NCBI GenBank assembly: GCA_025617375.2
Contig: JAMYGW020000009.1
Span: 1,054,001-1,118,000, forward strand
Reading direction: 5' to 3'
Length of the DNA: 64,000 nt
Source of the DNA: Acarospora socialis
Lineage: Eukaryota > Ascomycota > Lecanoromycetes > Acarosporales > Acarosporaceae
Positions 1 through 64,000 of this stretch are shown piece by piece (within the stretch, counting starts at the first letter, position 1; every line of letters starts with the position of its first letter). The notes under the pieces were generated by a model. It ran no database searches. It worked only from the letters and a program-made list of their open reading frames with translations, and was not told the origin of the DNA. A program made the translations under genes and the position numbers.

Positions 1-385
1 GGGTGTTGACAAGAGCGCGTGGGCCAGGGAGATTCTGATCGAGAGCGGGAGATAGAGGGTGCTGGGTCGAAGGAGCGTTCCAGAGGCTCAGTGGTGAGGA
101 TGACCCCCAGAACTTGCAGACCAAAAAGATCAGAGTCGTATTGAACTTGACCTCAAAATTGGATTCAGGTTCATGCAACGCCCTGCCTATGCAGAACTAA
201 CGCCTCATCTCCGAGGTAAGCACGTAGGTAGCAGGAACCGGCCACAGCAGCAGTGTTGCAGCAAAACCAGTCAAATGACCATCGCACGTCAGGGGCGGCA
301 AGGTGAGGCAGGAGCTCACAGCTTCTACTTTACCAAGTTTGTGATTTCAATGACTAACAACACAAACTTCTTCCAGAATGCAATC
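1..385. other. 5' window edge, no supported gene
   Basis: Mixed-composition sequence downstream of the ankyrin gene's stop codon. No open frame here has a convincing start, family signature or splice structure. It probably holds the 3' flank of the neighbouring minus-strand gene and part of whatever lies outside the window. Confidence 0.5.
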
Positions 386-2964
386 TCAAGCGTCGACAAA
401 AATCTCATCATCGCAGTTATCGTTATCATCATCGCTTTCGGTTCCTAGGAGATCGGGATGTCGACAGATTTCATCGGAAAGCTCCATCTTAGATAATATT
501 CGAACAATGGCTTCATGCTCTTCTTCTCCAGCTTTCCGTCCGTTGGCCAGCCGGAAGTCCCGGTACTGTTCAAAGTTGTCTATAGGATGAGATAAATGAC
601 AATACTGGTTTGCTGACTCCTCAACAATCCGCATTATTGCGACACTTCCGTACCAGACAATGAAGTCCAGCAGATGGATCGGACCGTCTCGAGCACGACG
701 ACCAGGCTTTAGCTCGAAGTATTCATTGGTCTTTGCTCCATGCTCAATGAGCATTCGTAATTTCTTCGGTTTGTTGCGATAGACCGCCTCCAAGACAGGG
801 CTATTTCCATACACATCTCGCGCTTCTATATCTGCTCCATGATCGAGGAGTAGTTGAGTTGTTTCCTTGCTTCCTTGAATTGACTTGAGTAGCGGGTTTT
901 GAGAATAGATATCCCTACAGTTAACATCTGCCCCCTTGTTGATGAGCATGTTGAGAAAGTCCAGACTTATACTGTCATGCCCCACCGCAATTCGAAATGG
1001 GGTTCTCTTCCAGGCATCAAGGGCATCAACTTCAGCTCCCGCACTTAGCAGAAGCCGGCCGCACAGAGTTTGAGATGATGGGGGAGCTAGAAACACATCG
1101 TGAAGAGGCGTCATTTGTTCTTTATCCACAGAGGTCGGAGAGGCTCCATGTTCTAGAAGTGCTTCAACGGCGGCGCTATTGCCTATGATCACCGCCCAAT
1201 GAAGTAGTGAACGGCCGAAGCAGTCAGGAGTGTTGATATAGGCGTTGTTTAACCTCAATTGCTGACGCAGATCAGCTTGTTCCAGACCAATGACGATGTG
1301 ATGCAATGGTGTAAAACAAAGATCGTCAGTGATGCTAGGTTTTTCAATGGTGAGATTCATTTGCGCCGACCACAGCGGCCTCTGGCTTGGTCGATCGACA
1401 AGTAAACTTGATTGTGCATAGGCACAAGCAGAACTATCGTTCATAAGATTGTGATTCAATCCAATTCAAGACAGCGTCCAGACTTACACTCCTCGGGGGT
1501 CGACCAAATGTAGATTTGCGCCATAGTCTAATAGCAATCCGACTATATCGTGGCTTCGGAACTTCAAAGCATACTACCCAAATCATTTTAGTACATACAC
1601 ACTTCTTATTATAAGCCCCTATCACTTACAATCAGTAAGGAAGTTCCGTCATCGTCAGCCATATCGTTGCCGGAAATCGATCCCTCTCGCAATAACTGAA
1701 GAAACTCATGGGACTGATATTGTTCAATGCACTGCCACGCTTTATGAGATGCTGAAATGGTGCGCGGAAACCCAATCGACCATGATGCTGATAGTTCACC
1801 CAAGTCCCTATATGAAGCTGTAAGCATGAAGGCTCTCTTCATCATCCATCGGGGAAAATGATATGTGAGCTGAGATGAGGCGGTTTCTCGCTTAATGCAT
1901 CCTTGATAGTTGCAAGGGCGTAAACGGAGGAATGGAGTCCCTGTGTAGCTGTAAAAAAGCGTGCCCAGAACTTCTGTTATGCAATGCGGGCTCTCTAGAC
2001 TTTTACGAGGATGACATTGACAGCGACAGCTCCAGTCACAAGTTCCTCTGCTTATTGACGCACGAATGCTAGCGGATGTTTGAACAGGATCTGGTTTGGT
2101 GCCGTGACCGTCGAACGCCCATGCTCTTTCCCCCAACACCTCCTGCCCTCTTGTTCCCTCGGGTTTTATAGAGGATGACGAGTCCAGCTTGCCAAATTGA
2201 GCCTCAGAAGACAATAGGCTTTGGTGCAAAACAATGCTGGTGTCTTGATCTGACATTATCTCGTCCATCTGTTCAATTCTTGCGCAGCTGGATTGGCGGT
2301 ACAGTCCTGGTTCATTGACTTCGGTATGTGTTTGTGCTTTGGTTACCGTGCTTTGAGTTGAAACCAAATCATGGATATTCAGAATCAACCTATTGTCTTC
2401 TTCCCTAGCTGCTTATGAGGTTTATACGGATTGAATATGTTCAAGGGCACTTACCGGTGAATACTACTCAGAGCAGTCAGAGCTGTGCTTATGTTGTGAT
2501 GAGCTCTGACAATTCTCTTCCTAATCTTTTCAACAGAACTCCGTGACCTGAGCCAAGTGGTGAATGATATGCTCAAGAGGGCTTTGCGTTCAGCTGTGCC
2601 TGCATCCGGGTTGTTGTGGGAGCATGCTGTAATCAAGCTGTCAAGCTGGTTCAACGGCTCTCTTGCACTTTCAATGAGTCTCGTTATGGTTTCTTGATCC
2701 TCAGAAGAAAGCATTGATTGAGAGGTGTTTTGGGTGGCTTTCTGAACTAGACACAACAAGGCCCGAAGTTCACTAACCTATGAAGGACATCAGAGACATG
2801 CTCATGCAATTAAGTACAACGAAGGTTCTAAATACCTCATTTGTAAGCTCAAGAATTTCCTGAGGTGTGTGTCGCAAGTTGTAAAGAGACCGCAAGCCCT
2901 TGGTCGTTTGCTTTGCGGCAGCAATAATCGTTATGATACTCGCTGTAAGTGAGAGGGGATCCAT
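386..2964 (-). CDS. Ankyrin-repeat protein with fungal PigL_N-type N-terminal domain
   Basis: Five exons can be traced on the minus strand: 2964-2836, 2777-2455, 2389-1630, 1573-1488 and 1433-386. Introns are 54-65 bp, and all junctions keep frame, giving 781 residues. The start MDPLSLTAS followed by a hydrophobic helix is the standard beginning of the N-terminal domain found in many fungal NACHT/ankyrin proteins (PigL_N-like). The middle (around residues 265-335) carries a Cys/His segment beginning CDWSCRCQCH, then LGTLFYSYTG and a C-x5-C/FPRW segment, a block common in fungal ankyrin proteins. Ankyrin repeats follow from about residue 400 to 680 (repeats ending in GAxxx such as LLEHGASP, LLDHGADI, LIEHGAKT). 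The C-terminus is acidic (SDDDNDNCDD). Function is unknown; related architectures serve as sensors in non-self recognition. The HET gene lies head to head 644 bp away. Confidence 0.85.
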
Positions 2965-3608
2965 TTTGGCGGTTGTGCTTGAAGCCTTATCAGAGCTTAG
3001 AAATAATAAGGTTGTCTCTACACCACCATATGGACCTATGTGTAGTTTATACCTGTGTCATTCAATGTTAGTGCTGATGAACATCTGCAAAGCTTTGAGC
3101 GGAACTTTTGGGGCGCAATGCTCTGGTCTCGGAATTTGGGCCATGTATGAAAGTGCGCCGACCAGGACACAGCCTTCAGAACCCTTCAGAAACAACAGCC
3201 TGCTCAACTCTTGGCGTGCATGGCTCGCTTCGCTCCACCTATTAGGTATGCAGGTCAAAGACAAAGGTTCAGCTCGTTGTCATGGTTGGCTGCTAATCTA
3301 GATCGGCGGAGCAGTGTCAGGTTCTCAGCTTGGTGCCGAAGCTGCACGATTGTGATTACTTGATTTCGAGGGTATTTATATTCCCGGCCAAGAGGATCAA
3401 GACCAACATCCTCACAATATCCTTCAGCATAATCCATACGCCTTTGTTGAATTGTGCCTCAAACTATTCAACATCAACGAGTTCACCTGAGAAAGCATCT
3501 ATCTCGTACAACCTCCAGGTTGGCGTCGTCGCCCCGAAGAGATTAAGCCCCAGAAAATTGTCGCTGGAGACTCCCACTAGTGTCACGCCCATTATTCGTG
3601 AGGCAAGA
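2965..3608. promoter_or_regulatory. Divergent promoter region between ankyrin and HET genes
   Basis: Intergenic stretch between the start of the minus-strand ankyrin gene and the first in-frame ATG of the plus-strand HET gene. It must contain both promoters. The HET reading frame continues upstream of its ATG without a stop to about 3330, but that part has no ATG and no family similarity I recognise. No individual element can be called. Confidence 0.45.
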
Positions 3609-5330
3609 ATGGCAATCAAAAGATTCAAAACTACACATGATATATCGCCTTCGCTGGAGTATGAACGCCTACCTTCAAGCCGGCGTGAAAACGACTTCAA
3701 CCCGTGGCCTCGAAGGCTTTTACACGTTCCCTCCATGACATCTTACGAGCGACAGTCAGGCAATAAATACAAGGGCATGAAAGAACCGGGTTACAACGCC
3801 ATTTCATACACGTGGGGGCGGTTTGAAGACAACAGCGAGCCCCCCATAAACATAAGTGGTGTGACTTGGAAAATTCCTGGAATAAAGAAATCCCACTTCA
3901 CGGTCAGCGAGTTCCAGAAAGTCATAGAGACGGTTGCCGACAACTGTCGATTCATCTGGCTTGATATAGCCTGCATTGACCAAGAAAATGATGTTGTCAA
4001 AATGGATGAGGTCAATAATCAAGCAGCGATATATAAAAGAGCACAAGATGTATATGCTTGGATGGTGCCATGGACGACCCGGGAAATGCTCAAAGCGGTT
4101 CACACCGTGGAAGCATTCGCCGAATCGCTAGGATACAGCTCCGAGAAATCTTGCAAACTTGAGCCATTGGGCTTGCCAGTCGCAGCTGATCTTGATTCTG
4201 TCTGTATGAATTTCGAGAGCATCACACAGCACGGATGGTTCACGTCTTTGTGGACATTACAAGAAGGTTTTCTGCGTCGACCATTTTTCGTGTCGAAGTC
4301 GTCCGATCTTTGCTATTACCGTCCTTTCTTCAAAGGCCAGTATCACGAGTCCAAGTTTCCTGTTGGCATTAGCTACATCGCTGGGTATTGCCGAGAGATC
4401 TGGGATGAACTCCGCTCAAACCCGGATTCACGCGCGGTGTCAATCTGTCAATCGATCACGGACTCCGGCCTTCTCGCCTATAATTTCTTCAGGGACCCTC
4501 ACCTATTGTACCCAGCAGCACTTAAGCGCTATGTCTCCTTGCCGCAAGATGCTGTTTATGCAATCATGCACGTGTATGGGCTTCAAATGCCAACCATGGA
4601 CGACGTCAATGGCTTGCTTCTGCGCCTCGCAATTTTTCTCAACCAGCAGGATCCTGTCTCTTATCAGATTTTTCTCCACCAAGAACCTGTTGGCCGTTCT
4701 GATGCCTGGAGAATGAGCAAGAGCACCCACCTGCCATTCCAATTCTTCAACGAAGCAGGTACACAGCCATTCTGCACAATAGAGGGTTATCCACGACGCC
4801 GACCAGAATTCACCGGCAAGATGACGACCCTTGACAATATCGCCTTATATTGGGCAAAAGTGCAACAGCAACGCACAGGGTCTCAAAAACTCCCTTATCG
4901 ACCAAACGTGTTCCTCGACGCGATACCGTCTTCAGGCTGTGTTTGTCTCGAGCTTGAGAATGACCCACCAGCAGCAGAGGACCCAGACATCGGACGGCAA
5001 GATGATAGATACACAAAGAAAATGCCGTTACGAGACTTCGCAACTGCATTTCCCTTCCCACTACAGAGCTACCGGGTTTTGCTTCTTGGTTTAAGGAGGT
5101 TCAGTCCGAACAGCTCCAAGGATTTTGTGTTTCACCTGGAATGTTATATTGGGCTGATCGTGCGGCAAGAGGAAGTGGGAGAGAACAAACCTTGGTATAG
5201 AGTAGGATTTAGCTCATGGCTGACTCGATCGCGAAAGGATCCAATGATTGGCGGATATACAATAGGAGACCCAGATTCAATCCCAATGTCATTTAATGGC
5301 TGGCAAAAAATTCAGTGCTTGGTTGGATAA
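3609..5330 (+). CDS. HET-domain (heterokaryon incompatibility) protein
   Basis: Single-exon gene of 573 residues, starting at the first ATG of the frame (MAIKRFKTTHD). Signatures of the HET domain (PF06985) are clear: YNAISYTWG at residues 62-70, FIWLDIACIDQ at 115-125, then YKRAQDVYAWM, and further on HGWFTSLWTLQEGFLRRPFF, the usual W-x-R/L-W-T-x-Q-E block. The preceding RRLLHVPSMTSYER segment is typical of one large HET subfamily. HET domains trigger cell death when incompatible hyphae fuse, usually acting downstream of a recognition partner. The long C-terminal part has no second domain I recognise. The head-to-head ankyrin gene could be a partner, which is inference. Confidence 0.88.
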   Translation: MAIKRFKTTHDISPSLEYERLPSSRRENDFNPWPRRLLHVPSMTSYERQSGNKYKGMKEPGYNAISYTWGRFEDNSEPPINISGVTWKIPGIKKSHFTVSEFQKVIETVADNCRFIWLDIACIDQENDVVKMDEVNNQAAIYKRAQDVYAWMVPWTTREMLKAVHTVEAFAESLGYSSEKSCKLEPLGLPVAADLDSVCMNFESITQHGWFTSLWTLQEGFLRRPFFVSKSSDLCYYRPFFKGQYHESKFPVGISYIAGYCREIWDELRSNPDSRAVSICQSITDSGLLAYNFFRDPHLLYPAALKRYVSLPQDAVYAIMHVYGLQMPTMDDVNGLLLRLAIFLNQQDPVSYQIFLHQEPVGRSDAWRMSKSTHLPFQFFNEAGTQPFCTIEGYPRRRPEFTGKMTTLDNIALYWAKVQQQRTGSQKLPYRPNVFLDAIPSSGCVCLELENDPPAAEDPDIGRQDDRYTKKMPLRDFATAFPFPLQSYRVLLLGLRRFSPNSSKDFVFHLECYIGLIVRQEEVGENKPWYRVGFSSWLTRSRKDPMIGGYTIGDPDSIPMSFNGWQKIQCLVG

Positions 5331-5456
5331 ATTAAAGAAGACAGAATTAATAGAAAAGCAATGTATAAATCTGACTAGCACAAAAACAAAACTTCTCAGA
5401 AGACAAAGATTCAAGTATTAAGTTTTCAAAGTATACATTCAGTATTGCTAAATTTA

Positions 5457-5933
5457 GGCCCGTGATTCCGGTAGGCCACATTTCAATATTCATAGGTAGA
5501 CCACTGACTTACTAATCGTAGACCACCCCTAATTGGGTAGTGATTCTAGACTTTCATGCCTAAATTCACGCCTAAATCCAGACCTGAACCCACTGACACA
5601 ATCCTGCCTCAACATTCAATTCAACAGACTTGTCACCTAATATCAGTGCATAAAGAACAGTGAGGACAGCAAATCACAGAGGATAGAGTCATATATTACG
5701 TTGTTTTGATGTTCAAAACCTCAAGAAGTTGAGTGAAACCCTTATGAAATCTTGTACATTTGTGGGTTCAGGTGCAGTTTTAGGCATAACTTTAAGTGTG
5801 TGTTTAGGCATTGGCTCAGGTGTTAGCTCAGGCATGGATCTAGGCATGAAAGTCTGGAATCACTACTCAATTAGAGGTGGTCTACAATTAGTAAGTCAGT
5901 GGTCTATGAATATTGAACTGTGAATCACAGGCC
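5457..5933. mobile_element. MITE-like element with long terminal inverted repeats
   Basis: The outer ends are inverted copies: GGCCCGTGATTC at 5457-5468 matches the reverse complement of 5922-5933 at 11 of 12 positions. The arms stay similar inward, about 75 of 80 positions from 5483 against the reverse complement ending near 5919, with one 4-bp gap. Toward the middle both arms carry degenerate copies of a roughly 12-bp unit around GCCTAAA/GCCTGA. There is no coding capacity. The structure fits a small non-autonomous DNA element or foldback element. I could not find a convincing target-site duplication, so the exact ends may be off by a few bases. Confidence 0.75.
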
Positions 5934-6014
5934 AATGAGAATCATAAAGACCGCTTCCAGATTCGGTTAGTGGGGCCTAGGAGGAAGGTCTTATTGTACG
6001 AGAAGGGCGTTTTG

Positions 6015-6174
6015 TGTTACGGGGCAAGGCCTCTCCACATCGTGACGTCATGCTTACTAAGCATGATTACTAAGCATCCCCACTGCATATATAGCGGTCA
6101 CACCCCTTTACCCACTTACTTCCTTAACTATTACTTATAACTTGAAACACATAGCTTAGGTTTACACCCTAACA
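6015..6174. mobile_element. Solo LTR with perfect target-site duplication
   Basis: A 160-bp sequence begins TGTTAC and ends CTAACA, so the termini form the 5-bp inverted repeat TGTTA/TAACA usual for fungal LTRs. It is flanked on both sides by TTTTG (6010-6014 and 6175-6179), a perfect 5-bp target duplication. A TATA-like box (GCATATATAG) lies near 6085-6094, and a repeated TACTAAGCAT motif occurs at about 6055-6078. No internal domain is present, so this is a solo LTR left by recombination, or a very small TRIM-like element. It retains several CG dinucleotides, unlike the LTRs beyond 26 kb, and beyond the termini I see no similarity to them. Confidence 0.85.
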
Positions 6175-6394
6175 TTTTGTCTCCGCATGTGCATTGGACT
6201 CCGGGTGATTTTATAGACTATACAGGCTGCAATTGGCAAGATATATACTAGGAATTGAGCAGAGACAAATGTACACCTCAATGCTAAACAATAATCCAGC
6301 CAACTGTACCAAGCAATGTACTGCGCTCACCAACGCCACCATACACATTCCAGGGACCAACATAGAACTGAAATACACCATTTGCCGTGGCTCC

Positions 6395-7922
6395 TCAGAA
6401 CTCCCCACCTTTCCCACCAGCACCGCCCAATGCAGCCGCTCCCCAGACTCCCACAAGACCCCACATCCCTACCCTCCACCCTCTGAAAAGACCCTCTACA
6501 CCCTGTCCCTTGCGCCTCCCTTTCTTTCCTATCCTCACGGCCGGAGCGCCGTCCGTGCCAAGAACAATGTCTTGGCCCGTGCCACCTTCTTCCTTCGCTA
6601 TTGCCCACATCGTACCGACGATGCCCCGGTATGGGCCCACGTCCACGACCGTCTCAGGAGGTGTTAGACGTGTTGTGGATCGAGAGACGGAGGAGACGAC
6701 GCTGATATGTCCGCGACGAAGGACTGTCTCGAGGGGAAGTCGGACGAAGAGTTCGAGGGCCGAAGAGAGGAAGGTTGCTGCTGAGTATGTGTTTGGTGTG
6801 AGAACTGGGTCCACGCCTAGCCGGGACCGCAGGAAGAGTGGGGCTGATGTTGTGATAAAGGTGGGTAAAACGCTGTGCAGAAGTATGATCGCCGCTATTG
6901 ACGGAGGTAGAGCGAATAGGTTGAGGGAGCGTAGGTTTTTCAGAAGCGAGCGCGGCGATTGCGTCGTAGGTGTTAAGATGAGTTTTGTTCGAATTATGTC
7001 TAGTGGTGCCAGAAGAACGCCTGCAACCCCGGCTGCTACGACGGCCACGCCCAATGAAGCAAGAGGGTAAGGTGAGTCCACGATATCCAGGCCGCCAACC
7101 CCTGACCCAGCCAGCAGACTCGAGTCTGGCACATTGAATAGCACGCTTAGGAGACTCCTCGTCCACGACTCGACCGTTTTGAGAAGTACGCTGTAGATGA
7201 AGGTCGCGTTTGTGCCCTTCCACACTCCCCATGCCCCTTCCTTCGTCCATAATTGAGAGATGACCTCTAATAATGAATCGCCGCGGCGAAGTTCGAGCTT
7301 GTGCGGAGAGTATGTGTCGCCCGAGGAAGGGGGAATGTATCCGGCCCGGTCTGTAATATGGCGGCGACCGCGAGAATGAGACTCTGACCGGCGATGCGGG
7401 GATAGCGGAGCAGAGGAAGTGAAGTAGGAAGGTGCATCTGGGTCAGAGTCATCGGACAGCTGCAGCAGTTTTATCAGCGAAGGACGGCTATAGTATTGAA
7501 CAGGCACCACATACGTCGTTGTACATCTCATCTCTATAGCTGTGAGGTCGCCGTCGCATATCTTCTGCCGCAGCAGCAGACCTTGACCCAATTTGTGCTG
7601 CATGAACCTGCAGAACAGTCTTCGCAACCTCGAATGGCTGCGCCAGCAAGACACTGGTGTATTTCCACAAAGCTTGGTCAATCAGCCGTTTTACCACATC
7701 CACCAGTGAAGGTGACGAGTCGGAGAGGTAATCCGAGTAGTCCAGGTCTGACAGAATGTCGCGCGCTGAAGAGCCGAAGCTTGGTTTCGACGTTGAGGGC
7801 ACATGTTTACTGCTATAGCTGTGCGCCGATGTGGTATTGGTGATTGGTTCCGCCGGAAGACCTACAGAAGGAGGTATATAGTAAGGTCGTAAAGGATTAG
7901 GACCTTCTCGTGGTGTTGACAT
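6395..7922 (-). CDS. UGO1: Ugo1-like mitochondrial fusion protein (modified mitochondrial carrier)
   Basis: Two exons, 7922-7515 and 7459-6395, separated by a 55-bp intron (GTATGT...CTGAT...CAG), encode 490 residues. The start MSTPREGPNPLRPYYIPPS and the segment LLAQPFEVAKTVLQVH match the fungal Ugo1 family. Later carrier-like parts include LWTKEGAWGVWKGTNATFIYSVL, APLDIIRTKLI, PLETVLRRGHI and GVEGLFRGWRVGMWGLVGVWG near the C-terminus. In yeast Ugo1 sits in the mitochondrial outer membrane and links the fusion GTPases Fzo1 and Mgm1. The N-terminal ~60 residues are Ser/Pro-rich and probably disordered. The gene lies divergently from the mitochondrial ferredoxin gene (157 bp apart). Confidence 0.85.
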
Positions 7923-8078
7923 TATGGGGGAACTGAGGACAAACTTTCTTGAGATGGGAGGTGGACTGTTTTGCGGAGAAAGAGACGATGATGCTCGCTT
8001 CGATTCTAACTTTCAAGTCGGAGCTTCGGATGAGCTCTTTCTGACACAGTGGGATCATAATATCGGATACTCCTGAGC

Positions 8079-8803
8079 ATGTCAGTATCCAGGATAGCAA
8101 CTCAGTCAATTCGAAGCACATTACAGCGAGTCACAACAGCCAGGACCCTTGGGACATCATGCGTGAGCCCACTTTCAGCGTTGCACGGTAGCACCGACAG
8201 GTGCCAAACTTCAATTACGGACTTCAGGGTACACAGACACAGCGCAGCGTTCTCGAGAGCACGGCGAAGATTCTCTGCTTCAGCATTCAAGGCACATGGC
8301 CATCTAACGCCCCCAAAGCCCGGTGAAGAGTAAGGATCCTCCTCCCCGAAAACTGGAAGGTGATGATGATAAGCTGATGGAGATGTTATGTAGGCTTCAT
8401 GTCACTTTCGTCGACAAGGAGGGTCAGGAGCACAGCTTCGAGGTTTCAAAGGGAGACAATCTACTTGACATTGCACAATCAGAGGATCTGGAAATGGAGG
8501 GTACATTGTGACCCCACTCTAGCATTCATTGCATTCACTTAGGTATATACAGGTGCCTGTGGTGGCTCCTGCGCCTGTTCAACCTGCCATGTCATTGTCG
8601 AAGACGCGGAAATGTATGACAAGATGCCCGAACCCGACGATGACGAGAACGACATGTTGGATCTGGCGTTTGGGTTGACGGAAACGTCGAGGTTGGGATG
8701 TCAGGTCAAGATGACGCCGGAGCTAGATGGTCTTAGAGTAAAGCTGCCGAGCATGACGAGAAACTTGCAGGCCAGTGACTTTAGCGGAGGAAAGAAGGGA
8801 TGA
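8079..8803 (+). CDS. YAH1: Mitochondrial adrenodoxin-type [2Fe-2S] ferredoxin
   Basis: Three exons, 8079-8329, 8394-8500 and 8553-8803 (introns 64 and 52 bp), encode 202 residues. The first ~75 residues are rich in Arg, Ser and Thr, fitting a mitochondrial targeting peptide. The ferredoxin fold starts at [11 protein letters not shown]. Cluster ligands follow the pattern C-x5-C-x2-C in [12 protein letters not shown], with the fourth Cys in [10 protein letters not shown]. The C-terminal LPSMTRNLQ is typical of the family. Yah1-type ferredoxins pass electrons in the mitochondrial matrix for Fe-S cluster assembly, heme A and ubiquinone synthesis. The second exon junction falls just before the Cys loop. 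The gene converges on RRP15. Confidence 0.93.
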
Positions 8804-8993
8804 TCCAGCCGCTAGACAACAGTATTGAGAATCTCCCGGTGCTGCGACTGTACTTTTATAAGATTAAGCCGGTGCTGAGAGCGCTTGTAGTCTCGGAGCC
8901 ATCCTCGGAGCGGTTCATGTGCCCTAATAGTGCTCAACTGCTACACATCTCTCGTTGTTGTAATGGCCTCTGTTGAAGATTATCCAGTATTCT

Positions 8994-9845
8994 TCAGGCC
9001 TCCTCTATAACCTTTCCGCTGCCAGCCGTACCCCCAATCAACTCCAGGAACCCTTGTTTACTCATCTCAGTGGCCTTCTCTTCCCTTCTTCCGACTCCCA
9101 CGACTCCCTGCTTCCGTGCTTCTCTCGCTGCCTCTTCTGCTTTTACTTGTGCCGCCCTGACAGCATTGAATAGCTTCACCACTCCTTTTTGTGCGGTCTT
9201 TCTTAGTTTTCTTTCTTGCTCTGCTATTTCGCCCACGTTCAACCCATCTTCAGCCGCACCACTGGCGCCCGCCACAGCACGATCCAACCCCAGAACATCC
9301 CTAACCCGACCTTTGTCTAGCTGCGCCTTCCTCTCCTCTCGCAGCTTATGCTTGGCCTTCGCCTCGAGCCGCGAGTTTGACAGTTCGTGAGATGCTGCCA
9401 ATGCCGTCTTGCTGCGAGCAAGGACAGGATCTGCGCGCTTTGCTGTAGAAAGCTTAGATCCTAAGATTTTGGTCATTGATGTCGCAAAGGCATCTGGGTC
9501 ATTGCGCTTTCGTTTCTTTGATGAGCGCAAGTGTGACGACTGTGATCCGGAGGACCCATCGGTGGTTTCTGAATCAGAAGCGTTGCCATCTGTATCGGAC
9601 CCTGAGCTTTGGTCTAAAATTGTGCCATTGGCGCCCGTTAAAACATCGACGCTGTTGACGTGTGGTGTTTCCTCGTCAGAATTCAGGAGGTCCACCGGCG
9701 CAAACTCATCGCCGTTGGCTGCAGCTTCGTCTTCACTGGAGCTGCTGTGGTAGTGCGATTGTTTTCTTAGTTTTTTAGCTGGCGGAGGAATCTCGCCCTT
9801 CATGCCCCTCTCTACCTTGCGCTTCTTCGACATCGTAGGCGCCAT
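8994..9845 (-). CDS. RRP15: Rrp15-like ribosomal RNA processing protein
   Basis: Intronless ORF of 283 residues. The N-terminal half is low-complexity: basic (MSKKRKVERG) then acidic and Ser-rich (SSSSEDEAAANGDE, SSGSDTDGNASDSE). The second half carries the Rrp15 domain: DPDAFATSMTKILGSKLS, DPVLARSK, then the helix EERKAQLDKGRVRDVL and KLRKTAQKGVVKLFNAVRAAQ. Rrp15 is a nucleolar pre-60S factor needed for 27S pre-rRNA processing. An in-frame ATG four codons downstream (MSKKRKV) is an alternative start. It lies 225 bp from the divergent SRP54 gene. Confidence 0.88.
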   Translation of the reverse strand: MAPTMSKKRKVERGMKGEIPPPAKKLRKQSHYHSSSSEDEAAANGDEFAPVDLLNSDEETPHVNSVDVLTGANGTILDQSSGSDTDGNASDSETTDGSSGSQSSHLRSSKKRKRNDPDAFATSMTKILGSKLSTAKRADPVLARSKTALAASHELSNSRLEAKAKHKLREERKAQLDKGRVRDVLGLDRAVAGASGAAEDGLNVGEIAEQERKLRKTAQKGVVKLFNAVRAAQVKAEEAAREARKQGVVGVGRREEKATEMSKQGFLELIGGTAGSGKVIEEA

Positions 9846-10070
9846 TGTTTAGGTTGAACGTGAAATTAGTTGTTACACCGGGTACGAAGTTCGTCTCCAG
9901 CATTTTTGCAGATCGATCTCGTCTCCGATTGGTCGAGAGAACCACATCCCACTTCCACCCCACTTCAAACACAACTTTCCTTTAGACCACAGATCCAGTC
10001 CTACATGACTACGCTTGCCTTTACCTCGAGACTAAGTAACTCGGTGGTGAGGCGATAGGGATCTTCGGTT

Positions 10071-11711
10071 ATGGTTCTCCAAGATCTGGGCCGGCGAATC
10101 AACGCCGCTGTCTCGGATCTCACCCGGTCCAGCAACCTTGACGAAAAGGTGAACTCATGGACTCGGTAACCTTTGTGGACTATCATATTGATACAAGTAT
10201 CACAGGCATTTGATGGCATGATCAAGGAGATATGTGCCGCTCTTCTCGAAGCCGATGTGAATGTCAAGCTTGTGGGAAACCTGCGAAAATCGATCAAACA
10301 AACCGTCAATTTCAAGGAGCTAGCGCCCGGAGTCAACAAAAAGCGCTTGATTCAGAAAGCAGTCTTTGATGAGTTAGTCAAGCTCGTGGATCCTCATGCC
10401 GAACCGTTCAAGCCGAAGAAGGGGAAACCCAACGTCATCATGTTTGTTGGGCTGCAGGGTTCTGGGAAGACGACAACTTGTACAAAGCTCGCCCGCCACT
10501 ACCAGTCAAGGGGTTTCAAGTCATGCCTAGTTTGCGCCGATACGTTTCGAGCCGGTGCATTCGACCAGCTGAAGCAGAATGCCACGAAAGCAAAGATACC
10601 ATACTATGGTTCCCTCACTCAGACAGATCCAGCAGTAGTAGCTAGGGAAGGTGTTGAAAAGTTCAAAAAAGAACGGTTCGAGGTGATCATAGTGGATACT
10701 AGTGGGAGACATCGACAGGAGCAGGACTTGTTCGATGAGATGGTGCAGATCCAGAATGCTGTAAAGCCAGATCAGACGATTATGGTGTTGGATGCAACAA
10801 TAGGACAGCAAGCGGAAGCGCAGAGTAAGGCCTTCAAGGAGACGGCAGACTACGGCGCGATTATCATCACCAAGACGGACGGGAATGCCAGTGGTGGCGG
10901 CGCTATCTCCGCCGTGGCGGCGACCCATACACCTATTGTGTTCATCGGTACCGGCGAACATATGCTAGATCTCGAGCGTTTCTCTCCTCAGCCCTTCGTC
11001 TCAAAGCTTTTAGGCATGGGTGACATGCAAGGGCTTGTCGAGCACGTACAATCACTGAAACTCGATCAGAAAGATACCATGAAGCACATCGCCGAGGGAG
11101 TCTTCACCGTCCGCGATCTGAGAGATCAGCTCTCCAACATCATGAAAATGGGCCCACTATCGAAAATGGCAGGCATGATCCCCGGTCTGAGCCAAATGAT
11201 GGGCGGCATGGACGACGAAGAAGGGTCCATGAAGATGCGACGCATGATATACATCTGCGACAGCATGACGATCAAAGAGCTCGATTCAGACGGTAAGATT
11301 TTCGTCGAGCAGCCGACGCGGATGACGCGGATCGCACACGGCAGCGGCACGAGTGTGAGGGAAGTCGAGGATCTGCTAACGCAGCATCGGATGATGGCCG
11401 GTATGGCAAAGAAGATGGGAGGAAACATGAAGAATATGCAGAGAGCGCAAAGTGCCATGGGCGGTGGGAACAGACAGCAGCAAATGGCGGCCATGCAAAA
11501 GCGCATGCAGAGTATGGGCGGAGCGGGGCCTGCCGGAGGGGCAGGAGGCATGGACTTGGGCGCTATGATGAAGATGCTGGGAGGTGGTGGCGGAGCTGGC
11601 GGTGGTGGGATGCCGGATATGCAGAGCCTGATGAAGTCGATGGGTGGTATGATGGGAGGGGTGCCGGGTATGGGTGGCGCAGGCGGTGGCAGAGGGAGAG
11701 CGGGACGATGA
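10071..11711 (+). CDS. SRP54: Signal recognition particle 54 kDa subunit
   Basis: Two exons, 10071-10148 and 10206-11711, with a 57-bp intron, give 527 residues. The N-domain starts [17 protein letters not shown]. The GTPase domain shows G1 GLQGSGKTT (108-116), the [11 protein letters not shown] block, G3 DTSGR (190-194) and G4 TKTDG (248-252), then [12 protein letters not shown]. The M domain follows with Met-rich helices ([19 protein letters not shown]) and the [12 protein letters not shown] signal-sequence/RNA-binding block. The tail is an unusually Gly/Met-rich low-complexity region. SRP54 binds signal peptides and 7SL RNA in the cytosol and docks with the SRP receptor by paired GTPases. 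The first-exon length and intron place fit fungal orthologues. Confidence 0.96.
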
Positions 11712-12093
11712 TTTGCAGATTTGCTGGTACATTACTGCAAGTGGAGTTGCATTGGTATGGCGTTTCTCTCTGATGGTTTTGCTTCGCGGTCCTCCAGTAC
11801 TAGATTATTGCAAAGAGCAATCCCAACCTTCCGTACCGTCCACTATTCATCGGTGCTGGCCTTCCATGGCCAAGGTCAGCGGTGTGGACATGAAATAAAC
11901 TCTTGATGACTGAGCTCTGGGGAATCTCTGTATGGAAATGCGAAACTGATTCTGGAGGACCACATATACAGGAGCAAATCCGATGATGATGATGAGGAGG
12001 CAGTTAGGATGCCAGAAAGGAGGAGGGAAGGGGTGAGGGCGCTTTGGAAGCAACACTGAGTGAAGCAATAGAGCATTAGCATTCGCCAAACTC
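11712..12093. other. Intergenic region after SRP54
   Basis: 3' flank of SRP54 and 3' flank of the uncertain minus-strand coding region at 12.1-13.0 kb. Short open frames here have no starts or motifs worth calling. Confidence 0.5.
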
Positions 12094-13026
12094 TTATTTA
12101 CTGAGGAGCACTCCATACCTTGACTGAGCCTTCAATGCTGATAGAGCCATATCTAGGTTCGGCTCAATCTCGGGGAGGATGACATCGCAGATCCTCACAA
12201 CTTGCTCCCAATCGAAGAATTGCTCATTATGAGCAACACCCTCATCATGTGCGCTGCTATTCCGATAGAGGCGCAGAGGCTCAGTATATGCGAATATTTT
12301 TGCATGCTGTGTACGGAACTGCTTGTCCTGGATGTTTTTTGAGTATTGAACCTTCTCAATATTGTGGAGGAGGGCGGCGCAGACGCTGTAAGAGGGACTC
12401 CCGTCTATGTCCGTGAGGATGACATCGCCTTTCTTAATGACCTGGTTCGATCGACTATAGGTCATTGTGCAAGACAGATTCATCATGGACACTACTGGCC
12501 CTATAGAGCCGGAGGACCTTGCTATACGCAAACTGCGCGCGGAACTGCTGATCCTGGATATCCTCGAGATTCTGTGAACCTCCAATGTCTCGGAGGAGGG
12601 CGGCGCGAATACTGAATCGTTGGCCCTTGATATTGGCCGAGGTTTGCTGGAACCCTCTTGATATTGTGTGTGCGGCGGAGCACTTCTCGTTGTGAGCGCT
12701 GCTGTTGCGGTGTGTCCGGAGGTCGCCATGGTTATGAAGACCTTTGGCGTACTTCTGACGGATTGTTGGTTCTTGACATCCATCAAGTTCTGCTGGACTC
12801 TCTCGATATTGTGTTCGTGACAAAGCAACTCCCGTGTTGCCGCGGCCACACTCTCGGTATGAGTGCTGCTGTTGCGATATATACCGAAAGCCTCAATGTG
12901 GCAGGGATTACCGGTGCTATCCTTGAGGAACTGCTGACTCTGGAGGCCTCCTTAAGTTCAATTGAACTGCTGGTCATGGCGAGTCGATGTCTCATTGTTG
13001 GCGCTGCTGGGTTTCCGCGTGGGTGA
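12094..13026 (-). CDS. Uncertain repeat-bearing coding region, hypothetical
   Basis: A 251-residue open frame (12849-12094) and an overlapping second frame (12823-12455) share this stretch. Both contain copies of the same peptide motif, with cores such as LRLYRNSSAHDE, LRLYRASSVHDE and LRTHRNSSAHNE on the minus strand. Between cores a second conserved piece recurs (LLHxIEKVQ...IQDKQFRTQ). Neighbouring units lie in different frames, so either introns between units switch frame, or the gene is decaying after unit loss. I recognise no family and cannot fix the start or exons. Boundaries are approximate; a non-coding tandem repeat is the alternative. Confidence 0.35.
12242..13025 (-). repeat. Five-copy degenerate tandem repeat
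   Basis: The core (plus strand TCATCATGTGCGCTGCTATT-like, encoding RNSSAHDE on minus) recurs at about 12242, 12480, 12687, 12854 and 12992. Spacing shrinks from 238 to 207, 167 and 138 bp. A linked GAACTGCTG-x-TCCTGGA-like segment lies between cores. Copies are 60-80% alike by eye. Confidence 0.65.
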
Positions 13027-14105
13027 CAAATTGCCATACTATGTATCGTTGAAACTGCTGGTGCTGGAATGAAGAATCTGTTTCTACGAGAGGATCTGGC
13101 CGACTTATATAGTGAATACACTGACGGACTGGTTCTTGTCTAAGACCAGATGCCCTTGCCGGGTTTACCAGATGTTCTTACCGCATATCTCCTTCCTCCT
13201 TCCACAGCAATGCTCAGTCAAACCATTGTTCGGTGTACACAACACTTCCTTCCCAGTCGCTAATATTCTGATCTGCTGGGAGTAGCTATATACCGGTAAA
13301 GCCCTACCCAAACTACCTCTACTCTGATGACTGATAACCTTTTTCGGTCAAGCATTGCTCCTGTGAGCAACGTTCCCATCGGAAGCCCTTTCCTTTCTGG
13401 TACTGTATGTTCACAGCCAAACGCGTCTCTCTATGCACTGAGATCTCCGAATGCTGTTTCCGAATCTACTGGTCTTTGATAATATTCAGGTTCTGTTTAA
13501 ACCTTTCCAGTGTGGTGGAGGCGAGCAAAGCCGACATTGTATAGTGCCTGCCATGAGCTCCGTTAGCAAAGGACTGGGCGTACTGCCATCGCAATTGCTC
13601 GTACTGGAGGTCTCATCAAGATGGCAACGCGGAGCTGAGTAGGAAGCAGCATGGTTGGAAGGGGCATTGAAGACTTATAAGCACCAGTACACTCTCTGGC
13701 GATGATTCACAAGGCATGACGGTTTAGATCCACACTGCGAATAAAGGTATTGATAGTAGTAGACGTAGAATTGAGACCATATGGAGTCCTTCTACAGTCC
13801 CGATGCTAGATAGATATTTGATATATTCGCAGACAACAGCCTGATGGTCATCTGCACCAAAGTGATCGACACTGTCATGTTTCTTCGCTCACCAGCACTC
13901 CGGCCGGAATCGCATCGGCTTTCTTTTCATTCTCACGGCATTGCCCTCGATGCGATTTGGCTTCAAACACACCTGCTGCTCTATACCTCCCTAAAGCTTA
14001 ACTCATCTTCGAGTAATGCCACTTGCTAGATGGCGGGCGGGGGCTGCTTCGGACTGGGACAATGTGTTAATCATGCCTGAAGTGGAACACGGTAGGTAGC
14101 CATCC
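13027..14105. other. Intergenic region, nothing supported
   Basis: About 1.1 kb with no frame longer than about 60 codons from an ATG. A GGAACTGCTG-like fragment near 13050 may be a worn extra copy of the upstream repeat. No RNA gene was recognised. Confidence 0.45.
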
Positions 14106-15383
14106 TCAACCCTGGATAGCATTTCTCAATAGCGGAGCAACCTGCTTCCTACTCCTACTCACATCCCTTTGAACCCAAGCTTTCTGCCATGTACCGGCAT
14201 TCTGTTCTCGCGCGTTTGTGATCGCTTTCGTTTCAAGACCAAGCACTCCCTCCGCCATCTTGACAAACTTCTCCGCTGCAGCGATACTGCTCGGATCCTT
14301 GGCCCAGAGATAGAGCTCACGCTTGAACTTCCCTCGCTCGTCTGTGGATGCTGTCATGATCGCATAGATCGATAGACTTCGTTCTCCAGCGAATGCTTGG
14401 GTTAGATCTGGAAAGGGCTTTTCTTGGTCCGCTTTATGGACTAGCCAGTCGAGCGGCTTGACGACAGAACTTATGCCCAATATCTTCCCTCCTTCGTCCC
14501 ACTGCTTGTAGTCTTTTCGTAGGATATCAGCAAGCCGCAAATTGTCGATAGCCTTTTTCGCCGCATCGATTTCAGAGTAGTATTTTTTCCTATCATAACC
14601 CACTGCGTCCCTAGGTGAGAGGTTGATCTTCGCCTCCAAGTACTCAACAATCTCTACATCGACAGCTTCCACTTTCCCTTCCATCGTCAAATTCGCCGTA
14701 TCAATCAACACAGCTGCAAGCGCCAGCTTCGCCACTTGCGCATCCCACACTTTGGTCACGGCACTGTCGTCCACGAGCGAATCGCCCTGGGCGTGCGCCG
14801 CTCCGGCCGAGAGCGACTGACCAGACAATCGATCCCACGCATCTTTGCAATAACGCACCACCAGACTCGTACAGCTACCGCACTTTTCGACCACCCGCGG
14901 CTCGCTGCCTGTTTCTAGCGGCGGCACGACATGCTCGTCGTCGTGGTGGTCAACCACGCCGCCCACCCTAAAGCTATACACCTCGCCAAGTGTACCTTGC
15001 AACTTGTTGTGGTCGACAAGAATCCATTTCGTGTTTTCCGGCTTGAGCTTGTCCTTCACATTCGCCAATGACGGAAAGTCATCGAGCGTAATGAGATGCT
15101 TCGGTTCTATGTTTGCGTGCCGGCAGACTGTCAGAAACTCCGGACGAAGCCTTAGGTCTGCGACTGAAAGGTTCGTTACGGGTATGTACAGAGGTGTGAA
15201 CGCATCCCGAGGGGGACAGCAGGATTGTATGTATGCGTAGATGAGGGAGGAGCTAAGGGAGTCGAGATCTGCGGATTCATTACCAATGACAAGAGTAACA
15301 TTCCGAGATTGCTCGATCGCGGAGCGAAGGGCTGTCTTCGCATGGCTGAGGAACGCACGAAGAGAGTTTCGTGGGAATGCCAT
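14106..15383 (-). CDS. PPX1: Exopolyphosphatase, DHH family
   Basis: Intronless, 425 residues. DHH phosphoesterase motifs are complete: GNESADLDS (34-42, motif I), LVDHN (122-126, motif II), DHHDDE (145-150, motif III with the two metal-binding His) and CGSCTSLV (about 168-175, motif IV). The C-terminal half, from about residue 280, looks like a DHHA2 domain (SSVVKPLDWLV and the FKRELYLWA segment). Yeast Ppx1 releases phosphate from linear polyphosphate in the cytosol and mitochondrial matrix. Length fits the fungal family (about 400-450). It shares a 196-bp divergent promoter with the methyltransferase gene. Confidence 0.92.
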   Translation of the reverse strand: MAFPRNSLRAFLSHAKTALRSAIEQSRNVTLVIGNESADLDSLSSSLIYAYIQSCCPPRDAFTPLYIPVTNLSVADLRLRPEFLTVCRHANIEPKHLITLDDFPSLANVKDKLKPENTKWILVDHNKLQGTLGEVYSFRVGGVVDHHDDEHVVPPLETGSEPRVVEKCGSCTSLVVRYCKDAWDRLSGQSLSAGAAHAQGDSLVDDSAVTKVWDAQVAKLALAAVLIDTANLTMEGKVEAVDVEIVEYLEAKINLSPRDAVGYDRKKYYSEIDAAKKAIDNLRLADILRKDYKQWDEGGKILGISSVVKPLDWLVHKADQEKPFPDLTQAFAGERSLSIYAIMTASTDERGKFKRELYLWAKDPSSIAAAEKFVKMAEGVLGLETKAITNAREQNAGTWQKAWVQRDVSRSRKQVAPLLRNAIQG

Positions 15384-15579
15384 TATTTACTGGACTCTGC
15401 GATTCAATTCATATTTCCAATCTAACTTGATAGCGGCGGTCAATTGCAAACTCACGGCAATCAAGCTTTGAATGATGTCAAAAGTCGGTATCTTTTCTGC
15501 GCTCACTCACCGCCTTGGTAGATCCCTTATTTTCTGCCATGCCCTTGGGTTTTGACGCTCAGCATGGCCGTCCTGGATT
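15384..15579. promoter_or_regulatory. Bidirectional promoter, PPX1 and methyltransferase
   Basis: 196 bp between two divergent start codons (15383 minus, 15580 plus). Both promoters and 5' UTRs must fit here. No TATA box is evident. Confidence 0.5.
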
Positions 15580-16372
15580 ATGCCTAGAGAATCGCTTGGA
15601 GAGCTGGCACACGCCTCTTACTGGGATAGGCGCTACAGGACCGGCGACAGAGAAGATGCGCTCGACACAGACGGTACTGGATCATACGATTGGTTCAAAT
15701 CTTTCCAAGCCGTAAGGCCTTTCCTAGAGAAACATCTACCCGGCGTGAATTCTGCTCCGAAAATATTACATCTTGGGTGCGGCAACAGTGTAAGTACTTG
15801 CCGAGTACCTATCCCAATATTAGGTGAACCCTTGGTGGGATAGGAATTCTGACGGTACTTTGATAGACAATTCCCAATGACCTGCGAGAGCTTGGCTATA
15901 CGGATCAACTCTCCATTGACTTCTCCGCTGTTGTGATTGAGAGGATGAGGTCAAAGCATCCCGAGATGATTTGGGAGGTAATGGACGTGAGACATTTGGA
16001 TTTCGAGGAAAGTATGTTTGATGTCTCGATTGACAAGGGTACGCTAGACGCAATGCTGCACGGTAGTCTGTGGCACCCGCCAGCGGACGTAAGGAAGAAT
16101 GTCGCCGACTATGTCAACGAGGTATTGTTGATTAACAGTTGAGTTGCGATAACGGTTTGGTAACTGACAGAAGCGAAACGCAGGTTGCGAGAGTCCTCAA
16201 GCCGGGAGGGAAATGGTTGTATGTAACATATCGTCAACCCCATTTTATGAAGCCCATGCTGCAACGGCCCGAGATATGGTCGTTGGATGTTGAGACGCTC
16301 GCAGATGTGCCAGGAGGGGGCGGCGCGTTCGAGTATTTTGGTTTCGTTATGACGAAGAAGTTGAATCCATAA
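15580..16372 (+). CDS. Class I SAM-dependent methyltransferase, METTL13/EEF1AKMT4-like
   Basis: Three exons, 15580-15789, 15867-16121 and 16184-16372 (introns 77 and 62 bp, both phase 0), give 217 residues. The N-terminus has YWDRRYRTGD...YDWF, typical of the METTL13/CSKMT/EEF1AKMT4 group. SAM-binding motif I is ILHLGCGNS (62-70), the post-I acidic residue lies in LSIDFS, and then MDVRHLDFE and FDVSIDKGTLDAML follow. Exon 3 supplies VARVLKPGGKWLYVTYRQPHFMKP. Animal relatives methylate eEF1A or citrate synthase; the substrate of the fungal protein is unknown to me. The frame crosses exon 1-2 exactly inside motif I (GNS|TIPND), which supports the model. Confidence 0.85.
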
Positions 16373-16408
16373 TATCCTGACTCCAACGGGATTCAGACGC
16401 CTTTGCTG

Positions 16409-17331
16409 TTATCTCGGTGGTTTTTCTACCCCAGTTTCTGCCTCCTTTGCAACCCCCGCCGCCATTCTGACTGAGCCCACCGTGCCAGGCGCTTCCCTAG
16501 TAATAACTCCAGCTCCTACTGCGCCTGTGCCTGCCGCCGCGGAAGGGAGAGCGCTTTTCTTGCCCTTGGTGAACATTCTCCGAAAGACGTTTGTAAAGGG
16601 TACCACCGTCACCCTTGCGAACCACGGTGTGGCCCAAACACTGAAAATGAGTCGCACTGGCAGAAGCGCCTTTGTTATGGCATAGGCAGTAGCGAATCTG
16701 TTCCGTTAGCTCTACATTCCGCTACAATTTTGTCTGTATCGCGGCTCCCAGGTGCGAAGACGGAAGCTGGAATGGGAAGGGACATACTCCACGACAAGTC
16801 TCGTAGCTCCTTCCCCTCGACCCCACCATTTGTACCTCCGCTTGCCCTCCTGCCCTAACCATCCTTTCCTTCGAAAGTAGTTCCCAAACTTCTCTACCCC
16901 GTCACTTACCCACTTCCCCTCGCTGACCAGCGGTGGCATCCATCGACTATAATGAAAGAAACCAGCTAGCGCAAACAGCGGCGCAACCGCTGTAAGTTCG
17001 TGAAGAAGTAAAAAGGCGGTAATGTGTGTTATCGGTGCGTGGCGTAGAGGTGTGGTATACTTGGAGAGGAAGCGTGGGACTGCAGGAATAGGACAGACGT
17101 TAGCTGAGGCAGTTGGATGAAGTGAGGGCTGGCTGATGAAAACATGAGACGGGACCGCATACGGCGTGAGAATATCCGGTCAAGTCTTCCTCTTGCTTTT
17201 TGTACGGCTTCGGGGTTAGGATCATCGGGCTTGGTTGAGAGCAGACGTCGACGCCCACGTCGGAAGAGATAGGACGAGAAATGTGAGACGTTGTAAGAAG
17301 CGCGAGCTGAGTGACTGCGCCACCACATCAT
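16409..17331 (-). CDS. FAM210-like (DUF1279) mitochondrial membrane protein
   Basis: Three exons, 17331-17163, 17079-16788 and 16697-16409 (introns 83 and 90 bp), encode 249 residues. The start (MMWWRSHSARAS, then FRRGRRRLLSTKP) is a likely mitochondrial presequence. The DUF1279 domain contains FLSKYTTP, HITAFLLLHELTAVAP followed by the hydrophobic run LFALAGFFHY (membrane segment), then after exon 2 FATAYAITKALLPVRLIFSVWATPWFAR. This is the FAM210A/B pattern. Members are inner-membrane proteins linked to mitochondrial translation or organisation, mostly uncharacterised in fungi. The C-terminal ~50 residues are Ala/Gly/Thr-rich. It converges with the methyltransferase gene (36 bp between stops). 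Confidence 0.8.
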
Positions 17332-17737
17332 GGCAGTCTCTGCTTCCGGACTCTGGAATCAGTCCGGTGCTCTTGTCCTCACAGTGTAATGTTGTGACGA
17401 TGGTGATTCAGGGTTGATTCATTCCTCGTCTAAAATTATATAACCGGTTGAATCTGATCTTGGAGCACTTACAGGATATCCAAGTCAACTGGTGCTTGTT
17501 AGAGAGGACACTTGATGGTTTATGTGGCGCATGATATTCACAGGTAATACAGATATTGGAGTGGCCCATCGTGACCTTTAAGGCTATGTAAGATTTTGCA
17601 GCTCAGAGGTTGACAGAGAGCACTACTTCGGATCTACTTTTCGTCGCTCATGATACACGTGATGTTCTGCTTTCAACCATGATCGCACGTCTTGCTCTAG
17701 CAGATGAAACCTTCGAGAGTCGTTGAATAACAGACGT
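17332..17737. other. Intergenic region between FAM210-like and NDK1
   Basis: About 400 bp upstream of the FAM210-like start and downstream of the NDK1 stop. No coding or RNA feature recognised. Confidence 0.5.
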
Positions 17738-18613
17738 TTATGGCTTCTCATAAATCCAATCGAACTGGCTCTGCTTGTACTCGATCACCTCACCCTTAGC
17801 AAACCACAAGGCGATTTCCTTCTTGGCGTTTTCGACACTGTCGGAGCCGTGGCAAACGTTACGACCAACATCCTGATAGGAGTGTCAGCATACGTGGCCA
17901 AGGCTAAATGTTTTCGGGAAAAGAATATGCGCACAATGGCGAAGTCACCCCGGATGGTTCCTGGAGCGGATGCAAGAGGGTTGGTGGCACCGAGGAGCGC
18001 TGTTGGAAGCATGCGTCTTAGTTTAAAGGATACACTTTTCGAGTTCGGAATCCAACGTACTGCGACCGGTCTTGACGGCGTCACGGCCCTCCCATACCAT
18101 GGCGCAGATGGGGCCGCTCAGCATATCTGTTCAGAAGTAGCGTTAGAAGGTCTTACTCACGCTACGCAGCGCTCGTTAGAACGCAGAGTGGATGAGCAAG
18201 AACACACAGGTAACTAGACCCTTGAAGAAGGGCTTGTCTGAGAGGTCGGCGTAGTGCTTCTCGAGATGTTCCTTGGACGGGGTGACAAGCTTGATTGCTG
18301 CAAGCTTGTACCTAAAAAGAAGTATTATCAGTTAACGGCATGTACGAATGAACTCCGAAACCATGAGACGAACTCACCCACGGTTCTCGAATCGAGAGAT
18401 AATGGGACCAACGAGTCCGCGCTGTAGACAGTGTCAGGTATTGTTCCATCCCGAATCAGTCTCAATTTGAATCAGTATAAGAACGGGTGCGAACCTGGAC
18501 GCCATCAGGTTTGATAGCAATGAAGCTGGAGAGCAAGGTCAGCTTCACCGCTCATTCTCGGACGATAGCAAGAAATGATTGCTCAATTCCACGTACGTTT
18601 GTTCGGAGGCCAT
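17738..18613 (-). CDS. NDK1: Nucleoside diphosphate kinase
   Basis: Seven small exons on the minus strand: 18613-18597, 18525-18495, 18421-18378, 18311-18208, 18126-18061, 17999-17935 and 17872-17738. Six introns of 61-81 bp are spliced in frame to 153 residues. Signatures are continuous across the junctions: [44 protein letters not shown] and the active site NVCHGSDS with catalytic His117, ending QFDWIYEKP. The enzyme transfers gamma-phosphate between nucleotides through a phospho-His. Intron density is very high for so short a protein. The second donor (GTTCGC) is weak but the protein match requires it. An upstream in-frame ATG at 18754 would add 47 residues. Confidence 0.93.
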
Positions 18614-19093
18614 GTTGTGCTTCTGTGCGTCTTCTTCTCGACCACGTTGAATCTGTCTCAGGAGTCCTTGGGTTTTCGGGCTAAGATGCTTGAAGATGGG
18701 AGGATCTTCTTGAGATTTTGTATTTATTTCTGCCGTCTGAGTGTTTTCGGTCATGTTCTAAGGTAGCAACCGTAACTAATGCAGGCCGAGAAGCCCTTAG
18801 TGGGGGGCACGTTCCTCTGGTGGGAAAGCCTTAAGTCTGTTTCGGTTAGCCGGACGACTACATTGTCATGAGGCTGGAGATGGCGCTAACATACCCCTGC
18901 AGACGGGAGTGCTGTGGCTTGTGTATAGTGCAGTGTACGGAGTGCTCCGTACCAGGTAGCAATCCAGGAACCAAAGCCGCGCAGCTTGACAACAACCAAA
19001 AACCGTGTTTTACCCTTGGTCAGAGGTATCTACCTGACTCTCTCATTTTTTGTTGCCATTGCGTCCTTTTACTGTGATGCAAGTTCATTTACA
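18614..19093. promoter_or_regulatory. Divergent promoter region, NDK1 and glucosidase II
   Basis: 480 bp between the NDK1 ATG and the glucosidase II ATG. The first 140 bp remain open in the NDK1 frame up to an ATG at 18754, so they may be coding or a 5' leader. The rest has no feature I can call. Confidence 0.45.
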
Positions 19094-22000
19094 ATGCTTT
19101 TGAGGAGATCGCTGCCCGTAAGTTGGGTGGTGCTCTTCACTTTCCTGTTCCATCTATGCTACTTGTTCAACCCCGCCAGTAAGTGATCTTACAACAATGT
19201 TTGTTGTGTCTGTGAGTGGCTCATATCGTCCAGCAACGGTGAAGCGTGACAACTTTAAGACGTGTGAACAGTCCGGCTTCTGTAACAGGAACCGGGCTTA
19301 TGCCGATTCGATATCTTCCAGTGGCTCGTCCTGGACCTCTCCGTATCAGCTCGATGCAAATTCTATTACCTTCGACAATGGTCAATTACAGGGCATGGTC
19401 CTCAAGAAACTCGGAAGCGGTGATGGATCCGTCCGGTTGCCTCTCACTATCACATTCTTGCAGTCAGGGACGGCAAGGGTCACCATTGACGAAGAAAAGC
19501 GTCAGAAAGGAGACATTGATTTACGGCACAACAGTGTAGCAAGGAAAGAACGTTACAATGAGGCCCAGCAATGGGCTATAGTTGGGGGACTCGATGTCAG
19601 CAAAGCCGCTAAACTTGAGAGTCGAACGGGAGAGGGTCTCACATCGGTGCATTACGGGCCGTCCCAGAGCTTTGAGGCAGTTCTTCGCCATTCGCCTTTT
19701 GGACTCGAATTCAAGAGAGACGGGCAGACACATGTTAGGTTAAATGAGAGGGGTTTCCTTAACTTGGAGCATTGGAGACCGAAGGTGGAGAGGGAACAGA
19801 ACGAAGCCAATGAAGAGAAGGAAGAAAGCGCCAATCTTTCAGAGGATGAGGGCACCTGGTGGGAAGAGACATTCGGAGGGAATACGGACACCAAGCCGAA
19901 AGGACCCGAGAGCATTGGATTGGACATCTCCTTTCCGGGATATGAGCACGTCTTGGGTATTCCTGAGCACACTGGACCACTGTCATTGAAGGAGACACGG
20001 TGTGTACTGGCACCAGTTCCGACCGATAACAATTCTTGTACTGATCTGGAGCCTACAGTGGTGGCTCGGGCAATTACGATCAGCCCTACCGTATGTACAA
20101 CAGCGATGTATTCGAGTACGAGTTGGACAGCCCGATGACGTTGTACGGCTCTATACCGTTCATGCAAGCTCATCGAAAAGGCTCCACCGTCGGTGTCTTC
20201 TGGCTCAACGCCGCAGAGACGTGGGTGGATATTGTAAAGTCAAGGGTTTCAAGCAATCCACTAAGTCTTGGCATTGGTGGCAAGACTGACACACAGACTC
20301 ATTGGTACTCTGAAAGCGGCCTTTTGGATGTATTTGTCATGCTAGGGCCGACGCCCAAAGATGTCACGAGCGCCTATACCGAATTGACGGGCAACACTCA
20401 ACTGCCTCAGCAATTCGCGATAGGTTATCATCAGTGCAGGTGGAACTATGTCTCGGCTGAAGATGTCAAGGATGTCGATCGCAAGTTTGACAAGCATAAT
20501 ATACCGTACGATGTTATATGGCTCGACATCGAGTACACTGATGATAAGAAGTATTTCACCTGGGACCCGCATACCTTTGCGGACCCTATCAGCATGCAGC
20601 AGCAGCTTGAGCAAGGGGGTCGAAAGCTCGTCACCATTATTGATCCCCACATCAAGAATGTTGGCGGCTATCACATTGTTGACGAGCTGAAAGCAAAAGA
20701 TCTCGCTGTAAAGAATAAAGACAACAACATCTATGAAGGCTGGTGCTGGCCGGGATCCTCTCATTGGATTGATTGTTTTAATCCCGCGGCTAAGGCATGG
20801 TGGAAGACTCTGTTTAGATTTGACAGTTTCAAGGGGACTGCTCCGAATACTTTCATCTGGAACGATATGAACGAACCTTCAGTGTTCAATGGTCCTGAAA
20901 CAACTATGCCGAAGGATAACCTTCATTACGGCAATTGGGAGCACAGAGACGTTCATAACATTAACGGGCTGACCTTCGTCAATGCTACCTATGATGCCCT
21001 CCTTGAAAGAGGCAAGAAGGGCGAGATCCGTAGGCCATTCGTACTTACCCGAGCCTTCTACGCCGGCAGCCAACGCATGGGTGCCATGTGGACTGGCGAC
21101 AATCTGGCTAACTGGGAGCACCTTGAAGCATCTGTACCAATGATATTAAGTATGGGCATTTCCGGCTTTCCCTTTGCTGGTGCAGATGTCGGGGGCTTTT
21201 TCGGTAACCCTGGGAAAGAGCTACTCACTCGATGGTTCCAAGCCGGTGCATTTTATCCATTCTTCCGAGGACATGCGCATATCGATACACGCAGGCGGGA
21301 ACCGTATCTTGCTGGTGAGCCATACACGGGCATAATCACGCAGGCACTCAGGCTGAGATATCAGCTGTTACCGTCATGGTACACCGCTTTTCAGGAAGCC
21401 TCCGTGAACGGATCGCCAATCTTGAGACCTCAATACTACGTTCATCCTGACGATGAGAGGGGCTTTGCCATTGATGATCAGTTTTATATCGGCAGTACCG
21501 GTCTACTCGCGAAACCAGTCACGAAGGAGAGTGCGGAGCAAGTGGACATCTACATATCGGATGGGGAGAAATACTACGACTATTTGGATTACAAGATCTA
21601 CTCCGGGGCGGGCAAGACGCACGCCGTTGCTGCGCCATTAGACAAGATTCCGCTGCTCATGCAAGGTGGACATGTGCTTTCACGTCGTGATCGGCCAAGG
21701 CGAAGCAGTGGCCTGATGAAGTGGGATCCCTTCACCTTGGTCGTGGTGTTGGATAACGCTGGAAACGCCGAGGGTACCCTGTATATCGATGATGGCGAGA
21801 CATTTGACTTCCAGGCAGGCGCCTACATCCACCGTAGATTCGCATTCTCCGCTTCTACGTCAAGCCTCACGTCAGTGGACCTGTCCGTGGACGGAAAGAG
21901 AACGAAAGAATATCTGAAGAGCATGGCCAAGGTACGCGTAGAGAAAGTGGTGGTCGTCGGTGCACCTGCCACTTGGGACGGCAAGACGGAGGTTCTTGTC

Positions 22001-22135
22001 ATCGAGGACGGAGCCAAGGAAGGTAGGAAAGTTGCATTGAGTTACTACAAAGCAGGAGGCGGTCATGCGGCCTGGGCGCTCGTACGGGACCCGGCTACTA
22101 GTATTGGCAATGGGTGGAAAATAGATTTCTCATAA
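19094..22135 (+). CDS. ROT2: Glucosidase II alpha subunit (GH31)
   Basis: Three exons, 19094-19178, 19234-19999 and 20059-22135 (introns 55 and 59 bp), encode 975 residues. Exon 1 is almost entirely a signal peptide (VVLFTFLFHLCYLF). The mature start carries VKRDNFKTCEQSGFCNRNR. The GH31 catalytic part shows IWLDIEYTDD (about 437-446) and IWNDMNEPSVF with the nucleophile Asp (about 553), then GAMWTGDNLANW with the likely acid/base Asp and the RRREPYLAGEPY block. An acidic linker (NEEKEESANLSEDEG) precedes the catalytic domain. The enzyme trims the inner glucoses from N-glycans in the ER lumen, controlling the calnexin cycle. Length fits fungal orthologues. Confidence 0.95.
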
Positions 22136-24947
22136 CTCTCATGAATATAACAAGCCTGTTCTACTCCGTCGCGCTTTGATGTTCCATTCGCCGGCCTTAA
22201 ACTCGAGAAAGAGTGACTCTGCTTACAGTCTAATAGACGAAAGCCAATGAAATGCAATCCATGGGCTCGGTTGACTACTGCCCTCTTTAAGACAGTTTTA
22301 GTCTTTTGTTTCTGCCCCTATGCTACCCGCTTCCGTTGCAGTCTAGCTTACTGAAGTGCGCTGTACAGTACGCCTTTTCCTTTCGAAGGATGCACACCTT
22401 AGTGCTGACCCCACAATCAACCAGCCCGGCTTCTCTTCCTCCTTCCTTCGTATGAAGACTTCACTTCGACATTGGGAAGACTTCCTCTGAAGGCAGGAAT
22501 GGGGTGAGTCTACAATTTACGATGAGAACACACCAGAGGCGCCAATAAGAATACTGCCCCTCCCGTCCACTGGACTTGTACCTTTACTCACTCAACTCCG
22601 AAGAATATCTCGCTTCCCTAGACCTGAAGGACTTACTTGACTCGGATTATTTGCTAATGTCGATCGACTGGGGAGCCTCGGGCTACCCTTGGATTATGGA
22701 TCCTAGATCTACGAAACTCATTGATAACTCCCACAAAGCAGAGAAGCAATTGCCACTTGGCGAATCCCAGGTTATACCAAGGTGGCAAGCTAACATCCTA
22801 CGGAGTTATCTCTAGCCATCCCTTTACTCAACATCCTCGACAGACCCAGACGCTTCAGCAAGGCCTTCCAATTCCAATAGCTATCTTTTCGTTTTCATAG
22901 GGCCCAAATTCACAACAAATCGGTCAAAGATAGCTCATACTGTGTCCGGAGGTCTGCAGCATCATTCATGCAGTCATTTTCCAACCGACACTGGGATCAG
23001 CTCATCAGCGATAAGGTACCCACACGAGGAGAAGCTACTGGAGTGCTCCAACGCCCAGCAGATCCGAAGGGCGTTGAAGTGCTCCAGTGGCCAATTCTCA
23101 ACTGATACTAACGTCTCCTTTCGCAGCAACACAAGATACTATGGCTGCCAGTGCGTCCAATGGCATCAATTAGCAAGGAACAAACTAGATCTTATTCATG
23201 ATCTAGCGACCCGGGGTGTGGATGCTGCTGCTCCAAGGACGAGCAAGAAGATCGAGCAATTTCTTCGGCCATTTGAGGGCATAATGAAAAAGAGGCGGTG
23301 GAAACGTTACCTTAGGCGGAAGAAGATGAAAGCCGAAGCAAATGAAGGACTCCCGGACACGCAGCGAGGAACCATGCGCAGTCTGCTCTTTCTGCTGGCG
23401 ATATGATGCTCGGAAGCCTAGCCTCAGGGATATGGAACTACCTAGAGACGGGGCCCTCTCGGTGCTTCAGATTCAGTCACGTTCTGCGAGGATCCTCAGA
23501 CAATATTTATGGTACTAGAGGTTACATTTTTGATTACCAGTCCACTCCATCTTCTCAGGGATGAACCGAACCGAACCCTTTACATCGTGCCAACTTTACT
23601 TACAAAGGCACAGCTCAAGAGAAGAATTCGAAACCCAGAATAAGCTGACTGTCATGTTGCAAACACGGATCAGGGAAGGCAACAAGTACGACGAGCGCGC
23701 GTAACACCTAGCCTTCTCAGATCGCTGACGCATTGGGTTTGCAAACCAGCGTTCGGAACTGACACCAGACACCACAAATCCGCACAGCAGCGTTGTGCGG
23801 ATCATGCTCCAGGTCGGACAGCTACAACCAACTGGCTGGCGTATGGGGAGAAGTGTCAAAGTCGGCCAATCTGAACCGCAAACTTGATCGAGCCTTTACA
23901 CTATTTGACGGATGATGGGCTTTCGGAAGAAGCAGTAGAGAGAGCTTCTGTAGCTAAGGATTCTCACATCAGACACGCCACCATCATCGCTTGACCAAGA
24001 ATGTCGGACTCTAACTCTCAAGCATGGGAAATGAACGACATAGCGGACCAAGAAGACGAAGATGCTGGAAGCGTGGGTCGCCTTATATTGGATCTGCGTA
24101 GAGAAGCAAAACATGGGGCATCTCGGGCAGTCTTCGGAAGAGAAGAGTGGACGTTCGGTTCCAAAAGATGAATAGCGAAAGTCCCTGGAGAGAGCAAAGA
24201 GGGGTTGGGAGGAGGTCGTGGAACTAGATCTCGGTGTCATCGACGGTTTTGGAAAGTAATATTCGACACGTCGACTCTCGAAGGAGGATGGCGCCCTGGT
24301 CGGGATTGATTACTGCGCAACGGTTGTGCGGGCCCTCACAAGCCTCCCAGCCTGATGCCCTCTGAGTAACCTGTTGTGCTGCTTCCCGCGCCAGACTTAG
24401 GGCCCCACATCGGCGCTCTGAAGGAGAAGGTCTAAGCTTCGACTCTCAGAATAGAACTCCGAGCTGCAGACAAAGGCAATGGGGTGGGGCCACTTCAGTT
24501 GTCGTGGCAGTCACCGGCACTAATCGGGTCTTTGCACCGAATGGGCGATGATACCGATCTGTATCATGCGCCGTTACCGTTTCGACAAGGGCAATGATGA
24601 GCTAAGTATGCAGTTCTAAAGCAACTATAGGCTACTCACGGTTGGCTCAAGGTGTCGCGTTGAGAATGACGGTCGAGACGGAAGAGCAACGGGCAGGTTG
24701 CGGGGGTAGCTGGGATACAGCTTTAGAGCTTGGGTTTTGCTGTCCGCATGTACTGCTTCAGTCAAAGGATGAGGTGGGATGATCAAAGCCATTGTATATG
24801 GTTGCTGTACGGCCTTGAAACGGGATTGTTCAGATCGCGCCGGTTCTTTCGATAACAAGGAGCATACCAATAAACACCTAGAATCAAGCAGTCTCCGCAT
24901 CCTCAGTAGGTTGAATGGAGTACTTCGCGTCAAACGATTGTAGGATA
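22136..24947. other. Long intergenic region without a supported gene
   Basis: About 2.8 kb of normal base composition. Frames at 22576-22815 and 22942-23406 are the longest. The second is basic at its C-terminus (KKRRWKRYLRRKKMK), but it begins at GTG and has no intron-supported ATG. Neither resembles a family I know. The region contains an imperfect hairpin at 23038-23087. It could hold a lineage-specific gene or non-coding transcripts, but nothing is supported. Confidence 0.5.
23038..23087. other. Imperfect 19-bp hairpin
   Basis: Arms 23038-23056 (CTGGAGTGCTCCAACGCCC) and 23069-23087 pair at 16 of 19 positions around a 12-nt loop; two of the three mismatches would be G-T wobbles. The arms also contain the short palindrome GGAG/CTCC. 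Role unknown. Confidence 0.5.
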
Positions 24948-26113
24948 TCATTCCAATCGTTTCACTCCAATCATGGTATCAGCCCGAACATCCTGTCCCT
25001 CAATCACGCCGGCTTTCCTCAAGATTTCAATCGTTTTCCCGATCGTGGCTTCACTCACACCCCGGACACCATCCGCAAACTTCACAGTCTCTAGCCACGC
25101 CCTGGCGTCCTCTGCCGAGTAGTCTAGATTCGTGCTGATGTACTCCACCGCCTCCTTCTGATGTGCCCTGAAATAAGCCACTCCCTTGTCGATGTTCTCA
25201 AACATTCCAGCTAACCGTTCATCCTCAGGGTTTCCTGCTACGATCTTCCAGGAGCTCCACGGAGTATAGATTTCGCCGATCTGTTTGATCTCGCCGTTGT
25301 CGTAGTACTTCTTGGATGTGAAGTACTCCCACATGAAGAAGTCTGCCGTGCCGTCATTGACGGCTTCGCGGAGCTTGGCGAACGTTTGTAGCGGGACGAT
25401 TTCGAAGGGAGGGGTGCCGGGAGTTTCAAGCCAGCCTTTGGTGTCGGCGAGGACGAAGCCCATCACGTAGGAGCCACTATGGGGTGGCCTAGTCAGCGGA
25501 GGGAACGTCTCGTTTGGCAGTCAAGGCCGTTGAGAGAGACTTGAGAGTACAACAGCGCCAGCGTGAAATCGTCAGTCCCTGGGATCGCCGGATTTATTTG
25601 TCCGCGTCCCATTTGTGCAACAAGGTGGGTGCGATATATGCTAGCAGGGCCCAAACACACCTCCCTATTCTGCTAACCCCAATCTTCGAGTCTTTCAGTC
25701 CCACCACGTCTTTGATGTCCCGCTTGGCGCCAGTACTGATGGCCCAACCTGATATGCAGGTCAATGAGCTGTGTCATATTTCCTGCTGTACCAAGAGTGT
25801 CCCTCACTAACATAGCGGCGTGTCGACATACGTCCCAACAATCTTATATTTTGCCTTCTCTCCTTGCTTTCCCATGCCAGCTACCCATCCTTCGGTCAAG
25901 CCAATACCAACATCAATCTCGTTGGCTTGTAGAGAGGTGATCATGTGTCCCGTACCGGACGGGTAAGGGATGAGGGTCGCATCGAGACCGAAGTACTTCT
26001 GGGCGAAGTAGAGGGGCGTTGAGAAGTGTTCTGTCAGAGAGTAAGTCAATGCCAATGATAGCGGAAGTGTGTTCCTGACCTGGTACGTAGCCAATGCGAA
26101 GTGAGGATGTCAT
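24948..26113 (-). CDS. NMT1/Ca3427-like periplasmic-binding-fold protein
   Basis: Four exons, 26113-26080, 26030-25812, 25748-25661 and 25476-24948, give 289 residues; introns are 49, 63 and 184 bp. The spliced protein reads MTSSLRIGYVPE|HFSTPLYF, then SGTGHMITSLQANEIDVGIGLTEGWV, CWAISTGAKRDI, GVSRIGSGSYVMGF and FFMWEYFTSKKYYD. This matches the type 2 periplasmic-binding fold known in fungi as the Ca3427-like domain, related to NMT1/THI5 and bacterial sulfonate/taurine-binding proteins. No signal peptide is present, so it is probably cytosolic; ligand unknown. The third intron is unusually long for this window. The start codon lies only about 100 bp from the edge of the CG-free block. Confidence 0.82.
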
Positions 26114-26745
26114 TTCGGGGATGTGCACGAGCTAAGATAGTGCACGTTGGAGATGTTGATCTCCCAAACGCGTGGGGTTGGGCCCCGCTACGGGCAACTA
26201 AGACTGACTTAACGACAACCAAGAATTAAATTAGTGACCATTTCAATATCTAGAAAGATGCAGATGACCACTTGAAGCTGAACAAGAGATCAGTGCAATG
26301 ATGTCTAATCTCACTTTCTTAGTCATTGACAATTTTCACATTCAATGCAGCACTGATGAGATAAGTGTCACCAGTTCTTTTCTTCATGTTGTACAAAATA
26401 AGTATATTAAAAATTGTAGCTTCTTTCTCATGCAACTCATTCAGATCACTATACTCTAATAAATCAACATTCTGTCATCAATTCTCAACTCTGTGAAAAT
26501 TCTACAATAAACACTTCTTCATACAATATCTGAATAGTAGAAAGTTTTCTTATTCAGTCAAAATAAATAATTATAAAAATGAATAAAATCAATAAATTAA
26601 TTAACATTGTACAACAGAGACAAATTGTTAACAGAAGAATCATGTGACTACTGTGTAAGAAGAACTCAGAGAATATATGTGAAGTGTTGATAATTGAAGA
26701 AATGATTTCAGAAAATCTATGAAAATTGTAAGAGAAATAATCATA
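26114..26745. other. Compositional boundary and flank of first retrotransposon
   Basis: The first ~100 bp (26114-26214) have normal composition with several CG dinucleotides. The last CG I can see is at 26213-26214. From 26215 the sequence is AT-rich and CG-free but not part of the LTR element, which begins at 26746. This flank was contiguous with 32778 onward before element 1 inserted. No gene recognised. Confidence 0.7.
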
Positions 26746-27061
26746 TGTTACATTTCAACTGAGATTTCTCAGTTATAGGACTAGGGTTTGTGCTCTTTGA
26801 TATAAAGGTTCAAAGATTCTAGGTAAACAGTAGCTTTGTATTGTGTAACTAGATGAGTTGAACACAATTGATTTCATAAGAAAATCAATTCTACTATATA
26901 GAAATGAGCACACTGACACACTCAGTGTTTCAGTGTTCTGATGTGCTTCTGACACATGTTCACAAGAGAATATCTGACATTTTGTTGTTTCATGCTCAAG
27001 ATTACACTCATCTAAATGTATTTCTTGTCTCACTATTTCTTATTAGAATATGATCATAACA
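26746..27061 (-). repeat. 3' LTR of element 1
   Basis: 316 bp, TGTTAC...ATAACA. It keeps a few GG sites (CTAGGGTTTG) that read CTAGAATTTG in the partner LTR, so it is slightly less mutated. It shares the first ~165 bp with LTRs of elements 2 and 4, then differs. A TATA-like ACTATATAG lies near 26891-26899. Confidence 0.9.
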
Positions 27062-27142
27062 TCATTTTTCTTCTTCTAGATGCTAGTTCTCTAAAATTTA
27101 TTTAAGTGAGAGTATATATCAGCACTTGCTCATCACTTCTTG

Positions 27143-27598
27143 ATGATGCATCTGAAATTCAAAAATCAACTTTGTCTTGCTGATATCATATTCTGTAAAG
27201 AAAATTCTGCACTTGTTTCTTATGATTGCTGTTTAGACATTGATTTCTTCTGCATTATGATGTCTTTCAATTTCTCAGCATTATCTGACTTCTCTAAGTC
27301 TGCAAAGTGTGCTGAATGTGTGCATCAAGATCATTTCTGTGTTGATCTCTTTCTGAATTCTCTAGAGTTCATTTATTCAAAAATTGAGAACAAGCTCTCT
27401 CAAGCTCTCAATGAGCAACTCTTTGTGCTTTTAACAAAAATTACTAAATTACAGAAAATTTTGAAACAGTCTGAAGCTCAAATCAATACAAAAGCAAAGT
27501 GTCTTGCTGAAGAGCTTGCAGATAATAATGATGAAACAGAGAACAAAAATTCTCAATCATTATCACAACTTATCAACACAATATCTTCATCTTTCTGA
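27143..27598 (+). CDS. Opposite-strand ORF of element 1, Cys cluster plus coiled coil
   Basis: A 151-residue frame on the plus strand, antisense to the element, between the chromodomain end of pol and the 3' LTR. It is still open despite heavy mutation. Visible features are a Cys region (DCCLDIDFFC...KCAECVHQDHFCVD), then a helical heptad-like part (KIENKLSQALNEQL, KITKLQKILKQSEAQI) and an acidic end (ADNNDETENKN). The same arrangement recurs in elements 2, 3 and 4. Similar Cys-cluster plus coiled-coil proteins are, as far as I recall, predicted in many fungal genomes without known function. Whether it was ever expressed here is unknown. Confidence 0.6.
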   Translation: MMHLKFKNQLCLADIIFCKENSALVSYDCCLDIDFFCIMMSFNFSALSDFSKSAKCAECVHQDHFCVDLFLNSLEFIYSKIENKLSQALNEQLFVLLTKITKLQKILKQSEAQINTKAKCLAEELADNNDETENKNSQSLSQLINTISSSF

Positions 27599-27639
27599 AC
27601 TAATCTTAATCTCTTTTCTCAAAATGTTGAAGCATTCTC

Positions 27640-30600
27640 ACACAGTTCTTAAGATTCTTTCTGAATTTTCAGATGTTTTCTGAGATATCATAATTTTTTC
27701 ATTTCATGAGATAGTAAACTTTCTCACTAATCATTCTCTTTTCTAAAATGTTCTCAACTTCATATTCTTTGTTGAGTTCAACAGATGTCTCAATGATCTG
27801 AAGTAATATGAACTGATTGCAACATTATAACATAAACACATGAAATATCAGATGTATTCTCATTTTCTTAAGTAAGTTTAACTTGTAACTTAATCTTCTG
27901 ATGTTTCATAAAATCTTGAATGATTTAATACTTTTGTTTTCTAACTTCTTGCTTCTCTCTTTGATCTGTATGTTGTTCATTCTTAGATATATCTTTTCTT
28001 CTTTTTCAAATAATTTTGTCATTATCATTCATTCTGTCTGCTGATCAATTCATTTCATTAAATCTTAATGCAGTTTTTTTATCTGAGCAATATTCAGAAT
28101 CACTTTCTGACTTTATGATCTGTGTTCTTTAAGATCTTGTCATATCTCTGAATTGTAGTTGTAGTTTATATAGAAAGATGTCTCTTCTGTGATTTCATTT
28201 TTTGTATTGTTGTATACAAACTGTGCTGTTGACAACAGTCATACTCAGTCATTCTGATTTCTGTTGACATAGTGTTTCAAGTATGTTTTTACTGTCTGAT
28301 TCATTCACTTGCTTTGTTCATCTATCTGTAAATGATATGCTGTCAACATTTTATGTTTTATTCTGAGTTCTGCTGTAAGTGTTTTTCAAAACTTACTTGT
28401 AAATAGTTTGTCTCTGTTGATGATAAATTCTTTTGACAGCTCATAATTACTAATCAATTCTCACAGTATGATGTATGTCAATACTGATGCTGTCACAGTT
28501 TTCTTGAATGAAATAAACATTGTATACTTGATTAATCTGTTCACTATGATCAGTATACTATTGAATTTTACTCTTTATACTGAGTCTTTAAACAGTGATA
28601 GTTTTGTGATGAAGTTTATGATAACTGATTTTCATGATGTGTCTGATGCATTTAGTTATGTTACTTCATTGTATTGTTTATCTCTGCTGATTTTGTTTCT
28701 TTGACATGAATTGCACACAGTGATTATTCTAGTGATTCAATTTTTAAAATTGTTAATGTTGTGTTTTCTCTGCACTAAATCTTCAATGTGTTTAACTTTT
28801 AAGTGTTCTTTGATTCTGTTGTAGTGACATATCTTTATGAGTTCTTTGTCTGTCAAAAGAGCTTGCTTTATCTTATACATTGCTGCTAAGTTCTTCATGA
28901 GAATTTCTTTGTTATCTTCATTTAAAATTTCAATATATGTCATCTGTACATCTTCATGATCAGATTATCTACTTAAGATATCTGCTTCACTGTTCTCATT
29001 ATTTTTTCTGTAATGAATTTAAAATTTATAGTCTGTCAACTGTTCTGCTCAATGAATCTGTCATTGATTGAGTTGTTTTGTTGTTGCAAAGTTTCTCAAA
29101 TTCTTGTGATTTATATAGATCTGAATTAGCTTGCTTATTCTGTGAAATAAGATCTTCAGTCTTGTAGTACTTTCACTATTGCAAGAAATTTCTTGTCATG
29201 AATCTCATATCTTTTCTTGAATTTCAATAACTTTCTAAATCAGTACACTATGAATCTCTGTTGCTCTTCTTCAATCTGATATAAATATGTTTTTACTGTG
29301 AAATCTGAAGCATCAGTTTTCAGTATCTTCTTATATACTGAATTGAGTATTCTCAGATGTGTCATTTCACTAAAACTTTTCTTTAATACATAAAATGCAT
29401 TCTTCTGCTTCTGATCTCAATGTTATTTTTTGCTTTTGTGTGTTAAATGTGTTAGTGATTTTGCAATTCTTGCATAATTTGATACAAATTTTTAATAATA
29501 GTTTGTTAATTCTAGAAAGACTTGCACTTTCTTGATTCTTCTCAGTGTTGATCAGTTCTTGACTGCTTTCATTTTCTTTGAATTCTTCTTGATTTGTTCA
29601 GACTGAATCACATAATCTAAAAACTTCACTTTCTTGATCTTGAATCTGTTTTTTGACTTTTTCATGTACAAGACTTTTTCTTTAAGTTTCATCAATATCT
29701 TGCATATATACTCACAGTGTTCTTCAAGATCTTCTAAATATATCAGAATGTCATTAAGATATGTGATCACAAAATCATTGAGATATTCTCTCAATGTGTC
29801 ATTGATCAATCTTTGAAAGATAACTGAAACATTCTTCAGTTCAAATGACATAATGATGTACTTATAGTGTTCATATCTTGTTCAAAATACTGTTTTTCAT
29901 TCTTCATCTTCTTTCATTCTGACTCAATAATAGACATCTTTAAGATTTAAGCTTGTGAATCACTTAGTCTTGTCTAGTTAATTCTGCAACTCTTTTATCA
30001 ATGATAGAGAATAACTATCTTAATGAGTTATCTTGTTGAGTTGTCTGTAATCAACACATAATCATTTCTTGTCATTTTTCTTTGATATGAACAGAATTAA
30101 ATATCTTGCTGATGACTTTGATGATCTTATGAATTCTCTCTTTAGATTCTTATCAAGATAAGTTTTTACTTTCTTGAGTTGATTCTTGCTCATTGAGTAT
30201 AATGATATTTACTTAGATTGCTTTTCATTCAATAGCAATATTTTGTGATCTCATGACTTATACTCTAATAAGTTCATTTCTGATTGTTCAGAAATCTTGT
30301 ATGCATCTTTGACTACATATATCTTCTTTATAATTCAGTTAATTCTTAAATTCTTTTCACATAATCAGAACATCTCTAGTATCATATTATATCTGATTAA
30401 TCTCATAACATCAAATGTTATTTCTTGTGAATTTTCAAGAATGAAGACTTTTACACAGATTTTCTCATCAATTCTTTTGATGACTTCATTCATCATGTGT
30501 ATGTTGAATGAATAGTGCACTCATCATGTCACTAATTTTAACATGTTGACTACTCATCAACTCATAATGTTATTGTTCACTTCAGAATCTATCAATGCAT

Positions 30601-32400
30601 CAATTCAGTGTTCATCAATTGTGATCTTTGTTCATATTCAATGATCATTATCTGTTTTTTGAGACATTGCAAGCTTTTTATTCTTTAGTCTTGTTGAGAA
30701 AGCTTTTTGTTTTTTGACTCATTTAATCATTCAGTTCATCTTCAAAGTTCTTGAAATCATTTTGATTCTTTTTTGATCATAAGATTTGCATACTTTAGAC
30801 TGTGCTGCTCAATGTATCTTTTCAGATGTAGTTGAAATTCATACTGATTATATTTTATCTGCAACTGACTCTCAAAGACTTTTACTCTTTGCAGAAATTC
30901 AAATGATATATACTCTCTACTGAAAATTTATCTGCTTTTATTCTGTGTGATATACTCTTTGAATAAGTGTATCTCAATTTTGTGACTTCTCATTTTTCAT
31001 ACAAAAAATTTTGACAGTACTGCATCATCACTGTTGAGACATTCATCTTTAACAGCTGTTATCAGCTTCTCTAGTTGATCATATGTTTTTTGTTCTTTTG
31101 CACTCTTGTGTTGTGCTTTCTACTTTCAGACTTACATTTCTTGTTCAAGCTCTTGCTTCTTAAACTGAAGCTTTTTTTCTTTCAATACTTATTGTTGATT
31201 CTCAAGATGCTGATATGCTGTTTTCAGTCTTATGTTGACTTCTCACTGATTAACTTCTTCTTGATCTGCATCTGAATTCAAAACAATTCAGATATTATTG
31301 CTGTAGTCTTTTTTTATCTGAGTATCATGAGTATCAGTTTCTTCAATCTCAGTTTTTAGAACACATAGTTCTTTTCTCACAGTGTTGTCTGATCTAAATC
31401 ATTCTGTAATATCATAAGTTTCTTGTTTTTGATGTGATTTTTTTGAGTAATATTTAACTTTCTTTTTGCTGCTCATGTGAGTTCAACATATGTTGTTGTA
31501 ACAAGTCATTCAGCTAAGATTGTCATGCACTACTTTCTTAGTTGCAATCACAGCTTTCTTTCTTTCTTTCTTGAATTTCTTGCAGTTTCATGCAAGATGT
31601 TCAGTAATATCACAGTTGTAGCACTTTTACATCTCTCAGTAGCTCAGAGACTTTTTTTTTGAGAATTATTTCTTTTTTTATGACACTTCTTTCAGTCTTC
31701 ATGCTGAAGATTGATCTTGTTTCATTGTATTGAGATTCATGAAGTTCAAGTAATATTGTTTTTGATTTCTTCTATCAGCTCATTTCATTCATTTCTGATG
31801 TCAATAGTCTTTTTTTTTCATCTGTTGCTTTTACTGATGATCATTTATTATGATTGTCTTATTAATAAGTTCTTGCAGATTATCTGATCTGTCACTTCAT
31901 GCAATTTCATTTTTGATAGATTCTTTCAAGTTTCAATAGTAAGTTGATGCTAACTGATCTGAATTTCATTGCATAAGTGCTGCAATTCATTGAAACTCTG
32001 TCACATACTTGACTGCAAATTCTTTTTGTTGTAACATGTAAATTCTTCATTCTGCTGCACATTTTTCATTAATTATCTCAAAGATTCTTCTCAGCTTCTC
32101 TTTGAATTGCATTCAGTTCTTTATGCAAGATGTATTTCATTCTTGCTTGAGAATGCTCTTAATCATGAACTTGTTGAGCTATAATTTGATTCAATCAAAT
32201 GCTGTGTTCTTCATGTAGAATGTTGTGAACAAGACTCTGTTGATATCACTTTCAAACTTTTTCTGATTGAAGTTGATATACAGATTGATTTGAACAAGAA
32301 ATTGTCTCAAATTTCATCAATCTTCTGTAAAGTTCTCTGAAGTCTTGACTTTAGATATTTTGTAGTTGATGTTGACTATCTTAATTGATTCAGTACTCTG
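27640..32400 (-). pseudogene. Broken gag-pol of element 1
   Basis: Order on the minus strand is gag, CCHC knuckle, protease/RT, RNase H, integrase, chromodomain. The knuckle at 31582-31623 reads CYNCDITEHLA*NC, an intact C-x2-C-x4-H-x4-C with a stop at a former Arg or Trp. RT is at 29552-29851 (FQRLINDTLREYL, ITYLNDILIY, the YxDD box mutated to YLND). Integrase at about 28130-28330 shows NQTVKTYL and AQFVYNN. The chromodomain lies near 27650-27790. Dozens of TGA codons break it. Confidence 0.85.
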
Positions 32401-32462
32401 CAACACATCATTTGAGATTGATTCTTTGAATAACATTCTTTATATTGTAAGAGTGTTCAAAG

Positions 32463-32777
32463 TGTTATGTCTCAACTGAGATTTCTTGATTATAGAACTA
32501 GAATTTGTGCTCTTTGATATAAAGATTCAAAGATTTTAGATAAACAGTAGCTTTGTATTGCATAACTAGATGAGTTGAACACAATCAATTTCATAAGAAA
32601 ATTGATTCTACTATATAGAAATAAGCACACTGACATGCTCAGTGTTTCAGTGTTCTGATGTGTCTTTAACATATGTTTATAAGAAAACATCTGATGTTTT
32701 GTTGTTTCATGCTTGAGATTACACTCATTTAAACATATCTCTTGTCTCACTATTTCTTACTAGAGTATGGTTGTAAC
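32463..32777 (-). repeat. 5' LTR of element 1
   Basis: About 315 bp, TGTTAT...GTAACA, followed directly by the TCATA duplication. Differences from the 3' LTR are mostly C/T or G/A transitions at former CG or GG/CC sites. Confidence 0.9.
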
Positions 32778-33900
32778 ATCATAGTACTAAGTGCATCATA
32801 CAAAATAAAAATACAGATGATGTATCATCATTAAAGTGATCATCAGATTAAGTCAGATCAGAAATTTTTGATTTGATCTGACTTACAGATCAAGTCAGTT
32901 TCAGATTTTTGACTCAACTTAACTCACAGATCAGATCAGAATCAATTTGAGTTTTTTTTGATGATTTTGCACTAGTTTTATACTCATTAACTGACTGATT
33001 ACTAACTCTCTACATCATCTTAATCATAGTTGTGTATACAATCATAATTGTTAAAGAGACACATTAGAAAGACACATTAGAAAAAAATCTTAAAAGACAA
33101 GTTCACATAATCTTCATTATCTAGCTACAAGAAATTTACTAATAACATCATTGTCACAAAACTGAATGTTGTTCAACAAAGATACTTCACTTAATCATGT
33201 ATGTCTTGATCAATTTCATATTCTTTGTCTGTATTGTGACACAATTGACATAAATACAAATCAGATTGATATCTGAAGTTGAGATTAACTGAAATTTGAA
33301 TCATTCAATGTATAGAATCTTGATTACATACTTTTAAAAAACATAACAATGTAGATCTCAGCAGTCTCTTATAATACATTAACTGCATCTTGCTGTTATT
33401 TATAGTTCTGTTTATAGTTCTGTTCAATTTTTTTGATGAGTTTTTGAAAAGAATGTGTGAAAATCAATGATGTTATGAACTTTTAATAGCATTTAATTTC
33501 TTACATGATGCACTCTGAATCTTGAGTGTTAGATTTAAGCATTAAATTAAAAGTAAACTATAACATATCTTCTGACTTCACAACAGAAGTTAATTTGATC
33601 AAAAAAGACTTCTGAAACTTCTTTCTCTTTGTTTTAATCTGCTTCTTGCATTTATTGTATGCTTCAATCTCATTGTTGTATTTGATAAATTTCTTAATAT
33701 ATTAAACTTGTTTCAACTTCTTCTGAACTGAGATAATAGATGATTTTTTTGATGTCTCAGTAGATTTAAATGTGACTTTTATCTGTGTTATCTCACAAAA
33801 CTATATGATTGTTAGAACTGAGCATTAAAATGAATGATTGCTCACTTACTCTAAAATAAGTTAAATGAGAATCTTGTAGAGCTGATCATAAATATAATGT
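32778..33900. other. CG-free spacer with TCAGA-rich repeats
   Basis: No reading frame is supported. At about 32840-32960 the sequence is dense in short GATCAGA/AAGTCAG-like words. A similar but inverted run occurs at 57070-57220. The rest is featureless AT-rich DNA. Confidence 0.5.
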
Positions 33901-34179
33901 TGATGACAATGTTGTAGAATACTGTCTGTTTTGATTGTGATTATAATTGTATAATCATGATTGCTTTATTATGCTGTTATGTTTACATCTGAGATGTAAT
34001 CAGTGAATATTAAACAACAACAACAGTTTATTCATCTCATCACTCATTTCTTCTCTCTCAGCTTCTTTTACATATCATTTTTTTACTTTTGTGATTCATA
34101 TCAGTTTCAATTAATAGTGACAACATCATAAAGTCAGACATGCAAGCAATGTGTAATTTAACAGTTAATTTTAACAATG

Positions 34180-36028
34180 ATCTTAGTGCTGACAAGAATC
34201 AAGATGCTTAATGCACAGCTGCACTTCAAGATCTTTATATTTGATCAGTTAAGACACAATAATTTTCTTGATAAAGCAGACAACTCAGAAAGCAATGTGA
34301 TTATATATTTTAATGCTTTGTTTTAACACTCAGAGAATAATATACTGATTGTTGTTGTAGTTTAAGTTATCTTTCAAGAACACTGTAATGAGATTAAATA
34401 CAGAGACTGTTGTTGTTCTGAATGATGTTGTTGAGAATGATTTTGAGAAAGATGATGATGAAAAAGACAATGTTAAGAAAAATACTGTTGAGAAAAAAAA
34501 TAATCAAAACAATAATGCTGAGAAGAGCAGCAATGTAAATGTGTGTTTTAATGCATCATTTTAAAACTAAATTGATGTTGAAATACTGATAACTGTTAGA
34601 CTGAGTTGTCTTCTTATAAGAGTGATGTGAACAATGATGATATGAGAGAGAATGATACAAAGATGTATTCTAATGCAATAATTTAATGTTAGCTCAATTA
34701 ATATATTAATGAACAAAACATAAAATTCTCATAATTCACTGTCAGAGACTCATCAATCTAAACAAACAAAATGAAAGTACATCAGTTTCAAATTTCTGAC
34801 AAAGAAAAAGCAGCAACAAATTAAGAGAAACTTCACATCATCATCATTTTCTGAAGCTGAAGATTTCTCATTGATTGAAGAATGATTGAGAAATCACTGT
34901 ATTATTGAGACAAGAGATTGTTCATTGATGAATTTAAGTTTTGCTTCAAGTAAAACATCATTCAAATATAATACAAATTCTGCAACAACTCAGATCAGTG
35001 AGCAATGATAGACATTATTTAACAATTTCACAACAAAACAAATTGAATGCACAGATGCAGCAGATCAAAATGCAAAACATATAGCTTTAAAGAAATTGTG
35101 TGCATCAAAGAACTGAAAATTGACAACAAAGACTCAGTGAAAGATCTTGAAAGATAATGCTGTCAATGCATTGAAAGTTAAACACTATAATCTCAGTATT
35201 TTCAGTAGATATTTCTAAATTCTAACAGTTAGTTTTAACATTCATGTTCTGATCTGCTTATAAAGAAATTTTTTATTAATTAAATTGAAATTAAAACACA
35301 TTGATTGCAGAGACAAGCTGAAGTTCAGAAAAAAGAAGATTGCATAATTCTGTTCAAGAAAGTCTATATTAAATAAATAATTGAAGAATTCAGCAAAATT
35401 ATTTCAATACTGATTCTTACTTCACTTAAACTAATATATTGTTGCAGATTGAATCTGAAGATGTTATAAACAAGTTTGAAAAGATGTGAATCAATAATCT
35501 TGCAGTGATTATCAAGCATCAAGAGCACATAATCAATTTGTGTGAAGAAAAGCTTTTGAAGACAGTCAGAAATAAGAACTCAAAGAAGATGATGAGAAGA
35601 TTTTGATTGCAGATTGAGAATTCTAAACATATTGAGTGTAAAGAGCATGAATAAGAGTCAGACACATATCATATCATTTTAATATGTTTTTTTAACACAT
35701 TAAATCTCAGTGTCAACAAAACTGACATGTTTATAGTTATGTTCTGTCATCTATCATGAAACAAGTGAACAAAGAGAAAAAGAATGTTGTTGCAGAATTT
35801 CAAATTCATGTAAAGTTAAATGATGATGAGCAGTCTGACAGTACAATCTCATTGAACAATTTTCTTGTCAAGTCTTTGACAGATACTTCTGAGATTGAAG
35901 TATTGTACTTTTCAATTTTAAGTTTTAGCAGTGAAGACAAATATCAGAAAGATAATCTCAATGAAGATAAAGCTGTTAACAATGATGTGAATGAGAAAGC
36001 AAACAAAAAGATTGAGATTAAAATTTAG
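34180..36028 (+). pseudogene. Broken multi-exon gene, unknown coiled-coil protein
   Basis: Several plus-strand frames separated by intron-like joints ending in TTTTAACA or TTGCAG resemble exons of one gene. Pieces include an acidic stretch near 34430-34520 (NDVVENDFEKDDDEKD), a longer exon near 34820-35200 (FSEAEDFSLIEE then stops at former Trp/Arg), a helical exon at 35450-35660 (IIKHQEHIINLCEEKLLKTV) and an open 90-residue frame 35756-36028 rich in Asp/Glu/Lys/Asn. I do not recognise the family. It lies just upstream of the hAT transposase in the same orientation and may belong with it. Exon limits are uncertain. Confidence 0.45.
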
Positions 36029-38675
36029 TTAAAGAAAGTGTGAAAATGAAAAGATGAAAGAAACTGACATTGATGATCACACAAGAGAGAACTAATAATT
36101 GACTTGAAGAGTCAGCTCAATAAAATGTTACATTTCATTGATTAGTAATACTGTAATCAGCTTGATTGATTTAGTGTTTATAGTGTTAAAAATAATTGTT
36201 AAAATACTATCAATCTGATCAGATTATATGATAATCTGATTGAATAATCATTCTGTAATATCTTTATTTACATTTTAAGAAATTATGACTTCACAGAGCT
36301 CAATATCATATAAAGAAAAAACTGAATTAAGTCAGTAATTTAGTGAGCTCAATAAAAGCTGAAGTTTCATGCACAACAGTATCACTCAACTTTCTTGCAC
36401 AACAACTTCACTCATATGTCTGATTCAATCTTCAAAAGCAAAATTCTTATGTTATGATTCAGACATCAGTGAAGAATTTTAAGACTGATGAAAAACAACA
36501 CACTGAACTGTCAAGCATCTATTTGAAATCAATTAAAAGAAATTATTTCTGTAAAATAATGCTGTACAAATTTTCAGAATATGATTTATCTTTGAACTGA
36601 TTATCTCTGTCATTAATGAAGAACTCAAGATGTTCTGCAAAAGATGTGAAACTTTGATGATATATTTCACTATAACAAATGAAGAAACTAGTTTGATGAA
36701 AAGACATCTGAATTGTAAAACATGTTAAAGTGTGTGACAGTCACAAGATAAACAACAAGATGATCTAATCTTAACATTTGATAAATAAATCAGTCAATTA
36801 CTTCATTTTTTTAACACTGATTTTTAATGCTCATGTCACTAGAACTCTGTCACAGTCTTTACAAAGATGTCATCATTCACAGTTGAAACATTTAAACAGC
36901 AACTACTTACAATCATTCTTGCACTTAACTGATCTTTTTAATCAGTAGAACATTTTCACTTCAAAAGACTTATTGAGATGCTTTATTCAGATACAAAGAT
37001 TTCAGATTATATAAAGATTGAAAATCTTTTGAAGAAACAATATGAAAAAGTGTGTGTATTCACTCTTGAAGAACTTGAATCTCAGATTAAAGTTTTCATA
37101 ACTCTGAACTGTTGAATCAGTTTAAATAATTTTGCTTTTATGAAAATTACTGACTATTTCATCAATGAAGACTGAAATTATCATAAAGTTCTTCTTGACT
37201 TCAAAGAACTAAAAGAAGTGCATACTGATGAAAATTTAATTAACTATGTGATTAATGTTCTTAAGTCATGAAAGCTGAAGACAAGACTTCTTGCTGTTAC
37301 AGCAAACAATGCATACAATAATCAGATTTTTCACAAACATCTTAGTAAATTACTGAAACAATAAAACATGAATTGAAACTATCAGAAAAACACAGTGAAT
37401 TGTATAACACACATCATTCAATTAACAGTGAACAAGCTACTTGAGAAACTCAAAGCAGAGATATTCAACAAGAAAATCACTGAAACTTTTAACTTTACAA
37501 CTTTCACTATCATATTAGTGAATTCTATCTCATTTAATAACACACTGAAAAAAATACATTCTATTTTAATGAAAATATTTAATATACTGAATCAAATTAT
37601 TACAGATTTGAACACTTACTATTATCATCAATTGCATTTCTCAGAGACTCAAGCAGTTCAAGCAGTTACAAAATGTAATTCTTGTCAAAGCTGTTGAGAT
37701 GATTCAAGATGTCAAGACACACTGAAACTCAACTTATAATATGTTAATGTAAGCATTTGAACACAGAAACAAGCTTAAAAAATGAACTTCTGTTCAAAGT
37801 GAATCAATGAGTATGCTGAAAATCTTTCATAAAAAATGAAAACAAATTAAATATATTGTCAAATTTCTGAAGTCATTTAAAACTTTGATCAATGCACTTA
37901 ATTTTACTGCTGAATCAATCATCAACAAAGCATGATATGTTTACAATGACTTGTTTGATCATCTTGAAGATCAGTGAATGAAAGTGAGTATTTATAAATT
38001 ATCATTTACATCTCAATTAAGTAATGCAATCAGAGATGTCAAGAACAAGCTTTCTCAGTATTATGACAAGACTACTGATAAACAAGACACATTATACAAT
38101 CTTGACAGTGTTTTAAATTCAAACATCAAACTCAGTATTTATCAGATGTATAGCTTCTTTTTAATGCTTTAATTTAATATTTAGCTGCTAACAGCACTTC
38201 AACATTAAGAGTTCAGCATGAAAATCAGAACATTAAAAATACTATGAGCACAAGTTCAGATCATATTACAAAAGATATTATTAACAGTTTAAAATTTAAT
38301 CAACTGCACATTCAAATGTTTTGACAGTTAAAACTGCACATTTTAGTCTTGAAGCTGTCATTCAGTTACAACAGCAGTTCAGTGAGAAAATGTTGAAAAT
38401 AACTGCATTCAAAGTCACAACATAACTGCAAACTGCACTTGTGAAAGATCTTAACATTTTAGATGAGTGAAAATTATGAGAAAAGATTAAGTTTGTTATA
38501 ACTCAATTTATCAAAGATATACTCACTATATCTGTTGCAGAAGTAAATGTTGAGTGTTTTTTCAACATAATCTGCAATGTGTGTCATTACTGATGAAATC
38601 AACTCAATGCTGAGACAATTCAACATATTATGCTTATCAAGCATCATGACTTTTACTCATATGAGTACACAGTTA

Positions 38676-39024
38676 TGTTATGTCTCAACTGAGATTTCTC
38701 AGTTATAGAGCTAGAATTTGTGCTCTTTGATATAAAGATTCAAAGATTCTAAATAAACAGTAGCTCTGTATTGCATAACTAGATGAGTTGAACATGATTG
38801 TTTTCATAAGAGAAATGACTCTACTATATAGTGAGCTTGCTTGCTGATCTTGTTGTTGAGCTTATTGAGACAGCTTGTTCATGCAATCTGTTGAGCTTGC
38901 TCATTAAGCTCATCATTAAGCATATTAAGATATCATGTAACTGCTGTCTAAATTTTCTCTGAATATATGCTTTCTGTGTGTATGCATCAGTCTGCTTTAA
39001 GTTCATTTTGATTTGATTATAATA
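38676..39024 (-). repeat. 3' LTR of element 2
   Basis: Starts TGTTATGTCTC. Shares the first ~165 bp with element 1 LTRs, then a different middle rich in short GAGCTTG/CTCATT words. Contains ACTATATAG as in the other LTRs. Confidence 0.88.
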
Positions 39025-39102
39025 TTATTCTTTTTTTCTCAGATGCTAATTCTCTAAAATCTATATAAGTGAGAATATTCACATTGTTCATTGTCAGCAA
39101 TG

Positions 39103-39513
39103 ATGCTTTCTAAAAATTTCAATTGTCTAAGAATTGCAAAGAAAATTCAGATTGATGATGCACTCACTCTGTTTTCTTGTGACTATTGTGTTCATTGTGA
39201 TATCAACTGTTTTGTAATGAAATTTTGATCAAAATGTGATAAGTATACTTGTTGTGATCATTCATGTGTTGATATATTGTGAAAGTCTTTCAATAGAATT
39301 TGTCTTTTGCTTCAAAAAAAAATAAGTAAAGTAAACAGCAAATTAACAGTCAAGCATGCTGAGCTTACTGCACTTTTCTCAAAAATTATACATCTTCAGA
39401 AAACACTGAATCAAACAGATTGCTGTGTTTTGCAAAAGATTAATTGTCTTGCTGCTGAACTTAATAGTGATAATGATGAAACTGAGAATGAAGATTCTCA
39501 AACAATGTTGTAA
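39103..39513 (+). pseudogene. Opposite-strand Cys-cluster ORF remnant, element 2
   Basis: 137-codon frame with a few TGA stops. It reads MLSKNFNCLRIAKKIQIDD, then CDYCVHCDINCF, a second pair with spacing near that of CxxC, and after a TGA (former Trp) KSFNR; then a coiled-coil part (VKHAELTALFSKIIHLQKTL) and the acidic end DNDETENEDSQTM. Same length as the copies in elements 3 and 4. Confidence 0.65.
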
Positions 39514-39589
39514 TTTGTTAATTTGATGTTGTCATTCTTCTGAACTAATATTGATTTCTTTTTTCAAAATATTGAAGTGTTCTCACACA

Positions 39590-42500
39590 GTTCTTAAGAT
39601 TCTCTTTGAGTTTTTAGATATTTTCTAAGATGTTATAATCTTTTCACTTGACAAGATAATAAACTTTCTCACTAATCATCTTCTTCTTTAAAATGTTCTT
39701 GACTTCATATTCTTTGTTGAGTTTGACAGACATTTTAATGATTTGAAGTGATATGAACTGATTGCAGTGTTGTAGCATGAATACATGAAATATTGAATGT
39801 ATTCTCATTCTCTTGAATAAGTTCAACTTATAACTTAATTTCTTGATGTTTCATATGATTCTAAATGATTCAATGCTCTTGTTTTCTAACTTTCTGCTTT
39901 TTTTCTTTGTCTGTATGTTGTTTGTTCTTAAATATATTCTTTTTTTTTCTTTAAATAATTCTGTCTTTATCATTCATCTTGTTTACTGTCTGATTCATTT
40001 TATCAGATCTTGATGCAGTCTTTTTATCTGAACAATATTTAAAATTACTTTCTGACTTCATGATCTGTGTTCTTTGAAATCTCATTATATTTCTGAATTG
40101 TAGTTATAGTTCACATAGAAAGACATCTCTCTCATGATTTTGTTTCTTGCATTGTTGTATGCAAACTGTGTCATTAACAACAGTCATACTCAGTCATTCT
40201 GATTCTTGTTGACATAGTGTTTCAAGTATGTTTTTACTGTCTGATTCATTCATTTGCTTTGTTTATCTGTCTGTAAGTGATATGCTGTTGATATCTTGTG
40301 CTTTATTTTAAGTTTTGTCATAAGCATTTTTCAAAATCTGCTTGTGAACAGCTTGTCTTTATTGATGATAAACTCTTTTGATAGTTCATGATTGCTAATC
40401 AATTCTTGCAGTATAATGTATGTCAATACTGATGCTGTTGCAGTTTCTTTAAATAAAATGAATATTGTGTACTTGATCAATCTGTTCACTATAGTCAATA
40501 TATTATTGAATTTCACTTCTCATGTCAGATCTTTGAACAGTGATAGCTTCATAATGAAGTTCATAGTAATTGATTTTCATGATGCATTCAATGTATTCAG
40601 TTATATTACTTCATTATATTATTTGTCTTAACTGATTCTGTTTCTTCAGTATGAATTGTATACAGTAATTATTTTGATGACTTGATTTTTAAAATTGTTA
40701 ATATTGTGTCTTCTTTGCACTAGATCTTCAGTGCATTTAACTTCTAGATGTTCTTTGACTTTACTGTAATGATATATTTTTATGAGTTTTTTATCTGTCA
40801 AGAAAGCTTGTTCTATCTTATACATTGCTGCTAAGTTCTTCATGAGAATTTTGTTGTTATTTTTGCTCAAAATTTCAACATATATCATTTGTACATCTTC
40901 ATGATCAGATCATCTGCTTAAGACATTTGCTTTGTTATTCTTGTTACTTTTCTTGTAATGAATTTGAAATTTGTAATCTGTCAACTGCTCTATTCAACAA
41001 ATTTGTCATTAATTGAGTTGTTTTGTTGTTGCAAAGTTTTTCAGATTCTTGTGATCTGTGTAGATCTGAATTGACTTGCTTGTTTTTGCAAAATAAGATC
41101 TTCAGTCTTGCAGTGCTTTCACTATTATCAGAAATTTCTTATTATAAATCTTATATCTTTTCTTGAATTCTGATAGTTTTCTAAATTGATATGCTATGAG
41201 TTTCTGTTGTTTCTCTTCAATTTAATATAGATATATGTTTACTGCAAAATCTGAAGCATCAGTTTTCAGTGTTTTCTTGCATGCTGAATTGAGTATTCTT
41301 AGATGTGCTGTTTCACTAAGACTTCTCTTTAATATATAAAATGCATTTTTCTGCTCTTTATTTCAATGTTATTCTTCATTTTTGTGTGTTAAATGTATCA
41401 GTGATTTCACAATTCTTATGTAATCTGATACAAACTTTTAATAATAGTTCATTAATTCTAGAAAGATCTGTACTTTCTTGATTCATTTCAGTGTTGATTA
41501 GTTTCTGACTGCTTTCATTTTCTTTAAATTTTTCTCAATTTGTTCAGATTGAATAATGTAGTCTAAAAACTCAACTTTCTTGATTTCAAATCTACTTTTT
41601 GATTTTTTCATGTACAGAGCTCTCTTCTTAAACTTTGTCAATATTTTCTGCATATGCTCACAGTGCTTTTTAAGATCTTCTGAATATATCAGAATATCAT
41701 TGAGATATATGATCATAAAATCATCAAGATATTCTCTCAATATGTTGTTGATTAATCTCTGAAAAATCACTGATGCATTTTTCAACTCAAATAACATGAC
41801 AGTGTATTCATAGTGTTCATATCACATTCAGAATGCTGTTTTTCATTTTTTATCTTTTTTCATTCTGATTCAATAATAAACATCTTTAAGATTTAAGTTC
41901 ATGAATCACTTAGTCTTGTTTAATTAATCTTGCAACTCTTCTATCAACAGTAGTGAATAACTATCTTGATGTGTTATCTTGTTGAGTTGTCTGTAATTGA
42001 CACATAGTTGTTTTTTGTCATTCTTTTTTGATACAAACAAGATTAGATATTCTGCTGATGACTTCAATGATTTAATGAATTTTCTTTTCAGATTTTTGTC
42101 AAGATAAGTTCTTACTTTCTTGAGTTGATCTTCACTCATTGAGTATAATGACATTCACTTAGATTGCTTTTCATTCAATAGCAATATTTCATGATTTCAT
42201 AACTTATACTCTGATAAGCTCATTTCTGATTGTTCAGAGATCTTATATGTGTTTTTGACTGCACATATTTCTTTTGTAACTTAGTCAATTCTTAGATTCT
42301 TTTTACATAATCAGAGCATTTCTAGTATCACATCATATCTGATTAATCTCATAACATCAAATGTTATTTTTTGTGAGTTTTTAAGAATTGAGATCTTCAC
42401 ACAGATTTTCTCATTAATTCTTTTGATGATTTCATTTGTCATATGTATGTTGAATGAACAGTGCACTCACTGTGTCACTAATTCTAACATATCAACTACT

Positions 42501-44300
42501 TATCAGTTCATAATGTTACTGTTTGCTTCAAAATCTATTAACATGTTAATTCAGTGTTCATTGATTGTAATCTTTGTTCATATTTAATGATCATTGTCTA
42601 ATTTTTGAAACATTGCTAGCTTCTTATTCTTTAGTCTTGTTGAGAAAGTTCTTTATTTTTTGTTTCATTTAACTGTTCAGTTCATCTTCAAAACTCTTAA
42701 AATCATCTTGATTCTTTTCTGATCATAAAATTCACATACTTTAAACTGTACTGCTCAATGCATCTTTCTGAGTGTAATCAGAGTTCATACTGATTATATT
42801 TTATCTGCAACTGACTTTTAATGACTCTTACTCTTTGTAGAAATTCAGATGATATGTATTCTTCACTGAAAATTCATCTATCTTCATTCTGTGTGATGTA
42901 TTCTTCAGATAAGTATATTTCAATTTTGTGACTTTTTGTTTTTTATACAAGAGATTTTGACAATACTGCATCATCACTGCTGAGACATTCATCTTTAACA
43001 ATTATCATCAACTTCTTTAGCTGATCATATGTTTTCTGTTCTTCTGTACTTTTGTATTGTGCTTTTTGTTTTTAAGTTTGCATTTTTTACTCAAGCTTTT
43101 GCTTTTTAAACTGAAGCTTTTTTTCTTTCAACACTCAATGTTGATTTTCAGAGTGTTGATATGCTATCTTCAGTTTTATATTGACTTTTCACTGATCAAC
43201 TTTCTCTTGATCTGCATTCAAATTCAAGATAATTCAGATGCTATTACTGTAGTCTTTTTCTATTTGAATATCACAAATATCAGTTTCTTTGATCTCAGTT
43301 TCTAGAACACATAGTTCTTTCTTCACAGTGTTATCTGATTTAGATCATTCTGTGACATCATAAGTTTTTTATTTCTGATATGACTTTTTTGAATAATATT
43401 TAGTTTCTTTCTTGCTGCTCATGTGAATTCAACACATGTTGTTGTAGCAAGCTGTTCAGTTAAGATTGTTGTGCATTACTTTCTTAGTTATAATTGCAGC
43501 TTTCTTTCTTTCTTTTCTGAATTTCTTGCAGTTCTGTGCAAGATATTCAGTAATATCACAGTTATAGTACTTCTGCATCTCTTAGTAACTTGAAGACTTT
43601 TCTTTTGAGAATCATTTCTTTTTTTATGATGCTTTCTCTGATCTTTGTATTGAAAATCAATCTTATTTCATCATATTGAGATTCATAGAGTTCAGATAAT
43701 GTCATTTTTAATTTTCTCTATTAACTTATTTTGTTCATCTCTGATGTCAGTAGTCTCTTCTTTTTATTTGTTGCTTTCATTGACAATCATTTATTATGAT
43801 TGTCTTGTCAATAAGTTCTTGCAGATCATCTGATCTGTCACTTTATGCAATTTCATCTTTAATAGATTCTTTCAAGCTTCAATAGTAAGCTGATGCTAAC
43901 TGATTCAAATTTCATTGTGTAAGTATCACAATCTGTTGAAACTCTGTCACATACTTGACTGCAGATTCTTTTTGTTGTAATGTGTGAATTTTTCATTTCA
44001 TCACACATTTCTCATCAACTATCTCAAAGATTCTTCTCAATTCTTCTTTGAACTGCATTCAGTTTTCTATGCAAAAAGTATTTTGTTCTTGATTAAAAAT
44101 GCTCTTAATCATGAACTTGTTGAGCTGCAGTTTGATTCAATCAAATGTCATGTTCTTCATGTAGAATGTTGTGAACAAAACTCTGTCAATATTGCTTTCA
44201 AACTTCTTCTGATTGAAGTCAACATACAGATTAATTTGAACAAGAAATTGTCTCAAATTTCATTGATCTCTCATAAAGTTCTCTGAAGTCTTGACTTTAG
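39590..44300 (-). pseudogene. Broken gag-pol of element 2
   Basis: Same domain order as element 1. The chromodomain reads EYEVKNILKKKMISEKVYYLVK then TGA (former Trp) KDYN, a clear chromodomain core. RT and RNase H parts are at 40.9-42.2 kb (NYRQLNKITHQDSYSL, FQRLINNILREYL). The gag frame around 43.9-44.3 kb is recognisable only by similarity to elements 1 and 5. Confidence 0.85.
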
Positions 44301-44408
44301 ATACTTTGTGATCAACATTGACTATCTTTGTTGATTCAGTGCTCTGTGACACATTATCTGAGATTGATTCTTTGAATAACATTCTTTATATCATAAAAAT
44401 GTTCAAAG

Positions 44409-44757
44409 TGTTACATTTCAACTGAGATTTCTCAATTATAGAGCTAGAGTTTGTGCTCTTTAATATAAAGATTCAAAGATTCTAGATAAACAGTAGCTCT
44501 GTATTGTGTAACTAGATGAATTAAATATGATCATTTTTATAAGAGAAATAACTCTACTATATAGTGAGCTTGTTTGCTGATCTCATTGTTGAGCTCATTG
44601 AGACAGCTCATCTATGCAATCTGTTGAGCTTGCTTGTCAAGCTCACTGTTGAGTATATTGAGATGTTATGTGACTGCTGTCTAAATTTTCTCTGAATATA
44701 CACTTTCTGTGTGTACACATCAGTTTGCTTTAAGTTCATTCTGACTTAATTGTAACA
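44409..44757 (-). repeat. 5' LTR of element 2
   Basis: Starts TGTTACATTTC and ends TTGTAACA, followed by the AGTTA duplication. Differences from its partner are mainly transitions. Confidence 0.9.
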
Positions 44758-45133
44758 AGTTAACTCAGATACAATCATTAAGATTAATACTGCTCACAAT
44801 TCTGACTTTGAAGTGTCATCAGTTAACAAACTGTCAGAGAATAAAGAGTGTTTATTTATCATTATTATCTCAGACAATAATGATGCATCTGATGAGTGTT
44901 TGAGCAATTTTCATGAGAAGAAAATACATAAAGCATTAGAAAAAAACATTAAAATGAGTTCTGACTTAAAGAATGATGATTTGTTCAATACAGACATTAA
45001 TGTTGTCATTATACAGTCATCATCAGCTGTTCAATCAATCAATATTAAACTCTCTGTCATCACAACAGTCATAAATGCTACTCAATTCACTACTTCAAAT
45101 TCTATTACTACTGTTTCAGCATCTGCAAATTAA

Positions 45134-45661
45134 TTGTTTCTTAAGTTATTATGAAAATTTGTTCTTCTTCAAACATATTCATCAACACTGAACATATTGT
45201 GAGATTAACTGTTCAGTCTGATTAAATCAACAACAATATCTCAAGAACTCAAAGTAATGCAACATAACTCTTGAAGTGAATCAGATAAAGATAGTGACTC
45301 TGATGAATCATAAGTTAGAAAATGATCTTGTTTGTGAGCAGAATTTTAACAATTATTTTTAATGCATGTGATGTAATCATGAATTCATGTTAAACTCATG
45401 TCATCTTTGAATTTATTCTTGATCAATGTGTTCAAATTTCTCTCATTAATATACATGATGAATCTTGTAGAATGAAAACTCAGTACTGAAGTGTAACATT
45501 GTATGAGTGATGCATTGCTCAAGTTTGCACTCTAAAAAGAAAAAAAAGTTCAATAATTAGAGCAGTAATGTTGTTATTAACATAGTCTTCTCATTTAGTT
45601 AATGCTATTGACTCATTGTAGAATATTAAGCATCATATTATGACAGAGTGAGAACAGTAAG
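45134..45661. other. Spacer after hAT tail
   Basis: CG-free DNA between the hAT stop and the 3' end of the minus-strand gene X copy A. Nothing recognised. Confidence 0.45.
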
Positions 45662-47280
45662 TCAAGATGTATATACATTAGATTTACACATTAAAATCAT
45701 TTCACATTCTTTTTCTGTTGTCAATATCAGTAGATGATCAAGACACATTTGCAATGAAGAACATCTTATTTGCATTAAGTTATTATCTATGTCATTTTTC
45801 TCACTGATATTGTTCTTTTCATTATTTTCAATCTTAAAATTCAGCAATAAATCATCAAAGAGCTCAGCAGCACTCAGAGACTCTTTTTTCATATTATTGA
45901 TCACAAAGTTATTTAATTCTTTAATGCTGAACAACTTCTCATTTTCATTTTCAGACAAACAGATTGTCACATCTTCAGTTGTGACTTGCTTTACACTGTT
46001 AAAAGTTATCACATCTACAGTTCAAACATCTTCAAGAACAGTAGAGATAGTGATGACAGAAATAACATAGTTATGTGTAGTAGTAAGTACTTTATGCTGT
46101 TAAAATATATTGTTAAATTACTTACTTTACTTTTATATTTCTGATATTTTCTGAATTCATAATTTGCTGTTAAAATTCTTACATATTTGCTCAAGAATCA
46201 GAATTCTCAGTTAGTTCAAGATTTTGCTGTTCAGTCATGAACTCAATTTACTTTCAGCATCAAATGAAAAAATCAAGATTTTATATTGTAACTTAATCAA
46301 TCTGAGAGTGAATCTACATATATCAGTTAATTTTAACACTCAATTTTAACAGACATCATTAACTATCTACTTCTTCAGACACATTAATCTTCTGTATTTG
46401 CTCTGTCTTTATTTTTTCTGTAATCTTCAAGTCTTTTTTGACATGAAGTGCATTGATGAGTCTTTATTGTATTTTGTTTTCATTTTCAGTGTGATTTATC
46501 TGTTCTTCAAGTCATTTCACTGTTAACTGTTAATAACATCTAATTAAATGACTGACTATCATATCATTCTATTCTTTATAAAAACAGAACTTCATTAGAG
46601 TTTTTACTGCATCTATCTCTAATGTCTCATGTTTATCTTGATCTGCTTTAAGTCATTTCATTAATCTTTTTAGTTTCAGCATTTTGTGATGCTTAATGTT
46701 GCAATCATGTTTTCTTACTTGTTCAATAGTTCAAGATCTAAAAGAAAGATTTTTTCAATAAATGTGTACAGCAATAATACATAAATGTTAAGAATAGTTC
46801 TGCTTCTTTTTACACACTGATTTTACATCAGACTTAATGCTTCATTCTGACATTCTTGATGTAAATAATTGATCTTTGTGTTTCTGCAAGATTCTGATTG
46901 TTGTTGCTGCAGTATTGAAATTTTTAATTAACTATACAACATATCAGTCAGTGACATGTTGAAGAACATTAAAAAATATATTAAAAACTATAAATGTAAA
47001 GAGTATTATAATATCAGTCACTTCTTCAGTCTAAGTTTTTTCTTTATCAAATGTTTCTGCTGCAGAGTCTGATTGATGATTGATTGATTATGCTTTGATT
47101 TATTAATAAAAGTAAAAAATGATGATGACTTCTTACTTAACTTATCTGCAGTTTCAATTATCTTGACTCTCTTCTTATTTATCTTGAATTTAACACTCTG
47201 TTCTAATGCACAAGTTTTTGTATCAGATGTTTCTTGTTGTGCTGAGAAGAAATGCTGATTTGTTGAAGAGTTTGTTGTTT
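45662..47280 (-). pseudogene. Gene X copy A, unknown acidic/coiled-coil protein
   Basis: Minus-strand multi-exon remnant. The last exon is an open 116-residue frame (46012-45662) with SVKQVTTEDVTICLSENE, similar in place and pattern to LIEQNSDYNLKTVKSIQIYLSENE of copy B. Upstream exons around 46380-46700 give a helical segment (LEEQINHTENENKIQ, LHVKKDLKITEKIK) that aligns by eye with copy B (LEKEIQCIEHKIQ, LKNEKKDFEIVTT). An intron is evident at about 46091-46113 (minus GTAAGT...TTTTAACAG). Function unknown. It is divergent from H3-like copy A, the same arrangement as copy B. Confidence 0.55.
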
Positions 47281-47526
47281 AAAAGATAAATCATTGTGAA
47301 AGATGCACATACATACTGTTGTTTGACTACAATATTTGTTTGTTTTGATCAAATTCACTCAGTGTGTTAATGTGAATGTTAAACAAAACAATATAATCTT
47401 AACTTCACATCAAGAACATCACTACATCACAAATCACAACACTACAACACACTGACACATCAAGCAACAGATATGAACTCAAAATGTTTTGTTTTTAATG
47501 TACAGTTTTAACAGTTAACATTTAGA

Positions 47527-48224
47527 ATGACAATGTTTAGAGAACTAAAGAGAAAAAAGAAGAAAATATTCATCAAGTTCAAGTCTGTGCTCAAGCTCAA
47601 GCTCAATTCTGCACTTAAGCTCAAGACAGTCACAAGAAATAAATTCACTGCATTGAATACAACAAACACTCAGATCACTGCAGATTTGCAGACAGTAAAT
47701 TTTTAGACTGTATTTGATCTACAATCAGTGAACATCTCATCAGCTACATTTCAAAAAAAAAAAGCAGTCATTAAAACAATTAACACAACAGTCTGCAAAG
47801 ACAATCATCAAAAGACATGCTAAGTCAGACAGTATGTATTACTTTATAATATTCTTCAATTTTAACAATTTTATTTAACACACTCTTAATTAATGACTAT
47901 TCTAAAAGAGATTCAACAATATCAGAAGAATGTCAATTTGTTGATATTAAAACTTTCTTTCTCAAGAGTTGCTCAACAAATTTATCTTTTCAATGAGAAG
48001 TTATAAATTTCAGATATTTACTGACAAACAAGTGTCTTACAAATGTTGCAGAAGACTGTGAAGAAGTTCTTGATGATATATTTGAAAGATATAGTGTGAT
48101 TGTTTGAAACTTCTTCAATACAAGATTCTAATGACTACTAGACATTAATTTCTGTGCTATTCATGTCAAGTGTGTTACAATTTAAATCAAAGATATGATC
48201 TTAATTGAGCAGTTTTACAAGTGA
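47527..48224 (+). pseudogene. Histone H3-fold gene copy A (CENP-A-like features)
   Basis: Three exons are suggested: 47527-47831, about 47930-48088 and 48142-48224. Exon 1 is a basic tail (RELKRKKKKIF, Lys/Thr-rich, TGA/TAA at former Arg/Gln). Exon 2 holds the alpha-N/alpha-1/alpha-2 part: ILKEIQQYQKNVNLLILKL, SFSRVAQQI, a long loop 1, then *QTSVLQMLQKTVKKFLMIY, where * is TGA from a likely TGG. Exon 3 gives DINFCAIHVKCVTI*IKDM, matching the H3 DTNLCAIHAKRVTI-KDIQ signature. Loop 1 is about four residues longer than in canonical H3, and Trp precedes Gln, as in CENP-A. The second donor GGTATAG appears mutated to GATATAG. Identification is by eye. Confidence 0.7.
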
Positions 48225-48544
48225 CTCTCATCTTATAACATTAAATCATCTGAGTTTACACACTAGATTAAAATATATGATGTAGTCAAACTTGTAGTTT
48301 GCAAATAAGAGATGACTTTAAGATCAGCATCAAATATTATGTAGTATGCTTTTATCATGACAAAGTAATAAGTTTATCTTGAAAATCTAAAGAAATTGTA
48401 GACACTAGCAAGCAGACTGAGTTTATTAACATCTAATCTTTTCATTTTCAATTCATTAAAATTAACATTAACAACTTCTGCTTTCTCAATCTTCTAGATA
48501 GCTGAGAAACACATAAAGTGTTAGAATGATGTGTTAAAAAAAAG
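48225..48544. other. Spacer between H3-like copy A and gene X copy B
   Basis: About 320 bp of CG-free sequence between the two gene pairs. No supported frame. Confidence 0.45.
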
Positions 48545-48797
48545 AGTTCACTGAACTTACAGAAAAAAATACTGATCTGTGACATTTATTAAGCTCAATA
48601 TGTTCTTCATCACTTTCTGTAACATGATCTTGATTTTTTTTATTAGCTTGATCAACATCATTCTCTTAATCATCATCATCATCATGATTTTCATCATTAT
48701 CTTCATTGAATTCACAATTCTCATCATCATCTTTATTGAACTCACAATTCTCATCATCATCTTCATTAAACAGATACAAAGATGAATCATTTGAATG

Positions 48798-49169
48798 TGT
48801 AATATTCTAATTTGAGCTTTCTTGAGTATGTAGAACTAAGAGTTTATGCTTATGAATATAATGACTGATCTGAAATAATTCTGATCTTTAACTTTTAGAT
48901 GATTACTTAAGTTGAATATGATTGTTTTCATAAGAGAAATGATTCTAGTATATAGTGAGTTTACTTGTTGATCTTACTGTCAAGTCTGTCAAGACAGCTT
49001 GCATATGCAATTTATTGAGCTTGCTCATCAAGCTCATCATTGAGCATGTTAAGATGTCACATGACTGCTGTTTAAACATTTCTTGAATATTTATTCTCTA
49101 CACATATGTATCAGTTCATTTTAAGCTCATTCTGACTTAATTGTGATACATTTTCACTTGATCATAACA
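48798..49169 (-). repeat. 3' LTR of element 3
   Basis: 372 bp; the first third (ATTCTAATTTGAGCTTTCTT) resembles the element 5 LTR in reverse, the rest resembles elements 2 and 4. Confidence 0.88.
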
Positions 49170-49247
49170 CTATTCTTTTCTTCTCAGACACTAGCTCTCT
49201 AGAGTTTACATAAGTGAGAATATCTACATCATTTATTGTCAGTGATG

Positions 49248-49658
49248 ATGCTTTTTAAAAATTTCAATCATTTAAGAATTACAAAGAAAATTCAGATCAG
49301 TGACATGTCTGTTCTGTTTTTTTGTGATTATTGTGTTCATTGCAACATCAATTGTTTTGTAATGAAATTCTGATCAAAATGCAATAAATATATTTGCTGT
49401 GATCATCTGTGTGTCAGTGTATTGTGAGAGTCTCTTAATAAAACTTGTTTTTTTCTTCAAAAAAAAATAAGTAAAGCAAACAGTGAGTTGATAGTCAAGC
49501 ATGCTGAACTTACTGCACTCTTCTTAAAAATTGTACATCTTCAAAAAATGCTGAATCAAATAAATCATTATGTTTCACAAAAGACTAACTGTCTTGCTGC
49601 TGAACTTAATAGTGATAATGATGAAACTGAGAATGAAGATTCTCAAACAATGTTGTAG
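49248..49658 (+). pseudogene. Opposite-strand Cys-cluster ORF remnant, element 3
   Basis: Exactly 137 codons like the element 2 and 4 copies. MLFKNFNHLRITKKIQISD, CDYCVHCNINCF, a second Cys group (CNKYICCDHLCV), TGA at the former Trp, and the acidic end DNDETENEDSQTM. It has only a few in-frame TGA codons. Confidence 0.65.
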
Positions 49659-49739
49659 CTTGTTGACTCAATATTGTCATTTTTTTGAGTTAACATTGAC
49701 TTTTTTTCTCAAAACATTGAAGCATTCTCACACAGTTCT

Positions 49740-52700
49740 TGAGATTCTCTCTAAGTTTTCAGATATTTTCTGAGATGTCATAATCTTTTCATTTGATGAG
49801 ATAGTGAACTTTTTCATTAATCATTCTCTTTTTTAAAATATTCTCAATCTCATATTCTTCTTTAAATTTGACAGATGTTTTAATAATTTGAAGTGATATG
49901 AACTGATTGTAGTGCTGTAACATGAATGCATGAAATACTGAGTGTATTTTCATTTTCTTGAGTAAATCTAATTCATAACTTAATTTCTTAATGTTCTGTA
50001 TGATCTTGAATGATTTAATGCTTCTGTTTTTCAGTTTCTTGCTTTTTCTTTTAGTTTGTATGTTATTTATTCTTAAATATATTCTTTCTTCTTCTTTAAA
50101 TAATTTTGTCTCTGTTGTTTACTTCATCTGCTGTCTGATTCATTTCATTAGATTTTGATGTAGTTTCTTTATTTGAGTGATATTTAAAATTACTTTTTGA
50201 CTTCATAATCTGTGTTCTTTGAGATCTTGTCATATCTTCAAATTATAATCATAGTTTATATAGAAAGATGTTTTTCTTGTGATCTTGTTTCTTGTGTTGT
50301 TGTATGTGAATTGTGCTGTTGATAATAGTCATACTCAGTTGTCTTGACTTTGATTGACATAATGTCTCAAATATGTCTTCACTGTTTAATTCATTCATTT
50401 GTTCTGTTCATCTATCTGTAAATAATATGCTGTTAACATCTTATGCTTTATTCTGAGTTCTGCTGTAAGCATTTCTTAAAACTTGCTTGTAAACAGCTTT
50501 TCTCTATTGATGATAAATTCTTTTGATAGTTTATGATTGTTAATTAATTCTCACAGTATAATGTACATCAATACTGATGCTGTCACAGTTTCTCTGAATG
50601 AAATGAACATCATGTACTTAATTAATCTGTTTATTATGATTAATATACTATCAAACTTCACTTTTCATGCTGAATCTTTTGATGATGATAACTTCATAAT
50701 GAAGTTCATGATAACTGACTTTCATGATGTATTTAATGCATTTAGTTGTGTTACTTCATCATATTGTCTATCTCAATTGATTTTATTTCTTCAGCATGAA
50801 TTGCACACAGCAATCATTTTGATGACTTAATTTCTAAAATTGTTGATATTGCATCTTCTTTGCATTAGATTCTCAGTGTGTTTAACTTTTAGATGTTCTT
50901 CAATTCTGCTGTAATGACATATCTTAATGAGTTCTTTATTCATTAAGAGAGCTTGTTTCATCTTATATGTTGCTGTTAAATCTTTGATGAGAATTTCTTT
51001 GTTATTTTCACTCAGAATTTCAGCATATATCATTTGTACATTTTCATGATCAGATTGTCTGCTCAAGACATTTATTTCATTATTCTCATTATTTTTCTTG
51101 TAATGAATCTGAAATTCATAGTTCACTAACTGCTCTGCTCAACAAATCTGTTGTTAGTTAAATTGTTTTGTTGTTGCAAAATTTCTCAAGTTCTTGTGAT
51201 CTGTGTAAATCTGAATTGATTTGCTTGTTTCTGCAAGATAAGATCTTCAGTCTTGTAGTGCTTTCACTATTGCAAGAAGTTTCTTGTCATAAACTTCATA
51301 TTTTTTCTTGAGTTCTGATAGTTTTTTAAATTAGTACACTATAAGTCTCTGCTGCTCATTCTCAATCTGATATAAATATGTTTTTATTGCAAAATCTGAA
51401 GCATTGATTTTCAGTGTTTTCTTGCATACTGAATTGAATATTCTCAGATGTGTTGTTTCACTAAAACTTTTCTTTAATATGTGAAATGCATTCTTCTGTT
51501 CTTTATTTTAATGTTATTTTTTGCTTTTGTGTGTTAAATGTGTCAGTAATTTCACAATTCTTACATAGTTTGATATAAACTTTCAATAATAGTTCATTAA
51601 TTCTAGAAAGATCTGTATCTTCTTGATCTTTTTCAGTGTTAATCAGTTTTTGACTGCTTTTATCTTTCTTAAATTCTTCTTGATCTGTTCAGATCAAATT
51701 ATATAGTTTAGAAATTTCATTTTCTTGATTTTGAATCTGCTTTTTAACTTTTTTGTGTACAGAACTTTTTCTTTGAGCTTCACTAATATCTTATGCACAT
51801 ATTTGTGATGCTTCTCAAGATTCTCTGAGTATATCAGAATATCATTAAAATATGTGATTACAAAATCATCAAGATATTCTCTTAATGTATTGTTGATCAA
51901 TCTTTGAAAGATGACTGATGCATTCTTTAACTCAAACAGCATAACAGTGTATTTATAATGTTCATATTGTGTTCAAAATGTTATTTTTCATTCTTCATCT
52001 TCTTTCATTCTGACTTGATAATAAATGTTCTTAAGATTTAAACTTGTGAATTACTTAATCTTGCTTAATTGATCTTGCAACTCTTCTATCAACAGTAGAA
52101 AATAACTGTTTCAATGAGTTATCTCATTGAATTGTCTGTAATTGACACATAGTTGTTTTTGATTGTTCTTTTTTGATATAAACAGAATTGAATATCTTGT
52201 TGATGATTTTGATGATTTTATAAATTCTTTTTTAAAATTCTTGTCAAGATAAGTTCTTACTTTCTTGAGTTGATTCTTACTCATTGAGTATAATGACATT
52301 CACTTAGATTGCTTTCTGTTCAATAGTGATATCTTATGATTTTATGATTTATGTTTTGATAAACTCATTTCTGATTGTTTGAAAATCTTATATGCATCTT
52401 TGACTGTACATATCTCTTTTGTGACTCAATCAATTCTGAGATTCTTTTTGTGCAATTAAGACATCTTTAGTATTGCATCATATTCAATTGATTTTATAAC
52501 ATTGAATGTTATCTCTTGTGAATTTTCAAGAATTGAGACTTTTACACAGATTTTCTCATCAATTCTCTCAATGACTTTATTTATCATTTGTATGTTAAAT
52601 GAACAGCACACTCACTGTGTCACTAATTTTAACATGTTAACTACTTGTTAACTCATGATATTACTGTCTGCTTCAGAATTCATCAATGTGTTGATTTGAT

Positions 52701-54640
52701 GTTCATTAATTATGATTTTGATTCATATTCAATAATTATTGTCTTGTCTTTGAGATATTGCTAGCTTCTTGTTCTTTAATCTTGTTGAGAAAGCTTTTTG
52801 TTTTTTGATTCACTTAATTATTTAACTTGTCTTCAAAGTTCTTGAAATCATCTTGATTTTCTTTCAATCATAAAATTCACATACTCTAGACTGTGCTGTT
52901 CAATGCATCTTTTCAGATGTAGTTGAAGTTTATACTGATCATACTTTATCTGCAACTGACTCTCAAAGACTTTTATTCTTTGCAGAAATTCAGATAATAT
53001 ATATTCTTCACTGAAGATTTATCTGTCTTCATTCTGCATGATATATTTCTCAGATAAGTGTATTTTGATTTTGTGATTCTTTGTTTTTCACATAAAAGAT
53101 TTCAGTATTGATTCTTCTATAACTGTTTGTACATTCTTTATGAGATTGTTGAATTTTCTTTGTATCTCTGCTTTCTGATTTTGAGCTTTTTGCTTTTTCT
53201 TTTACATTGTCTTGTAATTTGATGTCACTTCTTTCTGAGCACTTAAGTCTTTCTTAACTTTTGTTTAATACTTCTTTAAGAACTTTGTCTTGACATTGTC
53301 TGAACTTTCTTTTGTGAGTGTATTGCTATCAGAAAATATTCATGATTTGTCAATCTGAAATTCATGATCATCAATCTCTTCAATGTTATCTTTAAGAACA
53401 TTGTTTTCTTTCTTAACATCAAGAATTCTTTTTTTAATAAAAGTAGTTAATTCTTTTTTGTAGATTAATTAACTCATTGTGTTATATCTGTCTTTCACAT
53501 CTTTGTGTAATTTCTGAAGATATTATCTAACTCTGTTTTTTGTGTTTATGTGTACTCTGCATATGTCATCATAACAGACTGTTTAGTTAAGAGTGTTGTG
53601 CACTATATGTGTATTCTTCTTGACTGTCACTACAACATTTTTTCTTTTCATTTGAGATCTGTTGCATTCTTGAGCAAGATGTTTAAGTTTTTTGCAGTTG
53701 TAATATGTTTGCATCTCATTTTGCAATGTTGTCTAAGACTTAGTGAACTGCTCTGACTGACATTCATACTATGTTTATTTAGTCTTTTATAAATTCTGAT
53801 GATGCTTCTTGATTATATTGAGATTTATAAAATCTGTTTTTTCATATCTTATTGATAAAATATATCACTTTGTTCATGATTAAGAGCTTTCTTCTTAATC
53901 TTTTACTATAGATGACATTCAATATTTCTTTTGTTTCATCTGTCATTCTTACTGACAACTGTCAATATTAATATTTAAATTAATCATTTTCTGAAGATTG
54001 TCTGATTGTTCTGTTCAGACTATTTTGTCTTTAATGAACTTTTTCAATTCACAGTAGTACTAATAAATGAGTGCTTCATTGTTTTATCTGATAAGTATTG
54101 CTAATCACTGAAACTTAATGATGTATATTGTCACTGATTCATTCTGTTGCAAGATGTAAATCTGTTTCTTCACTGTTCTTTTTTCATTAATCATTTTGAA
54201 AATTCTTTTTAGTTCTTTTTTAAACTGTCTGTAGTTGTTGAATATAGACTTCATGTTGATGTTGCATTTTTTGTATTTCTTTTCTAGAAACTCATGCAGC
54301 TTAAAATTGACTCAATTGAAGACTGTATTCACAAGATAGATTGTTGCAAACAGTGTCTTTTCTTGATTGATTTAAAACTTTAATTGATTAAATTCAATGT
54401 ACAGATCAAGCTTAGTCACAAAGACTCACAGCTTTTCTCATTCTTCATCAAAGATATTTGATATCTGTATCTTAGATGCACTTAAAGATAGTTGTATAAC
54501 TTGAGTTAACATCATCATTAATTGTGTCATCATTCTATCTGAAGTAGATAATAGAGATGAATTTGTCTGAACTTGTCTCAAAAATAAGATTGAGATGTTT
54601 TTTTGTGTGTCAGACATCATACTCATTATATTGCAAAAGT
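49740..54640 (-). pseudogene. Broken gag-pol of element 3
   Basis: Minus-strand remnant with chromodomain/integrase end near 49.75-50.5 kb, RNase H around 50.8-51.1 kb (NYEFQIHYKKNNENNEINVLSR), RT at 51.7-52.3 kb and gag at 53.5-54.6 kb. The gag/protease part (53.1-54.3 kb) is the most diverged from elements 1 and 2. Confidence 0.8.
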
Positions 54641-54648
54641 ATTCAAAG

Positions 54649-55020
54649 TGTAACATTCTAATCTGAGCTTTCTTGAGTATGTAGAACTAAGAATTTATGT
54701 TTGTAAATATAATGACTGATCTGAAATGATTCTGATCTTTAACTTTTAGATGATTACTTAAGTTGAACATGATTGTTTTCATAAGAAAAATGATTCTACT
54801 ATATAGTAAGTCTACTTGCTGATTTTGTTGTTGAGTCTGTTGAGATGACTTACACATGCAATCTGTTGAACTTGCTTGTCAAGTTCATCATCAAGCATGT
54901 TGAGATGTCATGTGACTGCTATCTAAACATTTCTTGAATATTTGTTCTCTACACATACACATTAGTTCATTTTAAGCTCATTTTAACTTAATTGTGACAC
55001 ATTCTTACTTGATCATAACA
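54649..55020 (-). repeat. 5' LTR of element 3
   Basis: 372 bp, TGTAACATTC...GATCATAACA. Differs from its partner mainly by transitions. Confidence 0.88.
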
Positions 55021-56437
55021 GAATACTCAATCTTCTTCTCTTTTTTCTTGTCTGAATTTACAATTCAGTTATCATTCTTCTCACTGTTTAAAGCTTCATT
55101 ATTTACTTCATTCTCTGATAAATAAATCTGAATACTCTTCACAGTTTTAAGATTATAATCAGAGTTTTGTTCAATCAAATTCTTAATGATGACTGAAGCT
55201 GAGATAGTATAGCTGAGTAAGACAGTAAGTGTTTATGCTTGTTAGAATGTTTCATTAAAATACTTACTCAACATTCATGTTCTTGATATTTTTTGAATTC
55301 ATGATCTGCTGTCAAAGTTGTTTCATATGAGCTTGAGAATTAGAGTTGTTCACAATCTCAAGACTTTGTCAGTTCACTAGATATTCAATTCTTTTTCATC
55401 AACAAATGATCAAATTAAGATTTTAATTCATCAGATTATCAAACTGTAAATAAATCTATAAACATATATTAGTTCTAATGTGTTGTTTTAACATATTGTT
55501 CTATTATAATGCTCTGTTACTTACATCTGAAGATAAGATTTTCTTTTTTAATTTGATGTTTTTGTTTGTTGTGACAATCTCAAAGTCTTTCTTCTCATTC
55601 TTCAGATCTTTGAGCTCTGCTTTGAGTTAAATTTTATGTTCAATACATTGAATTTCTTTCTCAAGTCACACAGCTAACTTCATCAGTGCATGTTGTGCAT
55701 GAAATAGTGAAATTATATCACTTTGTTCTGCTCAATATCATCACTTCTTAAAATCTTTAATAACATCAGTTTTCATCTACATTCTGATATTCTCATCAAC
55801 ATCAATATACTTTTTGTTCTTTCTGAATTTCTCAAAAACATAGAACTTTGCATTTCAATTATGTCTGAGAGCTTAATCACAATGTTTGAACATAGAAAAT
55901 AAATTTTTGCATCAAATGCAATCTGATTCTGTACTGCAGTGTTTTAAATAATTATTTTTTGATTTATGAAATATGTCAAAGTCAGATTCTATTGCTTGAT
56001 CAGATTTCTTAAATGTATCAATTTCATGTTCTTCTTTTTTTCTTTGTTTTCAAATTCAATTTGCAATGCTGTCATTCTCATCATTCTCTTTCTGAAAGTG
56101 AAGAGTCAGCTTGAAGTTTATTAGAAAAATGTGTTAAAAATACTGATTCAGTCTTCTTGATTTGATGCTTCTTCTCTGTTGACATTTTATGAATTGTTGC
56201 ATAATATTTGATGAATATAGAATGTTTATGAGACATAAGATAATAGAGTATAGTGTCTGAAAACTTGTAAGAAATTAAATAATGTTTAAGTTACAACAGA
56301 AGATGAATTATCTGTTGACTGAAATACTGATATGTTTCACTGTCTGAAATACAGTAATATGCATTTCTCAGTCTTCTTCATCACATGATACAAATTGAGA
56401 AAATGACTTCTCATTCTCTTCAATTCACTTAAACACA

Positions 56438-56865
56438 ATGACTAGACAAAAGAGATGTGCAAAGTCAAGTAGTAAGTACAATCACTTTAATATTCTAATG
56501 CTTAGTTTTAACATACTTGCACACAGAAATTACTTTACAAGAAATACATCACTATCAGAAGTTTGCAGATTTGTTGATTTCAAGCTAATTCTTCACTTAA
56601 CTGATCAGAGCAATCTGTACAAATGACAGTCAGATATGTCTTGATTATATTTACTGACAAAAAGATGTCATACAAGCTTTACAGAAGACTGCTGAGATCT
56701 TCTTGATGATTTATTTTGAAAATAAAACTTCATTATTAAGTCTTCTTGATAATCAGTCTTCTGATTCAAACAATAAACATAAATCTCTATATTATACATG
56801 TTAAGCAGATTATTATTCAAACAAAGAATATAACTCTTGTGTGAAAATTTTATGATTGTCTGACA
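56438..56865 (+). pseudogene. Histone H3-fold gene copy B (short tail)
   Basis: Exon 1 (56438-56471) encodes only MTRQKRCAKSS; a 55-bp intron (GTAAGT...CTAATG...CACACAG) follows, and exon 2 begins at 56527 in frame with ITLQEIHHYQKFADLLIS. After two stops comes LIRAICTND, a long loop 1, then *QKDVIQALQKTAEIFLMIYFEN, where * is TGA from a likely TGG. After an insert that may be a second intron, INLYIIHVKQIIIQTKNITL matches the H3 TNLCAIHAKRVTI-KDI-L signature. The tail before the histone fold is about 12 residues, much shorter than canonical H3 (about 45). By-eye alignment; the fold call rests on three independent conserved blocks shared with copy A. Confidence 0.68.
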
Positions 56866-59459
56866 TCTTTTAAATTGATGCAAGATGTGAAACAATAAAA
56901 TAGTTTAAGCTAGTAATAAAGTTATCAACTTATCATGTTATCATGTTTGATTGTTAGAAATAATTGTTAGAAATGTGCTCTACATAGCATATGAAATATT
57001 ATATACTGAACATGATGCTTTATGAGATTTCATAAGTCATATATGATGAATGTACACAAAATATATATCACATAATTGACTCAGATTGATCTGCAAATCA
57101 GATTAAAGCAATCAGACTGATTCTGACTTAATTTGTAAGTTAAGATTTCTGATCTGATTTGTGAATTGAGTCAGAGTTAAGTCAAATCAAGTCAGAGTCA
57201 GTCTGACTCAACAGTCACTTTAATTATCATCAGAAATAAAAAAGATGATAAAGACTACTAAATTTGATCACAAGATCAAAGCTTCAGCAGTATATAATAA
57301 ATAAGTTACTATTTTTTTTGCATTTTTAAGATCTGAGTGTCTTGTATGAATAAAACACTCTATTATAAATTCTCAAAGTTTTTATATACTTTATTGCAAA
57401 GCTTCAAGATACTATATATTGAATATTGTATTCTATAGAACTTAGTCAAGAAATATTTTAGTTTAGTGCAGCTAATGATTTTGTATGATGTGTAAAAGAT
57501 GAGAAATCTGTTAATGATAAATTTAAATCTGAATTTAGATCTGAATCAAAATTGTGAGATTTTGTTGATGTGCATGAAGACTGCATGAAAATAATCAATA
57601 TATATTATTAAAATAATATTGTACAACTTACAGCAGCTGTCTTCATCTTAACAGAAGATGAATTGATATTTAACTTGATCTTTAGTTTATTTTTTCTCTT
57701 GATTTTCTTAATGAGTAATTTGAACAACTTTTTCTTCTTAATAGTCTCTTTCTTTATAAACTCAACATCATACAACACAGCAGTCTTCTTTTCAGCTATT
57801 AAAAACATTAAATAGTTGCTGAATGTGAACTTAAAATAAGTTAACAAATTCAGAGTTGTTGTGATGTTCTTCACACTATATTTAAGATAAATTGAATCTT
57901 CTTTGCTTCAATCATTTGCAAATATAAGAGATGTAACATTCTGTACAATATGATTTCATTAATACATGTTAAATACAAGATTTGTGCAAATAAAGATCTT
58001 GAGATTGTCAAAAATATAATTATAGAGTTGAATACTGCATCTTTCTAAAAACAAGTACATATAAGCTGTTATACAATCAATGTTGAATGCAAAAAACAAT
58101 AAATAAAGCATTTTATATCAATATTTTCACATTCTACATACTTCTTGATCTCATGAAGTCTATTATGATTACTTTTATAGATACAAGTTTCTTGACATAG
58201 AGTCACTATCATACAATATACTTTAAATACAGCAATATCAATAACAACAGTGCTGCATGAGTCTAAAGAACTGATGTTTATGTATGAATGTGAACAAGAA
58301 GTATTGCAAATTTATATATTAGCTGCTTGTCATGCAGTTTCTGCTGTAATAAAAATGTATGATAATATTGATGATGTTGTTGTACAATGTGATGAAATTG
58401 AAATGATATTGAAATCAATGATTACTTGTTGACTGAAAGTGTTTAAATTTTTGACATCACATCAATCACAGTACTGCTTAATTTTTCATTCTGTATATGA
58501 TTTATTTGTACTTTGACATCACTCAATAAATGTGAATTCAGACATTCTGATATCATATAACACATGTACTTTGAAAGAAAGTTACATAGAAGATATTTCA
58601 GTCAGATAAGTTCTTCTCAAGATCTTCTGACTATATATTGAAATTTGATTTTTTTTTGAGAATGTTTATTTCATCATCATTTTATACAATTTTTAAATCT
58701 TATTTCTGATCTACTAACTGAGCACTAAACTCATTTTCTGCAGTCTGTTCAATTTTGATTAAAAATATTTTTCTGCATAATTTAACTGATTTAATCAGAA
58801 TTGTTAAGAAGTGCAGTGTTCTAGCTGCTTTTATAGTCTTAGTTGAAACTAGTGTCAGAAATTGCTCATTATTCATATAGTCTGTGTGACAGAACATGTG
58901 AATAAACAATTTTTACAACTTACATTGATCACAGTTAAGTCAACAGTGTATGTTTCACTAAATAGACAGTTAGTCAGCAGTATAGCACAAGTATTCTTTT
59001 TATTTTTCAATAAATTCAATAAATTATGAACTCAAATTAACAAGAAACTTCTCAGAGAAAGTGCATACTGTTTTAGTGTCTCAACAGCTTGATATGAGAA
59101 CTCAAAGATTGAGCAAAACAAACATTACTGATCATCAATACAGAGCTTTAAGATTAAACAAAACAATATTCTCAGCAGCTTAATACAGAATCAAAACAAA
59201 CATTCTTGATCATCAATACAGAATTTAAAGATTGAGCAAAATAACATTCTTAACACTTGATATGAGACTTTAAGATTGAGCAAAACAAGACTTACTGACA
59301 ACTTAATATGATGTTCAACAGTTAAGCAAATAAACATACACACTTCTTCTTTCTCTTATTTACATTATCTTCTTCTGTACATCTTAATACTTTATTTTAT
59401 TTATTTTTTATATTATGTGCTGACTGTCATCAAAAGTTACATCATGAATTTTGACAACT
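56866..59459. other. CG-free stretch with inverted TCAGA-rich repeats and short frames
   Basis: At 57070-57220 short TCAGA/AAGTCA words are dense, in inverse orientation to those at 32840-32960. A basic 88-residue minus frame (57874-57608, KKKKLFKLLIKKIKRKNKLK) and a 60-residue plus frame (58250-58432) are open but have no recognised family. The word CATCATACAAAAT occurs inverted at about 57480-57492 and direct at 32797-32809. A tandem repeat lies at 59085-59335. Confidence 0.45.
59085..59335. repeat. Degenerate minisatellite
   Basis: Units of roughly 50-60 bp built on GATTGAGCAAAACAAACATT and GATCATCAATACAGA recur about four to five times with substitutions and gaps. Confidence 0.6.
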
Positions 59460-60515
59460 TGTTACATTTCAACTGAGATTTCTTGATTATAGAACTAGAA
59501 TTTGTGCTCTTTGATATAAAGATTCAAAGATTCTAGATAAACAGTAGCTCTGTATTGTGTAACTAGATGAGTTAAACATGATTGTTTTCATAAGAAAAAC
59601 AATTTTACTATATAGTGAGCTTGCTCATTGATCTCATTGTCAAGTCTGTCAAGACAGCTCACTCATGCAACTCATTGAGCTTGCTTATTAAGCTCACTGT
59701 TGAGCATATTAAGATGTTATGTAACTGCTGTTTAAATCTTCTCTGAATATACACTTTCTGTGCATATGCATCAGTTCATTTTAAGTTCATTTTGACTTGA
59801 TCATAACACTATTCTTTTTTTCTCAGATACTAGTTCTCTAGAATCTATATAAGTGAGAGTATTTATATCATTTGTTGTCAGTGACAATGCTTTCTAAAAA
59901 TTTCAATTGTCTAAGAATTGCAAAGAAAATTCAGATTGATGATGCATTCATCTTGTTTTCTTGTGACTATTGTGTCTGTTGCAGCATCAACTGTTTTGTA
60001 ATGAAATCTCAATCAAAATACAATAAGTGTACTCATCATGATCACTCATATGTCAGTATATTGTGAGAGTCTCTCAATAGAACTTGTCTTTTGCTTCAAA
60101 AGAAAATAAGTAAAGCAAACAGTGAATTGACAGTCAAGCATACTGAGCTTGCTGCACTTTTCTTGAAAATTATACATCTTCAGAAAATACTGAATTAAAT
60201 AGATCACTGTGCTTCACAGAAGATCAATTGTCTTGCTGTTGAACTTAATAGTGATAATGATGAAACTGAGAATGAAGATTCTCAAACAATGTTGTAACTT
60301 ATTAATTCAATGTCATCATTTTTCTGAACTAATATCAACTTCTTTTCTCAAAACATTGAAGTGTTCTTGTGCAGTTCTTGAGATTCTCTTTGAATTTTCA
60401 GATATTTTCTGAGATGTCATAATCTTTTCACTTGATGAGATAGTGAACTTTCTCATTAATCATCTTTTTTTCTAAAATGTTCTCAACTTTGTATTCTTTG
60501 TTGAATTCAACAGAC
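59460..60515 (-). mobile_element. Ty3/gypsy retrotransposon, element 4 (left part)
   Basis: The 3' LTR at 59460-59808 (349 bp, TGTTAC...ATAACA) is closely like element 2. The interior continues with the polypyrimidine side (TCTTTTTTTCTC), the opposite-strand ORF and the chromodomain end, and is then cut at 60515 by element 5. The remainder must lie beyond element 5, outside the window. Its outer target site cannot be checked at the right end. Confidence 0.85.
59887..60297 (+). pseudogene. Opposite-strand Cys-cluster ORF remnant, element 4
   Basis: The best preserved of the 137-codon copies: MLSKNFNCLRIAKKIQIDDAF, CDYCVCCSINCF, then a second Cys/His group (KCTHHDHSYV) and TGA at the Trp site, followed by ESLNRTCLLLQKKI and the coiled-coil and acidic end. 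The frame before the first stop is 59 codons. Confidence 0.68.
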
Positions 60516-60876
60516 TGTTACAACCATGTCTAAACAGAAAGAAACTCATGAGTCTGAAATCAGAGATTCATCTGAAGTGCATACAAGAAAGACTGCTAGA
60601 CAGCAGTTATGTGACAGTGCAATGACTCAACAGTGAGTAGATGAGTCAAGAGCTCAATCTCTCAACATCAAGACATTGAAACATCAAGAATGCTCAACAC
60701 AGAGACATCAAGCATGTTCTATATAGTAGAATTGTTTTTCTTATGAAAATGATCATGTTCAACTTAAGTAACTATCTAAGAGTTAAAGTTCAGAACCATT
60801 TCAGACCAGCTGTTATATTAATAAGCACAAACTCTTAGTTCTACATACTTGAGAAATCTCAGGTCAGAACATTACA
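60516..60876 (+). repeat. 5' LTR of element 5
   Basis: 361 bp with TGTTA...TTACA ends. Internal CAAGACATTGAAACATCAAGAATG-type short repeats and CTATATAGTAG (TATA-like, about 60719-60729). Confidence 0.88.
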
Positions 60877-60898
60877 CTTTGAACACTCTTATGATATA

Positions 60899-63800
60899 AT
60901 GAGTATGATGTCTGACACATCAAAAAATGTCTCAATCTTGTTTTTGAGACAAGCTCAAGTGAACTCATCTTTATCATCTAATTCAGATAAGATGACAGCA
61001 CAATTAACAATGTCAGCTCAGATAATACAACTATCTACAAATGCATCAAAGATTCAGATACCTGATATCTTTGAAGAGAAATGAGAAAAGCTGTGAGTTT
61101 TTGTGACTAAGCTCAACCTGTATATTGAATTCAATTAACTGAAGTTTCAAATCAATCAAGAAAAGACATTGTTTGTGACAATCTATCTAGTGAATGCAGT
61201 CTTTGACTGAGTTGATCTCAAGCTACATGAATTTCTAGAAAAAGATTACAAAGAATACAACATCAATGTGAAATTCATGTTCAATGACTTCAATAAGTTC
61301 AAGAAAGAACTCAAAAAAGTCTTCAGAGTGATTAATGAAGAAAGAGCAGCAGAGAAATGAGTTCATATCTTGTGACAGAGTGAATCAGCAGCAGTATATG
61401 TCACAGAGTTTCAGTGATTAGCAGCACTTATCAGATGAGATGACAAAGCACTCATCTATCAGTATTATTGTGAGTTGAGAAAGTTCATCAAAGACAAGAT
61501 AGTCTGAGCAGAACAATCAGACAATCTTCAGAAAATGATTGATCTGAGTATCAACATCAATAGTTGTCAATAGAAATGACAGATGAAACAAAAGAAATAT
61601 TGAATATCATCTATGATAGAAGGTCAGGGGGAAAGCTTCTGACTATGAATGAAGTGATATGTTTCACTGATAAGACATAGAAAAACAAACTCTATGAATC
61701 TCAATGCAATCAAAAAACACCATCAGAAACTATAAAAGACTAGACAAACAGAGTCTGAATATCAGACAGAGTGATTCAATAAGTCTCAGATAACACTGCA
61801 AAACAAGATGTGAATATATTACAACTGTGAAAAATCTGAACATCTTGTCTGAGAGTGCAACAGATCTTGAATGAAAAGAAAGAATGTTGCAGCAATAATG
61901 ATTGAAACAAAGATGAAGAAATCAAGCATAGTGCATGATGTTCTGAGTTGAACAGTCTGTTATAACAATATGTACTGAGCACATATGAGTGCAAAAAACA
62001 GAGTCAAATAGTATCTTCAGAAATCACACAAGAATGTGAAGAATCAATACAACATGATGAGTTGATCAACTTATGAGAAAGAATTAGCTACTCTTATCAA
62101 GAAAAGAGTTCTTGATATTGAGAAAGAAAATGATACTCTTGAAGATGACATTAAAGAAACTGATGATCATGAATTTCAGATTGATGAATCTTGAATATTT
62201 TTCAACAGTGATGAACTTGTAAAAGAAAGTTTGAACAATGCTGAGACAGAACTCTCAAGAAAGTATTGAACAAAGATTAAGAAAGATCTAAGTGCTCAGA
62301 AAGAGATGACATCAGAGTGCAATGTGATGTGAAAGAAAAAGCAAAAAACTTGAAATCAGAAAGCAGAGATATGCAAAGAATTCAATGATCTAATAAGAGA
62401 TGTATGAATGATCATGAGAGAACTGATGTTGAAATTTCTTGTGTGAAAGACAAAAAGTCACAAGATTGAGATACACTTACTTGAAGAATATATCATGCAG
62501 AATGAAGACAGATGAATCTTCAGTGAAGAATATATGTCACTTGAATTTCTGCAAAGAGTAAGAGTCATTGAGAGTCAGTTGCAGATGAAGTACAATCAGT
62601 ATGAACTTCAACTACATTTGAAAAGACACATTGAGCAGCATAGTCTAAAGTATGCAAATCTTATAGTCAGAAGGGAATTCAGATGATTTTAAGAGCTTTG
62701 AAGATGAGTTAAACAATTAAGTGAGTCAAAAAATGAAGAGCTTTCTTGATGAGACTAGAGAACAAGAAGCTAGTGATGTCTCAAAGACAAGACAATGATC
62801 ATTGAATATGAATCAAGATCACAATTAATGAACATCAGATTAACATATTGATGAATTTTGAAGCAGATAACAACATCATAAGCTGATGAGTAGTCAACAT
62901 GTTGAAGTTAGTGACACAGCAAGTGTGCTGTTCATTCAACTTATGCATGATCAATGAAGTCATAGAAAGAATTGATGAAAAAATCTGTGTGAAAGTCTCA
63001 ATTCTTGAAAGTTCACAAGAGATAACATTTGATATTATGAGATCAACTGAATATGATGTGATACTAGAAATGCTCTGGTTGCACAGAAAGAATTTATGAA
63101 TTGATTGAGTTATAAAAGAGATATGTGCAATCAAAGACACATACAAGATTTCTGAACAATCAGAAATGAGCTTATCAGAGTATAAGTCATGAGATCATGA
63201 AATATTGCTATTGAATGAAAAGCAATCTAAGTGAATGTCATTGTACTCAATGAGCAAGAACCAACTCAAGAAAGTTAAAACTTATCTTGACAAGAATCTG
63301 AAGAGAGAATTCAGTAAATCATCAAAGTCACTGACAGAATATTCAATTCTGTTCATATCAAAGAAAAATGACAGAAAGTGACTGTGCATCAACTACAGAC
63401 AACTCAATGAGATAACTCATCAAGACAGTTATTCTCTACTGCTGATAGAAGAATTGCAAGATCAATTAAACAAGACTAAGTAGTTTATGAGCTTAGATCT
63501 TAAGAATACCTATTACTGAGTAAGAATGAAAGAAGATAAAGAATGAAAGACAGCATTCTGAACAAGATATGAACATTATAAGTATATTATTATGCTGTTT
63601 GAACTGAAAAATGCTTCAGTTATCTTTCAGAGATTGATTAATGACATGTTGAGAGAATATCTTGATGATTTTGTGATCACATATCTCAATAACATTCTGA
63701 TATATTCAGAAGATCTTGAAGAGCATTGAGAGCATGTGCAAAAGATATTGACAAGGCTCAATGAGAGGACTCTGTACATGAAAAAGTCAAAAAGCAGGTT

Positions 63801-64000
63801 CAAGATCAAGAAAGTTGAGTTTTTAAACTATGTGATTTGATCTGAACAGATCAAGAAGAATTTAAAGAAGATAAAAGTAGTCAGAGACTGATCAACATCA
63901 AAGAGAATCAAGAAAGTACAGATCTTTCTAGAACTAATGAATTATTATTGAAAATTTGTATTAAACTACACAAGAATTGTGAAATCACTAAAGCATTTGA
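60899..64000 (+). pseudogene. Broken gag-pol of element 5
   Basis: Starts with the gag N-terminus (SDTSKNVSILFLRQAQ), continues with a Retrotrans_gag-like region (ESAAVYVTEFQ then a stop at former Trp or Arg), a decayed knuckle near 61817-61858 (YYNCEKSEHLV*EC), a protease region near 62.85-63.1 kb, and RT at 63240-63830 (NYRQLNEITHQDSYSL, FQRLINDMLREYLDDFVITY, the YLDD box mutated to YLNN). TGA stops fall at Arg/Trp sites throughout. The RNase H and integrase lie beyond the window. Confidence 0.85.

What the first reader, a model, noticed from the sequence alone, without database searches (positions are those of the whole stretch)
47527..48224. Histone H3-fold gene, CENP-A-like, inside a hypermutated repeat block
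Three conserved H3 blocks are readable: L-x-EI-x2-YQK-x3-LLI, W-Q-x4-LQ-x2-x-x2-FL and N-x-CAIHVK-x-VTI-x2-KD. Loop 1 is about four residues longer than canonical H3, and a former Trp precedes the Gln, both seen in centromeric H3. A broken H3-like gene among transposons is unexpected; histone genes are not usual cargo or relics in fungal repeats.
Basis: partly seen in the sequence, partly recalled or inferred. Interest (0 to 1): 0.88.

Follow-up and report, generated by a model that had tools for sequence, protein, structure and literature searches.

The report
Histone genes inside a dead transposon
The damaged histone H3-like gene is real and is one of three carried by a dead 12-kb jumping gene (hAT transposon) in what looks like a lichen-type fungus; histone-carrying transposons are already known from other fungi, but this one carries more histones, two of them with a loop as long as in centromere histones.

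Summary
Window 47527-48224 is a hypermutated histone H3-fold gene ("H3-A"). Its profile matches H3/CENP-A chains in the PDB over 86 residues (best E 2e-13, Cnp1); 13 of its 34 database matches bear a centromeric-H3 name, two a plain H3-type name. It lies in a 12.07-kb hAT transposon (window 32832-57222, 8-bp target duplication, split by two nested LTR-type insertions) repeated at about 11 loci. The element carries two more H3-fold genes, H3-B (33330-33500, minus) and H3-D (56529-56865, plus), and its transposase (about 36591-38650). A second, diverged hAT family has H3 genes at the matching left and right positions. Loop 1 is 14 residues in H3-A and H3-D, as in CENP-A, and 10 in H3-B, as in H3. 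Purine/pyrimidine comparison, blind to the hypermutation, shows third-codon-position excess, so the genes probably evolved as proteins before dying. hAT elements carrying H3 are published (Pyrenophora, Pseudocercospora and relatives): a known kind. New here: three H3 genes per element, CENP-A-length loops, an extra intron in H3-B/H3-C, and a host that looks like a lecanoromycete (nearest CENP-A: Acarospora, 94%). CENP-A ancestry is not established.

The parts
32832..57222 (+). hAT transposon, family A (12.07 kb unit, here split by two nested insertions)
   Evidence: Sharp-ended repeat unit shared with other chromosomes; ends and target duplication
32824..32831 (.). Left target-site duplication ATCATCAT
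   Evidence: 7 of 8 identical, 8 of 8 purine/pyrimidine-equal to the right copy
57223..57230 (.). Right target-site duplication ATTATCAT
32832..32851 (+). Left terminal inverted repeat TAAAGTGATCATC...
57203..57222 (-). Right terminal inverted repeat
33330..33500 (-). H3-B exon 1 (alphaN to alpha2, loop 1 of 10 residues as in H3)
   Evidence: (L009); better to H3 than to CENP-A profile (copy from C1)
33273..33331 (-). H3-B intron, GTATGT...CAG, 59 nt
33187..33272 (-). H3-B exon 2 (loop 2, alpha3, stop)
36591..38650 (+). hAT transposase relic (approximate limits, three frame pieces seen)
   Evidence: 36-45% identical to family C transposase whose C-terminal part is PF05699; position mapped
38676..44757 (.). 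Nested LTR-type insertion (ends repeat, 347 bp, 87%)
47527..47835 (+). H3-A lysine-rich N-terminal tail exon (finding, first part)
   Evidence: length differences of 27 and 24 nt among copies keep the frame, 1-2-nt differences in a poly-A run do not
47890..48087 (+). H3-A histone-fold exon 1 (alphaN, alpha1, loop 1 of 14 residues, alpha2)
48088..48140 (+). 53-nt insert at the place of the intron of H3-B/C; ends in TAG in the window copy; no GT donor that would give the needed frame (by eye)
48141..48224 (+). H3-A exon 2 (loop 2, alpha3, stop)
48797..55020 (.). Nested LTR-type insertion (ends repeat, 373 bp, 87%)
56529..56720 (+). H3-D exon 1 (loop 1 of 14 residues)
56776..56865 (+). H3-D exon 2 (NINLYIIHVKQIIIQTKN...)

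Best explanation
Shown: the finding is the decayed copy of a histone H3-fold gene that is a regular part of a 12-kb hAT DNA transposon. The element carries three such genes, one near each end and one internal, plus its transposase. Supported, not proven: these genes changed as protein-coding genes before they died, because differences that the hypermutation cannot make pile up at third codon positions. Inferred: the hAT lineage kept its own histone variants, with H3-A and H3-D given or retaining a CENP-A-length loop 1. Inferred: after transcription the variants were built into nucleosomes, most simply to make the element's chromatin poor in the marks of ordinary H3 and so harder to silence or easier for the transposase. 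Shown: every H3-A and H3-D copy aligned here (eight each) carries internal stops in a hypermutated setting. The structural identity is near certain; the mechanism step is a proposal (about 0.3).
For: H3 identity. Element: shared sharp ends; 8-bp duplications that match exactly or differ only by C/T or G/A in the window, C1, C13, C5 and C3 copies and in the C2 copy (by eye), 6 of 6 family A copies with both ends in hand; inverted ends. hAT: 7 of 7 genome matches to PF05699 overlap family C transposase copies; family A aligns to that protein in three pieces, E 2.5e-42, 1.9e-22 and 2e-15, with purine/pyrimidine (RY) mismatches 133/100/221 by codon position, p 1e-11. Shared design: H3-B and H3-C sit about 500 bp from the left end on the minus strand, H3-D and H3-F near the right end on the plus strand. 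Coding constraint: 10 of 10 transposon-transposon gene pairs have most RY mismatches at position 3 in exon 1; H3-A against H3-D 10/5/22 over both exons, p 0.001. Shared extra intron: GTATGY donor in 6 of 7 H3-B and 4 of 5 H3-C copies tried, AG acceptor in 9 of those 10; host H3 and host CENP-A run on without an intron at that place.
Against: No intact copy was found, so expression and function cannot be shown. Within family A the 3 transversion sites inside the H3-A fold (of 285) are not at third positions. Exon 2 compared with H3-C is less clear: H3-A 5/4/8, H3-D 5/4/6. H3-A and H3-D have no GT at the place of the H3-B/C donor, so their splicing is unexplained. Part of the third-position excess could predate capture if each gene was captured separately. 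Dhillon et al. read their case as a passive capture of a host transcript. PF04937 (DUF659) gave no match. One of two family C copies examined has no matching target duplication.
Confidence: 0.88

Rival explanations
1. Passive transduplication: a hAT captured host H3 (and perhaps CENP-A) sequence once or several times, the copies were passengers of no use, and hypermutation erased them. This is the published reading for the Mycosphaerellaceae cases.
For: Known precedent (PMC6710886, PMC3538342). All eight aligned copies each of H3-A and H3-D are dead, as are the 14 AT-rich relics. Transversions between family A copies are few (219 of 12073 sites over 6 to 8 rows), as after a single burst.
Against: Two hAT families with transposases only 36-45% alike hold H3 genes at the same two positions and strands. 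Third-position excess holds among transposon genes. Three H3 genes per element, and an intron that neither host gene has at that place.
Confidence: 0.35
2. H3-A and H3-D are captured host CENP-A; H3-B, C, E and F are captured H3. Two kinds of histone were picked up separately.
For: Loop lengths 14, 14 (A, D) against 10, 17, 10 (B, C, E) (H3-F 10 by reading). Profile preference persists with the loop cut out: A +1.2 to +6.6 and D +3.1 to +5.5 bits towards CENP-A; B -9.3, C -14.4, E -6.9.
Against: Best tree joins all eight transposon rows (95/86) and A and D do not sit with CENP-A. RY distance of A to host CENP-A (37) is hardly less than to host H3 (41) and more than A to D (27). Insert at the same codon in A, B, C and D.
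Confidence: 0.3
3. Chance resemblance: an AT-rich helical translation that happens to look like H3.
For: Hypermutated, AT-rich DNA. The one structure model was poor (pLDDT 60.6) and gave no significant fold match.
Against: E 2e-13 over 86 residues, 0 reversed hits against 29 forward, three genes in one element and nine loci of H3-A.
Confidence: 0.01

Closest known systems
H3-carrying hAT of Pseudocercospora fijiensis and relatives (PMC6710886)
   Same: hAT with 8-bp target duplication, 20-bp inverted ends, H3-like genes in AT-rich hypermutated blocks, all copies dead, one or two H3 per element, second copy with a 16-residue insertion
   Different: There about 9.5 kb, 784 H3-like copies, Mycosphaerellaceae, read as capture of an intron-less transcript. 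Here 12.07 kb, three H3 genes, CENP-A-length loop 1 in two of them, an intron in H3-B and H3-C, host looks like a lecanoromycete. The word beginnings centromer, CENP and CenH3 have 0 occurrences in that paper's main text. Whether the 16-residue insertion is the same intron could not be checked
H3L hAT of Pyrenophora tritici-repentis (PMC3538342)
   Same: hAT dimer domain plus a divergent H3-like gene between inverted ends; the paper says H3L belongs to neither H3 nor CenH3
   Different: 5.6-kb and 2.3-kb forms, one H3L each, nearly identical, mostly open copies with ESTs; here the aligned copies are destroyed and there are three H3 genes
Repeat R25 of Stagonospora nodorum (PMC3017866)
   Same: Hypermutated repeat with weak DNA-transposon and histone H3 similarity
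   Different: Reclassified there as a presumably endogenous gene region; no element structure given in the passages seen
CENP-A (Cse4/Cnp1)
   Same: Loop 1 of 13-15 residues; best PDB match is Cnp1
   Different: Transposon-borne; no tree support for ancestry; localisation unknown

Membership tests
Histone H3 fold | Significant match over at least 80 residues to H3-type sequences | tested here: met
   86 residues, E 2e-13; 54.5 and 68.9 bits
Histone H3 fold | Three-helix histone fold by structure prediction | tested here: inconclusive
   One model, of the related H3-C from L016 with its one stop read as W and its intron read through: three helices, but pLDDT 60.6, pTM 0.36; 0 of 13 Foldseek hits at E<=0.001. 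H3-A itself was not folded
Canonical H3 | Conserved ARTKQTARKS-type tail (recalled) | tested here: not met
   Tail reading is lysine-rich but not of that sequence (by eye)
CENP-A | Loop 1 longer than in H3 | tested here: met
   14 residues; reference sets: H3 10 in 73 of 82 measured, CENP-A 13-15 in 77 of 79 measured (79 of 240 proteins could not be measured by the pattern; the sets are hits to H3-C and to host CENP-A)
CENP-A | Groups with CENP-A in a tree | tested here: inconclusive
   Not in best tree; held-together tree not rejected, p-AU 0.119 (7 of 14 chosen CENP-A references were dropped by the pattern, among them the two Kwoniella rows)
CENP-A | Centromere localisation | not testable with these tools
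   No intact gene; no ChIP data
CENP-A | Trp before the first Gln of alpha2 | tested here: inconclusive
   Stop codon there in 8 of 8 aligned copies
hAT superfamily | 8-bp target-site duplication | tested here: met
   6 of 6 family A copies with both ends; family C 1 of 2
hAT superfamily | Short inverted ends beginning TA[A/G]NG (consensus recalled) | tested here: met
   TA[A/G][A/G]GTGATCA-type at both ends
hAT superfamily | hAT transposase with C-terminal dimerisation domain | tested here: met
   Directly in family C; in family A only through similarity to family C, no transposase Pfam hit of its own in 11 of 12 frame halves scanned
hAT superfamily | DUF659 domain | tested here: inconclusive
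   PF04937 0 matches, but none in the 14 controls either
H3-carrying fungal hAT (Dhillon 2019) | H3-like gene between hAT ends, multiplied and hypermutated | tested here: met
H3-carrying fungal hAT (Dhillon 2019) | Common descent with the Mycosphaerellaceae elements | not tested
   Their element sequences are in a supplement, and supplement look-ups are capped at 0 here

The most novel reading that the evidence does not exclude
This hAT lineage maintains its own set of histone H3 variants as working parts, including one or two that evolved a CENP-A-like loop 1, to control the chromatin of the element or of its target. That would be a transposon-encoded nucleosome system, possibly one that mimics centromeric chromatin.
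Probability: 0.25. Interest if true: 0.88.

Novelty: new variant of a known kind. Interest (0 to 1): 0.56.

Why it matters
Histone H3 in hAT elements has been treated as an accidental capture in a few Dothideomycetes. Finding it in what looks like another class of fungi, in two diverged hAT families, at fixed positions, in up to three copies per element, with signs of protein-level selection and two CENP-A-length variants, suggests a lasting partnership. If so, transposons may carry their own nucleosome parts, which can be tested in species where such elements are still open.

Tried and rejected
Chance similarity: rejected. Host H3 or CENP-A pseudogene outside a transposon: rejected by the sharp unit, its ends and its duplications. 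A stand-alone single relic: rejected by three genes per element and about 11 loci.

Centromere position: of the 8 contigs that hold family A, 7 hold it in one place or cluster and C2 in two separate places (0.99 Mb and 2.82-2.97 Mb). No centromere map exists here, so the idea was left open.

Structure prediction: low confidence and no significant fold match; not used. The DUF659 search gave nothing in the genome or the controls. H3-E (C13:317064) is near a Gypsy-type RNase H; in its 10 kb only weak matches to families A and C were seen (E 2e-6 to 7e-4), none in the transposase frames, so its carrier is unknown. The first tree had a pattern error that dropped all 24 reference rows; one search replaced it, with 7 of 24 reference rows (all CENP-A) still dropped because the pattern did not fit them. 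One search failed on a wrong option and was redone. Codon-position test within family A: too few transversions to decide. A pattern for an H3-E donor found nothing, and one of 7 H3-B and one of 5 H3-C copies did not fit the donor pattern.

Full report
What is there. The window is G000:C9:1054001-1118000 of a 31.1-Mb, 38-contig genome. Its first 26 kb are about 45-53% GC; the rest is about 27-33% GC. The finding reads as a histone H3 fold in two frames: 47890-48087 (alphaN, alpha1, loop 1, alpha2) and 48141-48224 (loop 2, alpha3). A lysine-rich stretch at 47527-47835 precedes it. Stops occur inside.

It is a histone. Searching the genome with PF00125 gave 22 matches at E<=0.001. By reading their translations, L001 is the host H3 and L002/L006 the host CENP-A; 14 of the 22 are stop-bearing AT-rich relics of 26-34% GC. 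With stops as X, the window's H3-A scores 54.5 bits against an H3 profile and 68.9 against a CENP-A profile; four reversed controls score -0.6 to -2.8. The H3-A profile finds 172 distinct PDB sequences at E<=0.001, 60 listed; the best is the centromeric H3 Cnp1, 86 residues, E 2e-13, followed by H3 chains. Against 5.8 billion proteins, 34 of 3202 candidates pass, led by five Kwoniella histone-fold proteins; 13 of the 34 bear an 'H3-like centromeric' or Cse4 name (some cut short), one is named histone H3, one histone H3/H4, and the others have no telling name. The related H3-C alignment finds H3s: 725 of 2722 candidates pass, and among the 120 listed I saw no centromeric name.

It belongs to a transposon. 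Comparing chromosomes shows one unit of about 12.07 kb with sharp ends, bounded by inverted ends of the type TA[A/G][A/G]GTGATCA and by 8-bp duplications. The duplications are identical in C1, C13 and C5, and differ only by C/T or G/A in the window, C2 and C3 copies (C2 by eye). In the window the unit runs 32832-57222 and holds two nested insertions whose ends repeat (347 and 373 bp, both 87%). H3-A occurs at nine loci (11 matches, two of them pieces of one copy, one being H3-D itself). The transposase region of this family A occurs at about 11 loci (30 matches, 15 of them at 85% or more; the tool calls such counts lower bounds).

Which transposon. A second family, C (about 11.4 kb, about 18 loci; 31 matches), carries the hAT dimerisation domain: 7 of 7 PF05699 matches overlap its transposase copies. 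Family A shares this protein in three pieces at 36-45% identity, E 2.5e-42, 1.9e-22 and 2e-15. Family A itself gave no transposase Pfam hit in 11 of 12 frame halves of the C1 copy. DUF659 was not found, but the controls were silent too.

Three histones per element. Family A carries H3-B near the left end (minus strand), H3-A inside (plus) and H3-D near the right end (plus). Family C carries H3-C at the same left position and strand, and H3-F at the same right position and strand, in 2 of 2 copies scanned. Another relic, H3-E, lies elsewhere (L018). H3-B and H3-C have an intron after alpha2 with a GTATGY donor in 6 of 7 and 4 of 5 copies tried, and an AG acceptor in 9 of these 10; host H3 and CENP-A have no intron there. 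H3-A and H3-D have inserts (53 and 55 nt in the window copies) at the same place without a GT where H3-B and H3-C have their donor; by eye H3-A has no donor that gives the needed frame and H3-D only an atypical one further in. I cannot explain this.

CENP-A-like or not. Loop 1 has 14 residues in H3-A and H3-D, 10 in H3-B and H3-E, 17 in H3-C; H3-F reads as 10 (by eye). In reference sets, H3 has 10 in 73 of 82 measured and CENP-A 13-15 in 77 of 79 measured (79 of 240 not measured; the H3 set are hits to H3-C, the CENP-A set hits to host CENP-A). Profile preference without loop 1 is +1.2 to +6.6 bits for three H3-A copies and +3.1 to +5.5 for two H3-D readings towards CENP-A, and -9.3, -14.4 and -6.9 for B, C and E. 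A 75-column tree without the loop puts all eight transposon rows together (95/86). A and D held with CENP-A is 9.6 log units worse, not rejected (p-AU 0.119); shared hypermutation bias may pull the rows together, and 7 of 14 CENP-A references were lost to the pattern. So H3-A is CENP-A-like in form; descent from CENP-A is open.

Were they genes? C-to-T and G-to-A hypermutation does not change purine/pyrimidine coding. In that coding 10 of 10 transposon-transposon pairs differ most at codon position 3 (48 codons each). H3-A against H3-D over both exons gives 10/5/22 (p 0.001), H3-B against H3-C 8/8/20 (p 0.005), the transposases 133/100/221 (p 1e-11). Exon 2 against H3-C is weaker: 5/4/8 for A, 5/4/6 for D. 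Pairs are not independent, and part of the signal could predate capture. Within family A the H3-A fold has 3 transversion sites in 285, the tail 14 in 302 (p 0.012; against the right half of the element p 0.067), but the three are not at third positions.

Host and prior work. Over its 109-residue fold region the host CENP-A is 94% identical to that of Acarospora aff. strigata; the next lichen-fungus entries are mostly 88-92%. Acarospora is a lecanoromycete. That the host is one too is inference from one gene. A better-scoring hit in that list, a Brassica napus entry at 68% identity, looks odd and was set aside. H3-carrying hAT elements are published: PMC6710886 (abstract, whole Results, first part of Discussion read), PMC3538342 (passages) and a related repeat in PMC3017866 (passages). 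The searches listed no paper that, by title and start of abstract, treats such an element in lichen fungi or a CENP-A-like transposon histone; most subscription papers are not in that library.

Verdict. A confirmed, interesting relic of a known kind in a richer form. Identity is firm; the working role is proposed, not shown.

Noticed in passing
window 28001-64000: CpG is absent: 0 in every 2-kb step (about 36-53 expected each), and 0 in all eight family A copies aligned; copies often show CA in one and TG in another at the same site (173 CA/TG and 230 CA/TA/TG sites). The hypermutation here removes every CpG, besides CA/TA and TC/TT changes.
   Followed up: partly
window 38676-44757 and 48797-55020: Two LTR-type insertions nested in the hAT element, end repeats 347 and 373 bp at 87%.
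   Followed up: partly
L041/L043 (C5:146267-157610) and L039/L044: Family C hAT (about 11.4 kb) has a block of internal repeats next to H3-C and a second H3-like gene at its right end.
   Followed up: partly
L018, L045 (C13:317064-317234): H3-E, an H3 relic with canonical loop length near a Gypsy-type RNase H; its carrier is unknown.
   Followed up: partly
L014 (C12:1149210-1149491): Intact histone-fold gene that looks like a CENP-T-type protein (named by eye, not tested).
   Followed up: no
window 48557-48835 (-): Open stretches beside H3-A, one acidic and Asp/Asn-rich (48666-48806), of unknown meaning.
   Followed up: no
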